NCBI RefSeq assembly: GCF_009807005.1
Contig: NZ_WUBR01000001.1
Location: forward strand, 682,001-746,000
Direction: 5' to 3'
DNA from: Aurantiacibacter rhizosphaerae
GTDB lineage: Bacteria; Pseudomonadota; Alphaproteobacteria; Sphingomonadales; Sphingomonadaceae
Length of the DNA: 64,000 nt
Positions within the stretch are counted from its first letter, which is position 1. Each line of letters begins with the position of its first letter. Positions 1 through 64,000 of this stretch are shown piece after piece. The translations under genes and the position numbers were made by a program. The notes under the pieces were generated by a model that saw only the letters and a program-made list of their open reading frames with translations, was not told the origin of the DNA and did no database searches.

Positions 1-1
1 C

Positions 2-1096
2 GATTTTCTTGCGCGGCGCGGTCCCGATGCACGCAGCGCCTCTCAGGATGACCTGGCGCGAGAGGTGTTCGGCCAGGAAACCAGCGACGCTGACGATGCA
101 ACCGTGCGCGTCTACATCCACCGACTGCGCAAGAAGCTGGAAGATTTCTACGCCGCGGATGATGAGGCGGACGGCGGGGTTCGCATCGTGCTGCCCTCGG
201 GAACCTATGCCCTCCGCATGGAAGGCGGCGGCGTGGAAGATGTGCAGACGAGGCCCGGCAGCTATCGCGCCAATCGCCCCAGCACGCTGATTGCCGCAGG
301 CGTGGCGCTGATTGTGTTGGCGCTGGTGGCGCTGTTCGCGTGGACCCAGCGCGCAGATGCGCCCAACGCATTCTGGCAGCCGCTGGCCGCATCGGACAGG
401 CCCGTGCTGCTGGTGCTGGGCGATTACTACATCTATGGCGAGATCGATCCTGTCCGGCCTGAGCAAAGCCGCCTGATCCGCGATTTCCGCGTGGATTCAG
501 AACAGGATCTGGCTGCGCTGCAGGAAGCGGAGCCTGATCGGTATGGGTATGCCGAGGACGTTGGCCTCAGCTATCTGCCGTTCTCCAGCGCATATGGACT
601 GCGCGATGTGATGCCGGTGCTGTCCCGCGGCGGCAAGGACGTGGAGGTGATCGCGTCGTCAGAGCTTACGCCCGACATGCTCAACCGTTTCGACATCGTC
701 TATGTTGGCCTTCTTTCCGGAATGGGATTGCTGGAAGAGCAGATCTTTGCGGGCAGCAGCCTGCGCATGGGCGAAAGTTATGACGAGATCGTGGACCGCG
801 AAAGCGGCCAGATCTGGACCAGCGAGGAAGCGCGCACGCTCGCCTCGCCGGCGTTCTATCGCGACTATGCCTATCTCACCCGCTTTACCGCTTCTACCGG
901 GGCGCAGGTGGTGGTGATCGCCAGCCAGCGGGAGACGGGACTGCGCGGAATCAGCCAGATCGTGGTGTCGGGCGAATTGCCTGCCGAGATGGATCAGGCC
1001 CTAGGCGGCAAGGGTTTTGAAGCGCTGGTGCAGGTAACAGGGCAGCAGGGCGCGGATCTGGATGACCGGACGATCCTGGCCCGGCAGCGTCGCTGA
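2..1096 (+). CDS. ToxR/CadC-like membrane-anchored winged-helix regulator (5' partial)
   Basis: The frame is open to the first bases of the window, so the true start lies upstream; the internal GTG at 65 is not a credible start. The N-terminal part matches the end of an OmpR/PhoB-type winged helix (TVRVYIHRLRKKLEDFY, then a beta-wing GTYALRM). A single membrane segment (LIAAGVALIVLALVALF) follows, then about 250 residues of presumably periplasmic domain that I do not recognise. DNA-binding domain, membrane anchor and sensor-like domain in that order is the ToxR/CadC layout. The inference is a one-component membrane regulator; its ligand and targets are unknown. ftsH follows after 173 bp. Confidence 0.6.
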   Translation, partial: DFLARRGPDARSASQDDLAREVFGQETSDADDATVRVYIHRLRKKLEDFYAADDEADGGVRIVLPSGTYALRMEGGGVEDVQTRPGSYRANRPSTLIAAGVALIVLALVALFAWTQRADAPNAFWQPLAASDRPVLLVLGDYYIYGEIDPVRPEQSRLIRDFRVDSEQDLAALQEAEPDRYGYAEDVGLSYLPFSSAYGLRDVMPVLSRGGKDVEVIASSELTPDMLNRFDIVYVGLLSGMGLLEEQIFAGSSLRMGESYDEIVDRESGQIWTSEEARTLASPAFYRDYAYLTRFTASTGAQVVVIASQRETGLRGISQIVVSGELPAEMDQALGGKGFEALVQVTGQQGADLDDRTILARQRR

Positions 1097-1269
1097 ACTT
1101 CGCAAACCACTGTAATTACAACACCTTTCGGTGAAACTCCGGTTCGCCTCGCGCGGGGCCTTGCGAGCAATCTTGCCAGCCATTGCCGGGCCAAAGCCCA
1201 TGGTCGCCGTTATCTTGTCATTCACCCAGCTACGCCTACATTGAGGCTTGCGAAAGGACACGTTCTCAC

Positions 1270-3237
1270 ATGAGTGACAATCAAGAGCCGGAAAATGGCA
1301 ACGGCGGCAACGGCGGTGGCAATCCCTGGATGAAAAGCCTGATGATTTGGGGCGGGATTTTCCTTGCCCTGTTGCTGGCTGTATCCCTGTTTGGCGGCCC
1401 GCGTGAAGCGCCCGGCACCGCGATCCTTTATTCCGATTTCAAGGACAAGGTCGCCGAAGGCTCCGTGGCCGAGGTGAAGATCGCGCCCGATCGGATTTCC
1501 GGCGTCCTAAAGAACGAAGAGCGTTTCGTGACCACGCCCGTTCCCGGCGATGTCAATCTCACCACCCAGCTGGAAGAGGCTGGCGTGGAATACACCGGCA
1601 CCCAGCCTGAGCAGATGAACGTGCTGCTGGTGGTGCTGATCCAGGCGCTGCCATTCCTGCTGATCCTGGGCATCGCATTCTTCGCGCTGCGACAGGTGCA
1701 GAAGGGCGGCGGCGCTGGCGGTGCAATGGGCTTTGGCAAATCCAAGGCAAAGCTGCTGACCGAGAAACAGGGCCGCGTGACGTTTGACGATGTTGCCGGC
1801 ATTGATGAAGCGCGCGAGGAATTGCAGGAAATCGTCGAGTTCCTGAAAGATCCGCAGCGCTTCTCCAAGCTGGGCGGACAGATCCCCAAGGGCGCGCTGC
1901 TGGTCGGCTCCCCCGGTACGGGTAAGACGCTGCTGGCCCGCGCGATTGCGGGTGAGGCTCGCGTGCCGTTTTTCACCATTTCAGGTTCCGACTTTGTCGA
2001 GATGTTCGTGGGCGTCGGCGCCAGCCGTGTGCGCGACATGTTCGAACAGGCGAAGAAGAACGCGCCCTGCATCGTTTTCATTGACGAAATCGACGCCGTG
2101 GGCCGTCATCGCGGCAATGGCGTTGGCAATTCCAATGACGAGCGCGAGCAGACGCTGAACCAGTTGCTGGTGGAGATGGATGGTTTTGAAGCCAATGAAG
2201 GCATCATCATCATCGCCGCCACCAACCGGCCTGACGTGCTGGACCCGGCGCTGCTGCGTCCCGGTCGTTTCGACCGTCAGGTTGTGGTGCCGATCCCCGA
2301 TATCGACGGCCGTGAGAAAATTCTGGCCGTCCACATGAAGAAGGTGCCGCTTGCACCCGACGTGAACCCACGCACCATCGCGCGCGGTACGCCCGGTTTC
2401 TCCGGTGCGGACCTTGCCAACCTCGTAAACGAAGCAGCCCTGCTGGCCGCGCGCCGTAACAAGCGCCTTGTTGCCATGCAGGAGTTCGAGGACGCCAAGG
2501 ACAAGGTGATGATGGGCTCCGAACGTCGATCCATGGTGATGACCGAGGACGAGAAGAAGATGACCGCCTATCACGAGGCCGGCCATGCCATCGTTGCCGT
2601 TCACGAAGAGGCGTCTGACCCGATCCACAAGGCCACCATCATTCCGCGCGGCCGCGCGCTGGGCATGGTGATGCGCCTGCCTGAGCGGGACAATTACTCC
2701 TACCACCGTGACAAGATGCACGCGAACCTCTCCGTTTCCATGGGTGGCCGCGTGGCGGAAGAAATCATCTTCGGGCACGACAAGGTTTCGTCCGGCGCGT
2801 CGTCAGATATCCAGTACGCTACCGATCTGGCGCGCAACATGGTCACCAAATGGGGCATGTCTGACAAGCTGGGCCCGTTGCAGTACGAGAGCAGCCAGGA
2901 AGGTTATCTCGGCATGGGCCAGACCACGCGCACGATGGCGGGTGCCGAAACCAACAAGCTGATCGACCAGGAGATCAAGGATCTGGTGGAAGGCGCGCAC
3001 AAGCGGGCAACGGACTTGCTGAGTACGCATGAGGATCAGCTGCACCTGTTGGCTCAGGCCATGCTGGAGTACGAGACGCTGACGGGTGACGAGATCAAGA
3101 CCTTGCTGGAAGACGGCAAGATCGATCGTCCCGATGCACCTTCCGGCCCCATCCCCGTGCAACCATCGCAAGGATCCTCGATCCCCAAGGCGGGCAAGCG
3201 ATTTGGCGGTGGCGGAGAAGCGCCGCAGGGAGCCTAA
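1270..3237 (+). CDS. ftsH: ATP-dependent zinc metalloprotease FtsH
   Basis: Membrane-anchored AAA+ protease that degrades misassembled membrane proteins and short-lived regulators. The 655-residue product has TM1 at about 22-41, a periplasmic domain, TM2 at about 117-140, Walker A GSPGTGKT at 213-220, Walker B ([10 protein letters not shown]) and the second region of homology ([17 protein letters not shown]). The zinc site is HEAGH, so all catalytic elements are present. The ATG at 1270 was chosen because GAAAGGA stands about 13 bases upstream and the preceding in-frame codons do not look like FtsH. The C-terminal tail is Pro/Gly/Ser-rich, as in many alphaproteobacteria. Confidence 0.98.
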
Positions 3238-3279
3238 TGCAGATTTGCGCGTTGGTGTGGTTCGAAAAAGGAAAACACG

Positions 3280-3558
3280 ATGAACCGTAAATTGCTTGCA
3301 GTTACTCTTGCGATCCCCGCACTCACACTGGCTGGCGCCTGTTCCGAACAGACGCAGGACAATGCCGAAACCATGGCCGAACGCGCCGCTGCCGATACAG
3401 AGGCGAACGCCGAAGTGATCGGCAACGAAATCCGCGAAGGCGCAATCGTCGCCGCCGATGGCGTTAGCAAGGGTGCCGCGGAATTGAGCGACGAACTGTC
3501 CGCCCGCGATGCGGCAGACCCCGATGATGGCGATGGCCAGTTGGACGGCACTGACTGA
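3280..3558 (+). CDS. small lipoprotein, function unknown
   Basis: The 92-residue product has a short basic N-terminus, a hydrophobic stretch and a lipobox (LAGAC), so it is probably lipidated at Cys21. The mature part is acidic, Ala-rich and likely helical, with no recognised domain. AAAAAGGAAAA stands just before the ATG as ribosome binding site. It follows ftsH in the same direction by 42 bp and may be co-transcribed. I do not recognise a family function. Confidence 0.75.
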   Translation: MNRKLLAVTLAIPALTLAGACSEQTQDNAETMAERAAADTEANAEVIGNEIREGAIVAADGVSKGAAELSDELSARDAADPDDGDGQLDGTD

Positions 3559-3585
3559 ACCTGTCGGATTAGTTGCCGGCAGGTT
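3558..3585 (+). terminator. weak hairpin after the small lipoprotein gene
   Basis: AACCTGTCGG and CCGGCAGGTT form a near-perfect 10-bp stem around an 8-base loop, beginning on the last base of the stop codon. No T-run follows, so terminator activity is uncertain. Confidence 0.3.
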
Positions 3586-3679
3586 TAGCGAATACAGATT
3601 TAGGAAAGGTGCGGTGCAGCAATGCGCCGCCCTTTCTCGTTCATGCGGCTAACCATGTGCCGGGTGGTGCTGACCAGGC

Positions 3680-4828
3680 CTAGAACAGCCCCAGCAGAAG
3701 CAGCATCTGAATAAACAGTGCGATGATGATCCAGATGAAAAGGCTCAACGCCAGCAACCGCCAGAAAGCGGAAATGCGGCGCAAGGAATAGGCTCCGCGC
3801 AATTGCTTGTAGAGGTGGATCGGCGGGATCACCAGGATGGCCAGCGTGCTGATCGCGCTGGGTATACCGATCATCGGAACAACCGAGACGATAATGAACA
3901 GCAGCGTCATGAAGCTGAGCGAATAGGTGACGAAGATCGCATGATCATAGGCGCCGAAACGCCGTTTCCAGAAGAACAGCAGCCAGACGAATGGGATCGA
4001 GATCGGTATCAGGAGCCAGGAGAACTTGTAGGCATTGGCCTGCAGCTTGTAGAGCATGAGGCTGGGGTTTTCGGTCCACTTGCCCACCGCCTTGTCGATA
4101 ATTGCGATGCCGGTGCCCTGTTTTGTGGTCTTTACGGTCGCGTCCGCGACTTCCGCTACGCCTTCAGTAGCGGGCTCCACCTCGCTCTCATCCCCGCGCG
4201 CGCCAGCCATGAACCCATCGGCAAAGTCGCGCATGGCGGAGCGCTCGCTGACAGCGGCGTCGCCCGCGTCCTTCTCCAGGGCGATGAGCCGCTCCAGCGT
4301 CTCGCGCCGCTGCTGCGCGGTCAGATCATCGGCGGCAAGTTCATCCTGCGCTAGCGCGATGTCCCTCGCCACCTCTTCGCGCACCTCGCTCGCGCTTATC
4401 TCGGAAGGTGCCTCGCCGGTAAAATCGGCGGGGGCTGTAAAGCCGAGCATCTGGAACACGGCGAACATCAGGAAAACGCTGAAAAGGAACAGCGCCATCG
4501 GTGACACGAAGCGGGCACGCTCGCCTTCGATATATCGCCGCGTAAGCGCGCCGGGTTTGAATGCCAGCAGGGGCAGGGTGCGCCATAGCTTACCCTCGAA
4601 ATGCAGCGCGCCGTGCAGCAGATCGTGCATGAAGGCACCGATGGTGCGGTGAATATGGCCCTGCTGGCCACAAGCATGGCAATACGCCCCGGTAAGGTTC
4701 GTGCCGCAGTTCAGGCATTTATCCGGCTGGTGCGGATGCACAGGCTTTGCACCGGAATCGGGATCCAGCGCGCGGGCGAGCAGGCCGCCTTCCGCCGCAG
4801 TCCCAAAGCCTTCGAAGATATCGCTCAT
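3680..4828 (-). CDS. DUF3667 zinc-ribbon membrane protein
   Basis: The 382-residue product has an N-terminal zinc ribbon with Cys38, Cys41, Cys50 and Cys53 (CLNCG...CHACGQ), then the DUF3667 signature region (FEGKLWRTLPLLAFKPG, RRYIEGERARFVSP). A first hydrophobic segment (about 110-130), a charged coiled-coil-like linker and four more membrane segments at the C-terminus follow. The family is common in Bacteroidetes and alphaproteobacteria and has no established function. It is transcribed against its neighbours as a single gene. Confidence 0.85.
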   Translation of the reverse strand: MSDIFEGFGTAAEGGLLARALDPDSGAKPVHPHQPDKCLNCGTNLTGAYCHACGQQGHIHRTIGAFMHDLLHGALHFEGKLWRTLPLLAFKPGALTRRYIEGERARFVSPMALFLFSVFLMFAVFQMLGFTAPADFTGEAPSEISASEVREEVARDIALAQDELAADDLTAQQRRETLERLIALEKDAGDAAVSERSAMRDFADGFMAGARGDESEVEPATEGVAEVADATVKTTKQGTGIAIIDKAVGKWTENPSLMLYKLQANAYKFSWLLIPISIPFVWLLFFWKRRFGAYDHAIFVTYSLSFMTLLFIIVSVVPMIGIPSAISTLAILVIPPIHLYKQLRGAYSLRRISAFWRLLALSLFIWIIIALFIQMLLLLGLF

Positions 4829-4936
4829 GCTGTTTCCCGCCCGTATGTCCCCGGCCAGACTAACCCCGCGCGGCTACAAGGTCGAGATGGAACAAAAGGG
4901 GATCGCGAGTGGTTGGTAAGGAAAGGAGAATTTTCG

Positions 4937-5173
4937 ATGAGTTCCGCAACACCCAATGCCCATCCCAAGTCCGATCCAGTGTCCAATGCCGAGAAGAAGC
5001 CAGAGAACTGGACCACGGGGGATGAAAAGATGACCGGCGCACAGGCCAGCTATCTCAAGACGCTGAGCGAAGAGGCCGGACAGCCCGAAGCCTATGATCC
5101 TGAAATGACCAAGGCCGATGCGTCCATTCGGATTGACGAATTGCAGGCGGCAACTGGTCGCGGGCAGGAATAG
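4937..5173 (+). CDS. DUF3072 family small protein
   Basis: The 78-residue soluble product carries the DUF3072 core (MTGAQASYLKTLSEEAG, then a helix ending IDELQAATGRG). The start was set at 4937 because GAAAGGAGA precedes it and translation of the longer upstream frame looks like shadow of the opposite-strand gene. Function unknown; the family is small and conserved. A strong bidirectional terminator follows. Confidence 0.85.
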   Translation: MSSATPNAHPKSDPVSNAEKKPENWTTGDEKMTGAQASYLKTLSEEAGQPEAYDPEMTKADASIRIDELQAATGRGQE

Positions 5174-5209
5174 CGCCCGTAACAAAGCCCGTATCACCGC
5201 TTTGAATGC

Positions 5210-5245
5210 AAAAAGGGGCTGCGCTTCGCAGCGCAGCCCCTTTTT
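5210..5245. terminator. bidirectional intrinsic terminator
   Basis: A perfect 16-bp inverted repeat (AAAAAGGGGCTGCGCT / AGCGCAGCCCCTTTTT) with a 4-base loop sits between the convergent DUF3072 gene and rpoZ. The A and T tracts on either side make it usable in both directions. Confidence 0.92.
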
Positions 5246-5269
5246 GTTTGGTTCTTGGATCAGAGGGCC

Positions 5270-5614
5270 TTAGCCGTCGTAATCGGCACCGATCGATGTG
5301 GAGCGGGTGGGCGCAGCAGCGGACAGGCGCATGGCTTCTGCCGACTGGCTCAGCGAACCGACCTCATCCGCCTCATCCTCTTCATCCGGCAGGACGCGCT
5401 GCAGCGACTGCACCAGCGATTCGGAAAGATGCTTCGGCTTGACAGTCTGCTCTGCAATTTCGCGCAGTGCGACGACCGGGTTCTTGTCGCGGTCACGATC
5501 AATGGTCATTTCCGCACCGCCGGAAATCTCGCGCGCACGCTGGGCAGCCAGCAGGACGAGATCGAAACGGTTGGGAACTTTGTCGACGCAATCTTCGACT
5601 GTAACGCGCGCCAT
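5270..5614 (-). CDS. rpoZ: RNA polymerase omega subunit
   Basis: The 114-residue product is a small RNA polymerase subunit that helps assemble beta-prime. It opens with the hallmark [20 protein letters not shown], followed by LAAQRAREI and the conserved [11 protein letters not shown] segment. The ATG at 5614 is the family start; the frame stays open further upstream but that part is not rpoZ-like. The acidic C-terminal tail is typical of sphingomonad omega. Confidence 0.97.
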
Positions 5615-5715
5615 GGGCACTCCGGATAAGCTGGTGTTTCGGAAAGTCTGCCATCTAGGAGGGCGTACTGGCCAAGTCAAGGTTTCCTGCGCGCGCCGGT
5701 ATGCTAACAGGGCTG

Positions 5716-6879
5716 ATGACCAGCGAATTCGATTACAGCGACCCCTCTCCTTTTTCAGCCAAGGCGCAAGGCCAGTCACTGACCTTCTTCCCCGATGGGG
5801 CAGACCGGAAGGGCGCCGTGCTGGAAATCATCAATGGCGCGCAATCCAGCCTGAAAATCGCCTTTTACATCTTCGCCGCGGATCTGGTGGGCGGAGAAGT
5901 GCGCGATGCGCTGGTGGCAGCGGCGCAGCGCGGCGTGGACGTGACGCTGATCGTCGATGGCTTCGGCGCCAATGTAGACGATGAGTTCTTCGCCGAGATG
6001 ACGGCGGCGGGCGGCACCTTCCTGGTGTTCATGGCCAAATGGTCTCGGCGCGCGCTGATCCGCAACCATCAGAAGATTCTTATCGCGGATGATCAGGTTG
6101 CCATGATGGGCGGCTTCAATATCGAGGATGATTATTTCGCGCCCCCGCATCAGAACGGCTGGAACGACCTTGGCTTCCGGTTGGAAGGCGATGCCGTTGG
6201 CCGCGTGGCGGAATGGTTTGCGCAATTGCGCGAATGGGCCGCCAACGACAAGGCGCAGTTCCGCGATATTCGCCACCGGGTGCGCAATTGGGACGATGGC
6301 GATGGCCCGGTGCAGGTCCTGATCGGCGGGCCGACCAAGGGCCTGTCCAGCTGGGCGCGCAGCGTGACGCAGGACATGGCCGAGGGCGAGAGGCTGGACA
6401 TGATGATGGCCTATTTCTCGCCCAACAAGCGTCTGCGCGGTTGCATCCGCAAAATTGCCCGCAAAGGCAAAACACACCTGCTGCTGGCGGGGAAGAGCGA
6501 CAACGCCGCCACCATCGGCGCGTCGCGGGCATTGCACGCGCAATTGCTGGAGGCCGGTGCGAAAATCTATGAATTCCAGCCGTGCAAGCTGCACACCAAG
6601 CTGATCGTGCTGGATGATGCGGTGTATCTGGGCAGCGCCAATTTCGACATGCGCAGCCTTTATGTGAATCTGGAAATCGTGCTGCGAATCGAGGATGCAG
6701 AGCTTGCGGAACGGATGCGCGGTTTCATTCACGATCACCTGCCAGCCAGCGAGCAGGTGACGCCCGAACTCCATGCCCGGCGGGCCACGCCGTGGACAAA
6801 GGCCAAGTGGTGGGCCAGCTGGTTCCTTGTTTCGGTGGTGGATTACACCGTCAGCCGGAAGCTGAACCTGGGCCTTTGA
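5716..6879 (+). CDS. phospholipase D / cardiolipin synthase-like protein
   Basis: The product has two PLD active-site motifs: HQKILIADD...GGFN in the first half and [10 protein letters not shown]...GSANFD in the second. These give the paired HxK(x)4D histidines needed for phosphatidyl transfer. At about 387 residues it is shorter than classical ClsA and lacks the two N-terminal membrane segments, which resembles ClsB-type or PLD-superfamily enzymes. It probably makes cardiolipin or hydrolyses phospholipid at the membrane; substrate is inferred only. The ATG at 5701 is an alternative start; neither has a strong ribosome site. Confidence 0.85.
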
Positions 6880-6977
6880 TCGTCGATCCCGGCACGGACG
6901 GCTGACCGGCCGCTTCGTAATTTTACGCAGCCCCGCGCAGAATAAATCTTGAGCGGTTTGGACGCAGCTATTTCGTC

Positions 6978-8747
6978 ATGAAGGATCGTGATGAAATCAG
7001 GCGTCTGACATTCGCCAGAAAGCCAATCGAAGTGGGGGTGTTTTGCCTGGCCATATCGGTAATTGCCATTGTCGCCATGCACGTGGGCTTTGCGTATGTG
7101 CCGGTGCGAACCACGGCAACGGCCATGGCATTGCTGGGCGTGCTGGGCGCGGGCACGCTGTATTTCGGCGTGTTCCGCACGATGCGCGGCGTGATCTTCG
7201 ATCTTACCGAACGCAACCGGCTGCTGCGGATGACGGAGGAGAACGCCAACGTCGGCCACTGGCGCGTGGATTTTAACACGGATGAGCTATTCTGGTCCGA
7301 TCAGACTTACAAGATCTACGGCTTGAGCAAGAGCGAGAAGCCGAACCTGCAAATCGCTATCGATGCCTTCCATCACGAAGACAGGTATCTGATCGAAGAC
7401 GCCGTGGAAACCGCACGAGAGACGGGCAAGCCTTACACCGTGAAGGCGCGGCTGCGGCGGCCGGACGGTTCGATCAGATATACAGAAGTGGTGGCACGCG
7501 TAGAACTGGACGGGGCGGGCAACCCGGCGGCGATCTTCGGCATATTTGCCGACAGGACGGAAGAAACTCTACTGAACGAGGAACTGATCGAGGCCCGTAA
7601 CGAGGCCGAGGCATCCGGCGCTGCAAAGGCCAGCTTCCTGGCCAAGATGAGCCACGAAATCCGCACGCCCATGAACGGCATCGTCGGCTTTGCAGACTTG
7701 CTGTTGCAGGAGGAAATGAAAACGTCCCAGCGGCGCATGGTGGAACTGATCGCCGAATCGGGCAAATCGCTCACGCTGCTGCTGAATGACATTCTGGACC
7801 TGTCGAAGATCGAGGCCGGGGAAACGGTGATCCGCAAGGAATCGACCGATGTCGGGCACATTGCCCGCCAGGTTGCCAAGCTGTTTGAACCCCAGGCGCG
7901 GGAAAAGGGCGTGGAGTTGAGGGTAAACGTTGCCCCCGATGTTCCGATCAACCTGATGGGAGACGGCCTGCGCCTGCGCCAGATTCTGTCAAACCTGCTG
8001 GGCAATGCCATCAAGTTTACAGAGCGCGGCTTTGTCGAGATCCGCGTGGAGGTGATTGCCGGCCAATTGCACTGCAAGGTTATCGACACGGGCATCGGCA
8101 TTTCTGAAGACGCGCAGAGAAAGGTGTTCGAGCCTTTCACCCAGTCCGATGGCACGGTGGAGGAACGGTACGGCGGAACGGGGCTGGGCCTGGCAATCTG
8201 CCGTCAGCTGACGACATTGATGGGCGGCCTGCTGGAACTGGAAAGCACCGAAGGCGAAGGCAGCATGTTCGACATGATCCTGCCGATAGAATATGCTGCG
8301 CTGCGCGGACCCGCCGCTGCTACGCGACCAAGCGCGCCAATGGCAGGGAACCAGCGGATCCTTCTGGCGGAGGATTACGATATCAATCAGCACCTGATTG
8401 CCGGCATGGCGAAAAACGCAGGTATCGAACTGGATATCGCCGAAGATGGCGAGGCGGCGTTGAGAATGGTGTGCGATGCCCAGGCGCAGGATTGCCAATA
8501 TGCCGCCGTGCTGATGGATGTGCAGATGCCGGTGATGGACGGCATAGAAGCCACCAGGAAAATCCGCGCCCTGGGCATAGACGGCCACACGCTGCCGATC
8601 ATCGCCCTTTCCGCCAACGCCTATCCCGATGATATCGAGGAGTGTCTGGCAGCCGGAATGCAAAGCCACATGGCCAAGCCGCTCAGCTATGACACCTTCA
8701 CCAATGAAGTCGGCCGCTGGCTGACACGGTCTTCCATGGCCGCCTGA
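6978..8747 (+). CDS. hybrid sensor histidine kinase (PAS-HisKA-HATPase-REC)
   Basis: Domain order: two membrane segments (about 18-42 and 46-65), a PAS fold (about 90-195), HisKA with phospho-acceptor His226 in FLAKMSHEIRTPMNGI, HATPase_c with N, G1 (DTGIGI) and G2 (GGTGLGLAI) boxes, and a C-terminal receiver with phospho-acceptor Asp514 (LMDVQMPVMDG). All catalytic residues are present, so autophosphorylation and internal phosphorelay are expected. There is no HPt domain and no adjacent response regulator, so the downstream partner must be elsewhere. The signal is unknown. Confidence 0.93.
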   Translation: MKDRDEIRRLTFARKPIEVGVFCLAISVIAIVAMHVGFAYVPVRTTATAMALLGVLGAGTLYFGVFRTMRGVIFDLTERNRLLRMTEENANVGHWRVDFNTDELFWSDQTYKIYGLSKSEKPNLQIAIDAFHHEDRYLIEDAVETARETGKPYTVKARLRRPDGSIRYTEVVARVELDGAGNPAAIFGIFADRTEETLLNEELIEARNEAEASGAAKASFLAKMSHEIRTPMNGIVGFADLLLQEEMKTSQRRMVELIAESGKSLTLLLNDILDLSKIEAGETVIRKESTDVGHIARQVAKLFEPQAREKGVELRVNVAPDVPINLMGDGLRLRQILSNLLGNAIKFTERGFVEIRVEVIAGQLHCKVIDTGIGISEDAQRKVFEPFTQSDGTVEERYGGTGLGLAICRQLTTLMGGLLELESTEGEGSMFDMILPIEYAALRGPAAATRPSAPMAGNQRILLAEDYDINQHLIAGMAKNAGIELDIAEDGEAALRMVCDAQAQDCQYAAVLMDVQMPVMDGIEATRKIRALGIDGHTLPIIALSANAYPDDIEECLAAGMQSHMAKPLSYDTFTNEVGRWLTRSSMAA

Positions 8748-8764
8748 TCGCAGGGCTTTCGCCC

Positions 8765-10285
8765 CTATTCGAACCCGTAGTCAGAATAATCCTTCATATT
8801 GGGGGAGGTGAACTTGGTGAACTCGCTCTGGAACAAGAGCGGCACGTTGCCGGTGGAGCCGTGGCGCTGTTTCGCCACGATCAGCGTCGCCTTGTTGCGC
8901 AGTTCCAGATAGCGATCTTCCCAGGTGCGGTACTTCTCCTTGTCCGCTTCGGAACTGGTTTCACTGGGCATGTCCGGGCGCAGCGACTCGTGGTAGTAAT
9001 CGGCGCGGAAGATGAACCACACCATGTCGGCGTCCTGCTCGATAGAACCGGATTCGCGCAGATCGGAAAGCATCGGGCGCTTGTCCTCGCGTTGCTCCAC
9101 CGCACGGCTTAGCTGCGACAGGGCAATCACCGGCACCTGCAGTTCCTTGGCCAGCGTTTTCAGGCCACGGCTGATTTCCGAAATTTCGTTCACGCGGTTG
9201 TCGCTGGCGCGGCCCGAACCCTGCAACAACTGCAGATAATCGACCACGATCAGCCCGATATCGTGCCGCCGTTTCAGCCGCCGCGCGCGGGTGCGCAGGG
9301 CGGAGATGGAAAGGGCGGGCGTATCATCGATATAAAGTGGCAGCTCCGCCAGCTTTTGCGCGGCGTAGGACAGTTTCTGAAACTCGTCTCGCTTCAGCGC
9401 GCCCGAACGCAGCGCTTCGGAAGAAATTTCCGCCTGTTCGGCAAGGATACGCGTGGCCAGCTGATCCGCGCTCATTTCCAGGCTGAAAAAGGCAGCGGGC
9501 GCGCCGTAGTTGTGGGGGCCGCCGTCGCGCTGGAATTTGAGGTGCTCCTCCGCACAATTGAAGGCGATGTTCATGGCGAGCGAGGATTTGCCCATGCCCG
9601 GACGCCCGGCCAGGATCACGAGGTCGGAATTGTGGAGGCCAGCGGTCTTGTTGTCGATGGTTTCCAGGCCCGTAGTCTTGCCCGACAGCTTGCCGCCGGA
9701 ATTCATCGCCGCTTCCACAAGCTTGATCGCTTCCATGGATGCGCTGCGGAAGGCGACGCCCGCTTTCTCGCTGGTGGCCCCTTCCGCCACCTCGAACAGG
9801 CGTGCCTCTGCTTGTTCGATCTGGCGCTGCGGTTCCACTTCTTCTGAGGTGTCCAGCGCGCCTTCCACCAGTTCGCGGCCCACGCCAACCAGCTCGCGCA
9901 GCAGGGCAAGATCATAGATCTGCTTTGCCAGTTCACGCGGGGCCAGCAAGCCCTGGCCATCGGCGGTAAGCTGCGCCAGGTAACCGGTGCCGCCCAGTTC
10001 CGATAACGCCTCGTCCCCTTCGAAATAGGGTTTGAGGGTTACCGGCGTCACCACCATCTGCCGATCGATCAGGGTCAGCACGCGTTCGTAGATTCGCCCG
10101 TGGATCGGCGCAAAGAAATGGCCTGCGCGCAATTCTACCGGCAATTCTTCCAGCACGCGGTTATCGATCAGCACGGCGCCAAGGAATGCGGCCTCCGCCT
10201 CCAGATTGGCGGGCAGGGTGCGGCCCTGTTCGGCGGGCTTGGAATCGGCGGCGGCAGAGCGGGTCAGCAGGTCTTGATCGGGCAT
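8765..10285 (-). CDS. dnaB: replicative DNA helicase DnaB
   Basis: Hexameric 5'-3' helicase that unwinds DNA at the replication fork. The 506-residue product has the DnaB N-terminal domain (PANLEAEAAFLGAVL), a linker and the RecA-like core with Walker A GRPGMGKSS at 227-235, Walker B (LIVVDYLQLL) and the DnaB motif ALSQLSRAVEQR. Length and motifs are standard. The long acidic/charged C-terminal insert before WEDRYLELRNKA is typical of alphaproteobacterial DnaB. It is divergent from the UPF0262 gene. Confidence 0.97.
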   Translation of the reverse strand: MPDQDLLTRSAAADSKPAEQGRTLPANLEAEAAFLGAVLIDNRVLEELPVELRAGHFFAPIHGRIYERVLTLIDRQMVVTPVTLKPYFEGDEALSELGGTGYLAQLTADGQGLLAPRELAKQIYDLALLRELVGVGRELVEGALDTSEEVEPQRQIEQAEARLFEVAEGATSEKAGVAFRSASMEAIKLVEAAMNSGGKLSGKTTGLETIDNKTAGLHNSDLVILAGRPGMGKSSLAMNIAFNCAEEHLKFQRDGGPHNYGAPAAFFSLEMSADQLATRILAEQAEISSEALRSGALKRDEFQKLSYAAQKLAELPLYIDDTPALSISALRTRARRLKRRHDIGLIVVDYLQLLQGSGRASDNRVNEISEISRGLKTLAKELQVPVIALSQLSRAVEQREDKRPMLSDLRESGSIEQDADMVWFIFRADYYHESLRPDMPSETSSEADKEKYRTWEDRYLELRNKATLIVAKQRHGSTGNVPLLFQSEFTKFTSPNMKDYSDYGFE

Positions 10286-10432
10286 GGCAGCGTGATGGGC
10301 GTGTGCGCGGCGTATCGCAAGATTGACAATGGCAAAGTTACACCTGCAACCCTGTGGATAGCGTGGAGAATATTCGCCAGGCTGCTATTGCCATTGAATG
10401 CAGTCGCCCACTGGGGCAGGAGGGCAGCGACC

Positions 10433-10924
10433 ATGGAGCAGGACACCGCCAACCGCATCGAAGCCATCACGCTTGATGAAGCGACTGTCATCGCGCGCAG
10501 CGAGGACATCGAGAAGGAGCGTGAAGTGGCTCTTCGCGATCTGGTGGAGGATAACCTCTTCCGCCCGGTACGCGCCATTGCACAGGGGCATTCAGGCCCG
10601 TGGCACGTGCATCTGGAGGTGGTGGAAGGCATGCTGGCCTGGCACCTGCGCGATGCAGGCGGGACAGAGGCGGGCACCATCGGCCTTGGCATGGCGCGCA
10701 TGCGCCGGGCGATTCGCGATTACTTCGCCATATGCGACAGCTATTACAAAGCCTTGCGCCGCGCATCCGCGCAAGAGATCGAAACCATCGACATGGCCCG
10801 GCGCGGCATCCACGATCGCGGCACGCGGCATTTGCTGGATGCGCTGGAAGGCAAGGTCGAAACCGATTTCGAGACTGCCAGACGCCTTTTCACATTGATC
10901 TGCGTGCTGCATATCAAGGCCTGA
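10433..10924 (+). CDS. UPF0262 family protein
   Basis: The 163-residue product matches the alphaproteobacterial UPF0262 family (RIEAITLDEATVIARS, VALRDLVEDNLFRP, LGMARMRRAIRDYF). The ATG at 10433 matches the family N-terminus; a longer frame exists upstream but overlaps dnaB antisense. No biochemical function is known. The protein is soluble, with no signal peptide or membrane segment. Confidence 0.88.
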   Translation: MEQDTANRIEAITLDEATVIARSEDIEKEREVALRDLVEDNLFRPVRAIAQGHSGPWHVHLEVVEGMLAWHLRDAGGTEAGTIGLGMARMRRAIRDYFAICDSYYKALRRASAQEIETIDMARRGIHDRGTRHLLDALEGKVETDFETARRLFTLICVLHIKA

Positions 10925-10942
10925 TTCGGGCATCGGAAATTC

Positions 10943-11641
10943 ATGGGTCTAAAGCGTAAAACCGTATGGCGCTGGCGTATCGTCGCGCTGCTGCTGCTGG
11001 CTGCCATCGTGGCGGGCGGCTATGGCTGGTGGCGCGCCATCAGCTGGCAGCCATTGCGCGCCGAATACCCGATGCAGGGCGCGATGGTGAGCGCAGGCGA
11101 TGGCGCGGTGGACTTTAACGCCCTGCGCGCAACCGGTGCCGATTTCGTCTATCTGGAAGCGAGCGAGGGCGCGCGCGGGCGCGATCCGCAATTTGCCCGC
11201 AATCTGGCTGCCGTTACCGATGCAGGGGTGCCGCACGGCGTGGTGCATGCCTATGATCCATGCATTCCGGCGCAGCGGCAAGCGGCCAATTTCGTCACCA
11301 TCGTACCGCGCGACGCGTCGCTATTGCCGCCCGCCATCGCGCTGGAGAAGCTGGCCAGCACCTGCGGCGATCCGATTGTCGAAGCAGGGCTGGAAAGCGA
11401 GCTGACGACCTTCATCAACCAAGTAGAGGGTCATGCCGGCCAATCGGTGGTGCTGAAGATCAGCCCGGCCTTCGAGGCAGAGCATGGTCTTGCCATTCGC
11501 ATCGAGCGCAACCTGTGGCTGGACAGGGATTTCATGCAGCCGGACTATGCCGGCAGGCCGTGGACCTTGTGGACTGCCACCACCCATTTTCGCGGCGAAG
11601 GCAGCGATGGCCCCCTCCGCTGGGTGGTGGTTCAGCCTTAA
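10943..11641 (+). CDS. membrane-anchored GH25 lysozyme-like protein, active site degenerate
   Basis: The 232-residue product has one N-terminal membrane anchor (about 10-29) and a GH25-type fold: a GA(D)FVYLEASEG strand, DAGVPHGVVHAYD, and the C-terminal WTLWTATTHF. In active GH25 muramidases an early Asp and a DxE pair are catalytic. Here the early position reads MVSAGDG and the DxE position reads IALEK, so the Asp of the pair is Ala while the Glu remains. This suggests altered or lost muramidase activity, perhaps glycan binding. It lies 18 bp after the UPF0262 gene. Confidence 0.7.
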   Translation: MGLKRKTVWRWRIVALLLLAAIVAGGYGWWRAISWQPLRAEYPMQGAMVSAGDGAVDFNALRATGADFVYLEASEGARGRDPQFARNLAAVTDAGVPHGVVHAYDPCIPAQRQAANFVTIVPRDASLLPPAIALEKLASTCGDPIVEAGLESELTTFINQVEGHAGQSVVLKISPAFEAEHGLAIRIERNLWLDRDFMQPDYAGRPWTLWTATTHFRGEGSDGPLRWVVVQP

Positions 11642-11653
11642 GGGATTGAGGGC

Positions 11654-12799
11654 TCAGCCTTCTTCCGGCTCCAGCCATTCTACCAATGCGGCCAGACATT
11701 CGCGGGCCAGCATCTTGCTGCGCTCCGGGCTCCAGCCCTGTTCTGTATCGGGCCAGTCGTCATTATCCTTGAACGGCATTTCCAGCGTCATCGCGGTGGC
11801 GCCGAAACGCTCTGCCACCTGATTGGTGCTGATGGTGAGATTGGCCTTGCCCGGTGCCGACTTGGGATAGCCTTTCGCAGTCTGAAAATCGGGCGTGCGC
11901 CGTTCCAATATGCGCTGATAGCGGTACATTCTCTCGCCCTGCTCGTCAGTCCACGACGGAATGCCTTCGAACCCGGCCAGGAAGACGGCGGCGATTGCCT
12001 CGTCACCGTGCACGTCCATGGCAAAGTCCACGCCGCTTTCATCCATCGCGTTTCTGATCGCCAGCACCTCCGGCGATTTCTCGGCACTTGGCTCTGCCCA
12101 TTCGCGATTGAGATTCACGCCATCGGCATTGGTGCGCAAGTGGCCCCGGAAAGAGCCATCGGGATTGCAATTGGGCACCACGTGCAGACGGCACTTCTGT
12201 CGCAGGACGCGGCCAACCACGTCCGCCGGATCGGTAAGCACTTCCAGCGCGCCTTCCATCCACCATTCTGCCATGCTCTCGCCCGGATGCTGCCGTGCGT
12301 AGAACCACACCTGCGTTTCGCCTTCGCCCATTTCCAGGCAATCAACGGTGCGCCCGTCCAGCGTTTCACCAAGGCGGCGGTAATCCACGCCCTCGCTGCA
12401 TGCCGCAGCTGCCACCAGATCGTCATGACGCTCAATCGAATAGGGCGCGAAATAGGCGAACCAGGCGATGTCCGATGCGGGGGTGTAACGGATTGTGAGA
12501 GTGCCGTTTCCGGCGCTCTTATCATAACTGCTTTGCGCGCGGCCCCAGTACTGGCGATCTTCCGACACGCAGGCATTGTAGCCCGGCCAGCCTTCGGGAT
12601 AGGCGCTGTCTGCCAGCTGATCGATGGTGAGCACCAGTTCGCGACCCGCCGCGCCGGACACGCGAAAGTGAAACCACTGTGCAAATTCGCTGTTGCGATC
12701 ATGCGAGATGCGCAGATGGGCCGTGGCCCCGTCCACCGAAACGACTTCGATATTGCCGCTGTCGAAAGCGGCGTCGATCTTGATATCAGATGTAATCAT
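11654..12799 (-). CDS. M14 family zinc carboxypeptidase (cytosolic carboxypeptidase-like)
   Basis: The 381-residue product has an N-terminal beta-sandwich ([14 protein letters not shown]) of the CCP/AGBL type, then the M14 catalytic domain. Visible residues are the zinc ligands in HPGES and HGD, the NxxREW substrate motif (NLNREWAEP) and the catalytic Glu in TLEMPFKD. Bacterial relatives are proposed to trim C-terminal residues from peptides or proteins; the true substrate is unknown. The start at 12799 overlaps the upstream gene stop by ATGA, which implies translational coupling. Confidence 0.88.
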
Positions 12800-13389
12800 T
12801 CGACCGAGATAGTCTCCCCGGAGGTTCCGGGAAAGCCCGAAAACAAGGCATCTGCCAGACGCGGCGCGGCGGCTGCGTCGGCGGCGTAATCGCTGTTGGC
12901 GGTGACGGTCATGGTGGCGCGGCCTTCCCACAGGTTCTGATCGCCGCCCGCCTGCCGGATGCTCACCACCATTTCGCGCGCGATGCGTTCAGAAGGCTTG
13001 CCGCCAAGGTTGAAGCCGATACCTACACCAAGGCCGGAGCCATATGTGCCGGTGGACCCGCCCACGCCAACGCCAACTGGCCCGCGGCGGTTGCCTTCAT
13101 CCAGCACATATTGATCGATGCCAAGCTGCGCGGTCTGGGAGCCGTTCACCATCACCACGCGATAGCCCATCTCTTCCAGTTCAAGTCGCACCGCATCGCG
13201 ATAAATGCCGTATTCGATGCTTTCCGCCTCCAGCCCGGCAGCAGGCACGATCTGGATCGTACCTTGTCCCAGAAACGCGGGCGCGTCGCCCACGAAACGC
13301 GTGACATCGACGGGCGAAACATAGGCCGGGGTGGCGCAGGCGGGCAGCATCAGGCTGGCGGCCAAGAGGGCAAAGGCAGGTTTCTTCAT
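12796..13389 (-). CDS. DUF4136 lipoprotein
   Basis: The 197-residue product starts with a lipoprotein signal ([11 protein letters not shown], lipidation Cys at about 18). A DUF4136 domain follows, with a Gly-rich central strand ([15 protein letters not shown]) and a C-terminal segment [19 protein letters not shown]4136 proteins are envelope lipoproteins of unknown function. The start at 13389 fits the signal peptide; upstream in-frame sequence does not. It heads a two-gene unit with the carboxypeptidase through a 4-bp overlap. Confidence 0.85.
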
Positions 13390-13478
13390 GCCTTTACAAC
13401 GCAACAACAGGGCGAAAGGTGCCCGGCTGGCGATGAGGGGTAATTGCCGCTTTACCAAAGCATGCTAACCGCGGGGGC

Positions 13479-14486
13479 ATGGATAAAAAATGCCCCGTGC
13501 TGGTGACCGGCGGTGCCGGCTATATCGGCAGCCACGCGGTGCTGGCCCTGCGCGATGCAAATTGGCCGGTGGCGGTGATCGATAATCTGGTAACGGGCTT
13601 TCGCTTCGCGGTGCCGGATGACGTGGCATTCTACGAAGGCGATATCGCCGATGCAGAACTGCTTGCGCGCATCTTTTCGGAGCAGAACATTGGTGCGGTG
13701 ATGCATTTTGCAGGCTCCGTCGTGGTGCCCGAAAGCGTGGCAAATCCGCTGAAATACTATGACAACAACACGGCGAGAAGCCGGGATCTGATCGCTGCGG
13801 TAGTGGCGGCGGGCGTGCCGCACATGATCTTTTCCTCCACCGCGGCCACATATGGCATCCCCGACGTGCCCGCCGTCACGGAGGATACGCCGCTCAACCC
13901 GATCAATCCCTATGGCTGGTCTAAATTGATGACGGAGCGGATGCTGGCAGATACCGCCGCCGCGCATGATCTGAACTATTGCGCCCTGCGCTATTTCAAT
14001 GTCGCAGGGGCAGACCCGGAAGGCCGCGGCGGCCAGTCTACTGCCGGGGCAACGCATCTGATAAAGGTGGCGGTGGAAGCCGCGCTGGGCACGCGGGAGA
14101 GCGTGGGCGTGTTCGGCACCGATTACGATACGCCCGATGGCACCGGCGTGCGCGATTACATCCATGTCAGCGATCTGGCGGCGGCGCATGTTCTGGCGCT
14201 GGAGGCGCTGATGGCGCAGCCCACACGGTCCTTGACGATGAACTGCGGTTATGGCCGGGGCTTCTCCGTGCTGGAGGTTCTGGACGCTGTGGACCGGGTG
14301 ACGAACGGCACAATCACCCGTGATCTGCAGCCGCGCCGGGCGGGTGATCCCGATTCGCTCATTTCCGATCCATCGCGAATCAAGGCGACCCTGCCGTGGC
14401 GGCCACGCCATGCCGATCTCGATACGATCATCGCCCACGCCCTTGCATGGGAAGGCAAGCTGGCCCGCATGCGCGGCAATGCTTGA
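13479..14486 (+). CDS. galE: UDP-glucose 4-epimerase
   Basis: Extended-SDR enzyme that interconverts UDP-glucose and UDP-galactose for polysaccharide synthesis. The 335-residue product has the NAD-binding TGGAGYIGSH, the SSTAATYG strand carrying the catalytic Ser/Thr, and the YGWSK catalytic Tyr/Lys. The GalE signature RYFNVAGAD also follows. Length is normal. No obvious operon partner; it stands apart from the exopolysaccharide cluster at 53-64 kb. Confidence 0.93.
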   Translation: MDKKCPVLVTGGAGYIGSHAVLALRDANWPVAVIDNLVTGFRFAVPDDVAFYEGDIADAELLARIFSEQNIGAVMHFAGSVVVPESVANPLKYYDNNTARSRDLIAAVVAAGVPHMIFSSTAATYGIPDVPAVTEDTPLNPINPYGWSKLMTERMLADTAAAHDLNYCALRYFNVAGADPEGRGGQSTAGATHLIKVAVEAALGTRESVGVFGTDYDTPDGTGVRDYIHVSDLAAAHVLALEALMAQPTRSLTMNCGYGRGFSVLEVLDAVDRVTNGTITRDLQPRRAGDPDSLISDPSRIKATLPWRPRHADLDTIIAHALAWEGKLARMRGNA

Positions 14487-14575
14487 CTTCGCCGCCGCCC
14501 GCCCTTAGTCGCGCGCCTTGAATTTGCGGCATTGCAGACTATCTGAAGTGCCGATTATCTTTCGGGAAAAGAAAC

Positions 14576-14701
14576 ATGAAGATCCGCAACAGCCTCAAGT
14601 CGCTGAAGAACCGTCATCGCGATTGCCGCGTGATTCGCCGTCGCGGCCGCACCTATGTGATCAACAAGACCAACCGTCGCTTCAAGGCCCGCCAGGGCTA
14701 A
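14576..14701 (+). CDS. rpmJ: 50S ribosomal protein L36 (zinc-less type)
   Basis: A 41-codon gene encodes [20 protein letters not shown] followed by [20 protein letters not shown] and a final Gly, the alphaproteobacterial L36. The four zinc-ligand positions of the zinc-binding form are absent apart from a single Cys, so this is the zinc-independent type. It was found by eye because it is short. A clear terminator follows. Confidence 0.96.
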
Positions 14702-14740
14702 TGTGCGCCGTGCCGCTTTGTGGCGGCACCGGTCTTTCGC

Positions 14741-14768
14741 AAAGCCCCCGTCACCACGGGGGCTTTTT
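14741..14768 (+). terminator. intrinsic terminator after rpmJ
   Basis: AAAGCCCCCGT and ACGGGGGCTTTTT pair around a short CAC loop, ending in a T-run. It ends only a few bases before the ATG of the HAD hydrolase gene, so that gene must use read-through or a promoter within the hairpin region. Confidence 0.88.
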
Positions 14769-14770
14769 GC

Positions 14771-15394
14771 ATGCCTGACGCAAATGATCAGCCCACCGCC
14801 GTCGTCTTCGATATTGGCCGGGTCATCATCCAGTGGAAGCTGCGATATCTGTTCGAAAAGCTGATCGACGATGCTGATCAGCTTGACTGGTTTCTGGCGA
14901 ATGTCGTTACCGAAGAATGGCATCATCAGCACGATGAAGGCCGCCCGCTGGCAGAGATGGTGCCTGAACGGATCGCTGAATTTCCCGACCACGCTGATCT
15001 GATCCGCGCCTATGCCGCGCGCTTTGCCGAAACCTATCCCGCCCATGTTCCCGGCACGCTGGACATTATCGCCCGGCTGAAGGCGCGAAATGTGCCCTTG
15101 TTCGGCCTCTCAAACTTCGGCGCCGATTTCTGGCCGGAATTCATTGCAGGCGAATCGGCGCTGCAGGGCTTTGGCGATATCGTGGTGTCCGGCCACGAGA
15201 AGGTCGCGAAGCCCGATCCCGCGATCTATGCCATTGCTGAAGCGCGCTTTGGCATGCCGCCGCAGCAATTGTTCTTCATCGATGACAAGGCGGAAAACAT
15301 CGCCGCCGCCAAGGCGCGCGGGTGGCACGGCCATGTGTTCACCGATGCCGAGACGCTGGAAGCCGATCTGCGCCAACGCGGCCTGCTGAGCTAG
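14771..15394 (+). CDS. HAD-superfamily hydrolase (YihX-like)
   Basis: The 207-residue product has HAD motif I FDIGRVIIQW (nucleophile Asp, with Gly in place of the usual second Asp, as in YihX-type sugar phosphatases), motif II FGLSN, the motif III Lys (GHEKVAKPDP) and motif IV FFIDDK. It is probably a small-molecule phosphatase; substrate unknown. The ATG at 14771 lies right after the rpmJ terminator; an in-frame start at 14720 would read through it and adds non-family residues. Confidence 0.85.
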   Translation: MPDANDQPTAVVFDIGRVIIQWKLRYLFEKLIDDADQLDWFLANVVTEEWHHQHDEGRPLAEMVPERIAEFPDHADLIRAYAARFAETYPAHVPGTLDIIARLKARNVPLFGLSNFGADFWPEFIAGESALQGFGDIVVSGHEKVAKPDPAIYAIAEARFGMPPQQLFFIDDKAENIAAAKARGWHGHVFTDAETLEADLRQRGLLS

Positions 15395-15400
15395 CTCCAT

Positions 15401-15432
15401 AAAAAAAGCCCCGACGCGCACTGCGCCGGGGC
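15401..15432 (-). terminator. intrinsic terminator for the CC_3452-type gene
   Basis: GCCCCG and CGGGGC with inner GCGC pairing form a stem preceded on this strand by seven A residues, which is a T-run on the minus strand. It is placed downstream of the minus-strand secreted protein gene. Confidence 0.75.
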
Positions 15433-15480
15433 AATTGGCCCACCCGATGGAGAAGGGTGGGCGGAAATTTCGCCAAGCGA

Positions 15481-15789
15481 TCAGCTGTTGCAGCGGGCCA
15501 GTTGCTTATCGGATATCGGCTCCCCGCCTGCAGTGAAGCTGTCGATATTGCCGACCTTGCGGCGCAGTTCCTTGCATACGCGCAAAGCCCGGTCACGGCT
15601 GCGCGGGGCGACGCAAGACGTGCCTTCGCACCGGAACACCACGCCGCCGGCAATGACATCGCTCTCGCTCGCAGGCTGCGACAATTCGGCGGTGAAGAAC
15701 GGTGCTGCGTCGCGCGCCTGCAATGGGGGCGCTGCTGCCGCTGAGAGGCCCAGGGTAGCGGCAACGGCAAGCTTGAAGAAACGGGTCAC
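15481..15789 (-). CDS. CC_3452 family secreted small protein
   Basis: The 102-residue product has a signal peptide (cleavage near AAAAPPLQA-RD) and the sphingomonad/caulobacter CC_3452 pattern: FTAELSQPASES, GGVVFRCEGTSCVA, CKELRRKVG and a final LARCN. The four cysteines probably form two disulfides in the periplasm. The family has no known function. Confidence 0.85.
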   Translation of the reverse strand: MTRFFKLAVAATLGLSAAAAPPLQARDAAPFFTAELSQPASESDVIAGGVVFRCEGTSCVAPRSRDRALRVCKELRRKVGNIDSFTAGGEPISDKQLARCNS

Positions 15790-15945
15790 GGTGGGCCTCC
15801 TGTAAACGAAAACATCGGTCGCAATGGAATACCAGTTGCAAATCGATATCTAAAAAACAGGGTTTTGATTCGCAACCCTGTTTTGCGAACATTGTTGGCT
15901 TTCCGATATTTGCCTGTAGAACGAGTGGCGGAGGACGTGTTCTGA

Positions 15946-16464
15946 ATGGGTATCAGAGAGCCATTAGGAGAGCTTGATTGCGGTCTGCCGCATGCTCTTG
16001 ATGTCATGGGGGAACGCTGGTCGTTCCTCATCCTGCGCGCCGCCTTCAACGGGCTTTGCCATTTCGAGGAATTTTCCAGCGAACTGGGCATCGCGCGCAA
16101 TATCCTTTCCAATCGCCTGGCCAATCTGGTGCAGCACGGCGTGATGCAGCGAACGCCGTGCGAAACGGACCGGCGCAAGGTGGAATACCGCCTTACGGAA
16201 AAGGGGCTGGGCCTGCTGCCTGCCATGCTGGCCCTGCGCCAGTGGGGTGAACGCTATGCGGAGAATTTCTCGTCCAAGCTGGTGCTGGTGGACTGCCGCG
16301 ATGGGAAACCCGTCGCCCCGATCAGGATCCGCGCCCACGATGGCCGCGACCTGAGCTGGCACGAACTGGGCTGGCAAACGCCGGACAAGCTGGGACAGCC
16401 GGTGGCGCCGCATGATGGCGCCTATATCAAGGACAGCGATATCAAATCGGCAGATTGCCGCTGA
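15946..16464 (+). CDS. HxlR family transcriptional regulator
   Basis: The 172-residue product carries the HxlR winged helix: an early Cys (ELDCGLPHALDVMGERWS), FEEFSSELGIARNILSNRL as recognition region, and YRLTEKGLGL. The N-terminal Cys is often the redox or electrophile sensor of this family. A C-terminal extension of about 60 residues, beyond the usual 110-120, has no recognised domain. It overlaps the next gene by a few bases. Confidence 0.88.
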   Translation: MGIREPLGELDCGLPHALDVMGERWSFLILRAAFNGLCHFEEFSSELGIARNILSNRLANLVQHGVMQRTPCETDRRKVEYRLTEKGLGLLPAMLALRQWGERYAENFSSKLVLVDCRDGKPVAPIRIRAHDGRDLSWHELGWQTPDKLGQPVAPHDGAYIKDSDIKSADCR

Positions 16465-16781
16465 GCAAACCGCCAAGAACGCCGGACGGACGCTATATCG
16501 TGGTGCGGGGCCGCCTGTGGCGCGCCAGCAATCCGGCCCTTGATGAAAGCGAACGCCAGCCCCTCGTCAATGAACTGATGGATGCGCGCCGCGCCGTGCG
16601 CGATGCGAAGGGTGATCCGGCGAAAACAAAGCAGGCGCGCGCCCGCGTGGATGCCGCGAAAGTGGCGCTGGGCGAACGTGGCCCTGTGTGGTGGAGCGAC
16701 GGCGCGCCCGATTACAATCGCCACATGGCGAAGAACACGCCCTATGCACGGTGGTTCAGCGGCTTGGATCCCGAGGGCTAG
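16455..16781 (+). CDS. conserved hypothetical protein (TTG start)
   Basis: The 108-residue soluble product has the motif PDGRYIVVRGRLWRASNP, a basic helix and a C-terminal WWSDGAPDYNRHM. I recognise the pattern as a conserved proteobacterial hypothetical but know no function. The best start is TTG at 16455, overlapping the end of the HxlR gene by 10 bp, which suggests coupling; no ATG exists before the conserved part. Confidence 0.65.
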   Translation: MPLSKPPRTPDGRYIVVRGRLWRASNPALDESERQPLVNELMDARRAVRDAKGDPAKTKQARARVDAAKVALGERGPVWWSDGAPDYNRHMAKNTPYARWFSGLDPEG

Positions 16782-16789
16782 GATGCGCC

Positions 16790-17656
16790 CTAGGCGCGCG
16801 GTGCCTGCCGCCTGTAGCTGAGCGCCTCTGCCACGTGGATACGCCCCACTTCAGGCGCGCCTGCCAGATCGGCGATGGTCCGCGCCACGCGCAGCATGCG
16901 GGTGTAGGCGCGGGCTGACAGGCGCATTTTTTCCGCTGCCTGCATCAGCAGGGTCCGGCCCGCTTCGTCCGGCGTTGCATGCTCCTCCAGTGCGTCTCCA
17001 TCCAGTTCCGCGTTGGAGCGGATACCGCGGGCGGTTTGCAACTTGCGCGCTGCGGCAACGCGCGCGGCAACCTCCGCACTGCCTTCGGCAGGTGGGGGCA
17101 GGGCAAGGTCTGCGGCGCTTACCGGGTCTACTTCCACGTGCAGATCGATCCGGTCCAGCATGGGTCCGGAAACCTTGGACTGGTAATCCACGGCGCATTT
17201 GGGCGCACGGCTGCACGCCAGCGCCGGATCGCCAAGATGGCCGCAGCGGCACGGGTTCATCGCGGCAATCAGCTGCACGCGGGCGGGATAGGCGACATGG
17301 GCATTGGCGCGCGCAACATCCACCTTGCCCGTCTCTAGCGGCTGACGCAGCGAATCGAGCACGGCGCGCTGGAATTCAGGCAGTTCATCCAGGAACAACA
17401 CGCCCAGATGCGCCAGGCTGACCTCGCCCGGACGCACGCGCAGCCCGCCGCCTGTCAGCGCCGCCATGCTGGCCGAGTGATGCGGCGCACGAAACGGGCG
17501 ACTGCGGCTGATCCGGCCGCCTTCCAGCAGGCCCGCCACCGATTGCACCATGCTGACTTCCAGCGCCTCTGCCGGGGAAAGCGGCGGCAAGATGCCGGGC
17601 AGACAGCTGGCCAGCAGGCTTTTGCCCGCACCGGGCGGCCCGTTCATCAAAAGGTT
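16790..17656 (-). pseudogene. comM: comM/yifB, 5'-truncated by the integrated element
   Basis: This is the C-terminal ~290 codons of the Mg-chelatase-like AAA+ protein ComM (YifB), a helicase that promotes branch migration in natural transformation. It retains Walker A NGPPGAGKS, FRAPHHSAS, Walker B LFLDELPEF, the Cys-rich MNPCRCGHLGDP and the C-terminal LSARAYTRMLRVARTIADL. The family is about 500 residues; the N-terminal ~210 residues are missing. Family sequence ends at the Asn codon 17654-17656, where GGHN is expected and GISN is read. The frame runs on to an ATG at 17698 inside foreign DNA, so a short hybrid protein could be made. Confidence 0.88.
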
Positions 17657-17665
17657 GGATATGCC
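17650..17665. other. left junction of the integrated element (candidate att site)
   Basis: comM identity stops after base 17656 (plus-strand AAAAGGTT, then GGATATGCC). The serine recombinase gene lies 600 bp inward, which is the expected distance for an end of a serine-integrase element. The core dinucleotide cannot be fixed without the other end. Confidence 0.55.
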
Positions 17666-17880
17666 TACACTCGCGCTGCTATGAGCTGTGGAAAGCAATC
17701 CGAATGGCAGAAATTGGGCCGTTTGCAGACTGTCCGGTCTCAGCTGAAGAAACCGCCAAAGCTGCCTTTCGAATAGCGACCCAATTTCGTACCTTAAATG
17801 ATAGTTGACCGTTCACAAGAAGTGGTTGCGCCAAGGCGCGTGCAGCTTGCTTCCCGGCTCCGCCGACGCCAATAGGAAGC

Positions 17881-18240
17881 ATGTCACCTCACACTCGAGC
17901 CATGGTCGCCGCTGCCGCCCACGCCTTCATATGCGGCAGGAAGATTGTTGGCGTGCATGATCATGAATTTGGAAAGGACATGCGCATCGCCGCAGAAGCT
18001 CAGGGGGAGCGCCTCCAAGGTTTCGATGGCGACAGAGCCGCGAAGTTCGACGGTAGTTCCAGCGAAATTTACGATGCTGTGGATGATGCATTCGTATCGC
18101 TCGAGATCGATGGGCTCAAAGCACACGGATACGATCGGAGAACATCTAGCCACTATACCCTCTCGGTACTGGGTCGGGTTGTGCAGTTATACGACCACGC
18201 CTCAAGATCCTGGTTTGCTTATACGATTCAGGTCGGTTGA
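17881..18240 (+). CDS. hypothetical protein upstream of the recombinase
   Basis: The 119-residue soluble product has no recognised family. Visible parts are an alpha-helical N-terminus (RAMVAAAAHAFICGRK), an acidic centre and a C-terminal strand LGRVVQLYDHASRSWFAY. AGGAAGC directly precedes the ATG. It lies 50 bp before the serine recombinase in the same direction, between the junction and the integrase. It could be a recombination accessory factor, but this is only positional inference. Confidence 0.6.
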   Translation: MSPHTRAMVAAAAHAFICGRKIVGVHDHEFGKDMRIAAEAQGERLQGFDGDRAAKFDGSSSEIYDAVDDAFVSLEIDGLKAHGYDRRTSSHYTLSVLGRVVQLYDHASRSWFAYTIQVG

Positions 18241-18290
18241 CGCCGACCTAGCTGCCTTTCTTCTCTCGGACTGAATCATCGAAGGTTTTG

Positions 18291-20090
18291 ATGGACAAAC
18301 GACATCTGATCGTACCGAAGCGCTGTGCAATCTACACGCGCAAAAGCACAAACAAAAAGTTGGATCACGAGATTAATTCTCTCGTTATGCAGAGAGAAAT
18401 CTCGAGTTCGTACGTCCACAGCCAGCAATACAAAGGCTGGGCAGAACTCCAAGAGAGCTACGATGATGGAGGTCATTCCGGCAGCGGCCTTGAACGGCCA
18501 GCTCTCGCTCGACTGATGCACGATATCGAAGCTGGGCAAATCGACATTGTCGTCGTTTATAAGATTGATCGCCTAACAAGGAGTCTGCTGGATTTCGTCC
18601 GGCTGATCGAGATTTTCGACCGCCGTCAAGTTGCGCTTGTTTCCGTGTCGCAAGCTTTTGATACCTCAGACAGCATGGGACGGATGATCCTCAACATTCT
18701 TCTTACATTTTCGCAATTCGAGAGAGAATTGATTGCGGAACGTGTCCGCGACAGCATCCGAACCCGGAAACGGCACGGCAAGGTACACGGTGGCCTTCCC
18801 CCGTTTGGCTACATCTCAAGCTCGAATGGGCTGCAAGTCGATCTCGCCGAAGCCGAGATGGTGCGCTTTATCTTCGCCGAGTTTCTGCGAACCAAACGTT
18901 ACACCTCGGTGATGACTGCTGTCCGCGAAGCTGGGTTTTGTAGCTCCATAAAGACGTCGAAAAGCGGTCGAGAACGCGGAGGCAAACCGATATCGCCCGG
19001 CACCGTTTATGGCATTCTCCAGAATCCGATCTACGTCGGCGAAATCCGTGGACATGACCGCAACTACGAGGGTGAGCATGAGGCAATAATCAGTTCTGAA
19101 ACGTGGTCAGCCGCTCAGGGCGTAAGCGCGGAACGAAAGAACTGTTCGCCTGGATCAAAAGAAACTGACCACTTTCTAGCAGGGTTGCTGTGGGACGATC
19201 TCGGTCGCCATATGCTTCTCGACCTCAACTGGCATCGCGGCAAAACCTATGCAGCTTATGCATCAAGCAACGCGATGTGGTCGCAGCGAGAGTTTCGCCG
19301 CGCATATCGCGCGAATGCAGACGACCTTGACCGACTGGTGATAGCGAGCGTCAGTCAATTCTTGTCCGACAGATCGGCTTTACGCAAAGCTCTTAAGACA
19401 CTGGGCGTTTTCGGACCGGGATTAGAGTCACTTGCAGAAAAGGGCTCCTTCGCTGCGAAGCGCATCGAGAGTACGCCCTCGCGAGATCGGAAGGAGCTTT
19501 TCACGTCGATCATAGACCGGGTCGAGGTGGGCGAAGATGAGTTGTCCATCACCTTTCGTGCGCTAGAACTGCGTCGTTTTCTCGAGTGGACTGGGAGTTC
19601 GCCCTTTTTCGGTCGTCCCGCTGATTGGCCTTGTAGCGATGCAAAATATGAGCATGTCGTTGCAGTCAGGGCTATCGCGGCAGAGCGATGGCCATCACTA
19701 CATATTTCACCAAGCGATCCCGCATTGTCTGCTAAGCCAAACAAGAAGCTGGTGAGCCTGATCAAAAGCGCGCGAAAGGCGCAGTCGCTTGTCGAGGAAC
19801 ACCGCGAATGGTCGATTGAAGAGCTGGCGAAGAAAAAGGGGTGCCGACCAACCCATTTCGCGAGGCTAATCCGCGTCAATTATCTAGCGCCAGATATCGT
19901 AACGGCAATCCTCGATGGGCGACAGCCTGCGACACTTACCAGAGACCTCATCCTCAGATCCAACGTCCCGACAGACTGGGCTTTGCAACGGAAGCTGTTT
20001 GGCTTCGCTGCACCGGAGAGAGCAATTGAACCCCGCGATTTATTTGGGCGCGGAATGTGGCCGAACGGACCAGGTTCTGTAAGGACCTAA
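18291..20090 (+). CDS. large serine recombinase (site-specific integrase)
   Basis: The 599-residue product has a resolvase catalytic domain with nucleophile Ser19 (AIYTRKSTNKK), VVYKIDRLTRS and the long helix FERELIAERVRDSI. A recombinase DNA-binding domain (GGLPPFGY...GTVYGILQNPIYVGEI) and a zinc-ribbon-like region follow. That ribbon reads LLWDDLGRHMLLD and lacks the usual Cys pair, which is common in alphaproteobacterial relatives. It probably catalyses insertion into and excision from comM. Start at ATG 18291 after GAAGG; a TTG one codon upstream is possible. Confidence 0.93.
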   Translation: MDKRHLIVPKRCAIYTRKSTNKKLDHEINSLVMQREISSSYVHSQQYKGWAELQESYDDGGHSGSGLERPALARLMHDIEAGQIDIVVVYKIDRLTRSLLDFVRLIEIFDRRQVALVSVSQAFDTSDSMGRMILNILLTFSQFERELIAERVRDSIRTRKRHGKVHGGLPPFGYISSSNGLQVDLAEAEMVRFIFAEFLRTKRYTSVMTAVREAGFCSSIKTSKSGRERGGKPISPGTVYGILQNPIYVGEIRGHDRNYEGEHEAIISSETWSAAQGVSAERKNCSPGSKETDHFLAGLLWDDLGRHMLLDLNWHRGKTYAAYASSNAMWSQREFRRAYRANADDLDRLVIASVSQFLSDRSALRKALKTLGVFGPGLESLAEKGSFAAKRIESTPSRDRKELFTSIIDRVEVGEDELSITFRALELRRFLEWTGSSPFFGRPADWPCSDAKYEHVVAVRAIAAERWPSLHISPSDPALSAKPNKKLVSLIKSARKAQSLVEEHREWSIEELAKKKGCRPTHFARLIRVNYLAPDIVTAILDGRQPATLTRDLILRSNVPTDWALQRKLFGFAAPERAIEPRDLFGRGMWPNGPGSVRT

Positions 20091-20293
20091 TTGATTGCGC
20101 GATTGGCGTGTCTCACCTGCAAAGCTTCTAGTTTCTCGCCGACCTCTCGCCAAAGTGCCATTCCGTCGAAATCGCCAAGTTCGAGGAGTCGGTCTTGCTG
20201 CTGCGCGATGTGTAGCCAGCCTGTCTCGCCGTGGTGCTTTTCGACCCATAGCGCCATACCCCAGATTTCCTGATCGCGGGTCAATTCTCGCAA
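20087..20293 (-). CDS. DUF6961-like small protein, copy 1
   Basis: The 68-residue product has the pattern DQEIWGMALWVEKHHGETGWLHIAQQ, a helical soluble protein that I associate with sphingomonad accessory DNA. A clear homologue lies at 50694-50912 (DKEIWGMALWVERHHG). It overlaps the excalibur gene by 13 bp and is last in a three-gene minus-strand unit. Its stop also overlaps the end of the convergent recombinase gene. Function unknown. Confidence 0.72.
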   Translation of the reverse strand: MRELTRDQEIWGMALWVEKHHGETGWLHIAQQQDRLLELGDFDGMALWREVGEKLEALQVRHANRAIN

Positions 20294-20682
20294 CCCACGC
20301 CATCATTATCGCGGTCCAGGTGACGGGCGTAGCCGGGTTGGCCGCGTCTGACTGGTGCAGCACCAGCAGCACGGGCGGCGTCGCAGTTTCGGTAGTACAC
20401 AGGTCCGCTTTGCTGGCGTGGCGCCTGAGCTGTTTGCTGGCTCGAATTGTTGGCCGCTCGGTGGCAATGACGAGTACCCGTCTTGCGGTCATTGTGGCAG
20501 CCATCGGCTGCAAGCCCACCTCCATGCCCCCAAGCTGGTGACGCAATCAACATCGCTGCGGACACAATGATCGCCAGTATGGCCAAGATTGACAGCATGC
20601 CGAACAATCTTTCAAGCAACTGCTGTGAAGCAGACGGCGATGTGCTGCTTTTTGGATCGCCCCATTCTTTGCTCAACACCAA
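20281..20682 (-). CDS. excalibur-domain exported/membrane protein
   Basis: The 133-residue product has one membrane segment (about 30-50), a GCHNDRKTGTRHCH Cys/His motif and a C-terminal excalibur calcium-binding domain (YYRNCDAARAAGAAP...HLDRDNDGVGCE) with intact DxDxDG and Cys. Excalibur domains often accompany secreted nucleases, and here the next gene upstream in the unit is a thermonuclease. It overlaps that gene by 10 bp, implying co-translation. It is probably extracytoplasmic. Confidence 0.85.
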   Translation of the reverse strand: MVLSKEWGDPKSSTSPSASQQLLERLFGMLSILAILAIIVSAAMLIASPAWGHGGGLAADGCHNDRKTGTRHCHRAANNSSQQTAQAPRQQSGPVYYRNCDAARAAGAAPVRRGQPGYARHLDRDNDGVGCEN

Positions 20683-21020
20683 GGCTCCCTTCTACCGCTC
20701 CAAGTGCGGGCAAGGCCCTCCGATGCAAGCTGAGCCCCGATGGAACGGCCGGACCGATGCAACACGGCTAACGTGCGGCCATACCGATCGGTGCCGGATC
20801 GCTCGATAGCGAAGCTGGCCGTATTCAAGAGGACAATTAACCGGTCACGAGCACGAATGGCCAGCGCACGCTCGTATTCGCATTCTCCGTTGAGCTCCGG
20901 CGTATCGATGTCGGCGATGCGAATTTTCTCGCCTTCAATCCAGATTGTGTCGCCATCGTGGACACAGTGGTCACGGGGTCCAGGGGCACATACGGCGAGA
21001 GCTGCAGCAAGCAAAAGCAT
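20673..21020 (-). CDS. secreted thermonuclease (SNase-like), copy 1
   Basis: The 115-residue product has a short signal peptide and the SNase fold: HDGDTIWIEGEKIRIADIDTPE (calcium Asp, catalytic Arg, Asp and Glu), ending TDRYGRTLAVL...SEGLARTW. Staphylococcal-type nucleases cut DNA and RNA with Ca2+. Key residues are present, so activity is expected outside the cytoplasm. It heads an overlapping unit with the excalibur and DUF6961-like genes. A related gene is at 51149-51505. Confidence 0.85.
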   Translation of the reverse strand: MLLLAAALAVCAPGPRDHCVHDGDTIWIEGEKIRIADIDTPELNGECEYERALAIRARDRLIVLLNTASFAIERSGTDRYGRTLAVLHRSGRSIGAQLASEGLARTWSGRREPWC

Positions 21021-21100
21021 GCCTATGCCTAAACCCGAAAAGTGAATTTTCCTACTCGGAACATTTGTGGAACAAGTGGCGCATCGATTCGGAGATTGCC

Positions 21101-21193
21101 ATGATTGTTCTCGACGCCACGGTTCTTGCCGCCCTTGCTGCCATCATCACCGCTTTTTCCACCCTAGTGTGGTCTGTTAGGCGCAAGCCGTAA
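21101..21193 (+). CDS. 30-residue membrane peptide, copy 1
   Basis: The ORF encodes one hydrophobic helix followed by a basic tail (TLVWSVRRKP). GGAG stands about 6 bases before the ATG. It is paralogous to the 33-residue peptide at 50497-50598 (shared pattern D-A-L-AA-IITA-S-L-W-RR). Both are next to a thermonuclease/DUF6961 module. Size and layout resemble type I toxins, but this is a hypothesis; no antisense RNA has been shown. Confidence 0.5.
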   Translation: MIVLDATVLAALAAIITAFSTLVWSVRRKP

Positions 21194-21502
21194 ACAGCAA
21201 GTTGCCTTAGGATTCCGACGGGTTTGAGACCCATACCATGGTTTCGGTACCGAAGCCTGACCTCGTGAGGACGTATTAAGTTTCTGTGACCCAATTGGGT
21301 GCTGCAGTAGATCCAAAAAGACTGGCTTCAGCCCGCTTTCCGAAGATCTTCTGTCGTGTCTAAATGGCGTCCGAAAATGGGCCGATAGCGGAGCGTCGCC
21401 TTTTGATGGCCAGACAAGAATAAGCGGACAGGCGCAACTGAATATCCCCCTAGTCCGATCTCTCTCAAAACAAGCATAGACCTCACGCAAACCAACCCGC
21501 AT

Positions 21503-21536
21503 TTGACACTTGCCGTCTTTATGGTATCGGTCCCAT
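21503..21536 (+). promoter_or_regulatory. TonB-receptor promoter with LacI-type operator
   Basis: TTGACA at 21503-21508 is a good -35. The operator ATGGTATCGGTCCCAT (21521-21536) overlaps the expected -10 at 21525-21530, so binding would block transcription. Its reverse complement differs by one base from the site at 27805 and by one from that at 31734. The rest of the 375-bp interval 21194-21568 holds only a weak half-matching site near 21238. Confidence 0.7.
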
Positions 21537-21568
21537 GCAGAACAGATAACAAAGTTTGGGAGGTTCGT

Positions 21569-24424
21569 ATGACAAGGGAAAAACTCGGATTTCGCGCGAA
21601 TCGTCTGGCCGTGGGTGCGGTCACATCGGTTTCGCTTATGGGCCTCGCTGTGCCGACCCTCGCGCAGGACAACGTCGCCGCCACCAGCGACAACCAGGGC
21701 ACGCCAATCGTGGTGACGGGTTCGCGCATTGCGCGCGACGGCACGAACGCTCCCACGCCGGTAACCATGGTGGGCGACGAATTGCTCGAACAGCGCGCGG
21801 CCACCAATGTGGCCGATACGCTTAACGAACTTCCGCTCTTCCGCCCGCTCGTCACCCCTGCAACGCAGCAGGCCGTCGGCGGCAACGTCGGGGCAAGCGT
21901 GCTCGACCTGCGCGGGCTTGGCGGCGAACGCACGCTGGTGCTGCTGGACGGCAAGCGGTTCGTGCCTTCGACGCAGCGCGGCACCGTCGATATCAACCTG
22001 ATCCCTACCGCACTCGTTTCCCGCACCGAGATCGTGACCGGCGGTGCTTCCGCAGCTTATGGATCGGATGCCGTTGCTGGCGTGGTGAACTTCATTCTCG
22101 ACCGGGACTTTGTCGGCCTGCGCGGCACGGCTCAGTTCGGCATCGCCGAAGAAGGCGATAACGAGGAATACTTCGGCTCTCTCGCCTGGGGAACGGACTT
22201 TGCAGACGGGCGCGGTCACTTCATGATCGCGGGCGAGTACAACAAGAACGAGGGTATGGGCGACTGCTACACGCGCGACTGGTGCCCCAATGAAATGCAA
22301 TTGCCCGGCGGTGGGCCGGGTTATGCCACGACTGTGCGCGGCGGCCCTGCACAATTAGGTTGGTGGGGGCCGGACGGCCTCGTCTCCGGTGGTCCCGCAG
22401 GAGGGCCGTTCCAGGGGACGACGTTCAACCCCGATGGCAGCCTGCGCCAGTTCCAGTACGGGGAATCGCTTGCCGGCGGCGTGACGTCCATCCTCAATCT
22501 CGGCGGAGAGGATTCGCTCTACAACGGGCTTCTCACCGACACGCTGCTGATCCCGGAAGTCGAACGCTACACGATCTACGCGCATGCGTCCTACGAGTTG
22601 AGTGACACCATCAACGCGTCGCTAGATGCGTCCTATGGCCGGGTGAATGGCCTCGTCAAAGGTTCGCCGCCGCGCGCAGCCTACACCATCCAGCGCGACA
22701 ACGCCTTCCTCCCGGACGGCCTGGCCGACCTGATGGATGCAAACGATGTGGGATCGGTAAGCCTGTGGCGCGTCTACCAGCAGGAAGGGCCGTTCCCGGA
22801 TGGTCATGGCAATGCCGTTGACGAGACGCAGAACGAGACTTTCCGCATTGTCGCCGGCCTTGAGGGATCGATCGGCACCAACTGGGACTGGGACGCCTAT
22901 TACCAGTACGGCAACAACGATTTCCGCCAGGATTACCGCAACAACTACGTCAATTCGCGCGGCGTGCTCGCCGTCGATGCCGTGAACACGGCAGACGGCG
23001 TACAGTGCCGCGTCAATACAGACGGGAACGCCGCAAACGATGTTCCGGGCTGCGTGCCGCTGAATCCCTTTGGGCGCGGAAACGTGTCGAGCGCAGCGGC
23101 AGACTGGGTCTTCGCGGACGGTTTCCAGACTGCAGAAACGGATCAGCACGTGGTTGCCGCCAACATTCGCGGCGATCTTCTCGAACTTCCTGGCGGCACT
23201 TTGGCCATTGCGGGTGGCGGCGAATTCCGCAGCGATTCGATGACCGGCGATGCCGATGCGCTTTCCGCAGCCAATGCTTTCTGGTCGTTCAACGGCAAGG
23301 CGATCGAAGGTAAGATAGAGGTCGTCGAGGGCTATCTCGAAGCCGTGGCTCCGATCATCGCGGACGTGCCGGGCGTGAGCCTGCTCGAACTTAACGGTGC
23401 CATTCGCCAGACGCACTACAGCCGCTCCAGCCAGGCCGTGGGCGATTCCAGCGTCGATGCCACGACCTGGAAGCTTGGCGGCATCTACGCGCCGGTGGAC
23501 TGGTTGCGCTTTCGCGTTACCCGCAGCCGCGATATCCGTGCACCGAATCTCACCGAACTGTTCGGTCCGGTTACGCTTGGCCGCACCACAGTGGTCGATC
23601 CGCGAGACGGCAGCCAGATCCAGATCAACGGCTTCCAGGGTGCCAACCCGCAGCTGGCCCCCGAAAAGGCCGACACCTGGACGATCGGCGCGGTATTCAC
23701 GCCCGACATCAGCTTCGGCCGCCGCCTCAGCTTCTCGGTCGACTATTTCGATATCAGCATCGACGATGCCATTGGCTCGCTTGGTGCCCAAACTATCGTC
23801 GACCTGTGTAACGGCGGCAACGATGCGCTGTGCGCCCAGGTCACGCGGAACTCTGATGGCCTGCTGACCGAAGTGCAGGACGTGCTGCTCAACATCGCGC
23901 AGCAGGATACCCGCGGTATCGATTTCGAACTCGCCTACAGCTCCAACGATGGCCCGATGGGTTCGGTGGATGCGCGCCTGCTGGCCACGCATTACCTCGA
24001 ACTGACGGTCGGCGGCGTCGATCGCGTCGGCCAGACCGGCGCGCGTCCCGGCACGACGCCGGGTGTGCCGGACTGGCTGGTGGACGGCACGGTGCGCTGG
24101 AACCTGGATCGTCTGACGGCAGGCCTCCACGCCCAGTATATCCCGGAAAGCATCTGGGAGACGCTGTTCGTCGGGCCGAGCCAGCCGGGCTTCGATATCG
24201 ATGCGCCCAACAGTGTAAATGACAACACCATCGATTCCGCCTTCGTGCTCGACTTCAACCTGGCCTACCAGGTCACGGACGAAGTTGAGGTTTTCGGGGT
24301 GATCAACAACGTATTCGATTCCGATCCGCCATATGCCGCATCGGCGCAAGGGGCGACTACGCAGGTGTATTACGATCCCATCGGCCGCTACTATAAGGTC
24401 GGCGTCCGGATCCGTCTGCCCTGA
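21569..24424 (+). CDS. TonB-dependent outer membrane receptor
   Basis: The 951-residue product has a signal peptide (cleaved near PTLAQ-DN), a TonB-box-like TPIVVTGSRIARDG, a plug domain (DTLNELPLFRP, GLGGERTLVLLDGKR) and a long beta-barrel ending in an aromatic-rich strand (YYKVGVRIRLP). It should import a large or scarce substrate across the outer membrane using TonB. The LacI operator and the neighbouring sugar-acid enzymes suggest a sugar acid or glycoside. The ATG at 21569 was chosen for its GGGAGG site and signal peptide. Confidence 0.93.
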   Translation: MTREKLGFRANRLAVGAVTSVSLMGLAVPTLAQDNVAATSDNQGTPIVVTGSRIARDGTNAPTPVTMVGDELLEQRAATNVADTLNELPLFRPLVTPATQQAVGGNVGASVLDLRGLGGERTLVLLDGKRFVPSTQRGTVDINLIPTALVSRTEIVTGGASAAYGSDAVAGVVNFILDRDFVGLRGTAQFGIAEEGDNEEYFGSLAWGTDFADGRGHFMIAGEYNKNEGMGDCYTRDWCPNEMQLPGGGPGYATTVRGGPAQLGWWGPDGLVSGGPAGGPFQGTTFNPDGSLRQFQYGESLAGGVTSILNLGGEDSLYNGLLTDTLLIPEVERYTIYAHASYELSDTINASLDASYGRVNGLVKGSPPRAAYTIQRDNAFLPDGLADLMDANDVGSVSLWRVYQQEGPFPDGHGNAVDETQNETFRIVAGLEGSIGTNWDWDAYYQYGNNDFRQDYRNNYVNSRGVLAVDAVNTADGVQCRVNTDGNAANDVPGCVPLNPFGRGNVSSAAADWVFADGFQTAETDQHVVAANIRGDLLELPGGTLAIAGGGEFRSDSMTGDADALSAANAFWSFNGKAIEGKIEVVEGYLEAVAPIIADVPGVSLLELNGAIRQTHYSRSSQAVGDSSVDATTWKLGGIYAPVDWLRFRVTRSRDIRAPNLTELFGPVTLGRTTVVDPRDGSQIQINGFQGANPQLAPEKADTWTIGAVFTPDISFGRRLSFSVDYFDISIDDAIGSLGAQTIVDLCNGGNDALCAQVTRNSDGLLTEVQDVLLNIAQQDTRGIDFELAYSSNDGPMGSVDARLLATHYLELTVGGVDRVGQTGARPGTTPGVPDWLVDGTVRWNLDRLTAGLHAQYIPESIWETLFVGPSQPGFDIDAPNSVNDNTIDSAFVLDFNLAYQVTDEVEVFGVINNVFDSDPPYAASAQGATTQVYYDPIGRYYKVGVRIRLP

Positions 24425-24525
24425 TATCGATACCCGCCAAGGCTGGCGGGGCTGCATTACCAAGGCCATCGCTCGCTGCCGTCGCAGTGGCGGGCGGTGG
24501 CCGAGTTTTTTAAAGGAATACCAAG

Positions 24526-25470
24526 ATGGCCAAGAAGTCCCTTTCCGAACTGCTCGAATCCACCGATCACTGTATTGTCGCACCTTGCGTCTATGACTGC
24601 GCCTCGATGCGGGCGGTGGAAATGGTCGGCTTCGAGGCAGCCATGCTTTCGGGCGGTGAAGTGTCGATCGCGATGAACGGGGTGATCGACTACGGCTTTT
24701 CCAACCTAACCGATATCGAGTGGATCTGCAGCCGTATCACCCAGACCAACGCCATCCCGCTGGCCGCAGATATCGAGGACGGCTTTGGCGGTCCTCTGGC
24801 GGTCTACCGCAGCACCAAGCGCATGATCGCGGCAGGGGCCAAGGCGCTGCAACTGGAAGACAGCGGCGACATGGAAAATTCCACCAGCCTGCTCCCGCGA
24901 GAGAAATATTACGAGAAGGTCCGCGCCGCGCTGGCGGCAATGGAGGGCAGCGACTGCTTCCTGATCGCGCGCACCAACGCCGACCCTGAAACCGAGATGG
25001 AGGAAGGCTGCGAGCGTATGCGCGCCGCCGTCGAGATGGGCGCGAAGATGAGCACCGTGGTACGCATCTCCACGATGGATCACGCCAAGATCGTTTCCGA
25101 GAAGGTGCCCGGCTGGAAAATGTTTCCCGATGTGCGCGACATCAACGGCAAGCCCGGCGTGACGGCGGAGGATATCTATCCCCTCGGCTTCAACTTCCTC
25201 ACCATGCATTACACGCTGAAGGCGGCGATGGACGGAATGCTGGAGCACGGCATTCACAATTACGCGCAGCAGGGTTGCCACTATACCTGCCAGAAGGAAG
25301 ACGCGACGAAAATCACGGGCATGAGCGCCACGCCGCTGTTCGATCCGCATAGCTACATGGAACTGGAAAGCCGATTCGGCGGCGACAAGAAGGATTTCAC
25401 CATCGTTGGCAACGCAGTGGAAGATTTCCCGGAAGGCTTCGTCCGCTCGAAGATCGACGACAGGCTCTGA
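24526..25470 (+). CDS. isocitrate lyase / PEP mutase family enzyme
   Basis: The 314-residue product has the PEPM/ICL TIM-barrel motifs: PCVYDCASMRAVEMVGF, SGGEVS, the metal-binding ADIEDGFGG, LEDSGD and IARTNAD. It lacks the KKCGH catalytic loop of isocitrate and methylisocitrate lyases, so a C-C lyase, decarboxylase or phosphonopyruvate-type activity remains open. It follows the TonB receptor by about 100 bp in the same direction and is probably part of the same catabolic programme. Confidence 0.8.
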   Translation: MAKKSLSELLESTDHCIVAPCVYDCASMRAVEMVGFEAAMLSGGEVSIAMNGVIDYGFSNLTDIEWICSRITQTNAIPLAADIEDGFGGPLAVYRSTKRMIAAGAKALQLEDSGDMENSTSLLPREKYYEKVRAALAAMEGSDCFLIARTNADPETEMEEGCERMRAAVEMGAKMSTVVRISTMDHAKIVSEKVPGWKMFPDVRDINGKPGVTAEDIYPLGFNFLTMHYTLKAAMDGMLEHGIHNYAQQGCHYTCQKEDATKITGMSATPLFDPHSYMELESRFGGDKKDFTIVGNAVEDFPEGFVRSKIDDRL

Positions 25471-25595
25471 GCCGCAGCGTATTTTAGCGATTGCAAAGGG
25501 GGCGGCGGAGCGATCCGGCGCCCCTTTCTTGTTGTGGCCGTTCGCGCGGCACGCATTGTGCCTCGCGCAGTCATCACCCATCTTGTGCGGACCTG

Positions 25596-26411
25596 ATGAC
25601 TTATTCGCCTTTTCTCCTTGCCGCCCTGCTCGTTGTCGGTGCCCTTTTGCTTCGGCGCGTCTTGCGGCAGCGCAAGCGCGAGCGACTGCTGGCAACACCG
25701 CTCACTCCCGACCAGCGCGTGATGCTGGAAAAGCTCGTACCGATGGTCCGGCAACTGCCGCAATCGCTGCGCCCCAAACTTGAGGGCAAGATCAACCTTT
25801 TCCTCGATCAGGTCACGTTCCACGGCAACCGGGGACTGGAGGTGAAGGAGGAGATGCGGCTCTCGATCGCAGCGCAGGCCTGCCTCCTCGTGGTCAACAG
25901 TTCGGTATGGTACGAAACCATCAGGACCGTGCTGATCTATCCCGCGGCCTTCTACACCCGCCGCCCCACCCACGATGGCTTCGTAGTCCACGAAAGCGAT
26001 GCAACGATGGCCGGCGAAAGCTGGACGCGCGGGCCTATCGTGCTGTCATGGGACCATGCGCTGCAAGGCGGGCTCAACCCGGATGACGGCCACAACGTTG
26101 TCATCCACGAATTCGCGCACCAGCTGGACAGCCTCACGGGCCACACCAACGGCATTCCGATCCTGCGAAAGGGGCAGGACTACAGGGGTTGGGAAAAGTC
26201 GATGCTGGATGCGTACCATTCGCACCTCGAGCGTCTGGAAAGTGGGCAAGGCACCCTAATCAATCCCTACGGGGCGACCAACCATCAGGAATTTTTTGCC
26301 GAAGCCACAGTGGCCTTCTTCGAGAAACCCCGTGCCCTGCGCCGGGATGAACCGGCGCTCTATGCCGAACTGGCGGAACTGTTCGCTCTCGATCCCGCGG
26401 AATGGAACTGA
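25596..26411 (+). CDS. mtfA: M90 family zinc peptidase (MtfA-like)
   Basis: The 271-residue product has an N-terminal hydrophobic segment (about 5-20) and the M90 zinc site HEFAHQLD at about 170-177, with a downstream Glu-containing NHQEFFAEATVAFF. Enterobacterial MtfA is an aminopeptidase that binds the Mlc repressor and so affects sugar uptake. That partner is not visible here, so the regulatory role is not assumed. The N-terminal anchor is typical of alphaproteobacterial members. Start chosen at ATG 25596 to give this anchor. Confidence 0.82.
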   Translation: MTYSPFLLAALLVVGALLLRRVLRQRKRERLLATPLTPDQRVMLEKLVPMVRQLPQSLRPKLEGKINLFLDQVTFHGNRGLEVKEEMRLSIAAQACLLVVNSSVWYETIRTVLIYPAAFYTRRPTHDGFVVHESDATMAGESWTRGPIVLSWDHALQGGLNPDDGHNVVIHEFAHQLDSLTGHTNGIPILRKGQDYRGWEKSMLDAYHSHLERLESGQGTLINPYGATNHQEFFAEATVAFFEKPRALRRDEPALYAELAELFALDPAEWN

Positions 26412-26442
26412 ACCGGGCGCCGCCTTCCCTGTTTCGCGTATC

Positions 26443-27783
26443 CTAGCCCTGCATTTCCTCGTGGAACCGGCGATAAGGCTTCATCGCTAGCAGCAGCATG
26501 ACCACCATGATCGGTGCCGCGCAGCCGATCACGACGCTCATCGAGTAGCGGATCTGGGCGGGGTCCTGGAAAACGAAGTCGGTCATGATGCCGATAACAG
26601 TCGGCCCCACGCCCAGCCCTACCAGCGTGGTGAAAGTGACGTAGACCGCGCTGATCTGCGCACGGGCCCGGTTTGGCACGATCAGTTGCAGTGATGTTGC
26701 CGCGCAGGGGAAGGGCATGTTTCCGAAGAACAGCGTTACGCCCAGCAGCGCCAAAGCCATATATGGCGAAGGCATCAGCGGTGCGAGCACGCCAGAAATT
26801 CCCGCGACGGCAAAGCCGGCGCAGGCGACCTTCAAGGGCGCATCGCGGTGCCCCTTAGCGGCGAGCCAGTCGCTGGCGAAGCCTGCCGCCAGGACGCCCG
26901 TCATGCCGAAGACGATGAGCACGAGGCCAAAGCCCCAGCCGATCTGCTCCGAATTCCAGCCGTAGGTACGCTGCAGCAGCGCAGGCGTCCAGATCGCAAT
27001 CGAATAGGCAACTAGCAGCACCATGGCGAAGCCGATGAACATCGGCACCAGCGCGCGCCACATGCGGCCGATGAGCCGCGCGGTGTCCTTCGCCGAGAGC
27101 TGGTCCACCTGCGGGCCGCGCCGCGCGGGTTCGCGGATGAGAAGGAATAGGGGAATCAGCAGCACACCGGGCGCGCCGATCAGGATGAAGGCCGCCTGCC
27201 ACGACTCAAGCCCCGCGAGCCACCCGCTTTCGAGCATTTCCGAGCCGGTCAGCGCGGTCAGCAGACTGCCCCCGCCGATGAAGGCGAGGCCCTGTCCGAC
27301 AGGCGCGCTCATAAGGAAACCGGAAACGGGACGGCCAAGCTTGTCCGGCGGAAAATGATCGGAGAGCATGGAAAGGCCTGCGGGCGTGAGGCTAGCCTCT
27401 CCGACGGCGACGCCGATACGGGTGAGGAACAGTTGCCAGTATGTCTTTGCCAGTCCCGATGCCATGGCGAATATGCTCCAGAACAGCAGGCAGATCGCGA
27501 TCAGCCACTTGCGGTTGGTGTTGTCTGCTGCGCGACCCAAGGGGATGCACGCGATGACGTAGAAGATGCCGAAAGCCACGGACTGCAAGGCGCCGAAGGC
27601 GGTGTCGTTCAATCCGAATTCCGCCTTGATGGGCTCCACCATCAGGTTGATGACCGTGCGATCGAACTGTGAGACGACAGAGGCGAGTGCCAGCAGGGCG
27701 ACCAGCAGCCATCCCCGCGATGGCTTGGGCCAAGCGCTCTCATCAGCCGCGCGGACATCGTCGGCAGGAATTGTGGTAGCCAT
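26443..27783 (-). CDS. MFS transporter
   Basis: The 446-residue product has about 12 membrane segments and the MFS loop 2-3 motif (PLGRAADNTNRKW). The N-terminal pattern SQFDRTVINLMVEPIK is of the Spinster/anion-symporter type. It probably imports the sugar acid handled by the adjacent kinase and dehydrogenases. It is last in a minus-strand series (idnD to permease), but has its own operator at 27805-27820, 22 bp before the ATG. Confidence 0.88.
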   Translation of the reverse strand: MATTIPADDVRAADESAWPKPSRGWLLVALLALASVVSQFDRTVINLMVEPIKAEFGLNDTAFGALQSVAFGIFYVIACIPLGRAADNTNRKWLIAICLLFWSIFAMASGLAKTYWQLFLTRIGVAVGEASLTPAGLSMLSDHFPPDKLGRPVSGFLMSAPVGQGLAFIGGGSLLTALTGSEMLESGWLAGLESWQAAFILIGAPGVLLIPLFLLIREPARRGPQVDQLSAKDTARLIGRMWRALVPMFIGFAMVLLVAYSIAIWTPALLQRTYGWNSEQIGWGFGLVLIVFGMTGVLAAGFASDWLAAKGHRDAPLKVACAGFAVAGISGVLAPLMPSPYMALALLGVTLFFGNMPFPCAATSLQLIVPNRARAQISAVYVTFTTLVGLGVGPTVIGIMTDFVFQDPAQIRYSMSVVIGCAAPIMVVMLLLAMKPYRRFHEEMQG

Positions 27784-27804
27784 TTTCGGTAATCTCCCTC
27801 TCCG

Positions 27805-27820
27805 ATGTGACCGATACCAT
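27805..27820. promoter_or_regulatory. LacI-type operator before the MFS gene
   Basis: ATGTGACCGATACCAT is placed between gntK and the permease gene. It differs by one base from the reverse complement of the TonB-promoter site. The central CG and outer ATG/CAT are as expected for a LacI-family operator. Confidence 0.7.
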
Positions 27821-27859
27821 CGGCACTTGCCCGGGGCAAGCAGTATGGCTTGGCGGCGC

Positions 27860-28366
27860 CTAGTTTCCGCTGGTCAGGTAGGCCGTAACGGCCTCGGCGA
27901 ATTGTTCTGGCGGCAGTGTCCCGTCGAGAACCATGCAGGCCTCGTCCGAGGCAGGTGGTTCGAACGTGTTCAGCTGGCTTTGCAGCATGGCGGTCGGCAT
28001 GAAGTGGCCGGTGCGCTTCTCCATGCGGCGCTGCAACTCCTGCCTGCCGACCTGCGGCAGGACGAAAAGCAACGGCAGGCCAGATGCTTCACTCATTCGC
28101 TCCCGATAAACGCGCTTCAGGGCTGAGCAGGCGGCAACAGCCTGGCCCGACGAAAGCGCGTGAGCGATCGAATCCAGGAAAGGCGCGCGATCCTCGTCGG
28201 TAAGGGGCTCCCCGCGTGCCATCTTTGCGACATTTGCACGCGGATGGTGGTCGTCCCCTTCCACAAAACTCCACCTCAGCCGCTCGGCGAGAGCGCGACC
28301 AAAGGTGGATTTGCCGTTCCCGCTGGGACCGATCACGACCAACCCCCGATAGCGGGCCTTACTCAT
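27860..28366 (-). CDS. gntK: gluconokinase
   Basis: Phosphorylates D-gluconate to 6-phosphogluconate, feeding the Entner-Doudoroff or pentose phosphate route. The 168-residue product has P-loop GPSGNGKST, the gluconokinase signature VEGDDHHPRANVAKM and CSALKRVYRERM. Length is normal for the GntK/IdnK type. The ATG at 28366 overlaps the upstream dehydrogenase gene by 8 bp; a TTG two codons earlier is possible. Confidence 0.92.
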   Translation of the reverse strand: MSKARYRGLVVIGPSGNGKSTFGRALAERLRWSFVEGDDHHPRANVAKMARGEPLTDEDRAPFLDSIAHALSSGQAVAACSALKRVYRERMSEASGLPLLFVLPQVGRQELQRRMEKRTGHFMPTAMLQSQLNTFEPPASDEACMVLDGTLPPEQFAEAVTAYLTSGN

Positions 28367-29234
28367 TGCCAAGATCGAACAGCTTCATGTATTCGGCACT
28401 GTCGGCAGGGCCCAGACCGCCTGCCACCAGCATCCGGTGCAACTCGGAGACGAGGCCCGTTACAGGCATTGCCGTGCGGGTGGCGAAGGACGATGCCTGC
28501 ACCGTCTCAAGATCCTTCAGCATATTGTCGATCCGGCCCGTAGGCGTGAAGTCGCGCTTGGCCATCTTGGCCATGAATTCCTGCATAATTGCGGAATCGG
28601 CGCGGCCCCCGGCCAGCGCATCGGGGATTAGGGCAGCATCGATGCCCTGGCTCTCGGCGAACTTCACGGCCTCTGCCAAGATCATGAAATGCCCCGCGCA
28701 CAGGATCTGGTTCACGAGCTTCACCGTCTGCCCGGCACCTGCATCGCCAAGGTGCGTGCGCCGCGCGGAAAGCAGCGCCAATACAGGCTCTGCTCGCGCC
28801 ACGTCTTCCGGGCGGCCGCCGATCATCAGGGTCATGCGGCCCTCGCGGGCGGCAGGCGCCCCGCCCGACAGGGGAGCATCAACCCAGCCCATGCCGCAGC
28901 GCTCGCGCAATTTCCCGGCCATGCTTGCCGTGCGTCCGGGGTCGATGCTCGACATGTCGATCAGGAGAGAACCACTCCTGCCGCTTTCCGCCACCCCGCC
29001 ATCGCCGAACACGGCCTGTTCCACGATATCGGCGGAGTTCAGGCTAACGAAGACGAACTCCGCCTCGCTTGCAGCCTGCTCGGGAGATGCTGCACGACTG
29101 CCGCCTCGCCCAGCAAGGTCGCCGCCCGCATCTTGCGAGACATCGAAGAACGACAACGTGCAGCCCTCGTCGAGCAAGCGGGAGCCAATGGCCGAACCCA
29201 TCACGCCGGCGCCGATCATGGCGACTTTTGTCAT
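28359..29234 (-). CDS. NAD(P)-dependent beta-hydroxyacid dehydrogenase
   Basis: The 291-residue product belongs to the 3-hydroxyisobutyrate/tartronate-semialdehyde reductase family: N-terminal Rossmann motif GAGVMGSAIG, DAPLSGGAPAAREG substrate loop and GAGQTVKLVNQ with the catalytic Lys. Relatives act on small 3-hydroxyacids; here the neighbours suggest a sugar-acid-derived substrate. Its ATG overlaps the LacI gene stop (ATGA) and its end overlaps gntK, so the three are translationally coupled. Confidence 0.88.
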   Translation of the reverse strand: MTKVAMIGAGVMGSAIGSRLLDEGCTLSFFDVSQDAGGDLAGRGGSRAASPEQAASEAEFVFVSLNSADIVEQAVFGDGGVAESGRSGSLLIDMSSIDPGRTASMAGKLRERCGMGWVDAPLSGGAPAAREGRMTLMIGGRPEDVARAEPVLALLSARRTHLGDAGAGQTVKLVNQILCAGHFMILAEAVKFAESQGIDAALIPDALAGGRADSAIMQEFMAKMAKRDFTPTGRIDNMLKDLETVQASSFATRTAMPVTGLVSELHRMLVAGGLGPADSAEYMKLFDLGNE

Positions 29235-30295
29235 GCTTTGCTCACCGATTCCCGTTCCACCACGGAGAGGCCGACATCGACCCTACCGGGACGCGCATCG
29301 CCATCCTCGCCCAGCAAAGCGAGCAGAGTCGCACCTGTACGCCGGCCAAGCTCGTTGAAATCCACATGGATGGTTGTGAGGGGTGGATCGACGATGCGCC
29401 CGATCTCGAAGTCGCCGAAGCCGATTAGCGAAAGCTGATCCGGAATGCTCACGCCCATGCGCTGGCACTGCATCATCGCACCCACCGCGGAAAGATCGGA
29501 CACCGCGAACACGGCTTGGCAATCGGGCGACTTTTTCAGCAATCTGGCAATTGCAGCGGCACCGTGATCGTAGCTGAGCGGAGCCTCCCCGTAGCGCAGC
29601 ACCGCATCGGCAGACAGCCCTGCAAGGCGCAATTCATCTTCGAAGCCGCGCATACGTTCTTCACCGCGATGGTCGCGCACTTCACCTTCTACGGTACCGC
29701 CGATGGCACCGATCCGAGTGTGGCCCTTGTCGATAAGATAGCGCGCCGCAGTGCGACCAACCTCATGGTTCGAAAAGCCGATGACGTGGCCGATAGGACG
29801 GCTCGGAAGGTCGGCAATCTCGATGATCGGCACGTCTGCTGCCAGCAGCAATTTGCTGGCCGCCGGACTGTGGGTCGCGCCGGTCATCACGATGGCTTCA
29901 GGTCGGCGGGCGAGCAGATTACGCAGCTGCCGTTCCTCTTCCACCATGTCGTATTCGGTGTAGGCGATTAGCAGGTGGAAATTGGCGTCGCGCAGAGCCT
30001 CTGTCAGGCCGTGGGCAACTGCGGCGAAGTTGGCGTTGGTGAGCGTCGGCAGCATCAACGCGATGAAACCCGTCTTGCGACTGGAAAGGCTCCCTGCCGT
30101 GCGATCGGGCACATAGCCCAGCGCGGCGATAGCCTTCGCCACTTTCTCGCGAGTGGCGGGCAGCACCAGTTCGGGATCGCTGATAGCGCGAGACACGGTC
30201 ATGCGCGAAACCCCGGCGAGCTGGGATACATCGCGGATCGTGGGCCGCCCCGTTGAACGCGGGCCAGCCTTCTTCACCCGATCTGCTTCAGCCAT
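29231..30295 (-). CDS. LacI family transcriptional regulator
   Basis: The 354-residue product has an N-terminal LacI HTH (TIRDVSQLAGVSRMTVSRAI), hinge helix (GYVPDRTAGSLSS) and a periplasmic-binding-type effector domain (FIALMLPTLTNANF, GFSNHEVGRTAARYL, LIGFGDFEIGRI). It resembles GntR/IdnR-type sugar-acid repressors. It lies inside the unit it probably controls, and four matching 16-bp operator-like sites stand before the receptor, permease and divergent dehydrogenase genes. The effector is probably a sugar acid (inference). Confidence 0.92.
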   Translation of the reverse strand: MAEADRVKKAGPRSTGRPTIRDVSQLAGVSRMTVSRAISDPELVLPATREKVAKAIAALGYVPDRTAGSLSSRKTGFIALMLPTLTNANFAAVAHGLTEALRDANFHLLIAYTEYDMVEEERQLRNLLARRPEAIVMTGATHSPAASKLLLAADVPIIEIADLPSRPIGHVIGFSNHEVGRTAARYLIDKGHTRIGAIGGTVEGEVRDHRGEERMRGFEDELRLAGLSADAVLRYGEAPLSYDHGAAAIARLLKKSPDCQAVFAVSDLSAVGAMMQCQRMGVSIPDQLSLIGFGDFEIGRIVDPPLTTIHVDFNELGRRTGATLLALLGEDGDARPGRVDVGLSVVERESVSKA

Positions 30296-30321
30296 TGAAA
30301 TCAGCCCTATGCTTTAGACTT

Positions 30322-30657
30322 TCAGCGTTTTGCCGAAAGTCGGTTCTTGCCGCTGATAACATGATAGAAGCGTCCGTCGAACATCTCGAGCAATTCTATC
30401 GTGCGGGCGCGCGCTGCATCGCGGGCAGGAGAGGTGATAGCCTCCTGCATTTTCTCGCGATCCGGGTAGTCCACCTCCTGTATCATAACGACGGGACGCT
30501 CTGTGTCGTCGCAGTCCTCGATGCGGAACATTCGCACTGCCAGCGCATGGGGGAACGCCTGCCACAACGGGGCAAGACGGCTCTCGACCTCTTCAAAGAA
30601 GCGGTCCTCCATGCCGGGCTTGATACGACCTTCGAAAATCGCGCGGCGTGTGATCAT
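30322..30657 (-). CDS. dimeric alpha/beta-barrel (monooxygenase/EthD-like) small protein
   Basis: The 111-residue product has a ferredoxin-like pattern (RAIFEGRIKPGMEDRFFEEV, VVMIQEVDYPDREKMQEAI) seen in antibiotic-biosynthesis-monooxygenase and EthD-type proteins. Its role in sugar-acid catabolism is unclear; it may act on an intermediate or be a mutarotase-like accessory. Its ATG overlaps the idnD stop by ATGA. Confidence 0.7.
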   Translation of the reverse strand: MITRRAIFEGRIKPGMEDRFFEEVESRLAPLWQAFPHALAVRMFRIEDCDDTERPVVMIQEVDYPDREKMQEAITSPARDAARARTIELLEMFDGRFYHVISGKNRLSAKR

Positions 30658-31709
30658 GCCGCCTCTCCCGCGATCGCGAGGTGCAGTTTGACCACACGGC
30701 TGCGATCTCCGGCAAGAGCAAAGGCCTCTACGGCATCTTCCAACGCATGTGTTCCCGACAGGATCGGCGATACGTCGATCTTCCCGCTGGTGATGAGCTG
30801 AGCAGCAAGGCGGAATTCGTCGTGAGCGCGGAAAGCGCCGACCAGCTCGATCTCGCGCGTCTGCACCGGGTTGATCGGGATCGCCACCTCGCCAGGCGGC
30901 ATCATGCCTAATTGCACGATGCGTCCTCCGCGCCGCATCACCGGGAAGAGCGAAGCTAGCGCAGCCGGCGAGCCGGACGCCTCGAGAGCCACGTCGAAAT
31001 GGCTATCATCGTCGGAGAAAGCGGCGAGCCCGTCGGGATCGCTCGCCACGTTGACGACCGCATCTACGCCGATCTCCTTCTTCGCCACGCGTAGCGCTGC
31101 GTCCTCGATATCCGTGGCAACGACGAAGGCCGCACCGGCGTGGATGGCCGACAATGCAGTCAGGAGACCTATCGGGCCGGACCCTGTCACGATCACGCGC
31201 TTGCCGCGAAGGTCGCCTGCGCGGGTGACGGCGTGAAGACCGACGGACAGCGGCTCTGCCACGGACAGCGCGAGCAGATCCGTATCCTGCGGAACCGGGA
31301 TGACCTGGTCCTGTCGCAATACGATCCGGCGAGCGAAGCCGCCTTGCACGTGCGGAAAGCGTCCTGCACTGCCGAGGAATTTCATGTCGAGGCAAAGGTT
31401 GGACCGACCTGCGCGGCAATAGCGGCAGGACAGGCAAGGTTTGCTGGGATCGAGCGCGGCCTTCATTCCCAGCTCCAGCGCCGTGACCGAAGATCCGACG
31501 GCCGCCACCGTTCCCGATATCTCGTGCCCAAGGACCATCGGTTCGCGGATCGAAAAGTCGCCCACGCCCCCACGGTGATAGTAATGAAGGTCCGAGCCGC
31601 AGATGCCGCCGTAAGCTATACTCACCAGGACCTCGTCAGGGGCAAGCTCACCCGGATCGAATTCCTCAACACGCAAATCGCGTGCGCCATGACAAACGGC
31701 TGCCAGCAT
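30654..31709 (-). CDS. idnD: L-idonate 5-dehydrogenase (zinc alcohol dehydrogenase family)
   Basis: Oxidises L-idonate to 5-keto-D-gluconate. The 351-residue product has the catalytic zinc site (GGICGSDLHYYHRGG, GHEISGTV), the structural zinc cysteines (CLSCRYCRAGRSNLC) and the Rossmann motif TGSGPIGLL. HYYHRGGVGDF is typical of IdnD. It heads the minus-strand unit and is divergent from the SDR gene, with operators C and D between them. Assignment to idonate rests on motifs plus the adjacent 5-ketogluconate reductase-like SDR and gluconokinase. Confidence 0.87.
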   Translation of the reverse strand: MLAAVCHGARDLRVEEFDPGELAPDEVLVSIAYGGICGSDLHYYHRGGVGDFSIREPMVLGHEISGTVAAVGSSVTALELGMKAALDPSKPCLSCRYCRAGRSNLCLDMKFLGSAGRFPHVQGGFARRIVLRQDQVIPVPQDTDLLALSVAEPLSVGLHAVTRAGDLRGKRVIVTGSGPIGLLTALSAIHAGAAFVVATDIEDAALRVAKKEIGVDAVVNVASDPDGLAAFSDDDSHFDVALEASGSPAALASLFPVMRRGGRIVQLGMMPPGEVAIPINPVQTREIELVGAFRAHDEFRLAAQLITSGKIDVSPILSGTHALEDAVEAFALAGDRSRVVKLHLAIAGEAA

Positions 31710-31733
31710 ACCCTAGTATCCTCTCAAACAATT

Positions 31734-31749
31734 ATGGGACCGATATCAT
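31734..31749. promoter_or_regulatory. LacI-type operator upstream of idnD
   Basis: ATGGGACCGATATCAT lies 25 bp upstream of the idnD start in the divergent promoter region. It matches the reverse complement of the TonB-promoter site at 15 of 16 bases. Confidence 0.68.
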
Positions 31750-31856
31750 CGAAAAGTGAGTAGGGCAAACTCCTCTTCTGATTTCTGGCCAGTTGAGTCG
31801 ATCTTCCGATAAGATTTCGTGCGCTCTGCCGCCGGGCTCGCAAATCGGCGGTTGTA

Positions 31857-31872
31857 ATGTGACCGGTCCCTT
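31857..31872. promoter_or_regulatory. LacI-type operator upstream of the SDR gene
   Basis: ATGTGACCGGTCCCTT matches 13 of 16 bases of the site at 27805 and lies about 30 bp before the SDR reading frame. It is the weakest of the four. Confidence 0.5.
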
Positions 31873-31901
31873 TCTATGCATGGGAAAAATAGGAGGGGAC
31901 G

Positions 31902-32663
31902 GTTCATACTCTTTTTGATCTAACGGGACGCACGGCACTGATCACAGGCTCGTCGCAGGGAATAGGGCGTTCGCTGGCCGAGGCGCTCGCTGGTGCCGGC
32001 GCACACGTGGTGCTCAATGGGCGCAATCCCGAAAGCCTTTCGCAGGCTGCTCGTGAACTCGCGGAAACGAGTGCGTCGGTCAGCAGCGCAGCATTCGACG
32101 TAACCGATGCCGATTCCGTGGCAGACGCCGTGGCAGAGATAGAAGCCGAGCGCGCGATCGACATTCTCGTCAATAACGCCGGCATCCAGAGGCGCGGCCC
32201 GTTGCAGGATTTCAAGGACGGCGACTGGCGCGAACTCATGTCGACCAACGTCGACGGCGTCTATTACGCGAGCAAGCACGTCGCCCGGCATATGCTGGTG
32301 CGGGGACGCGGCAAGGTCATCAACATCGCCAGCGTGCAAAGCGAACTCGCACGACCCGGCATCGCACCCTATACGGCGGCAAAAGGCGCCGTGCGGAACT
32401 TTACCCGCGGCATGTGTGCGGACTGGGCTGCCTCTGGGCTCCAGATCAATGCCATCGCGCCCGGATATTTCGACACGCCGCTCAACGCGGCGCTCGTCGC
32501 CGATCCCGAATTCGACGCCTGGATCCGCAAGCGAACGCCAGCAGGCCGCTGGGGAGATCTGAAGGATCTGCACGGCATCGCCATTTTCCTCGCATCTTCC
32601 GCATCCGACTTCGTCAACGGACAGACGATTTATGTCGATGGCGGCATAACCACAGTGATCTAA
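31902..32663 (+). CDS. idnO: SDR oxidoreductase, 5-keto-gluconate reductase-like; no canonical start codon
   Basis: The product is a classical SDR: TGSSQGIGRS cofactor motif, NNAGIQRR, catalytic Ser and YTAAK Tyr/Lys, and the IdnO-like PLQDFKDGDWRELM. IdnO reduces 5-ketogluconate to gluconate, which fits idnD and gntK. The frame is open from 31893 with AGGAGGGG at 31891-31898. The codon where the start belongs (31902) reads GTT, and no ATG, GTG or TTG occurs before 32007. A start at the GTG at 32007 would remove the whole cofactor motif. The gene may use a rare start, be inactive, or carry an assembly error. Confidence 0.75.
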   Translation, partial: VHTLFDLTGRTALITGSSQGIGRSLAEALAGAGAHVVLNGRNPESLSQAARELAETSASVSSAAFDVTDADSVADAVAEIEAERAIDILVNNAGIQRRGPLQDFKDGDWRELMSTNVDGVYYASKHVARHMLVRGRGKVINIASVQSELARPGIAPYTAAKGAVRNFTRGMCADWAASGLQINAIAPGYFDTPLNAALVADPEFDAWIRKRTPAGRWGDLKDLHGIAIFLASSASDFVNGQTIYVDGGITTVI

Positions 32664-32665
32664 TC

Positions 32666-33613
32666 ATGGCGCAAGACAAGCCCGCTGCCGTGCAGCTTTG
32701 CCGCTTCTCCGACTATCTCGAGGACGCACTGGCAGAGCGATTGCGCCTCTTCCGCTGGTTCGATGAGGACGATGCAAGCCGCGCCTCATTCCTCGATGGC
32801 ATGGGAAAGGAATGCCATCTTGTTGTCACCGGCGGACACATAGGCTGCGCCAACGATCTGATCGACAGCCTGCCGTCGCTGAAACTGATCGCCATAAACG
32901 GGGTCGGTTTCGACAAGGTCGATCTCCCCCACGCCTCTGCACGCGGAGTGGCTGTCAGCAATACGCCAGACGTGCTGACCGATGATGTCGCGGACCTGGC
33001 GCTCGGTCTTGTGATTGCCCTGAAGCGCGGCATCGCCAGCGGCGATGTTCATGTTCGCGCCGGAAAATGGGCAGACGGAGAATTGCCACTTGGCCGCAAG
33101 GTGACAGGATCACGCTTCGGTGTGCTTGGCCTTGGCCGCATCGGGCACGCCATCGCTGATCGTTGCGCCCCCATGGGAGAAGTGGGCTACTGGTCTCGCA
33201 CGGCGAAAGACGTTCCCTTCCATTATTGTTCGACAGTGTATGAATTGGCGCGATGGAGCGACGTGCTGATCGTTGCGTGTGCAGCCACGCCTGAGACTCA
33301 AAAACTGGTCGATGGTGCCCTGCTGGAGAGGCTTGGCCGCGAAGGGGTGCTGGTGAACGTCGCTCGCGGATCCGTGGTCGACGAACAGGCGGTTGTTGCG
33401 GCGCTCGAATCCAGACAAATTGCTGGCGCCGCCCTGGACGTGTTCGAGAAGGAGCCGCAGGTTCCCGAAGCCCTGCGGCACAGCGAGAACACCGTGTTGA
33501 CCCCGCACGTTGGCAGTGCAACGGTGGAAACACGCGAGGCGATGGCGGACCTCGTCATCGCTAATGTGGAAGCTGTTCTTGCGGGTGATCCGCCATGCAC
33601 GCCCGTCGCGTGA
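32666..33613 (+). CDS. D-2-hydroxyacid dehydrogenase (2-ketogluconate reductase/GhrB type)
   Basis: The 315-residue product has the D-2-HDH catalytic set: substrate Arg in [12 protein letters not shown], Glu in [10 protein letters not shown] and His in [13 protein letters not shown]. The Rossmann motif is GLGRIGHAI. Family members reduce glyoxylate, hydroxypyruvate or 2-ketogluconate. In this context reduction of a keto-sugar acid is likely. It begins 3 bp after the SDR stop and overlaps the next SDR by 19 bp. Confidence 0.87.
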
Positions 33614-34350
33614 ACGGCGTCGCCGTAATCACCGGCGCTGGCAGCGGGATCGGCCGCGCCAGCGCGCTCGGGCTATCGCAGGCCGGTTGGCGCGTTGTTC
33701 TGGCAGGGCGCAGGCCCGAGCCGCTCGCAGATCTGGCCTCATCCATCGGCAAGTCCGCACTCGCCCGTCCAACCGACGTGGCCGACAGCGCGTCCGTCGA
33801 TGGCCTTTTTGCTGAGACGGTCGAGCGGTTTGGCCGGGTCGACCTGTTGTTCAATAATGCCGGCCTGTCACTGCCAGCCACGCGGTTAGACTCGTTGAGC
33901 GACGAGGATTGGGACCGGCTTGTCGAGGTCAATCTCTCGGGCGCATTCCGCTGTCTGCGCGCCGCCTTCCGCGTCATGCGAGACCAGTCGCCGCAAGGCG
34001 GACGCATTATCAACAACGGCTCGATCTCGGCGCATGCCCCAAGACTTCATTCAGCCGCCTACACGGCCACGAAGCACGCGATCACCGGCCTTACCCGCTC
34101 CGCCTCGCTGGACGGACGCGAACTCAACATCGCCTGCGGTCAGATCGATATAGGCAACGCCGCAACCGATATGGCCAGCGGAGCGGTCGATGGGATGCTG
34201 CAGGCTGACGGCTCGATCCGCGCCGAGCCGGTGATGAACGTGGACGATGTCGCCCGCGCGGTAGTTCATATGGCAGAGCTTCCGCTCGAGGCGAATGTGC
34301 AGTTCATGACCATTATGGCGACTACGATGCCGTTCGTCGGGCGCGGCTAG
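33595..34350 (+). CDS. SDR family oxidoreductase
   Basis: The 251-residue product has [18 protein letters not shown] and YTATK with an upstream Ser ([10 protein letters not shown]), so the catalytic set is complete. Substrate is unknown but it shares the transcription unit with the 2-hydroxyacid dehydrogenase and the IdnO-like SDR, so a sugar or sugar-acid alcohol is likely. It is last in the plus-strand unit; the 19-bp overlap suggests coupling. Confidence 0.87.
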
Positions 34351-34592
34351 GTAGAATGTCCGATCTCGGGCAAAGTGAAGTTTCTAGGTCGGGAATAAGA
34401 ACGCGGAACTGCCATTCAGTCGAAACTCAACGAACGTCGGATTTTTGACCAAGGCGCCAGCATCTTGAATGACTGAAATGGGGCGCAAAGCCGACGTGAC
34501 CGACTGATAGTCTTCTTAAGAGCGAAAGGAAGTAGCTCTCTGGACGAGAGCGGAAAAAGGCACGCGATGCCCGCGGCCTACGGAGACTTAAG

Positions 34593-35114
34593 ATGACTGA
34601 GATCGAACAACAGAAGCGCATCGCCAACTACCTCGCCGCCTTCGCACACCTTCTGTGTGGCGCGCCCGGACGCTTCACTGAATTCCGAGACAAGGTAGAC
34701 ATCATGCTGAGCGGGACGGCTCCTAACGCCTTCGGCCTGATGCAGTTCGCTTCCCGGCCTCAGGCAACCCGTCGCCCGCTCCTGTGGGTATATCAGTCTG
34801 CAGAGTGCCCTACTGTACCGCAGATCGGCCTGGTCGCGCAGATGGGAGGGGGAATGCACTACATCGAGAACTGCATGCTCTGCTTGACTGGTGAAGACGA
34901 TCGCGCAACTCTCGTGCCAGACGGCTTCAACCTGGGCGCCTACAGGTTCGACGATATGCTCGATCTGCACCACATCACCCAAGCATCAGCTTCGACCTTC
35001 GAAGCGGCAGATGGTGACATGGTGAGCGCCTATAACCGACTTATCGCGATCCAGGCCGACCAGTGGGAGCGGGGCGAAGTCTTCGACTTGCCTGACCTCG
35101 CCCAAGCGGCCTAA
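34593..35114 (+). CDS. hypothetical protein
   Basis: The 173-residue soluble product has no family I recognise. It contains LLWVYQSAECPTVPQIGLVAQMGGGM and an acidic C-terminal half with several conserved-looking aromatic residues. GGAGACTTAAG precedes the ATG. It stands alone between the sugar-acid locus and a long gene-poor stretch, and its codon use looks normal for the region. Confidence 0.6.
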   Translation: MTEIEQQKRIANYLAAFAHLLCGAPGRFTEFRDKVDIMLSGTAPNAFGLMQFASRPQATRRPLLWVYQSAECPTVPQIGLVAQMGGGMHYIENCMLCLTGEDDRATLVPDGFNLGAYRFDDMLDLHHITQASASTFEAADGDMVSAYNRLIAIQADQWERGEVFDLPDLAQAA

Positions 35115-36319
35115 ATCTCATGGTGCGCCGGATCGCCTATGGACGATCCGGCCTCATCTCCCACGAGAGCTCTTCGTAGGTCGATTGCCCTGAGCATAAC
35201 GTTTTATACGCAATTGATGGGTTGAAGCATGGGCGGTACACCCAACGCCTGCGACATCGCGACCTTTGCCCGACTGATCAAAGCAGAATGAATAACTGAC
35301 CGCGGCTTCCAAGCCGCCCCTCGCGCGCGCCTGCGCGCGATCCCGACTTGTAGTGGATAGATTGAATGAAGGGGGAGAGAGGAAAAGCGGAAGCCGGGCC
35401 CGGCCCCGTGGCTTCGCCATAACCGGCCGGAAGTTAAGAAATGGTTGAGACCGGCCAGGAAATCCGGGATGAACCTCCGGCTGACCTGGCCGGCCTCAGG
35501 GGGACGCGACGAAAAATCATCGCGCCCCCGGGCGCCTGAAAGCGCCCATGGCAGCCGCTACGGCGGATGCCCCCGACAAGTTCGTTGTCGGGCTTTTCCT
35601 CTTCCTTGTTCGAATTTCGTTTCGACCAGCGGATTGCAAAGTTCTTTCTGCTGTTCGATCTTCATATCACATCTCCTTTTTGCGCCGGCAGGCGTCTGAA
35701 AGCTTTTTCCTTTCACCGACGATTTCCAAAATCGTCGTTCTGCAAAAGATTTAGAAGCGGTCGCTATTGCGCCGGCAAAGCGCGTCCCGGTGGGGTCGCG
35801 CATCGAAGGGCCGCCCGCCGGCGGCGCTTTCCCCGGGCCGGGTCCGCGAATGCGAAGAGGTCCCACAAGAACGCGCCGCTGGTGCGGCTCTATCTAGGGG
35901 ATGACTTTCTTTTCCACGCGCACGGAGAGCGGAAGAGCGCTTCGACGAGGGATGGCGATGGGCTTGCCGCCTTTTCTCCCTTGGCCACGTCACCGCCGAA
36001 GGAGTAGCCAAGACGCGACTGCCGCAAAGCGCACAGCGGGTGTCACCCCACTAACTGGCGGATAACCAAGCTGCCGGCACCTGACGGATGGCGATGGGGA
36101 CGAAACCAACGGCAAGCCTTATCTAAGCACTAGCTGGTGCAGGACGGGGCTCAACGGCCAGATTTGACTTGCGTCTGCAACAGGCGCGTTGATCGGTTAC
36201 ATCTGCATTAGCGCCTAGCTTGATCGCCGCCTTCAATCGATGGCATTTGCCAACCTGTTTGGGTTAGGCTGTCGTCCGTCCTAAAATGCACTTCGTTTTA
36301 TCTCACGGAGTGCTTTACC
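35115..36319. other. 1.2-kb gene-poor region with many inverted repeats
   Basis: No convincing gene is seen; reading frames here are shadows of GC skew. Several hairpins follow one another: CCGGCCAGG/CCTGGCCGG (35451-35492), a GGGGG-CGCGA/TCGCG-CCCCC stem at about 35499-35530, the terminator at 35572, and a 9-bp CGACGATTT/AAATCGTCG stem at 35717-35737. It could encode a structured RNA or be decayed DNA at a block boundary. Confidence 0.5.
35572..35597 (+). terminator. intrinsic terminator inside the structured region
   Basis: CCCGACAA and TTGTCGGG form an 8-bp stem with a 5-base loop, followed by CTTTT. It ends a series of hairpins but no upstream protein gene is near, which suggests a non-coding transcript. 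Confidence 0.6.
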
Positions 36320-37153
36320 TTGGACGACAAAGATAGCGATCGCCCCGCGCCGAACGACGGAAACCTTTCTGATGATGATCAGGAAGTTAAAGCGGTTGGC
36401 GTTGAAGTTCCAGCCAAAAAGACTGGAAGGACCCGTTCCAAAGCGCAGCGCGAACTGGACCGAAAGGCGCGCGCCGCCAAGAAATTTCCGCACGGTCCGG
36501 AAGCGCAGGAGCTCGCCGAACTCGAGCCGACGATGCCACAATCTCTGCGTGACCGGATAGCGCAGAGCGACGATCACGCATTGTGGCGCGAGGGGTTCGA
36601 GTGGATGACCACTGGTTTGCGCATGAAACTGAGGCATGGCAAGCGCTTCTATCCTAGGAACGTGATCAAGGATTTTCGCGCAGCCTATCCCATGATCGTT
36701 CTGCGCGACGAGGATCTCGAGTGGCTCGAAAGATGGCTCGGCTACCTGAAGCTGTCCCCGACTGCGCTGCGCTCCGGGGGCAAATACGGGCCTCGCGTGT
36801 CTATCGTCGATGCGCTGGGAGCGGAGGTGGATATCTATTCTTCGATCGATAACCTCAATTGGCCTCCCACCGAGCAAAGCGTGTCCGCTCCATCGCCTTC
36901 AACTGAAATGTCGACCGGAGATCTCCCGGCGCCGCCGCGCGATATGCCGTTCCGATTCAACCAGCTCACCTCCTCGACGGCAAAAACTTTCTGGCGCGTC
37001 TACTGGAACTCCAGCGATATCCATGAACTTCGCGAGGCAGGCGAGATTTTAGCCTCGGACCCTTGGGCCAGAGACGAGATGCGAACGCTCGGCACCGAGG
37101 CCGAATCCCTTTTTGTCCAGACGATGGCGAAGCTTGGGATACCCCTGCCGTGA
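36320..37153 (+). CDS. hypothetical protein of the mobilization block
   Basis: The 277-residue product has a basic Lys/Arg-rich N-terminus (KKTGRTRSKAQRELDRKARA), a central domain (FEWMTTGLRMKLRHGKRFYP) and a disordered Ser/Pro linker before a C-terminal helix region. No family recognised. The start is TTG at 36320 with CACGGAG 9 bases upstream. It lies just left of the candidate oriT, so it would be first into a recipient if that site is used. The basic tail suggests nucleic-acid binding (inference). Confidence 0.6.
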   Translation: MDDKDSDRPAPNDGNLSDDDQEVKAVGVEVPAKKTGRTRSKAQRELDRKARAAKKFPHGPEAQELAELEPTMPQSLRDRIAQSDDHALWREGFEWMTTGLRMKLRHGKRFYPRNVIKDFRAAYPMIVLRDEDLEWLERWLGYLKLSPTALRSGGKYGPRVSIVDALGAEVDIYSSIDNLNWPPTEQSVSAPSPSTEMSTGDLPAPPRDMPFRFNQLTSSTAKTFWRVYWNSSDIHELREAGEILASDPWARDEMRTLGTEAESLFVQTMAKLGIPLP

Positions 37154-37180
37154 GAATGTCTGACGAAAGGGGTGTAGCTT

Positions 37181-37211
37181 TTAAGCAGGATGGGGGCGGT
37201 ATGACCGCCCC
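37181..37211 (-). other. candidate origin of transfer (oriT)
   Basis: Read on the minus strand, the inverted repeat GGGGCGGT-CAT-ACCGCCCC (37193-37211) is followed directly by CATCCTGC (37185-37192). The nic core of RP4-type (MOBP) oriT is YATCCTG/Y placed just 3' of an inverted repeat, so order and orientation match. It sits between the mobilization gene at 36320 and the MobC-like gene. Nicking there would send the relaxase genes in last, as usual. Confidence 0.6.
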
Positions 37212-37292
37212 GGTCAACATCGTGTCGCTGCGCTTCGTGACGTTGGTTTTTAGCGCCGCCATCCGGCGCGCGGTGAGCGCGGAGCGCATGGG

Positions 37293-37778
37293 ATGAGCAA
37301 AGAGGAGAAGAGCGATAAGCGTAAACGCGCCATCTTGAGTGTCTGTTGCGAGAGCGAGGAACAGAAGCGGCAGATCGAGCGCGCGGCGGGCGGAAATACC
37401 TCGCGATACGTCCTCGAACGGGTTTTGTATGATGATGGATACGAAGACCGTCGCCACGACGTCGCGGCGCGAGTGATGCGCCTAGCCGACGAACTGTCAG
37501 ATGAACTGCACCGGATTGGGGATCTCGTGCGCGCAACCACGGGGTTGCGGCAGGCAGTAGACCGCTCTTCGGCAACTTCAAACGATCGTCGCATTCTTCA
37601 GGCTATCGAAGACATAAGTTCCATCATCTCGAAACTACTGGAGGGCCACGAACAACGGACGCATCTCTCCGGCGAGTTGATCAAAACGATCTTGGATTAC
37701 TCCACAGCCTGCGCCGAATGGGATTTGCGTCAGAAGCGCAAGGCCACCATCCAACAGCGTCGGGCGCGCTCGTCATGA
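37293..37778 (+). CDS. MobC-like relaxosome accessory protein
   Basis: The 161-residue product has a basic N-terminus and a short ribbon-helix-helix-like part (ILSVCCESEEQKRQIERAAG, NTSRYVLERVL), then long helices. It overlaps the relaxase start by ATGA and follows the candidate oriT by 80 bp. This position and shape are those of MobC-type proteins that help a relaxase melt and nick oriT. The assignment is by layout and pattern, not strong sequence identity. Confidence 0.65.
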   Translation: MSKEEKSDKRKRAILSVCCESEEQKRQIERAAGGNTSRYVLERVLYDDGYEDRRHDVAARVMRLADELSDELHRIGDLVRATTGLRQAVDRSSATSNDRRILQAIEDISSIISKLLEGHEQRTHLSGELIKTILDYSTACAEWDLRQKRKATIQQRRARSS

Positions 37779-40492
37779 TCATCAAGATCTGGCGATACCA
37801 AGTGCGGCAAAAGGAAGGCATGCGCCCCCGGACAGCGCAGAAGAACGATTTCGACATCGCCTTTGGATGCGCAAGCTACATTGCCGGACTGAGTATTGAA
37901 CCCGAATGCGTGGAAGCGTTCGAGAATGCCCTGGCTGTTACGGACGGTTCGTCAGATGCGCGGCGGGCAGGTGATTACATCGTGCGCCAGGACGATCACG
38001 ATGTCGCTGGAATTTTGGCCCACGGGCTGGGCGACGGAGACATCGTCGAACAGATCCAGGTGATGGCCGTGGCCGCCGCTTCGGCGGGTCTGGAGTATTT
38101 CTTCCACTATACCTGGTCACACCGTGACGGTGAGATGTTCGCTCCGTACGAACTGGCCCGGCAGAACCGCACCATTCGCCATGTGCTGGAAGCCTCCGGA
38201 TGTCCTTCCCTGGAAGCGTATCATCGCGAAAAACGTCGAGGAAAGTCTCAGATCCATGGCCACGGCAATCTGCTCTCGGTCGATCAAAACGGCGTGGGCA
38301 AGCCGCTGGCGCATTCCTGGTACAGGGAAGCAGCGCATCTGGCCATCGCCGTTGTGGAGCGGGACGATGGCCTGCGCCCCGAACCGATGCGGCGCTACAT
38401 CGCTACCGATGAAGGCGTATTCGGACTGTTTACAGGCGTTCGAGTAGCCGACCGCAGCGGACGGATCCTGCGCGCAACTGATCCGGCCAAGCTCGACCGC
38501 GAAGGCGAAACCCTTCCCGATGGTGGACTGATGGCACGTGCGCGCCGACAGCATCAGGCAGTCATCGAGGGGAACGACGCTCCGGACGGATATGAGCCGG
38601 GCGACCGATGGCCCCTCGAGCGGTTCGCGAAAATCGTGATTGCTCCACGGATCCAGAACGCCCGAAACTGGCAGGAGGTGCATCGCAATCTCGCGCCGCT
38701 CGGAATACGATATACTGTGGTCGGCAATACAGGCCGCCTCATTGCAATCGGCGAGAACGGAGAACCGAGCGGGGAATGGGTCGGTCCAGGCGCCGCCTAC
38801 ACCAATGCGGCTATTGGCAAGTTGAGCAAACGCTTCAAAGCCGATTTCGAGCCCTCGCAGGGCGCGCTCGACTTGCGTCCGCTAACCATGCCAGTATTCA
38901 ACCGACCGGACGATGCGTCGGAAGAGCCTGTCGAAAAGAAAGAACTGGCCAGGCAAGAGACCGCTCAACTCAAGCCGGAGATCGAAGCCATCGAGCGGCA
39001 CCTTGCCGACGAAGGGAGACGTCGACGTAAGGAGATACAGCAAGCCAAGCTAGGGAAGGACCATAATCCGGCCATCGCCGCAGAAGCGGTCCGCCGACGC
39101 CAGGAAGAAGAAACCGTGCGTGAGTTCGCGATCGCGAAAGGCGCGCGGCGAACGCGCAGGACGGCAGCGACCAAGTCGGACGTTGCCGAACGCGTTAGCG
39201 GTTGGCGACCGATCTGCCTGATCATCTGGGGCGCAATCAGGAAGCGCAGAAGAAAGGCTTCGGCCAATCGGCGCGCCGCCCTCGATGCACGTTACGACAT
39301 CAGACCCAAGGAAGGGCATGTCGAATACTGGCTGCGCGGCCCCGCGGGCGACGCCACCCTCGCCTTTGTCGAATCCGATAACCTCATTACGGTCAGGCAT
39401 ACCGCGCGCCGCGTCAATATCGACGCTCTCGAAATCGCGAGCGAGAAGTATGAGCGGATCCGGATCGCAGGAACTGAGCGCGCGATATCGGATAGCATCA
39501 AGATCGCCGCCGAGCTCGACGTGGTCCTGGAGGACAACCAGACCGAGACAGGACTAGAGCATCGAAAAGCCGTTGCAGCGAGCAGAACCGGCAGCATTCT
39601 CGAAGCATCCAGGCGGTTTCACAAAACAACCGATGATCGTGCTCGCACACGGCAGGCGGCACGACGGGATCGGAAAGACCGCGACTTTTTCACGGAGGCG
39701 GCGGTATGCGGTGAAAGCAGCTCCTTGAAGGCGTCGGTCGCCGCGTATTTGAACAGCAATCAGCGTACGCTAGCTCATGCCGACGACACCGAGGTCATCG
39801 AAGCGCGGCGAAGCTTGGACGAGGACATCGATCACGACCGCCTGTTCCTCGCATCATCGCGCTATCACGTCCGTTACCAAGGGCACCATTTTCGATTCCT
39901 AGACGATGTTGCCTTGACGAAGGCGTTCAGCGCGGCGCCCGAGCTTCTCATCGACCGCGAGTTGCAGGACAGGCTGCGCGCCATCGAGGCCATTCAGCTG
40001 GACAAACGACGCATCATCGCTGCTGCGATTGTTGCCGGTGCCGCCTCGATCGGCGACGGCGAACTTAGCATTGATGGCCCGCAGGCTGCCTGGGCGCAGG
40101 ATTTTTGGAAGGCGCAGCGGTCCGACCCGACATTCCAGCGCCTGATTGCCGTCGCATGGGCAAGACCAGACAGATTTACGTATGACGAAAGCGCGCGGCC
40201 TGGAGAGCGAAGCCAAACGCTGGCTTTGCAGAACAATGAGCTGCCGCTTGCAAAGGCCATCGCGCGTCAGATGCTTGCCTACGAGCGGATCAATATCACC
40301 GCCGCCGAAAGCAATCGATCTCCCATGGAAACCGCGAGTATACCTTCGGAAAGCGCTGTTCCCGAGCTCCCATCCGACAAATCTTCCCGCACTGAAACCG
40401 GCATCCCTCATCCTGCCGATGGGACGGATCAAAAACCCCCCGAACGGCCACGACATCTTGGTCCTGCCGGTCCGGACGACTTCGAACGATGA
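37775..40492 (+). CDS. MobA/VirD2-like relaxase, divergent
   Basis: The 905-residue product would nick oriT and pilot single-stranded DNA. Candidate motifs: Tyr68 in RRAGDYIVRQD (motif I), HYTWSHRDGE at 111-120 (motif II) and the metal-binding QIHGHGNLLSVD with His161 and His163, His150 possibly third (motif III). The usual HxDxxHxH spacing is expanded. The C-terminal 600 residues are charged and helical with no recognised helicase or primase. It is coupled to the MobC-like gene by ATGA at the start and to a small membrane protein gene by ATGA at the end. Confidence 0.72.
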   Translation: MIIKIWRYQVRQKEGMRPRTAQKNDFDIAFGCASYIAGLSIEPECVEAFENALAVTDGSSDARRAGDYIVRQDDHDVAGILAHGLGDGDIVEQIQVMAVAAASAGLEYFFHYTWSHRDGEMFAPYELARQNRTIRHVLEASGCPSLEAYHREKRRGKSQIHGHGNLLSVDQNGVGKPLAHSWYREAAHLAIAVVERDDGLRPEPMRRYIATDEGVFGLFTGVRVADRSGRILRATDPAKLDREGETLPDGGLMARARRQHQAVIEGNDAPDGYEPGDRWPLERFAKIVIAPRIQNARNWQEVHRNLAPLGIRYTVVGNTGRLIAIGENGEPSGEWVGPGAAYTNAAIGKLSKRFKADFEPSQGALDLRPLTMPVFNRPDDASEEPVEKKELARQETAQLKPEIEAIERHLADEGRRRRKEIQQAKLGKDHNPAIAAEAVRRRQEEETVREFAIAKGARRTRRTAATKSDVAERVSGWRPICLIIWGAIRKRRRKASANRRAALDARYDIRPKEGHVEYWLRGPAGDATLAFVESDNLITVRHTARRVNIDALEIASEKYERIRIAGTERAISDSIKIAAELDVVLEDNQTETGLEHRKAVAASRTGSILEASRRFHKTTDDRARTRQAARRDRKDRDFFTEAAVCGESSSLKASVAAYLNSNQRTLAHADDTEVIEARRSLDEDIDHDRLFLASSRYHVRYQGHHFRFLDDVALTKAFSAAPELLIDRELQDRLRAIEAIQLDKRRIIAAAIVAGAASIGDGELSIDGPQAAWAQDFWKAQRSDPTFQRLIAVAWARPDRFTYDESARPGERSQTLALQNNELPLAKAIARQMLAYERINITAAESNRSPMETASIPSESAVPELPSDKSSRTETGIPHPADGTDQKPPERPRHLGPAGPDDFER

Positions 40493-40704
40493 CCGCGATC
40501 ATCCTTCTCATCCTTGGTATCCGGCTTGCCGTAAAATGCGACGATCGAGATCGCGCGGTGAGCATGCGTGCCCGCTTCGATTCCTATCGCAATCGGCTCG
40601 CGCTCATCCTCGCGACACCGCATGATTTACGTTACGCAATTCGCTGCCGTCGCCGCGGAGAAAGCTCTCGGTTGAGTGAAGAAACACCCGATCCTTCCCG
40701 ATAA
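40489..40704 (+). CDS. small membrane protein coupled to the relaxase
   Basis: The 71-residue product has one N-terminal membrane segment (AIILLILGIRLAV) and a basic tail. Its ATG overlaps the relaxase stop (ATGA), the best evidence that it is translated. Function unknown; it may help relaxosome docking at the membrane, by position only. Confidence 0.5.
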   Translation: MTAIILLILGIRLAVKCDDRDRAVSMRARFDSYRNRLALILATPHDLRYAIRCRRRGESSRLSEETPDPSR

Positions 40705-40804
40705 GCGCCGGCCGCAACGAACGTCCGGTTGACCGACGATAACAACCAGCGAACCCAGCGACATTCGCTGCCTTCGCTGGAGCCGACAGGAAAGGTTCGA
40801 AATC

Positions 40805-41452
40805 ATGAAAAAGAGGGATTACAAGACGCAGACCGACGTCGATGCGATTGCCAATCGGTTATTGCAAGAGGCCGGCGGCGATCTCGACCAGGTGTATGGG
40901 AACGCCGTTGCTACCGCGCTTGGCATGCCGAAAGGCAACCAGTCGGTCTACGATAAGGTAGAAGACTGGAAGACACGCATGGAAGCGCAGGGCATACGAC
41001 ACGTTCGGCAGGCGCCCGACGGCCTGCGTGATGAACTCGAAAGGCAGCTTCGGGCCGGTGTCGAAGACATGGTGTATGTCGCGCTGGGGCTCACGGGGAA
41101 GACCATCGACGAGGAGCGTCAGCGTAGCGACCAGACCGAAGCCTTGCTGCGCAAAGAAATTGCTCTCCTTGAAAGCAAACTCGTCAGTGAACGGGAAGCC
41201 CGTGCACTCGCGGACGGTAAGGTTGAGACGCTGGCGCAGGACCTGGCGGGTTCCGCCCGGAACATTGCAGCCGAGCAGGAGCGTGCGGATCTCGCAGAGG
41301 CACGGCTCGACGAACTCCGCAACCAACACGATGCCCTGCTCGGAAGGTTGGGCGTAGCATCTGTCCAAGGCGAGGTGGTGAGGGAAACGGCGGCAACTGA
41401 AGAAGCCGAAGATTATCCCATAGACATGTCGCGATACGACTACGACGAATAA
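40805..41452 (+). CDS. KfrA-like coiled-coil DNA-binding protein
   Basis: The 215-residue product has an N-terminal helical domain (TDVDAIANRLLQEAGGDL, NQSVYDKVEDWKTRM) like the KfrA plasmid DNA-binding domain, then a long heptad-rich coiled coil (about 100-180) and an acidic tail ending SRYDYDE. KfrA proteins of plasmids bind DNA and support maintenance and autoregulate. A nested hairpin (CAGCGA/TCGCTG) lies in the leader. Terminator directly after. Confidence 0.62.
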   Translation: MKKRDYKTQTDVDAIANRLLQEAGGDLDQVYGNAVATALGMPKGNQSVYDKVEDWKTRMEAQGIRHVRQAPDGLRDELERQLRAGVEDMVYVALGLTGKTIDEERQRSDQTEALLRKEIALLESKLVSEREARALADGKVETLAQDLAGSARNIAAEQERADLAEARLDELRNQHDALLGRLGVASVQGEVVRETAATEEAEDYPIDMSRYDYDE

Positions 41453-41476
41453 CGCATCCTCCCGAGAGACGAGGAC

Positions 41477-41505
41477 GGGGCGGCCAAGAGGCCGCCCCTT
41501 TTTTA
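41477..41505 (+). terminator. intrinsic terminator after the KfrA-like gene
   Basis: GGGGCGGCC and GGCCGCCCC form a perfect 9-bp stem around AAGA, followed by a T-run. Confidence 0.92.
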
Positions 41506-41574
41506 TTTCCGCAGCAGGAAAACACGACCGCCTGCACGGCGTCATGCGAACCATGAAAAGACTGGAGTGGAGGC

Positions 41575-41652
41575 CTGCCGGGTGAACCGGCAGAGTGAGA
41601 GGAAAAGAGCGTGAACGCTCGGCTCCCGCCTCGCCGGTTCGGCAACGAACCG
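41575..41652 (+). promoter_or_regulatory. three-hairpin structured leader
   Basis: Three short stems stand in a row before the exonuclease gene: CTGCCGG/CCGGCAG with loop GTGAA, GAGCG/CGCTC with loop TGAA, and CGGTTCG/CGAACCG with a GCAA tetraloop. The last ends directly at the AAAGG ribosome site. Such an array suggests post-transcriptional control, by a protein or another RNA. Confidence 0.5.
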
Positions 41653-41666
41653 AAAGGCAAAGCTTC

Positions 41667-42554
41667 ATGAATACCGAGCATCTGAACGCTGACAGCGAGG
41701 CGCTCGCGCAGCGCCTCGCCACCGACGACAATTACCGCGTCCTGCGCGCGGTCCCGCGGCCATATTTCGATGCGCCAAAAGGCGCACCGCCCGATAAGCG
41801 ATGCGTCGCGCTGATCGACTTGGAAAGCACGGGTCTCGATCCCGCGAGCGATCGCATCATGGAATTGGCGATCATGCTCGTCTGGGTGGACGAGAATGGC
41901 GAGGTCGTGAACCATGCCGCGCCTCGCGTCTGGCAGGAAGATCCGGGCGTCATGATCGACCCGCGCATCACCTGGCTTACGTTCCTTGCGAACCATCACC
42001 TGATCGGTAAGTCGATCCCCGACGAAACGGTCCTTGCCATGCTGGACCGCGCGGACTTACTCGTGGCGCATAATTCTTCGTTTGAGATCGCCTGGCTGGA
42101 GCGGCGCTATCCGCAACTCGCCGGTGCCGCCTGGGGATGTTCGATGAAGGACATCGACTGGCTGCGCGCCGGGCTCGATGGGCGCGCCCAGCAATGGCTG
42201 CTGGCGCAGGAAGGCTGGCACACTACCGCCCACCGCGCAGGCGACGATGTCTGGAGCCTTTTCTGGCTTCTCCAGCAGCGCCGCGGCGGTTGGGGCGCCG
42301 ATCCCGAACGCTCGCACTTCAAGCGCCTGCTGGAAGGCGCCGACCGGACCACGACGCTCGTGCGCGCAACCGGCTCGCCGATCGGGAAGAAGGATCTGCT
42401 GAAAGCGAGGCAATATCGCTGGAACGCGGGCGCGAGCGTCTGGGAAAGAGAGATCGAGCCCGAACTGGTCGATCACGAGCGGGCCTGGTTTTATCGCAGC
42501 GGCCTTCCGGAGCCGACGCTCAGCAACATGACCGCACGCGAACGGCACCGCTGA
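41667..42554 (+). CDS. DnaQ-like 3'-5' exonuclease (DEDDh)
   Basis: The 295-residue product has Exo I LIDLESTGLDP (Asp51, Glu53), Exo II LVAHNSSFE and Exo III HRAGDD, the DEDDh set. A C-terminal ~100-residue extension (KKDLLKARQYRWNAG...WEREI) resembles the part that follows the exonuclease in some plasmid-borne DnaQ proteins. It probably degrades single-stranded DNA 3'-5' or proofreads. Start at 41667 by the AAAGG site. It stands between two terminators, so is probably separately expressed. Confidence 0.85.
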   Translation: MNTEHLNADSEALAQRLATDDNYRVLRAVPRPYFDAPKGAPPDKRCVALIDLESTGLDPASDRIMELAIMLVWVDENGEVVNHAAPRVWQEDPGVMIDPRITWLTFLANHHLIGKSIPDETVLAMLDRADLLVAHNSSFEIAWLERRYPQLAGAAWGCSMKDIDWLRAGLDGRAQQWLLAQEGWHTTAHRAGDDVWSLFWLLQQRRGGWGADPERSHFKRLLEGADRTTTLVRATGSPIGKKDLLKARQYRWNAGASVWEREIEPELVDHERAWFYRSGLPEPTLSNMTARERHR

Positions 42555-42590
42555 TCGCAGCTCCCCATCCAACCTTTAACGACCTTCACA

Positions 42591-42616
42591 AAGGCCCGCC
42601 CGATCCTGCGGGCCTT
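42591..42616 (+). terminator. hairpin between exonuclease genes
   Basis: AAGGCCCGC and GCGGGCCTT form a perfect 9-bp stem with an 8-base loop, 36 bp after the exonuclease stop. No T-run follows, so termination may be weak or the hairpin may act in the leader of the next gene. Confidence 0.55.
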
Positions 42617-42641
42617 CGTGCATCTGCAGTGGAGAATTTAC

Positions 42642-43541
42642 ATGACCAATAACACCCACAATGGCGTAACCGATCTCGTCGCGCTGGAGCGCTCGCTCGA
42701 GCGACAGGCGCATGCCGCTATCGCTGCGCACGCACGGGACGAAATAACTGGCCCGCGCGTCTTCCTCGTCTGCGATTTCGAGTACAAATTCCGGCACGAG
42801 GCCCACAGGGGCTGGGCCTACGGCCGTGAACCCAAATACGACCAGCATGGCCGCCGAAAGGAAGAAAAGATTCGCTGGCCTTTCCACACTATCGCCGCCG
42901 CTGCCTGGATGGTGGTGCGGTTCGATGGGCAGAGCGACCTTCCCGAGATCGCCGAACCTGTCGTCATGACGCTCGCTGATCATGCCGAAGTCGACATCCT
43001 GCGAGGGTTGTTCGATGCGCTCAATTCCATTGGACGCGAAGCGCGGATGGTGACCTGGGGCGGAGAGGTCCGCGATCTCGCCGTGCTGCGCTACCAGGCC
43101 TGCCGTCACAGTCTGAACCTGCCAATCCATTTGCGCGACACCTCGCCTCACGCGCGCGAACGGATCGACCTGTGCCGCTCGACCACCGTGCAGGCCGATC
43201 CGGTGCATCTCGACGAGTATGCGGCGGGTGCCGGCATCCCCGCCAAACCTTCGCCGCCCGAAGACATTGGCAAACTGGTCGAGGCCGGCGACTGGGTCGC
43301 GGTCCACGATCACGTCCTCGCCGATGTGCTGACCACTACGATCGTCGCCCTGCGCTGGCTTGCCGCGATGGGCGAGATCGGCTGCGACCGTGAGCGCGCC
43401 GCAATGGCCGTCGCCGATGCGGCGTTGGCGGCCTCACCGGACAGCGCGTTCGTGATCCGCGACTTCAAACCGTGGGCAAGAGACCGGCTGCGTTCGGCGG
43501 CCCTGCGAGGAAATGTCTACCGAATTGAGGAAGCGGCATGA
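42642..43541 (+). CDS. predicted 3'-5' exonuclease (PolB-proofreading-like)
   Basis: The 299-residue product has FLVCDFEYKF (Exo I-type Asp/Glu), a central TWGGEVRDLAVLRY resembling Exo II of PolB-type exonucleases, and a C-terminal HDHVLADVLTTTIV with the last Asp. It looks like a second DEDD exonuclease, not close to the first. GTGGAGAATTTAC precedes the ATG. Its stop overlaps the next gene start (ATGA). Confidence 0.68.
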   Translation: MTNNTHNGVTDLVALERSLERQAHAAIAAHARDEITGPRVFLVCDFEYKFRHEAHRGWAYGREPKYDQHGRRKEEKIRWPFHTIAAAAWMVVRFDGQSDLPEIAEPVVMTLADHAEVDILRGLFDALNSIGREARMVTWGGEVRDLAVLRYQACRHSLNLPIHLRDTSPHARERIDLCRSTTVQADPVHLDEYAAGAGIPAKPSPPEDIGKLVEAGDWVAVHDHVLADVLTTTIVALRWLAAMGEIGCDRERAAMAVADAALAASPDSAFVIRDFKPWARDRLRSAALRGNVYRIEEAA

Positions 43542-44098
43542 CTGCCGTCCGCCGTATGTCGCATCCGCGCGTTTTGGTTTCGGTCTGTATCGATGGTTGC
43601 CGGATGCCAGGCGCAGCGCTGCTCGTGGTGAGGACAGGTCCCAAGCGCGGCGCGAGGTTCGAGCTTGATCGGCGCTCGTTCGGATCCGCCGAAACGCAAC
43701 GCACGGTCATCACTTCTATCGCCGAGCGGATCCCGCGCGATGCGATCGTGCTGGCGCACACAAAGCACTTGTCGGATCATGCGCTGCGACACAGCGCCGT
43801 CCTGGGCCGGCCGCTACCGCCCGATCCCCCGGCGCTGATCGCGCGCTACCGGCCCGATCTCAGGACGATCTGCCTGCCCTGCGAACGACGCGAACTTCTC
43901 GATGCGGCGGCAGCCTATGGCATCGTCGCCGAGAGCGGTCCCATGTGGACGAGGATGGAAACCAGGGCCGCACGCGATGCGCAGGCGCTCTGGCTGCTCT
44001 TCTTGTGGACCCATTGCAGGCCGAAGCAGCGCAACTGGTTGGCCGCGGCATGGGAAGCGTGGCGCGGGATCGAGCGGGCACGCAAGGCGCAGAGCTGA
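43538..44098 (+). CDS. hypothetical protein, possibly a degenerate exonuclease-like fold
   Basis: The 186-residue product begins with a strand-like VLVSVCIDGCRMPG, has VLAHTKHLSDHALR in the place of Exo II, and a C-terminal TRAARDAQALWLLFLW like an Exo III helix. The order recalls the two genes before it, but the catalytic acids are not clear, so activity is doubtful. It is coupled to the preceding gene by ATGA. Confidence 0.55.
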   Translation: MTAVRRMSHPRVLVSVCIDGCRMPGAALLVVRTGPKRGARFELDRRSFGSAETQRTVITSIAERIPRDAIVLAHTKHLSDHALRHSAVLGRPLPPDPPALIARYRPDLRTICLPCERRELLDAAAAYGIVAESGPMWTRMETRAARDAQALWLLFLWTHCRPKQRNWLAAAWEAWRGIERARKAQS

Positions 44099-44202
44099 AA
44101 GCCTGGCAGGATCGCGTCGCCGCAGCGGCGCAGCACCAGCGGATCGGCGGTCGGGATGACTACGATTACGATGAAATAAAGAGGGAGGAAAAGATGACGT
44201 GA
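44050..44202 (+). CDS. possible 50-residue protein overlapping the preceding gene
   Basis: A frame starting at ATG 44050 gives a charged helix and a tail DDYDYDEIKREE, similar to the SRYDYDE end of the KfrA-like protein. It overlaps the previous gene by 49 bp in another frame. Weak evidence; it may be a fossil. Confidence 0.3.
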   Translation: MGSVARDRAGTQGAELKAWQDRVAAAAQHQRIGGRDDYDYDEIKREEKMT

Positions 44203-44286
44203 TCCAGCAGGAGGACGGGAACCGGCACGGCCCGTCGTTCGCGATCCACCGTGCCATCCGCGCTCGCCATCCCGCGGGCGATCAGC

Positions 44287-44320
44287 AGCCGCTTGTCCGC
44301 TCAGGACAGCGGCTTTTTTT
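44287..44320 (+). terminator. intrinsic terminator
   Basis: AGCCGCTTGTCC and GGACAGCGGCT pair with one bulged T around GCTCA, followed by a seven-T run. It ends the preceding exonuclease unit, 22 bp before the start of the next gene. Confidence 0.88.
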
Positions 44321-44342
44321 CATATCAGAAGGACTTATCAAA

Positions 44343-45023
44343 ATGCCCAGGAAGAAAACCACGAGCCAGGCGCTTGTGCCGACCGGAGGAACCAAAACCT
44401 ACGCCATCGCCGGCAAGAAGATCAAAGCGACTCAGATCTTCCACGTTCCAGAACGCCATCCAGCTAGCGACGGACCGTGGCAGCAAGAGCCGGACAAGCT
44501 CGCCTGGGTCGATGCCGCGACCGGCCTGCCTTGTACCATCCTGCGGCAGGAAGACGGGGTGCTGGGGGGCTATACCGGCGTAGGCGAGGATCATCCCCTA
44601 TTCGGGTTCGAGGTCGACGCCGTGCCGGGGGCGCTCGGCATCTGTCCGCACGGCGGCCTCGATTACGCGGCGCCGTGCGAGGACGGGCCGGCGGAGATCA
44701 CCATCTGCCATCCGATCATCGCTGATAGAAAACGCCCGGGCCGTGGCAAAAATAGTGACGATGGTAGCGCTCACCAACCGCTCTGGTGGTTCGGGTTCCA
44801 GTGCGACCGGAACCACGATCTGGTCCCCGGACGTCCGATAAATGCGAACGACCTCGGCGCGGAGAACGGCCGGATCTATCGTGACATCGCATATGTCTAT
44901 TCGCAGACGTGCAGGCTCGCCCGACTGCTCAAGGCCGCCGTCGATGGCACGAGCGACAGCAACACCCAGCTCGATCCGGCATCCCCGCCGCCGGTCGGTC
45001 TCGATCCGGAGCGCCGCCGGTGA
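44343..45023 (+). CDS. hypothetical protein of the mobilization block
   Basis: The 226-residue soluble product has no recognised domain. It begins with a basic stretch, then [20 protein letters not shown] and [18 protein letters not shown], and has [13 protein letters not shown] and several Cys/His. GAAGGACTTATCAAA precedes the ATG. It is followed by a gene coupled by GTGA overlap, so the two probably work together. Confidence 0.6.
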
Positions 45024-45850
45024 GCGCGCGTGAGTGGGACGAGATCCCCTACACCGAACGGTTCAATCCCGCGTTGCCGTGGGGTTACTGGCTCGTCGCC
45101 GAGGGTGAGCTCGATGGCTATCCGCCGCTGACAGACCACACCGGTCAGATCTGGAGCAGCGTACGGGAATACTTTTGGGCGGAGCGGTTGGGCATGGCCG
45201 CGATCCCGCGCAGCGATACCCGCAACCAGGAGCTCGAGTTCATGCTCGCCACGCTGGTCTCGCTCGACCGCCGGGTGATCTACACCGAGGAACGCGCGGT
45301 CGACCTGTTCGGCAGTTGGGACCGGAGCAGGCATTACATGAGCTGGCTCGCTGGCCACAAGCTGCTGATGCCGCAGCCGGAAGCCGGTCTCGACGCCGAA
45401 CTGTCGCCCGAGGGACGTGCAGTTCTGGTGATGCTCGCTTCCACCCGGAGTCCCGATGCGGCGCCGCTCGCGATCGGCCTGCCGACGCTCAATTGGTTCC
45501 ACGGCCTCACCAGCACGCCCGATAAGGACGAGCGCGATCGCCTGATCGCGGCGCAGGAGCGTGCGACCGTGCACCTGCAATACCGGTTCGGGCGCAAAAG
45601 CATCGCCGGGCAGCCGGCCATCGTGCTCGCGGGTGTCGGCCTCGGACCGAACATTCCGCTCACCCGCGTGCTCTGGTCCGTCACGTTCGCGGACGACTAC
45701 GCGCGCGACAGAATGCTCTTCTGGCTCCACGAGCGCATCGACCGCTGGCCTGACTGGGGAGAGCTTGCCTATCGGCAAGGCGCCCGGGCGTTGAGTGAGC
45801 GGCTGATGCAGCTCGCGTTCGCCGACAGGGAGATTGGTGGCGGCGGCTAA
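45020..45850 (+). CDS. hypothetical protein coupled to the preceding gene
   Basis: The 276-residue product starts at GTG 45020, overlapping the previous stop by GTGA. It contains WDEIPYTERFNPALPWGYWL and a helical centre, and the C-terminal half contains DDYARDRMLFWLHERIDRWP. No family recognised and no membrane segment. It is the last gene of the mobilization block before a terminator and a drop in GC. Confidence 0.6.
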   Translation: MSAREWDEIPYTERFNPALPWGYWLVAEGELDGYPPLTDHTGQIWSSVREYFWAERLGMAAIPRSDTRNQELEFMLATLVSLDRRVIYTEERAVDLFGSWDRSRHYMSWLAGHKLLMPQPEAGLDAELSPEGRAVLVMLASTRSPDAAPLAIGLPTLNWFHGLTSTPDKDERDRLIAAQERATVHLQYRFGRKSIAGQPAIVLAGVGLGPNIPLTRVLWSVTFADDYARDRMLFWLHERIDRWPDWGELAYRQGARALSERLMQLAFADREIGGGG

Positions 45851-45859
45851 AGCGAGACT

Positions 45860-45893
45860 GGGGCGGCCTAGCAAGGGTTGCCCCTTCTTTTTT
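45860..45893 (+). terminator. probable intrinsic terminator
   Basis: GGGGC and GCCCC with imperfect inner pairing (GCC/GG) are followed by TTCTTTTTT. It marks the right end of the mobilization block. Confidence 0.65.
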
Positions 45894-46331
45894 GCATCCG
45901 CATTCGCCAGCCCGCCCCTAAATGTCTGCCTCGCGCCCTCATCCCGGTCATAGGGAGTGCCGAATGCGGCGCGCAAAAGCGGACGAAGATGTCGGGTCAC
46001 AGCAATGTCCGCTTACGGGGCATTCCGGGCAGCCCTTGGATGTCGGGGATTGGGGTGGAAAGCGGACATTAAAGCGATCACGTTTTGGAACGTCTTTCAA
46101 CGACCCAGTTGCGTAAGGGCACCTGCACTTGCCCAGCACCAATTTGAGAAAGTGTTTGTAGCTTGTAAGCAGAGGGTGTTTTCTATAAACGAAAACATAA
46201 TTGAGCGAATGGGGTTGGATGGCCAACGAATTGGCGATAGAAAATGAACGCACAGAAAGAGTTCATATCATTATTGATAATCTGCTGCGAAAAATTTTCG
46301 CTTTGCTCATTTACTCACGATCGAATAAATC
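45894..46331. repeat. gene-less interval with an inverted repeat
   Basis: AATGTCCGCTT (46004-46014) and AAGCGGACATT (46060-46070) are perfect 11-bp inverted copies 45 bp apart, next to ATTGGGGTGGAAAG. Degenerate relatives of the latter occur at about 34481 and 48000, so it may be a dispersed intergenic repeat. No gene is seen; the end of the interval is AT-rich and probably holds the promoter of the LuxR-type gene. Confidence 0.5.
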
Positions 46332-46733
46332 ATGAGTGCTAACCTTGAAATAGCCTTACGGGCTCTATTCGAGATAGCAGACGGTCCATCCGAACGGTCG
46401 GAGGAGGCGGACCTGCTCGATGAAAATACCAGAAAAGCTATTAATGTGCGGCGTAGACGACACGAAATGAAGGTTCATGCCGAGAAGTTAGTTTCGCTGT
46501 TAACATCGCGCGAAAAGGACACTCTCACTCTTGTAACATTAGGTCACTCCACGAAAAGCATTGCATGCGTTTTCGACATCAGTCCTCGAACCGTTGAAAT
46601 CCATAGAGGTAATGCTTTTCGGAAGATCAATGCGGTGTCGACCGCCGATGCCGTTCGGATTGGGGTGTATGCAGGGCTGGACCTCCAAGAAGACCAGACT
46701 GACCCTGCGCACCTTTCTGAATCTCAAGCATAA
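46332..46733 (+). CDS. LuxR-type HTH protein
   Basis: The 133-residue product has a C-terminal LuxR/FixJ HTH (LTSREKDTLTLVTLGHSTKSIA, DISPRTVEIHRGNAFRKI). The N-terminal 45 residues are short and charged, without a receiver or autoinducer domain, so it is a stand-alone DNA-binding protein. Its target is unknown. Its last 107 bp overlap the convergent gene at 46627-47121. Confidence 0.78.
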   Translation: MSANLEIALRALFEIADGPSERSEEADLLDENTRKAINVRRRRHEMKVHAEKLVSLLTSREKDTLTLVTLGHSTKSIACVFDISPRTVEIHRGNAFRKINAVSTADAVRIGVYAGLDLQEDQTDPAHLSESQA

Positions 46734-47121
46734 TTCTAAGCCAAGCAAGCAAGATCGTGGTGCTAGCCTCGGTTGCCACTGCCTCGGCTTCGGAACTAAA
46801 GATGGGGCAAGAGACTTTGACGACGGCATGGCCATCGGGGACATTCACCGTCAAATCAAAGAAGTCCGATGACGCAATCCGCTCTGCTGCATCCCTGTAT
46901 CTTTCGTGCTCAAGCAACTCTTCAAAAGCGCTTTCGTCAGGAATACAACCCACTAATTGGATAACTGGCCCAGGAGCTAATTGCGCAAGATGATAGCAAT
47001 GGCGCAAAGCGCATTCGATCGTCTTCGTCTTTTCACTCAAACTGGCTTCGAGTAACCCCAAACGCTCAAACCAAAGTTCCGGTGCCAAGGGTTCAATAGC
47101 GACACTTCGATCATTATCCAT
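46627..47121 (-). CDS. hypothetical protein overlapping the LuxR-type gene
   Basis: The 164-residue product looks like a genuine soluble protein (ELWFERLGLLEASLSEKTKT, VIQLVGCIPDESAFEELLEH, SSEAEAVATEASTTILLAW) with a plausible helical fold and no known family. The C-terminal 35 residues are encoded antisense to the LuxR-type gene and look less protein-like. The start at 47121 lies after an AT-rich region. Confidence 0.55.
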   Translation of the reverse strand: MDNDRSVAIEPLAPELWFERLGLLEASLSEKTKTIECALRHCYHLAQLAPGPVIQLVGCIPDESAFEELLEHERYRDAAERIASSDFFDLTVNVPDGHAVVKVSCPIFSSEAEAVATEASTTILLAWLRIMLEIQKGAQGQSGLLGGPALHTPQSERHRRSTPH

Positions 47122-48067
47122 GCAACTCGCTTTCCCTAAGCGACCCCTGCTTATGAAAAAACTTGAGCCTCATCTGACATAAGTGCAAATCTTTCTCAAT
47201 ATCAATTGTTGCGAAAGGTCATTCTTGTCCAATAAATGGTAGCAAAAGCAACATTTTTACCACGAGGAAACAATCGAGAGATTGAAAACTCTGCGCCCAC
47301 AGTCGGGTCGTTCGCTGACGGGCGGCTTTCGGCTCGTCCTTGAGAGAGCCACCTTCATCCTTCTAATCGCCGGTTCACGACTGGTTGGGGGTGGTTGTGT
47401 CCGGCACAGTTCTCATGTCATTCGTCCCCTTGGGTCACAGAACATTAGTCACCGGGCCAGCCATGGTTGGACAGGTGGTTCTCGTTTCTCCACTCAGCAA
47501 TCCGTTTCGCCCGACCGCCCATCAGGTTGGCGGCTTCCTCGCCTTCCTTTGCCGAACCGGACCGTCGAGCTTTATGGCTACCACTTGTTGGCCGAAGAGA
47601 ACCTTATTCATCGGCATCACTGCAAGTCTTTGCAAGAAGCGGACGGAGCGCTCGCCGAAAGTGGTTAAGTTCCGGCCATGCTTTCGGGATCAGCCCTGCA
47701 GCTTGCTGGTCTGGTCCTGCTGGGCGTCGCACCTGCTGGTGCTGCAGGTTGACCCGGCTACGACTGGAAGCGGAACTGAGGCGAAAGGCTTCCGAAGTGA
47801 GGAAGCGGTGGCCGTCGATTGGGACTGGTAGCTGATTCTTGGATCGGTGGTTGTGAGCGCATTTTCAAGGTCGCGGCGGTCATAGCTATTTGAGGCTCTT
47901 TACTTGTATTGGACGGGTCATTTGCTGACTTCCGGACGTAAGTGAGGATAAGTTGCCAGTCCGCTTGTGGAGCGCCCAACGAGCGACGCGAACGTCCGCA
48001 ATTGGGGCGAAAGCTGCCTCGCCGCTCTTGGTCTACAACAGAGTTATATAGCTAACTCACATGCGTT
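47122..48067. other. 946-bp interval without a recognisable gene
   Basis: Several frames of 100-150 codons exist but none resembles a known protein or has a good start. A degenerate copy of the GGGGCGAAAGC repeat is near 48005. It may be decayed coding sequence. Confidence 0.4.
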
Positions 48068-49738
48068 TTATGCTGCCGATCTTCGATTTTCGAGCAAGTC
48101 GGAGGGTTTTGCAGGTTTCCCGAACAAGAACCCTTGCCCTTCATGGCAGCCAAGAGCCATCAGACGCAGTCGCTGCTCCTCAGTCTCCACCCCCTCGGCA
48201 ACAACTTCGAGATTGAGACCTTGCGCAAGTGAAACAACGGCCGAGACGATGGCGCTTCCTTGCGGCCTCACTCCGAGATCTGCCACGAACGCCTTATCTA
48301 TCTTAAGGCGGGTCACCGGCAATTGCGACAATGTGGATAGTGAGGCGAAGCCGGTGCCGAAATCATCAAGTGCAATATTTACGCCAGACTCGCGCAGCGC
48401 CTTTAGCGTCTTCAATATTTGGTCGTCGGACCGCAACACGACGGTCTCTGTTATCTCGATCTCGACATCAGACGGCTTCAACGCGTATTTCTCAAGAGCT
48501 GAGCTGATCGAGGTGGTTAGCGTCGTATTCCCAAATTGGGCTGCGAAAAGATTAAAACTTACCCGAGGTACATCGATGCCTTGATCTCTCCAATAGGCTA
48601 GCTGACGGCAACTCTCGTCTACTACCCAATCGCCGACTTGGTTGGCTGTTAGATGCTTTTCCAGAATGCTTATGAATGCAGCCGGCGCCAAGAAACCCCG
48701 CTGCGGATGGTTCCACCTTAAGAGAGCCTCGACACCGATCAGGGTGCCGTCTGAAAGACGCACCTGCGGCTGGTACACGAGCTCCCATTCAGAGCTATCG
48801 CTTGCATTGCGAAGCTCATCTTTAAATGCACGACGATCCTGCATCTCGTCGTCTATGTTTCCGTCGAAGATTCTGACACCCCGTCCACCCGCTTTTTTTA
48901 CGGCAAGAAGTGCCATATCCGCTTTGACTAAAAGTTCCTCCGCATCAGCTGCATGCAGAGGCGAAATAGCGGCGCCAATGCTGAGTCCAATTTGAATATG
49001 CTGACCGCAAATCGCGAAAGGCTCCAAAAAAACATCTCGCAAGTGCGCGGCGACGTATAAAGCCTTTTCGCATTTTGTTGTGCCTGGGAGGAGCACACCG
49101 AATTCATCGCCGCCCATTCGCGCAACCGTCGAGGTTTGTTCCAAATTGCCCACTAAGCGAAGGGAGACTGCTTGGAGAAGGCTATCGCCTACCGCATGCC
49201 CAAACGTATCATTGACCTCTTTGAAACCGTCGAGATCGAGCGCGAGCACTGTTGACCCTTTAAGGGACGCCGGGTTTTTCAATGCTGCCTCAAACCCAGC
49301 TCTGTTTATCAAACCCGTGAGCGCGTCATGGTGTGCCAGTCTCTCGAGCCTCTGCTCTTTCTCACGTCGTTCGGTAATATCTTTGAGTTTTGCTCCGATC
49401 TCGAGTCCTTTTGGTCCCAGCCAGCTAGCCAAGCTCATTTCGACAGGGAATTCGGATCCGTCGGCTCTGAGTCCAAAAAGCTCGATAGACTTGCCGGAAA
49501 GTTTGCTAACGCCAGACGCTACCGTGCGTCGTAGTCCTTCCCGATGCTGGGCACGAAAACGCTGGGGAATTATTATCTCGATGAGAGTTTCGATCACATC
49601 ACTTTCGTGATGGCCAAACATCCTTTCTGCTTCTGAATTCCAGTATTTGATCCGACCCCTAGTGTCGGTAATGATCAGCGCAACATTCATGGCGCTAGCA
49701 AAACGATCTATTGAAGATGGGTCGTTCGAATGAGTCAC
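48068..49738 (-). CDS. PAS-GGDEF-EAL cyclic-di-GMP protein
   Basis: The 556-residue product has a PAS domain (about 10-120, GRIKYWNSEAERMFGH), an intact GGDEF motif (209-213, ARMGGDEFG), and an EAL domain with EALLRW, ITET, DDFGTG and AEGVETEEQ. Both diguanylate cyclase and phosphodiesterase sites look complete, so it may do either, depending on the PAS input. No membrane segment. c-di-GMP could influence the nearby exopolysaccharide cluster, but this is inference. Confidence 0.92.
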   Translation of the reverse strand: MTHSNDPSSIDRFASAMNVALIITDTRGRIKYWNSEAERMFGHHESDVIETLIEIIIPQRFRAQHREGLRRTVASGVSKLSGKSIELFGLRADGSEFPVEMSLASWLGPKGLEIGAKLKDITERREKEQRLERLAHHDALTGLINRAGFEAALKNPASLKGSTVLALDLDGFKEVNDTFGHAVGDSLLQAVSLRLVGNLEQTSTVARMGGDEFGVLLPGTTKCEKALYVAAHLRDVFLEPFAICGQHIQIGLSIGAAISPLHAADAEELLVKADMALLAVKKAGGRGVRIFDGNIDDEMQDRRAFKDELRNASDSSEWELVYQPQVRLSDGTLIGVEALLRWNHPQRGFLAPAAFISILEKHLTANQVGDWVVDESCRQLAYWRDQGIDVPRVSFNLFAAQFGNTTLTTSISSALEKYALKPSDVEIEITETVVLRSDDQILKTLKALRESGVNIALDDFGTGFASLSTLSQLPVTRLKIDKAFVADLGVRPQGSAIVSAVVSLAQGLNLEVVAEGVETEEQRLRLMALGCHEGQGFLFGKPAKPSDLLENRRSAA

Positions 49739-50496
49739 CTCAGCGAGCCAACGAAGAACGAAAGGCCGAAAACGTTGAAACTAAGGAGTTCCACAACGCG
49801 AATCTTGAAGCTAGATGATTCCAGTCAGGCGCGCGGCGACCAGTCAAAAATTTCATAGAAGCAATCGCTTCGGAGTGTCGCTGACCACACTTTTGCATAG
49901 TCAAAATCAGTAACGGCGCTGGGCTTAGCAAGGCTTAGTGGCCGCACAAGGGACTTGCCCTAGTGGGTAGCACTTGTATAATTAACCTCTGCACACTGCG
50001 CAATTTTGACCCGCTGTTGCTCCTCAAAGAAAGTGGCGGCTTCTTTGCGGTCTTGGTGGTGAAGCGGATTAGAACAGAAAATGGCGCAATGCCAAGATTG
50101 CTTGGGAGCTGGCGAATGACTGCTCTCAAGTCTCAGAGCAGGATCCCCACAAACCAGTGAAACGATTGCGCTTGAGTCTCATCATTATCTCAGGCGCATA
50201 GCTGTCAATAGTCCGATGTGTGTGGGTGCTGCGTGACGAGCGAGTTAACATCATGCTCGAGGCGTTAGTTCGTGCTTTTGCTAGTTTGAATTTCGCACTG
50301 GCGTTGAGGCGTACTTGGTGCGTGAAGCATTGCCGTCCCCCAGATGAAACGAATGCGCTTCGGGCCCCACTAGACATATTGGAAATGGTGCTGCGTCAAA
50401 TACACCGAATTTTGCGCCCGTGGCTTTTGAAAAACCCGAGAAACACCTTTCCTATATACAACCTATTTGGTTACTCGGCTGTGAAAGGAGCTTGTC
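49739..50496. other. 758-bp interval without a recognisable gene
   Basis: No frame here resembles a protein. The right end carries AAAGGAG at 50483-50489, the ribosome site of the small peptide gene. Confidence 0.4.
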
Positions 50497-50598
50497 ATGC
50501 CATCATTCGACGCGTCGCTTATTTCTGCCTTCGCCACGCCAATCACTGCCATCGGATCGCTGATCTGGGCGATAAGGAGGGACCCAAAGGACGAATAA
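50497..50598 (+). CDS. 33-residue membrane peptide, copy 2
   Basis: One hydrophobic helix with a charged tail (SLIWAIRRDPKDE). AAAGGAG stands 7 bases before the ATG, a strong site for such a short frame. It is paralogous to the peptide at 21101-21193, and both lie by a thermonuclease module. Conservation of both copies at the protein level argues for translation. Confidence 0.6.
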   Translation: MPSFDASLISAFATPITAIGSLIWAIRRDPKDE

Positions 50599-50693
50599 CA
50601 CAGCGTCCGCAATTAGATCGGATATCCCGAAGATGCACCAAGCGAACACCACGGTGCTCTAAAAAATCATGAGAAATCGGCGAGCAGTTTCAA

Positions 50694-50912
50694 TTAGTGC
50701 GGCCAAGTCTCCGGTTGCCCGTAGATCGCAACGGGGCCGGTGGTAATTTGCTCGAAGCGCTCTTTCACCCTCAGCCAGAGATCGACACCGTTATGCTCTC
50801 TCCCCACCTCCAATTCGGCAATTCGATCAGCTATGAACGTGTGGCCACTGCTGCTGCCGTGGTGCCTTTCTACCCATAGAGCCATGCCCCAAATCTCTTT
50901 GTCTCGTATCAT
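50694..50912 (-). CDS. DUF6961-like small protein, copy 2
   Basis: The 72-residue product opens MIRDKEIWGMALWVERHHG, closely similar to copy 1 at 20087-20293. The ATG at 50912 is preferred over 50927 because it overlaps the stop of the 33-residue gene upstream (ATGA) and matches the copy 1 N-terminus. Last gene of a six-gene overlapping unit. Function unknown. Confidence 0.72.
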   Translation of the reverse strand: MIRDKEIWGMALWVERHHGSSSGHTFIADRIAELEVGREHNGVDLWLRVKERFEQITTGPVAIYGQPETWPH

Positions 50913-51010
50913 CTCAATTGAGCCCACCCAATGATCGCGATGGCCAGGACCAGAAGGAAGGTCACGGCACCAATAACCATGCGACCTTGAGGTGTGAGTG
51001 ACTTAAGCAT
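50909..51010 (-). CDS. 33-residue membrane protein in the nuclease unit
   Basis: A 34-codon frame encodes a short polar head (MLKSLTPQGRM) and one membrane helix (VIGAVTFLLVLAIAIIGWA). It starts inside the end of the 50-residue gene and its stop overlaps the DUF6961-like start by ATGA. This interlocking is the evidence for translation. Confidence 0.55.
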   Translation of the reverse strand: MLKSLTPQGRMVIGAVTFLLVLAIAIIGWAQLR

Positions 51011-51155
51011 TCTCCAGCCTTTGCCTGAAACGTACCAGCGCTTCCTCGGCATCGAGGGTTACATGGAGCAACTCTTCGCCACAGGTCCCGCTTTGCAAAT
51101 GCTCAAGCCACGAGCGCACGATTTGCGCATCCTCATCGTTTCGGGTGTTCAGCAC
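51003..51155 (-). CDS. 50-residue protein in the nuclease unit
   Basis: GTG at 51155 overlaps the thermonuclease stop; GGAGGG lies about 7 bases before it, inside that gene. The product is acidic and helical (DEDAQIVRSWLEHLQSG, LDAEEALVRFRQRLENA). No family recognised. Its stop overlaps the start of the next small gene. Confidence 0.55.
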   Translation of the reverse strand: MLNTRNDEDAQIVRSWLEHLQSGTCGEELLHVTLDAEEALVRFRQRLENA

Positions 51156-51505
51156 AAAGGCTCCCTCCGCTTGGTCCGAGTTCGCGCTAGCCCCTCCCGG
51201 ACAAGCTGATCGCCTATCGAACCCTGACTATTCGCGACAAACGCCCGCTTCCGACCATAGCGATCCTCGCCCTGTCTCCGGATCTCGAAAGTTTCGGCAT
51301 TGAGAAGCTGGGTGAGGCGATAGCGCGCCCTTACAGCAAGCTCGCTTTCATATCGGCCTTGCCCGTCCAGTTCCGGCGTGTCGATATCGGCAATCCGGAT
51401 CCGCTCTCGATCGACAATGAAGCTATCGCCATCGTGGACGCAGATAATTCGAACGCCTTCAGCAGCGCAGACGGCATACGCAAGCGAGATGGCCGCGAGG
51501 ATCAT
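51149..51505 (-). CDS. secreted thermonuclease (SNase-like), copy 2
   Basis: The 118-residue product has a signal peptide (about 1-14) and the SNase core: HDGDSFIVDRERIRIADIDTPE and EDRYGRKRAFV...REGLARTR. The catalytic Asp/Arg/Glu positions match copy 1, so activity is expected outside the cytoplasm. Its ATG overlaps the stop of the 40-residue membrane gene (ATGA). The two copies share about half their residues by eye, so they are old paralogues or separate acquisitions. Confidence 0.85.
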   Translation of the reverse strand: MILAAISLAYAVCAAEGVRIICVHDGDSFIVDRERIRIADIDTPELDGQGRYESELAVRARYRLTQLLNAETFEIRRQGEDRYGRKRAFVANSQGSIGDQLVREGLARTRTKRREPLC

Positions 51506-51624
51506 GCAAAAGCCAGATAGATCGCGGGCAGCGCGATAACAGACATCAAAAATCCGACAAGCACCATCGCATCGCGATAGATTTCGCGATCACTACCCTC
51601 CCTATCTCTCGGATCATCCAACAT
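51502..51624 (-). CDS. 40-residue membrane protein in the nuclease unit
   Basis: A 41-codon frame encodes a charged head (MLDDPRDREGSDREIYRDA) and one membrane helix (VLVGFLMSVIALPAIYLAF). It overlaps the excalibur-like frame before it and the thermonuclease gene after it (ATGA). It has no counterpart seen in copy 1. Confidence 0.6.
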   Translation of the reverse strand: MLDDPRDREGSDREIYRDAMVLVGFLMSVIALPAIYLAFA

Positions 51625-51823
51625 TCTGTCTCCATCCCTTCCCATCGCTATCTCGGTCGAGGTGTCGTATCAATCCAACTTGGCCCCGTAAAACAGGAGC
51701 AGCACCGGCCCGGCGCGCCGCGTTCCAAACTCTAATCAACTGAACAAGGAGCCGCCACGCGGCAAAAGTGCAGAAGCAGGGGATTTGGCGTTTTAATCGC
51801 TGTTCCATCTCACCACTGTGCAC
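51614..51823 (-). pseudogene. truncated excalibur-domain gene
   Basis: The frame holds AARRAGAAPVLRGQVG and HLDRDSDGKGW, clearly the excalibur domain of copy 1 (AARAAGAAPVRRGQPG, HLDRDNDGVGCE). The N-terminal Cys and the last Cys are gone (Trp in place of Cys) and the N-terminal signal and YHYH-like part are missing. It is probably a remnant, although its 3' end still overlaps the next gene. Confidence 0.62.
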
Positions 51824-52123
51824 AGACGACCTTTGCTCTTTAGATCAACGTACTCATCGGAGACTTCACACCACGTCCGTGGACTGTCTGGATAGACGTC
51901 GATACCTTCGATTAAATGTCAAACTTAAGCCGGCGATGACCGATCTGGGCAAAGCCGAAAATCAGGAGGTGGAACGCTGCGGGGAATCGAAAAGATTTGC
52001 GATTAAACTGGAAGCACCGTCCTGAGCTCTGCCACTGGTACATAATCCTCTTGAGCTTATTTGCGAAGATAAGCGTGCAGCATTAATTCGATATGCAGAC
52101 TGCCCAATCCTATGGGCTCAGGA
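51824..52123. other. 300-bp interval, nothing recognised
   Basis: No frame, repeat or terminator stands out. It lies between the nuclease unit and the start of the exopolysaccharide region and may contain the true right end of the element. Confidence 0.35.
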
Positions 52124-52366
52124 TCAACCGAACATACGCCTGAACCAAGTCCTCTCACTTTCAGGAACCCGGGATTGGCCGGATTTCTCTAACAGGTAAT
52201 TTCCTAGCAAAGCGGCCTGTTGATTCGTCATTGTCAATGTGAAGACTTCAGGTTCAACGCGCTGCTTTTTGTCTTGAATTTGAAAGTTTTCAATCGTGAG
52301 TATGAAACGTTCATCAGTTATTCTGCTTGTCCAACCGACAAGTGCGCCATGATTTTGCACTATCAT
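52124..52366 (-). CDS. conserved hypothetical small protein
   Basis: The 80-residue soluble product ends with MTNQQAALLGNYLLEKSGQS and a basic aromatic tail (RTWFRRMFG), a pattern I have seen in sphingomonad hypotheticals. Function unknown. The stop lies close to the rmlB remnant on the other strand. Confidence 0.55.
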   Translation of the reverse strand: MIVQNHGALVGWTSRITDERFILTIENFQIQDKKQRVEPEVFTLTMTNQQAALLGNYLLEKSGQSRVPESERTWFRRMFG

Positions 52367-52498
52367 CCCCGTCTATCATTCTAATCGAATCTCTATATAT
52401 CACCTCATCGCTGTGAATACGAAACGCGAAAAGAATCTGCTTTCGTTAACAATCACGGATAGTGGGGTGCGCAAGCCTGTCGCCCAAGTCGCCTAAGA

Positions 52499-53000
52499 AT
52501 TGCCGGTAACGGGCTCTTCCAGCATCCCCATAAGCTCATTCGTCTATCTCTACTGAATAAGCGGCGTGGGCGCGCCATTCCAATTTACGGCGACAAAACC
52601 AATGTGCATGATTGGCTACAGATAGGAGATCATTTCTGCCGGATCGCGGCTCTTCTCGCAAGCGATAAACTGTGTGAGATTTATAGTCTAGGAGGCGGGG
52701 TTGAACTCACCAATGTCGAGATCATCGATACCACATGCGAGGAGGATGGTTGTGCATGTTTGGAGATTGACGGACTTCAGAATGTAATCCATTTGCTCCT
52801 TCAGCGGATGGGCGCTCGTGCAGCCCGCCAAATACGTTGATCGAGGAATGGCAGTACCACGACCGGCGGTATGCCATCGACGCCGCGAAGGCCTGCGCGT
52901 GAATGGGTATGCGGCAACGCATTCTTTTGAGGATGGTCTGGTGGAAACGCTTCGCTGTTCGTTGGTCCGGGAAAACTGGCGGCGGTCACTTATGGAAAGC
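52499..53000 (+). pseudogene. rmlB: rmlB (dTDP-glucose 4,6-dehydratase) remnant
   Basis: Read across frames, the DNA gives GNGLFQHPHKLIRLSLLNK, then IPIYGDKTNVHDWLQIGDH, EIYSLGGGVELTNVEII, DRRYAIDAAKA and THSFEDGLVETLRCSL. This is the order and spacing of the C-terminal half of RmlB (YGPFQ-PEKLIPL, PVYGDG-NVRDWLYVEDH, YNIGG-NERTN, DRRYAID, HSFE-GL). At least two frameshifts and a stop break it, and the N-terminal NAD-binding half is missing. It lies at the head of the exopolysaccharide cluster. Confidence 0.82.
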
Positions 53001-53270
53001 CAAATTAGCATGTCGCTCAATGCCACGCAGATCGTCGGTAAGTCACAGTAGCCATCGGGAACCGACGTTATCTCTTGCCATTATCAATGGGGAGGTTGAA
53101 ACTGCGGAACTGTTTATTGTGCAGTTGCAATATCCAATGATCTGTGCGATGTGTCGATTTGAAACCTCAGGTAGGCCTTCAGGCGGGCTTGTGGTGAATA
53201 AGTACTCGGATTTTAATATTTTTCCCGGCCTGCCTGATATGGGTTGCCACGCTAAATGCGGAGCTGAACG

Positions 53271-53699
53271 ATGAAAATTTTGAAAATACTCGCAGCAGTC
53301 GGTGTTACCGTGACTGGCTTTGTTGGTCTCACGGCCGCGCAAGCCCAGCAGGAAGCTAATCCGCAGGGACCGGTTTGTACGGTGACTCTTCAGCGTGATC
53401 AGCCCGGCGGGGTTTTTGATGTGACGCGGCAGGTTTTCGAGGATGGGGCTTGCAATTGCTTTGTTTACACTGGCCCCGAAGGGCAGTCGAGGAGCGTTGA
53501 GGCCCGAGTATCGGGTGTCGTTAATTCGCAGCGCTGCCCCGGTGCTCGGCCGATGCAGGTCCGGGGTCCGGGTTCGGGTGCGAGCGCTGGTGCTGGTAAT
53601 GCGGCGTCACTTAACGCTGTAGTCCCGGTTGGTCTATTCGCGGGTGCTGCTGCGGGTGTGGTCATCCTTATTGAAGACGACGAGGGGGTCAGCCCTTAG
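53271..53699 (+). CDS. exported hypothetical protein
   Basis: The 142-residue product has a signal peptide (cleaved near AAQAQ-QE), a Cys-containing central domain (GPVCTVTLQRDQPGG, DGACNCFVYTG) and a C-terminal hydrophobic segment followed by an acidic tail. Such Gly/Ala-rich C-terminal anchors occur in exopolysaccharide loci of sphingomonads. Role unknown; position suggests an envelope role linked to the cluster. Confidence 0.65.
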   Translation: MKILKILAAVGVTVTGFVGLTAAQAQQEANPQGPVCTVTLQRDQPGGVFDVTRQVFEDGACNCFVYTGPEGQSRSVEARVSGVVNSQRCPGARPMQVRGPGSGASAGAGNAASLNAVVPVGLFAGAAAGVVILIEDDEGVSP

Positions 53700-53784
53700 T
53701 CGCTAGTCTTCGGCTGTCTGCAGAGTTGATTATTCCGTACGCCAGGATCTGGCGCAAAATTTCGATCTTGCATTGATAGTATCG

Positions 53785-53817
53785 GAGAGGTCGGTCAGCG
53801 CAGTTGGCCGGCCTCTC
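53785..53817 (+). terminator. possible terminator before the exopolysaccharide genes
   Basis: GAGAGG and CCTCTC with inner CGG/CCG pairing form a stem of about 9 bp. Only a short TG-rich tail follows, so this is tentative. Confidence 0.45.
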
Positions 53818-53943
53818 TGCTTCTGCACGTCAGATGGTGCCTTGTAATTTAGGGTTTTTGCCTAATTCCTTCGCGCCATTTTTGGGTTGCGGTAGGGGGG
53901 TAACTAGGCAAAGGCTTACGCCGCGAAAAACGGAGTATTCACG

Positions 53944-54660
53944 ATGAGATGGTATGGTCGGATCGAGTTCCGAAAATCTGTCGTTGCGTCAACCATCGTT
54001 GTCGTTGCGCTTACTCTTTCGGGGTGCGCTAGCAAACGCAGTGATTATGTAGAATACAATCGGTCCGATTTCGGAGCGCCCGATGCGCCATCGACCAATC
54101 GCATAGCGATGGATTATCGTGTCGCACCGCTCGACAAGCTCACTATTAATGTATTTCAGGTCGAGCAGCTGTCAGGGAATTACCAAGTCGATTTGACTGG
54201 CAATATCGCGATGCCGCTCGTTGGTAACATTTCGGTTGTCGATATGACCACCGATGAACTGCGTGAACACTTGTCAACCGTACTCTCGCAAACGTATCTT
54301 CGTGATCCAGACGTTACCGTGGGTATCCTCGAAGCGACAGGTAGCTCGATCACTCTTGAGGGCTCGATTGCGAAACCAGGCGTCTACCCGACCTTCGGCA
54401 ACGTATCCCTCCTTCAGGCTGTGGCCATGGGTGGCGGCCTCGACGAGAATGCTAACGCTAGGACCGTCGTCGTTTTTCGCCAAATCGACGGCCAGCGTAT
54501 GGCCGCAGGCTTCGATTTGACGTCGATTCGGCGCGGTGAAGAGGCTGATCCAGCTATCTATCGTGGCGACATCATCGTCGTCGACGGATCTCGGACTCGC
54601 GAAAACTGGAAGACGATCATTCAATCGGTACCAATCCTGAGTCTTTTTCGCCCAATCTAG
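53944..54660 (+). CDS. polysaccharide export lipoprotein (Wza/GumB family)
   Basis: The 238-residue product has a lipoprotein signal (LTLSGCA), the Poly_export domain (YRVAPLDKLTINVFQ, YQVDLTGNIAMPLVG) and an SLBB-type domain (EGSIAKPGVYP). It should form the outer membrane export channel. At 238 residues it is shorter than Wza and nearer GumB or ExoF type. GGAG precedes the ATG; the kinase gene follows by 11 bp. Confidence 0.92.
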   Translation: MRWYGRIEFRKSVVASTIVVVALTLSGCASKRSDYVEYNRSDFGAPDAPSTNRIAMDYRVAPLDKLTINVFQVEQLSGNYQVDLTGNIAMPLVGNISVVDMTTDELREHLSTVLSQTYLRDPDVTVGILEATGSSITLEGSIAKPGVYPTFGNVSLLQAVAMGGGLDENANARTVVVFRQIDGQRMAAGFDLTSIRRGEEADPAIYRGDIIVVDGSRTRENWKTIIQSVPILSLFRPI

Positions 54661-54671
54661 AGGAAGCAATT

Positions 54672-56903
54672 TTGAATCAGCCGCAGGTATACGATGATGG
54701 CGCCCCTGGACGTGTCAGTGCATCACACCACCTCTACGAGGTAGGCGATGCGCAATACGATTCTGCAGATAGGTTCGATGACGAGATGCCGGCGATTTCG
54801 CTGGCTGAAATTATCTCGATTCTGTGGGAGCGGCGGCTTTGGCTGATCGCTGCCGGCTTTGCAGGACTCTTGGTAGCGATAGGTTACTCGCTAAGCCAGA
54901 CGCCTCTTTACCGCTCGACGGCTACAATAGAGCTTAATCCGCCGACAGTTCCCATCTTGACGAACGGAGCAGGATCTGCGGAAGAAATGGTCGTTCCTTC
55001 CACCGATTACGAATTCCGCGAAACACAGATTGGAATCCTGCGCAGTAGAGCCTTGGCCGAACGCGTTGTGCAAGATCTCGATCTCGTGTCTGCCCCGAGC
55101 GCCAATGCTCAGGGTGTCCAGACCGGGGTCGAGGCGGCAGCTACCTCTATCGGAAAAGGTCTGGCTGTTCAGCCGACTGCGAATAGCCGCCTGATCGAAC
55201 TGTCATACATCTCGCCCGACCCTAGGGAAGCTGCGCGGCTCGTCAACGGGTTCACCGACTCCTACATTCAACTGACTCTGGATCGGAAATACGAAGCGAC
55301 GATAGCAGCGCGCGACTTTCTTGAAGAGCGCATCGCGGCGGTGCGCGACGAAGTCAATATCGCCGAGCGCGAACTGGTCGACTACGCGAAGGCCAACGGC
55401 ATCGTCATGCTTGGCGGTGAGGGGCCGGATAGCGAGGGAAGTACTGGAAGTTTGACTGGCGATTCTCTGTCTTCGCTTAATGCTGCTCTTGCTGCCGCAC
55501 AGCAGAAGCGTATCACCGCGGAGCAACGCTTCCGCCAAGCATCTTCAATCGGTGAAGTGAACAACAGCACTGCGCAACTGCGCCAAGAACTCGCCAGTCT
55601 TCAGGCAGAATACCGGGAGAAATCAACTTACTTACAGGACAGTTTTCCAGATTTGGTCAGGTTGCGAACCAGGATCGACGAACTGGAGCGCCAGATCTCA
55701 TCTGAAACCTCTCGTTCGGTGGCAGCGCTGCGCGCTGAGTATCAGGCTGCCCAAGCCGAGGAGAACTCGTTGCAAACGCGTGTTGCCCAATTGAGCTCCG
55801 AAGCACTCGGCGAACGAGAGGATTCAATCCAATACAATATTCTTCAGCGTGAACTGGACACCAACCGCACGCTCTATGACGCTCTTCTCTCTCGCTACAA
55901 CGAGGTCAGTGTTGCCGCCGGAATCGGTTCGGCGCAAGCCGCCGTCGTCGACAGCGGCCAAGTGCCCGATGCGCCATTTTCTCCAAATACGGTCTGGAAC
56001 GGCATCCTTGGTCTGATCCTAGGCTTAGCGATTGGTGCTGGACTTGCTATCCTTTATGATCGCTTTACCAACACCATCAAGACCAAGGAAGATGTGAAAC
56101 AAAAGCTTGGTCTGGCGGCGCTAGGAGCGATACCGAAGAAAGAAAAGCAGGTCGAACTCAGCGATGAACTAATGGACCCGTATTCGGATATCTACGAGTC
56201 CTATGCCAACCTGCAAACGACGCTACAGCTCTCGACCTCGGGTGGTTTTCCTAAGACGCTCCTTGTGACGAGCGCAAACCCAGAAGAAGGAAAGTCGACG
56301 ACGAGCTATAGTCTTGCGGTGCAGCTGGCGACTATCGGGAAGCGTGTCCTTCTCATCGATGCGGACATGCGCAAGCCTACATTTTCAGTGGATCAGCATT
56401 CGGACATCGGTCTCGCAACGCTTCTGACATCAAGCGGGCCCGCAAAAGACCATGTCTTGAGTACCTCGCAGAAAGGCTTGTTTCTCATGCCGAGCGGACC
56501 CATCCCACCGAATGCGGCCAATATTATCCGGCCTGCCAGGCTTCGGCAAATCCTCGAGGAATTGCAGAACCATTTTGATGTCATCGTCCTCGACGCTCCA
56601 CCTACCCTCGGCTTTGCCGATTCGTCGCTGCTGGGTTCGGTCTGTCAGGGCGCCGTCTTTACAATCGAGAGTGGCAAGACTCGGACGCGTTCAGCATTGA
56701 CAGGCATAAACCAGCTGCAGATGTCTGGAGTCCGCTTGCTCGGTGCGGTGTTGACCAAGGCCCCGCCTTCCGCGGAAGACTACAGCTACAGCTATCGATA
56801 TTATCGCCAAGCTGTCAGCGAAAATGATCCGCGGCGTGCTTTGATCGATACGCTGGCTGACAATCACGAAGGCGGCGGAAAATGGCACAAGGCCGATTTG
56901 TAG
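54672..56903 (+). CDS. polysaccharide co-polymerase / tyrosine kinase (Wzc-like)
   Basis: The 743-residue product combines a Wzz/GNVR periplasmic coiled-coil domain between two membrane segments (about 56-76 and 438-458) with a C-terminal BY-kinase. Visible motifs are Walker A' NPEEGKSTTS (about residue 540), Walker A'' LLIDADMRKP, Walker B VIVLDAPP and the Tyr cluster EDYSYSYRYYRQ. It controls chain length and export with the Wza-like protein. The start is TTG at 54672 with AGGAAG before it. It overlaps the next gene by 22 bp. Confidence 0.93.
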   Translation: MNQPQVYDDGAPGRVSASHHLYEVGDAQYDSADRFDDEMPAISLAEIISILWERRLWLIAAGFAGLLVAIGYSLSQTPLYRSTATIELNPPTVPILTNGAGSAEEMVVPSTDYEFRETQIGILRSRALAERVVQDLDLVSAPSANAQGVQTGVEAAATSIGKGLAVQPTANSRLIELSYISPDPREAARLVNGFTDSYIQLTLDRKYEATIAARDFLEERIAAVRDEVNIAERELVDYAKANGIVMLGGEGPDSEGSTGSLTGDSLSSLNAALAAAQQKRITAEQRFRQASSIGEVNNSTAQLRQELASLQAEYREKSTYLQDSFPDLVRLRTRIDELERQISSETSRSVAALRAEYQAAQAEENSLQTRVAQLSSEALGEREDSIQYNILQRELDTNRTLYDALLSRYNEVSVAAGIGSAQAAVVDSGQVPDAPFSPNTVWNGILGLILGLAIGAGLAILYDRFTNTIKTKEDVKQKLGLAALGAIPKKEKQVELSDELMDPYSDIYESYANLQTTLQLSTSGGFPKTLLVTSANPEEGKSTTSYSLAVQLATIGKRVLLIDADMRKPTFSVDQHSDIGLATLLTSSGPAKDHVLSTSQKGLFLMPSGPIPPNAANIIRPARLRQILEELQNHFDVIVLDAPPTLGFADSSLLGSVCQGAVFTIESGKTRTRSALTGINQLQMSGVRLLGAVLTKAPPSAEDYSYSYRYYRQAVSENDPRRALIDTLADNHEGGGKWHKADL

Positions 56904-58036
56904 TCTTTTTCGTCGTCGCGCTTGCGCTTGCCTATGTCAGCGTTATTTCCGCGTTCTGGAATTTGGGTAGGCGCCTACCTGAGGCGATCGCCGTCGAAGG
57001 GCTAGCCGAACACCCGGATCGAATAATGGGCCGTGCGACGCTCTCTTTTCGCGAGAGCCGCGGTAAACTGGACAGCATCGACTTCCCTTCATTACGCAGA
57101 GCGCTTGCGCGAGCGCCGCTGGAAGAAGAGCCTTTCGTTTTTACGGCGGCCCAGCTCGCAGCGTCCGGCAGGATAGCAGAGGCAGAGGCCATGCTCAGAG
57201 AAAGTATTCGGCGCAATCCTCGCTCGAGGGAGGGACGCCTTATTTTTTTGACCCTCTTGGCTCAGCGCGGCAATGCACATGAAGCCGTGACGCAGATCGA
57301 AGCTCTCTATCGCTTGATGCCCGAGCAGCGCCCGGTCCTGCGTGACACGCTTGTGTATCTTGCGAGCTTCCCGGGAACGCGTCAGTCGACCTTAGCTGCC
57401 GTCAGCGAGGATCTCCATAAGCGCGATATCCTCCAGGGATTGGCTCGCTCAGGCGCCAGCGCTTCCATGCTGCTCGAAACTCTCGATGCTTTTCGTGACG
57501 TCGTTCCACGCGACGCGCGCGAATCCTTCGTTGCCTCCCTTTCAGGCCCGCTGCTCCGGGCAGGTGATCCCCGGGGTGCGCTACGTGTCTGGATGCATTT
57601 TAATCCGGAAGCTTACGCAGACGGATCGGTCCTTCTCGATGAGCATCTGAATGGCTCTTTTGCTCCGCCGTTCGGCTGGGAAGTCCGTGGCGGGAGCGAT
57701 GGCTATGCCCGGATCGGCAATAATGGATTGGAGGGCGAGCATTATGGCAGGCGGGCCGCGCTTCTAGCGCAGCAAACCGCGATACTCGGTCCTGGCGAAT
57801 ACACCCTGAGCGTGCTTGCTGAAAATCACGGCCGCGGACTTAGTTTTGATGTCAGCTGCAATAAGGAAGGAGATATAGCGACCGTTGATCTCGAATCGCG
57901 CGAGAACCGTACCCATTTAAATGTTCCCAACGATTGCCCGGCCGTGACCCTAGAGTTGCGTGCGCGGCCATCCGATCCGCCGAGGAAGTCGATGTTTCGG
58001 ATAACGCAGGTCAGCTTGGAGCGCGACGAAAAATGA
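56882..58036 (+). CDS. TPR-containing membrane-anchored protein
   Basis: The 384-residue product has an N-terminal membrane anchor (about 5-25), TPR-like helices (about 85-170, AQLAASGRIAEAEAMLRESI) and a C-terminal beta-rich region (FGWEVRGGSDGYARIG, LGPGEYTLSVLAEN) like a carbohydrate-binding sandwich. Genes of this kind sit in sphingomonad polysaccharide clusters and may help polymer assembly. Overlaps both neighbours. Confidence 0.72.
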   Translation: MAQGRFVVFFVVALALAYVSVISAFWNLGRRLPEAIAVEGLAEHPDRIMGRATLSFRESRGKLDSIDFPSLRRALARAPLEEEPFVFTAAQLAASGRIAEAEAMLRESIRRNPRSREGRLIFLTLLAQRGNAHEAVTQIEALYRLMPEQRPVLRDTLVYLASFPGTRQSTLAAVSEDLHKRDILQGLARSGASASMLLETLDAFRDVVPRDARESFVASLSGPLLRAGDPRGALRVWMHFNPEAYADGSVLLDEHLNGSFAPPFGWEVRGGSDGYARIGNNGLEGEHYGRRAALLAQQTAILGPGEYTLSVLAENHGRGLSFDVSCNKEGDIATVDLESRENRTHLNVPNDCPAVTLELRARPSDPPRKSMFRITQVSLERDEK

Positions 58037-59385
58037 TTGACGCCTGGAAGCGCACTTACCTGCCGATGTTTCTGCTTCTTTGCCTGATATTTGGTGGCGC
58101 GAGTAATGGCGGCTTCTTTGAGAATGCCATTCTACAGGTCGTAGCCGTTGCGATGGCGTGCACGGTTCTTGCTATTTCGCCAGCGTCTGGTGGACCGCAT
58201 ACCGACTGGGCCTTTCCGTGGCTGGTACTTGGCGTGATTTTCGTGGTGGCGCTTCAGTTTCTGCCCTTGCCGTTGTCGCTCTGGAAATTGCTTCCCGGAC
58301 GCGGGGAAATCGCCGCTGAGCTTGGTCTCATCAGCGTCATTCCCGAGTGGACATTCGTGACGCTCAGTATCCACGACAGCCTTGCATCACTCGCCTGGTT
58401 TTTGCCTGCCATCAGCATGGCCGCCGTTCTCTATGTCAGGCGAGAAGTCGAGATCTGGGCGCTGGCCATTGTGATCGTAGCTACCGCATTCTTCGCCATC
58501 GGTCTTGGACTGGTCCAGTTCCTGTCCGGACCCGAATCGGCAGCCTATTTCTATCGTTTCACCAATCGCGGCCTCATGGTCGGTTTCTTTTCCAACGCCA
58601 ATCACATGGCAACGTTCTTGCTCGTCGCCTTGCCATTCCTTGCTGCCGTTATCCGGCATTCAATCCTCGAAAGGCCCCGGCAGCGGCGTGAGCTTATGTT
58701 GCTCGGGGCTGTCGCCGGTGGTTTCATTTTCTTGGGGGTCGTCCTTGTTGGCTCGCTGACCGGTTATGCGCTCGCGATCCCTGTTTTGGCTCTCTCTTGT
58801 GGAATCTTAATTCCCTACCGAAAGAAGCTTGTCGTGATTGGAGCCCTTCCGCTCTTGCTTTTTGGACTTGGCCTCGTTGCCTTGACTGATGAAGGGGCCA
58901 ATGTCTTCAGCGAGGAGAGTGCGGGTGCGGAACGCGGTCGCCAGCAGATATTCTCGACGACTATCGAAGCTGCCAGCGACTTTTTTCCTGTTGGTAGCGG
59001 CCTTGGCACTTTCCGCGATGTCTACGACAATTATGAGGATCTGGACGCCGTCGCGAATGTCTATGTCAATCATGCTCATAGCGACTACCTTGAAATTTTA
59101 CTCGAATTCGGTCTTCTCGGCGTCGTCGCAATCGTGGCGTTTCTTGTCTGGTGGGCATCGCGCATTCGCGTCGTCATGACTGTGGGCACGGAAGTGCCCT
59201 TCTTATATGCTTCTGCTATCGCAAGTGGCACCATTCTCGCGCATTCGATTTGGGACTACCCTCTAAGGACTACTGCCCTGAGTACCACTTTCGCGCTTTG
59301 TTGCTTGATGCTGGCCCGCGCCGGTCGGGGCGCTCCTCGAGACCCGCGTGGAGCCCAAGAAGCGAGACCGGATGCTAGGCATTGA
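58033..59385 (+). CDS. Wzy-type polymerase / O-antigen ligase-like membrane protein
   Basis: The 450-residue product has about ten membrane segments and the Wzy_C signature: GSGLGTFRDVYDNYE followed by NHAHSDYLEILLEFGLLG. Such proteins join lipid-linked repeat units or ligate polymer to lipid A core. The ATG at 58033 overlaps the preceding stop (ATGA). Given gmd and fcl, the repeat unit may contain fucose. Polymerase is more likely than ligase by context. Confidence 0.85.
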   Translation: MIDAWKRTYLPMFLLLCLIFGGASNGGFFENAILQVVAVAMACTVLAISPASGGPHTDWAFPWLVLGVIFVVALQFLPLPLSLWKLLPGRGEIAAELGLISVIPEWTFVTLSIHDSLASLAWFLPAISMAAVLYVRREVEIWALAIVIVATAFFAIGLGLVQFLSGPESAAYFYRFTNRGLMVGFFSNANHMATFLLVALPFLAAVIRHSILERPRQRRELMLLGAVAGGFIFLGVVLVGSLTGYALAIPVLALSCGILIPYRKKLVVIGALPLLLFGLGLVALTDEGANVFSEESAGAERGRQQIFSTTIEAASDFFPVGSGLGTFRDVYDNYEDLDAVANVYVNHAHSDYLEILLEFGLLGVVAIVAFLVWWASRIRVVMTVGTEVPFLYASAIASGTILAHSIWDYPLRTTALSTTFALCCLMLARAGRGAPRDPRGAQEARPDARH

Positions 59386-59412
59386 TCGATCATTGCGTGA
59401 AAGCTTGTTACC

Positions 59413-59847
59413 ATGAAGTTATTCCGCACCATCCACAGGTTGCGATCTACCGGATTGGGTAAGCTTTTGCGGGGAAGCCAGGAACTGGCTCTGGCACGCT
59501 TTCGACTGTATCGGGTGACGCCTGCCGAGATTGGGCGCCTTAACACGATCTCTGCGAACGGTCGGCCTGCCACCGAAGGGGATCAAGGCGAAATTGCCGC
59601 TGAGCTGACCTGTGCAATCAGGCTTTCTGCGCGCGTTGTCCCGTGGCGCTCGGACTGCCTTGTTCAGGCTCTTGCAGCACAGCGATGGTGCTCCGCTTTG
59701 GGCATTCCTACGGAAATATCGATACAGGTAGGCTATGCAGAAACACGCGAGTTCATGGCTCATGCAATTTTGCTGTACGAGGGTACTTGCATACTTGGTG
59801 CGACAGATGCTGTGCTTTCCGACATCTACCCATCGCGGATGTCCTGA
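59413..59847 (+). CDS. transglutaminase-like protein (lasso-peptide B2 family)
   Basis: The 144-residue product matches the Transglut_core3 pattern: WRSDCLVQALAAQRWCSALG with Cys82, then FMAHAILLYEG with His117 and a following acidic segment. In lasso peptide loci this domain removes the leader peptide. No precursor, B1 or cyclase gene is seen, so here it may cut or modify another envelope protein. Same direction as the polysaccharide genes, 27 bp after the polymerase. Confidence 0.72.
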   Translation: MKLFRTIHRLRSTGLGKLLRGSQELALARFRLYRVTPAEIGRLNTISANGRPATEGDQGEIAAELTCAIRLSARVVPWRSDCLVQALAAQRWCSALGIPTEISIQVGYAETREFMAHAILLYEGTCILGATDAVLSDIYPSRMS

Positions 59848-60012
59848 CGATATTTGCTGGACAAGAACCTAAGCAGGCTTTGCAGCCAGCGCGCACGTTG
59901 CTAGTCTTCGCACTTGCAGCAATGACAATGTCAGACCATGGGTGTCGGCATCGGTCTGAATACTCGCTTGGTCCCTGCAGTTCGCGCCGGGAGCGTGGCT
60001 TAAGGAACAACA

Positions 60013-61161
60013 ATGACAAAGAAAGCTCTCATTACTGGTGTCACAGGGCAGGACGGCGCATACCTCGCCGAGTTCCTGCTCGAAAAGGGTTATGAGGTTC
60101 ACGGCGTTAAACGGCGCTCCTCGTCCTTCAACACCGGGCGGATCGATAGCATCTACGAGGATCCACACACGCCCGACCAGCACATGTACCTACATTACGG
60201 CGATCTCACTGATTCGACCAATTTGGTGCGCCTGTTGAGCGAGATACGGCCAGATGAAGTCTATAACCTAGCGGCGCAAAGCCACGTCGCGGTCAGCTTC
60301 GAGACGCCTGAGTACACCGCCAACGCCGATGGTATCGGTACACTACGGCTGCTCGAAGCCATGCGTATTCTTGGCTTGGAGAAGACCACGCGCTATTATC
60401 AGGCATCGACCTCGGAACTATATGGTCTCGTCCAGGAAGTTCCGCAGAAGGAAACTACCCCTTTCTATCCGCGTTCGCCTTACGCCGCGGCCAAGCTCTA
60501 TGCCTACTGGATAACGGTCAATTACCGGGAAGCCTATGGGATGCACGCCTCGAACGGTATTCTTTTCAACCACGAGAGCCCGCTACGCGGGGAAACCTTT
60601 GTAACCCGAAAGATTACTCGCGCGGCCGCAGCGATTTCCTTGGGCCTGCAGGAAAAGCTGTTCCTTGGAAATCTCGATGCGCAGAGAGACTGGGGGCACG
60701 CGCGTGAATATGTCCGCGGGATGTGGATGATGGTCCAGCAGGATCAGCCTGACGACTATGTTCTCGCGACTGGCAAGACCACTAGGGTCCGTGACTTCGT
60801 TACTTGGGCTTTTGCCGAAGTCGGGATCGATCTTGAGTTCAGGGGTAAGGGTATCGACGAAATCGCCGTCGATAAGGCGACCGGAGAGACTCTCCTAGAG
60901 GTCGATGCGGCATATTTCCGTCCGACAGAAGTCGAACTTCTTCTAGGCGACCCGACCAAGGCTCGAGAGAAACTTGGCTGGCAATACGAAACATCGGTGC
61001 GTGAACTTGCACAGGAGATGGTCGCCGCCGATCTGCGTCTCATGCAGCAAACGCCATTCGCGCGCCATGCGATCGATGAGATCGACGATGGATCTGCGGC
61101 AAGCAACGGCAATATCGGCGTGCTCCTGCGCAGCGAGAACCGGCTGGCAGGTCGCAAATGA
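60013..61161 (+). CDS. gmd: GDP-mannose 4,6-dehydratase
   Basis: Converts GDP-D-mannose to GDP-4-keto-6-deoxymannose, the first step to GDP-L-fucose. The 382-residue product has [13 protein letters not shown], the GMD pattern [32 protein letters not shown] (Tyr/Lys) and [16 protein letters not shown]. Complete and normal length. Overlaps fcl by 4 bp (ATGA). Confidence 0.96.
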
Positions 61162-62108
61162 CCTTCGCTCTGGTCGGTCGAAAAGTCTATGTCGCGGGCC
61201 ACCGCGGTATGGTCGGTTCGGCGCTTGTTCGCCGGCTTGAAGGTGAGGGCTGCCACGTACTGACGGCGCCTCGAGAAACTGACCTCCGCGAACAGGCGCT
61301 CGTGCGGCAGTGGTTCAAGGAGAACGCTCCTGACGTCGTGATCTTGGCTGCGGCAAAGGTCGGCGGGATTTGGGCGAATGACAACGCCCCTGCTGAATTT
61401 CTCTACGACAATCTCGCGATTGAGATGAACGTCATCGACGCGGCGCGCGAGAATGCGGCAGAGAAACTGCTTTTCCTCGGTTCTTCCTGCATCTATCCTC
61501 GCGACGCGCCGCAGCCGATGGCGGAAGATGCGCTTCTTACCGGCCCCCTCGAATCCACGAACGAGTGGTACGCTATTGCCAAAATTGCCGGGATCAAGCT
61601 ATGCCAAGCCTACCGTCGTCAGTATGGCTGCGATTTTATAAGCGCGATGCCGACCAACCTTTATGGCCCCGGTGACAATTTCGACCTGGCGACCAGCCAT
61701 GTCTTACCCGCCCTCATTCGCAAGGCGCACGAGGCAAGGATAGGGCAGGGTGACTTTACCGTCTGGGGAACAGGATCGCCACTCCGCGAATTCCTCCACG
61801 TCGATGATTTTGCCGACGCTTGCGTCCATCTGCTCAAAACCTACAGCGGCGAGGTGCCCGTGAATGTCGGTTCCGGCCAAGAGGTGAGCATCCGCGAATT
61901 GGCGAAACTTGTGGCGGACATCGTCGGCTCCGCCGGGGAATTGGTTTTTGATGGAACCAAACCCGACGGCACACCGCGCAAATTGTTAGACAGCTCTTAT
62001 CTCGCCGGGCTCGGCTGGACTCCAAAAATCACCTTGGCGCAGGGTATTGCTAGTACTTACGAGGCTTTCCTCGCCAACGGTGCGCCCACGCATACTGACC
62101 GAAAATGA
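61158..62108 (+). CDS. fcl: GDP-L-fucose synthase
   Basis: Epimerase-reductase that completes GDP-L-fucose. The 316-residue product has [24 protein letters not shown], the Ser in [13 protein letters not shown] and [15 protein letters not shown] (Tyr/Lys). Coupled to gmd. Together they indicate fucose or a fucose-derived sugar in the exopolysaccharide. Confidence 0.95.
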
Positions 62109-62129
62109 TGTCGGAAAGGGGCAGGGGCC

Positions 62130-63410
62130 ATGTACCAAATTCGACTTGATGGACGTCATGTACACCGGAGCTTGTTTCACTCCTTGCGCGTGCAATTTGC
62201 GACGACGCTGGTGGCGTCGATCCTCGTTCCGCTAGCCATCTTTGTCGTTGTTCGCGGGCCTGTGGCCTTGGAAGCCACCGCGACCTACAACACGCTCACC
62301 ATCAGCTTCTTGGCCGCACTGTCCACCCTTCTTGCACTCCGCCGAGTCGGAAGCTATTTCGGATTGGTACTCGCGAAGTGGATACTTCCGGTTTACGGGA
62401 CATCTTTCGCAGCGTTCACCTGCTTTCCGCTCCTGTTGCGAACCCCCTATACAACTACCCTTATGGTTCTCTGCTTTGTGTGCGGAGTCTTGTCGTTGTT
62501 CCTACTAGTGCTCCTTATGTCACGGGGAAAGCGGGCAGTCTGCTTCGTGGTGCCGCGCGGACGCGCACTCAACATGGAGTTTAGCGCAGGTCTAGAGACC
62601 ATCGTGCTCGAACATCCGAGACTGCCAAGGGAGCGAAATGCCATCCTCGTCGCGGATCTTCATGCTCCCCTCGGCGAAGAATGGGAGCGCCTCTTGACGG
62701 AAGCCGCGCTCGAGGGCCATCCTGTTTACCATGTCACGCAGCTGCGCGAAGCGATGACAGGACAAGTCCAGCTCGATCATCTCTCCGAGAACAGCTTCGG
62801 AGCGCTGCTGCCCACCCTTGCCTACAAGAAGATCAAGCGGCTCGTCGATCTGTGTGCCACTATAGTCATGTTCCCGCTTCTAGCTCTGGTTATGTTTTTC
62901 ATCGCCGTAGCCATCCGACTGGACTCCCCGGGCCCTGCGCTCTTCAGCCAGAGGCGGATGGGCTATCAGGGACGTATTTTCGAGATAATCAAGTTCCGCA
63001 CAATGACGGTCAGGGAGGACGGCGAGAATGCGGCAGCGAGCATGACAGCCGCTGACGACCAGCGTATCACCAGGCTTGGCAAGCACCTGCGGCGCACCCG
63101 TCTTGACGAGCTTCCGCAGCTATTCAATATTCTTCGCGGTGAAATGAGCTGGATAGGTCCGCGGCCAGAAGCGGTAAGCCTGTCGAGCCTCTATGCCAGC
63201 AAGATATCGAATTACCGCTACCGACACCTGGTGCGTCCAGGCATCACCGGCTGGGCACAGGTCCACCAGGGGCATGTGACTTCAGTAGACGACATCCACG
63301 ACAAGCTTCGGTACGATTTTTATTACGTGAAGAACATTTCGTTCTGGCTGGATGTCGTGATTGTTTTTCGCACGATCAAGGTGATGATCACCGGATTTGG
63401 AGCTCGGTAG
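62130..63410 (+). CDS. polyprenyl-phosphate sugar phosphotransferase (WcaJ/Bac_transf)
   Basis: Starts repeat-unit synthesis by moving a sugar-1-phosphate to undecaprenyl phosphate. The 426-residue product has four N-terminal membrane segments, a linker and the Bac_transf domain: KRLVDLCATIVMFPLL, GPALFSQRRMGYQG, IIKFRTM, RRTRLDELPQLFNIL, WIGPRPE and RPGITGWAQV. All conserved motifs are present. First sugar not predictable from sequence. Confidence 0.92.
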   Translation: MYQIRLDGRHVHRSLFHSLRVQFATTLVASILVPLAIFVVVRGPVALEATATYNTLTISFLAALSTLLALRRVGSYFGLVLAKWILPVYGTSFAAFTCFPLLLRTPYTTTLMVLCFVCGVLSLFLLVLLMSRGKRAVCFVVPRGRALNMEFSAGLETIVLEHPRLPRERNAILVADLHAPLGEEWERLLTEAALEGHPVYHVTQLREAMTGQVQLDHLSENSFGALLPTLAYKKIKRLVDLCATIVMFPLLALVMFFIAVAIRLDSPGPALFSQRRMGYQGRIFEIIKFRTMTVREDGENAAASMTAADDQRITRLGKHLRRTRLDELPQLFNILRGEMSWIGPRPEAVSLSSLYASKISNYRYRHLVRPGITGWAQVHQGHVTSVDDIHDKLRYDFYYVKNISFWLDVVIVFRTIKVMITGFGAR

Positions 63411-63448
63411 CGAGACTTGAAGTCGCAGCTGTCCCTTTGCTCGCGGAA

Positions 63449-64000
63449 TTACGCTACCATTTCGGTGAGCAGTTCGTCCCACGCTGAAATCCGGCCACTC
63501 CGGCGCAATTCCTGCTCGCAAAAGGCTCGGGCATTCCGACCCAGCGCATCACGCAATTCGCAGTCAGATGCCAGGCGTGCGAGATAGTCTGCTACTCCTT
63601 GGACGTCTCCTTTACAGAAGCTCTCGCCGCAATCGGCTTCCCTGATGAGCCCCGCGACTTCGCCTTTCGTTTCGCCAATGAAGATCATTGGCCGGCCTGC
63701 GGCAATCGCGCCGTAGAACTTGCTCGGCACGATGAGGCCCTCGAGCTCTGGCTCGAGAGACAGCCAGTGGATATCGGCCACCGCTAGGCTTAGTCGCAGC
63801 TCGCTCCTAGGGCGATATCCTCTGATTTTGAAATGAGGCGCAATCTCGGGTTCTTCCGCGACGCTTGGAAGTAATGCAAGCTTTGCGCCGCCACCGACAA
63901 ACAAGAACTCCAGGTTGGTATGTCCGGTGGCTATCAGCCGCCGACCCGCATCGACCATGGTATCGACATCGTGTGCCCGGCCAAGGTTCCCGGAATACCC
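63449..64000 (-). CDS. glycosyltransferase family 4 (partial, cut by window end)
   Basis: The frame runs off the right edge, so the N-terminal acceptor domain is outside. The visible part begins GYSGNLGRAHDVDTM, the nucleotide-sugar strand of GT4, and contains FLFVGGGAK, IRGYRPRSEL and EGLIVPSKFYGAIAAGRPMI with the EX7E-like Glu. It probably adds a sugar to the lipid-linked unit. It is convergent with the phosphotransferase gene. Confidence 0.85.
   Translation of the reverse strand, partial: GYSGNLGRAHDVDTMVDAGRRLIATGHTNLEFLFVGGGAKLALLPSVAEEPEIAPHFKIRGYRPRSELRLSLAVADIHWLSLEPELEGLIVPSKFYGAIAAGRPMIFIGETKGEVAGLIREADCGESFCKGDVQGVADYLARLASDCELRDALGRNARAFCEQELRRSGRISAWDELLTEMVA

Follow-up and report, generated by a model that had tools for sequence, protein, structure and literature searches.

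Gene content and setting of the module

The window, a 64,000-nt stretch of Aurantiacibacter rhizosphaerae DNA, carries a candidate origin of transfer (oriT) upstream of a NikA/TraJ-like gene, mobC, and of a relaxase gene whose start overlaps the end of mobC in an ATGA (Table 1). The original prediction had placed the site just before a MobC-like gene and a 905-residue relaxase-like gene, and both open reading frames are there as described. Module genes were compared with Pfam, NCBIfam and PHROGs: the 277-aa gene found no match at the limits used, the DnaQ-like gene matched PF00929 just below the cut-off (E = 1.2e-4) and PHROG 192 (E = 1.5e-15), the PolB-related exonuclease gene matched PF10108 above the cut-off (E = 1.7e-11), and no integrase was recognised among the genes scanned. 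The relative L020 has a tyrosine integrase just upstream of its module. Among three loci searched, relatives of the 71-aa ORF were found in L074 (63%) and L075 (46%, partial). We found no module ends in common for the window, a sharp-looking end being seen only on the right side of the Q. citrea-type element, and some modules adjoin phage-defence genes.

Table 1. Features of the module, in window coordinates; loci are counted over the set of 14 described in the text.
Feature	Coordinates	Strand	Basis or occurrence
Module extent shared with Qipengyuania sp. ABI-127-1	35229..45907		91.3% DNA identity, 10.7 kb
277-aa gene upstream of oriT	36320..37153	+	relative at same position in 14/14 loci
Nick core CATCCTGC	37185..37192	-	sequence; MOBP consensus
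oriT hairpin, perfect 8-bp arms, 3-nt loop	37193..37211	-	sequence and co-variation
Second conserved oriT element	37215..37245	-	conservation and co-variation across loci
mobC, 161 aa, RHH-type relaxosome accessory protein (NikA/TraJ-like)	37293..37778	+	profiles
Relaxase, 905 aa	37775..40492	+	ATG 37775, stop 40490-40492
71-aa ORF overlapping relaxase stop	40489..40704	+	ORF
215-aa module gene	40805..41452	+	5/14 loci (window, L020, L021, L074, L075)
DnaQ-like (RNase_T) exonuclease gene	41658..42554	+	13/14 loci; L026 cut by contig end
3'-5' exonuclease gene related to PolB exonuclease (PF10108)	42642..43541	+	12/14 loci; L024 and L026 cut by contig ends
186-aa module gene	43538..44098	+	7/14 loci
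225-aa module gene (PHROG 2164, unknown function)	44346..45023	+	11/14 loci
313-aa module gene	44909..45850	+	11/14 loci

The module lies inside an island of about 103 kb. It is possible, if rather unlikely, that this whole island is the mobile unit, with serine recombinases at its ends excising it and the oriT and relaxase described here transferring it: the island splits comM, a serine recombinase stands beside each comM half, and CAACCTTTT occurs at both breakpoints (by eye; a scripted search with words of at least 10 did not list it). Against this, neither recombinase was found in the stretches around the relatives (about 12-23 kb, in which distant island ends would be missed), and the two recombinases are not alike, as would be expected had there been more than one insertion.

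The two transfer marker families searched, PF03135 and PF02534, had no match in the island. In genome G000, PF03135 matched only at C3:351.8 kb, in a VirB-like cluster, and PF02534 only at two places, C1:521-523 and 548-550 kb, with sequence that looks MOBF-like by eye next to them; since all of these matches lie outside the island, we rejected a conjugative system of its own. Because no coupling protein, VirB4 or integrase was recognised in the module, it most likely uses a helper's machinery. As in IMEs, a relaxase and an oriT are present without a transfer apparatus of their own (as searched with PF03135 and PF02534); another IME feature, an integrase with attachment sites, was not found among the module genes scanned. 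A plasmid location was likewise rejected, the window's relaxase being unmatched in 72,556 plasmids at E<=1e-5. With relatives as queries, L027 matched 7 plasmid records, all annotated as relaxases, and L023 matched 185, of which all 15 among the matches listed were annotated TraI/MobA(P); none of these records covered 80% of the query. The viral contigs searched gave no match.

The candidate oriT and its conservation

Positions 37185-37192 of the plus strand read GCAGGATG, which on the minus strand is CATCCTGC and agrees with the MOBP nick consensus (C/T)ATCCTG(C/T) as given in PMC3772185. Next to it on the plus strand are an arm GGGGCGGT (37193-37200), the loop ATG (37201-37203) and the arm ACCGCCCC (37204-37211); the minus-strand order is GGGGCGGT-CAT-ACCGCCCC and then CATCCTGC with no gap, exactly as originally predicted (an 8-bp inverted repeat with a 3-base loop, directly followed by an RP4-type nic core). 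The MOBP class feature of a nick consensus beside an inverted repeat is present, and cleavage is predicted at CATCCTG/C on the minus strand, between plus-strand coordinates 37186 and 37185. YATCCTGY sites by themselves number 10 in the window, against 7.05 on average in 100 versions drawn from a first-order Markov model. Of the 10, 1 is preceded by a perfect Watson-Crick stem of at least 7 bp that ends 0-1 nt before the core, an arrangement that none of the 100 Markov versions contained.

To follow this arrangement across loci, we used 11 loci gathered by their relaxase, window included, and a full set of 14 that adds L074, L075 and L076, which came from the oriT pattern described below (L011, L012 and L014, the same elements as L027, L024 and L028, were kept out). 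The core CATCCTG(C/T) is at the same place in all 11 relaxase-gathered loci, with a stem of 7-8 bp and a 3-nt loop 0-1 nt from it. Loss of the core and its repeat in homologous loci had been named as an outcome that would speak against the original prediction; both are kept, and the stem sequences vary between loci through compensatory changes that maintain pairing. Under strict Watson-Crick pairing, exactly one stem and core site was found in 7 of 9 relatives and none in L023 and L024, where each stem has one G-T pair; three other stretches of the genome had no such site.

A second conserved element, absent from the original prediction, lies beside the hairpin. Its motif is near-invariant and 17-18 bp long across loci (in the window a 17-bp core, ACGAAGCGCAGCGACAC on the minus strand, 37222-37238), and it is framed by inverted, co-varying arms (CAACGTC / GATGTTG), in which 90.0% of cells are paired and 5 of 7 pairs changed on both sides. 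This element is probably the binding site of the RHH accessory protein MobC. When the window's single strand is folded to minimum energy, this stem does not form, and the element may for that reason be a duplex binding site.

For the hairpin itself, 98.4% of cells pair in alignment A3, with 6 of 7 pairs changed on both sides. Taking both stems together, 94.3% of 123 cells pair. Shuffles reach 80.2 +/- 1.6%, and slid versions, which are at a disadvantage because the structure was drawn from the same sequences, reach 37-51%. Changes on both sides occur in 11 of 14 pairs. One of five co-variation measures, the number of further pair types, was not above shuffles (15 versus 14.3, reached by 219 of 500).

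A forward search of 397 genomes of the family used a pattern of the oriT only, holding no stem or protein information, and matched 65 places in 56 genomes. A stem of at least 7 bp was present at 10 of these places (9 genomes); the other 55, with stems of at most 6 bp, were set aside. Three of the ten were new loci (L074, L075 and L076), and in each of them a relaxase gene and mobC adjoin the oriT. A stricter pattern was found in none of 384 other genomes drawn from the class. Since the oriT pattern by itself brought up three relaxase loci that had been missed until then, it can serve to trace modules of this kind.

The hairpin also falls within the leader of the mobC-relaxase pair, and proteins of the relaxosome often control the expression of their own genes by acting at oriT, as would suit an mRNA leader or operator that mainly controls expression of the pair. 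We consider it very improbable that the hairpin is this instead of an oriT: what stays invariant coincides exactly with the MOBP nick core, lies on the strand predicted and has the stem next to it, a layout shared by R751 and by conventional MOBP loci from the same bacterial family.

Relaxase and accessory protein

When aligned with R751 TraI and the relatives, the window's relaxase has Tyr68 in the column of TraI Tyr22 (Tyr in 11/11 rows), which supports its proposal as nucleophile. H150, H161 and H163 share the columns of TraI H109, H116 and H118 (His in 11/11 rows); the HGHGN metal motif of the original prediction is present as H161 and H163, but these are only two of the three motif III histidines and come after H150. 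The spacing, described in the original prediction as unlike that of known families, is 11 residues from H150 to H161 versus 7 in TraI, an insertion common to the window, L020 and L021. Ser115 is in the column of TraI Ser74 (Ser in 10/11 rows, Ala in L025), and the motif II serine position is Ala also in L026 and L027. The single catalytic Tyr of motif I, the Ser of motif II and the three-His site of motif III, each a feature of MOBP relaxases, are present. Tyr35 was weighed as an alternative nucleophile, being invariant in the family and paired by hhalign with a Tyr of conventional relaxases; Tyr68 is preferred because R751 TraI has no counterpart of Tyr35 and places Tyr22 in the Tyr68 column.

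The catalytic Pfam model PF03432 matched 6 of 9 family N-termini (best E = 5.2e-8) but not the window's own relaxase at E<=1, and the NCBIfam TraI/MobA(P) equivalog NF041893 matched the latter over residues 281-468 only (E = 1.3e-8), at 34.3 bits far below its cut-off of 250 bits. A comparison by hhalign with three conventional MOBP relaxases gave a probability of 99.7 (E = 3.9e-25, for one comparison). In a tree, the clade of the window's relaxase stands apart from eight conventional MOBP relaxases across a 100/99 branch.

A structure lacking the relaxase fold had also been named as an outcome that would speak against the original prediction, and here the models gave a mixed picture. The model of the window's N-terminal domain (pLDDT 74.8; best PDB match E = 1.2e-2) had no relaxase among the best 50 of 1320 PDB matches, whereas the first two matches of the L028 model (pLDDT 79.8) were relaxases, MobA 2NS6 (probability 1.00, E = 1.0e-3, target TM 0.46) and NES 4HT4 (probability 0.99, E = 5.4e-3, target TM 0.52). 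Searched by sequence, the PDB yielded nothing but one weak match to an unrelated entry, 2k4v (E = 0.15). Profile comparison is the stronger support for relaxase homology.

The MobC family likewise has profile similarity to RHH relaxosome proteins: NikA-like PF21983 matched 4 of 8 members at E<=1 (best 6.7e-4), leaving the window's own MobC unmatched at that limit, and hhalign of the family against R751 TraJ and five partners gave a probability of 95.4 (E = 1.9e-8, for one comparison). Judged from these profiles, the relaxase and MobC are homologous to MOBP relaxosome proteins.

Several of these traits could also mark a decayed, non-functional mobilisation module within a composite island, with oriT and relaxase as relics: at its left end the module breaks off within a gene that L021 has in full, motif III carries an insertion, PF03432 does not match, and the island looks patchwork-like by eye. 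We judge decay unlikely, as the relaxase gene keeps an open frame of 905 aa, neither the catalytic columns nor the oriT is disrupted, and both L021 and Citromicrobium L020 (the latter 58% identical in the best segment) have the motif III insertion too.

Proposed mechanism and comparison with known systems

Our interpretation, held with a probability of roughly 0.9, is that a chromosomal element that needs a helper for its transfer (a mobilisable element) has its DNA-processing module here; nicking, the exact nic, the MobC binding site, transfer and the helper are parts that we infer. In the proposed mechanism, MobC would bind oriT, probably at the 37215-37245 element, and recruit the relaxase, which would bind the hairpin in single-stranded form. 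Tyr68 would then attack CATCCTG/C on the minus strand, with the metal held by H150, H161 and H163, and the relaxase would remain on the new 5' end. The nicked strand, running towards lower coordinates, would be unwound and passed to the recipient with the help of a conjugative element residing in the same cell, which would supply the coupling protein and the type IV secretion channel; because of the nick polarity the mobC and relaxase genes are predicted to enter last.

More tentatively, and with the odds somewhat against it, these mobilisable genomic modules may make up a separate family within Sphingomonadales, with a core of MOBP-derived relaxase, RHH protein and two dedicated 3'-5' exonucleases. 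The pre-oriT gene, two-part oriT, mobC and relaxase would make up a specificity cassette swapped in one piece among elements that are otherwise alike; some members would end at a putative HUH Rep-like gene, a possible non-canonical integrase, and several would sit beside anti-phage defence systems. The HUH Rep-like gene had no match in G000, where an empty answer is weak evidence.

For chromosomal modules, some of whose relaxases are missed by the Pfam model, the analysis predicts a transfer origin and, to the base, its nick site, and the near-fixed 17-18-bp motif with its co-varying arms allows a direct test of co-evolution between accessory protein and oriT. Among the matches listed from an open-licence library, no paper dealt with this family.

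The module resembles R751 (IncP, MOBP) in its CATCCTGC core, which follows an inverted repeat, lies on the other strand from the RHH and relaxase genes and points away from them (the same polarity as relative to traJ-traI in R751), in its RHH protein (TraJ in R751) and in the kept relaxase columns Tyr22, Ser74 and three His. It differs in that the relaxase N-terminus is 21% identical to that of TraI and falls in a separate clade, the gene across oriT runs in the same direction as mobC (TraK is divergent in R751), an extra near-invariant motif lies between co-varying arms, and no tra/trb genes were seen beside the oriT. The relaxases L015-L017, which come from the same bacterial family and count as conventional by their motifs and their place in the tree, share a motif III of the form HGDT/HCDT..H.H and an upstream CATCCTGC after an inverted repeat; similarity to them is mainly at profile level, and the 17-18-bp motif was not seen in those of their oriT stretches that were inspected by eye. 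According to PMC3772185, Helicobacter pylori Tfs4 VirD2 is a divergent relaxase outside the established MOB clades, on a chromosomal island, with ATCCTG beside an inverted repeat; there, unlike in the window, T4SS genes lie in the cluster and nicking was measured. IMEs with a MobP relaxase, as described in PMC5704250, also have their own relaxase and accessory factor and no mating apparatus; the window's module differs in having no recognised integrase and in its conserved pair of exonuclease genes. Set beside these systems, the locus looks like a complete transfer start site together with its nicking enzyme, placed on a branch of its own within the well-known MOBP family, known in kind and new in detail.

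Comparison of the module across loci

We searched 396 genomes of the order with the window's relaxase, and eight matched, including the window's own genome. Matches were long in genomes G030, G033, G250 and G257 and short in G165, G172 and G237, whose relaxases we treated as conventional (ordinary MOBP relaxases of the same bacterial family). Scanning genome contigs with the relaxase yielded nine loci, all from Sphingomonadales. After discarding the repeats L011, L012 and L014, the relaxase-gathered set comprised 11 loci (the window, L020-L028 and L013), to which L074, L075 and L076 were added using the oriT pattern described below, giving a total of 14 loci that are partly non-independent (kin groups L013/L023/L024/L076, L020/L075, L025/L027 and window/L021). 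Since the oriT of the three added loci is there by construction, the relaxase is the test in these.

The noted pairing of a MobC-like gene with a 905-residue relaxase gene is present in the window (see table), and the pre-oriT gene, mobC and the relaxase were each found in 14/14 loci. The first exonuclease gene was found in 13 of these loci, L026 being cut by a contig end; with L024 and L026 both cut, the second exonuclease gene was found in 12 and the 225-aa and 313-aa genes, which L028 did not show either, in 11.

Features of the module and of its surroundings
Feature	Location	Remark
Pre-oriT gene	36320-37153	277 aa; ends just upstream of oriT
mobC		161 aa; after oriT
Relaxase		905 aa; overlaps mobC at ATGA
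71-aa ORF		after relaxase
Six further genes	up to ~45.85 kb	after 71-aa ORF; two exonuclease-like
Exonuclease-like genes	41658-42554; 42642-43541
comM C-terminal half	16790-17698	by eye
Serine recombinase	18288-20087	adjoins comM C-terminal half
HUH Rep-like gene	L023 17226-18074; L076 17855-18703; L013 2939-3787; L025 12398-13147; L027 18382-19089	by eye
CBASS	L021 19081-21932	PADLOC
ThsB-type TIR	L022 18404-18988	PADLOC
Type IIG	L023 4683-8207; L025 38-1969	PADLOC
Type III	L027 3755-8058	PADLOC
Type I	L028 17906-19477	PADLOC
DrmA/DrmB	L075 65-3537	PADLOC

The predicted oriT and its second element

On the minus strand, from 37211 down to 37185, the window reads GGGGCGGT-CAT-ACCGCCCC-CATCCTGC, the inverted repeat with 3-base loop and adjoining nic core that had been noticed originally. 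Among the window's 10 YATCCTGY sites, one was preceded at a distance of 0-1 nt by a perfect Watson-Crick stem (7 bp or longer); 100 Markov versions of the window had no such site. The core with a 7-8-bp stem and 3-nt loop was present in L074, L075 and L076 and in all 11 relaxase-gathered loci, and its conservation in these 11 supports the oriT reading. Using the search pattern AGCGACACGN{15,32}CATCCTG on 397 genomes of the bacterial family, we retrieved 65 places in 56 genomes, of which 10 (in nine genomes) had a stem of at least 7 bp, every loop being 3 nt, and the remaining 55 a stem of at most 6 bp. In all three new loci (G599, a second copy in G532, and G446), relaxase and mobC adjoin the oriT. 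A stricter form of the pattern matched none of 384 additional genomes sampled from the class.

Beside the nick hairpin lies a second conserved element (37215-37245), a near-invariant core between co-varying inverted arms; the 3.4-Mb genome has a single copy of this core. When the window strand was folded as DNA, the first hairpin formed and the second-element stem did not, which is why we read this element as a site in duplex DNA, its arms symmetric and its most likely ligand MobC. Co-variation was assessed on two helices of 7 pairs each, written on an alignment of nine loci (A3). Pairing was seen in 94.3% of 123 cells, vs 80.2 +/- 1.6% in shuffled controls, which break relatedness among loci, and 37-51% in slid versions, which retain it but over which the structure is favoured because it was drawn from the same sequences. 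Changes on both sides were found in 11 of 14 pairs, with a covariation score of 0.556 vs 0.252; the number of further pair types was no higher than expected from the 500 shuffles, 219 of which reached it. L074, kept outside this count, has the nick stem GTGTGGG-GCA-CCCACAC and second-element arms CGCCGTC/GATGGCG that pair at 7/7 positions, one being G-T.

Possible cassette exchange, island and neighbouring genes

L074 and L021 share 6.0 kb downstream at 83% DNA identity and 1.3 kb upstream at 76%. No DNA alignment to L021 was obtained across L074 7263-11082, where the pre-oriT gene, oriT and mobC are located together with the greater part of the relaxase gene. The exonucleases of L074 are 90% and 83% identical to the window's, vs 36% for the relaxase. 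In this one case, the block from pre-oriT gene to relaxase looks like an exchanged specificity block. Identity between the window and L021 stops at positions 35229 and 45907 of the window.

On the left side of the module, window 35302-35902 is a conserved stretch with no convincing gene; it lies inverted on the right side in L025 (10892-11489) and L027 (16873-17461), at 72-73% identity. At the element's right end stands a gene that, judged by eye, is HUH Rep-like, with the motifs HxHW and YxxKG. It had no Pfam match in the two copies scanned and possibly encodes a non-canonical integrase or replicase. Shared sequence in L023, L013 and L076 stops about 160-180 bp past it.

The N-terminal half of comM lies at 803 kb of contig C1 of the same genome, beside a different serine recombinase, and CAACCTTTT occurs at both comM breakpoints (window 16790-20087 and L036 15289-17704). 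With comM halves and recombinases on either side, the module lies within a ~103-kb island that also holds exopolysaccharide genes (by eye). Near the comM N-terminal end, L036 13998-14168 encodes a 59-aa piece 73% identical to a tyrosine integrase (L020 7555-8184) just upstream of the L020 module. By eye, we also observed two similar thermonuclease-like ORFs about 30 kb apart on the minus strand (window 20673-21020 and 51149-51505) and two further stretches of C1, L041 (about 518-524 kb) and L042/L043 (548-553 kb), in which MOBF TraI-like sequence adjoins a gene for a PF02534 coupling-protein-like product.

PADLOC, run on ten neighbour proteins picked by eye as defence-like, matched all ten, spread over seven loci, which shows presence, not enrichment, of defence genes beside the modules. 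None were identified beside the window's module.

MobC and relaxase in relation to known families

PF21983 (NikA-like) matched weakly in 4/8 MobC family members. The MobC family profile aligned with TraJ of the IncP plasmid R751 and five partners (prob 95.4) over the ribbon-helix-helix part, in line with the gene's original description as MobC-like. In the four annotated plasmid stretches examined around matches, the traI start is likewise overlapped by a small gene of mobilisation or RHH (CopG) type.

NF041893 matched residues 281-468 of the window's relaxase at E 1.3e-8, scoring 34.3 bits vs a cut-off of 250, and LPD7 matched this relaxase under its cut-off. Four of the five members of alignment A1 matched NF041893 (best 2.2e-14). 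PF03432 matched six of nine family N-termini scanned, the window's being without a match; below both thresholds, the window's relaxase thus falls outside the NCBIfam equivalog and PF03432. Profile comparison (E for a single comparison) matched the window alone to conventional relaxases with prob 97.8 and E 7.8e-13, and the family to three of them with prob 99.7 and E 3.9e-25. The alignment with R751 TraI places Tyr22, Ser74, His109, His116 and His118 of TraI against Tyr68, Ser115, His150, His161 and His163 of the window, so that the candidate Tyr68 shares a column with Tyr22, which, like Ser74 and His116, is catalytic in TraI. The proposed structure check was divided: the AlphaFold model of the window's domain (pLDDT 74.8) had no relaxase among the 50 PDB matches listed, but that of its relative in L028 (pLDDT 79.8) had MobA 2NS6 and NES 4HT4 as top matches, with MobM relaxases and AAV Rep ranked lower.

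In a relaxase tree of 20 rows, a 100/99 branch parts 12 family rows from 8 conventional rows, and R751 TraI forms a long branch; the tree being unrooted, the family may lie inside MOBP or beside it. The window's relaxase is best described as a divergent branch of the MOBP class, and it and its oriT are predicted to work like an IncP-type relaxase and oriT.
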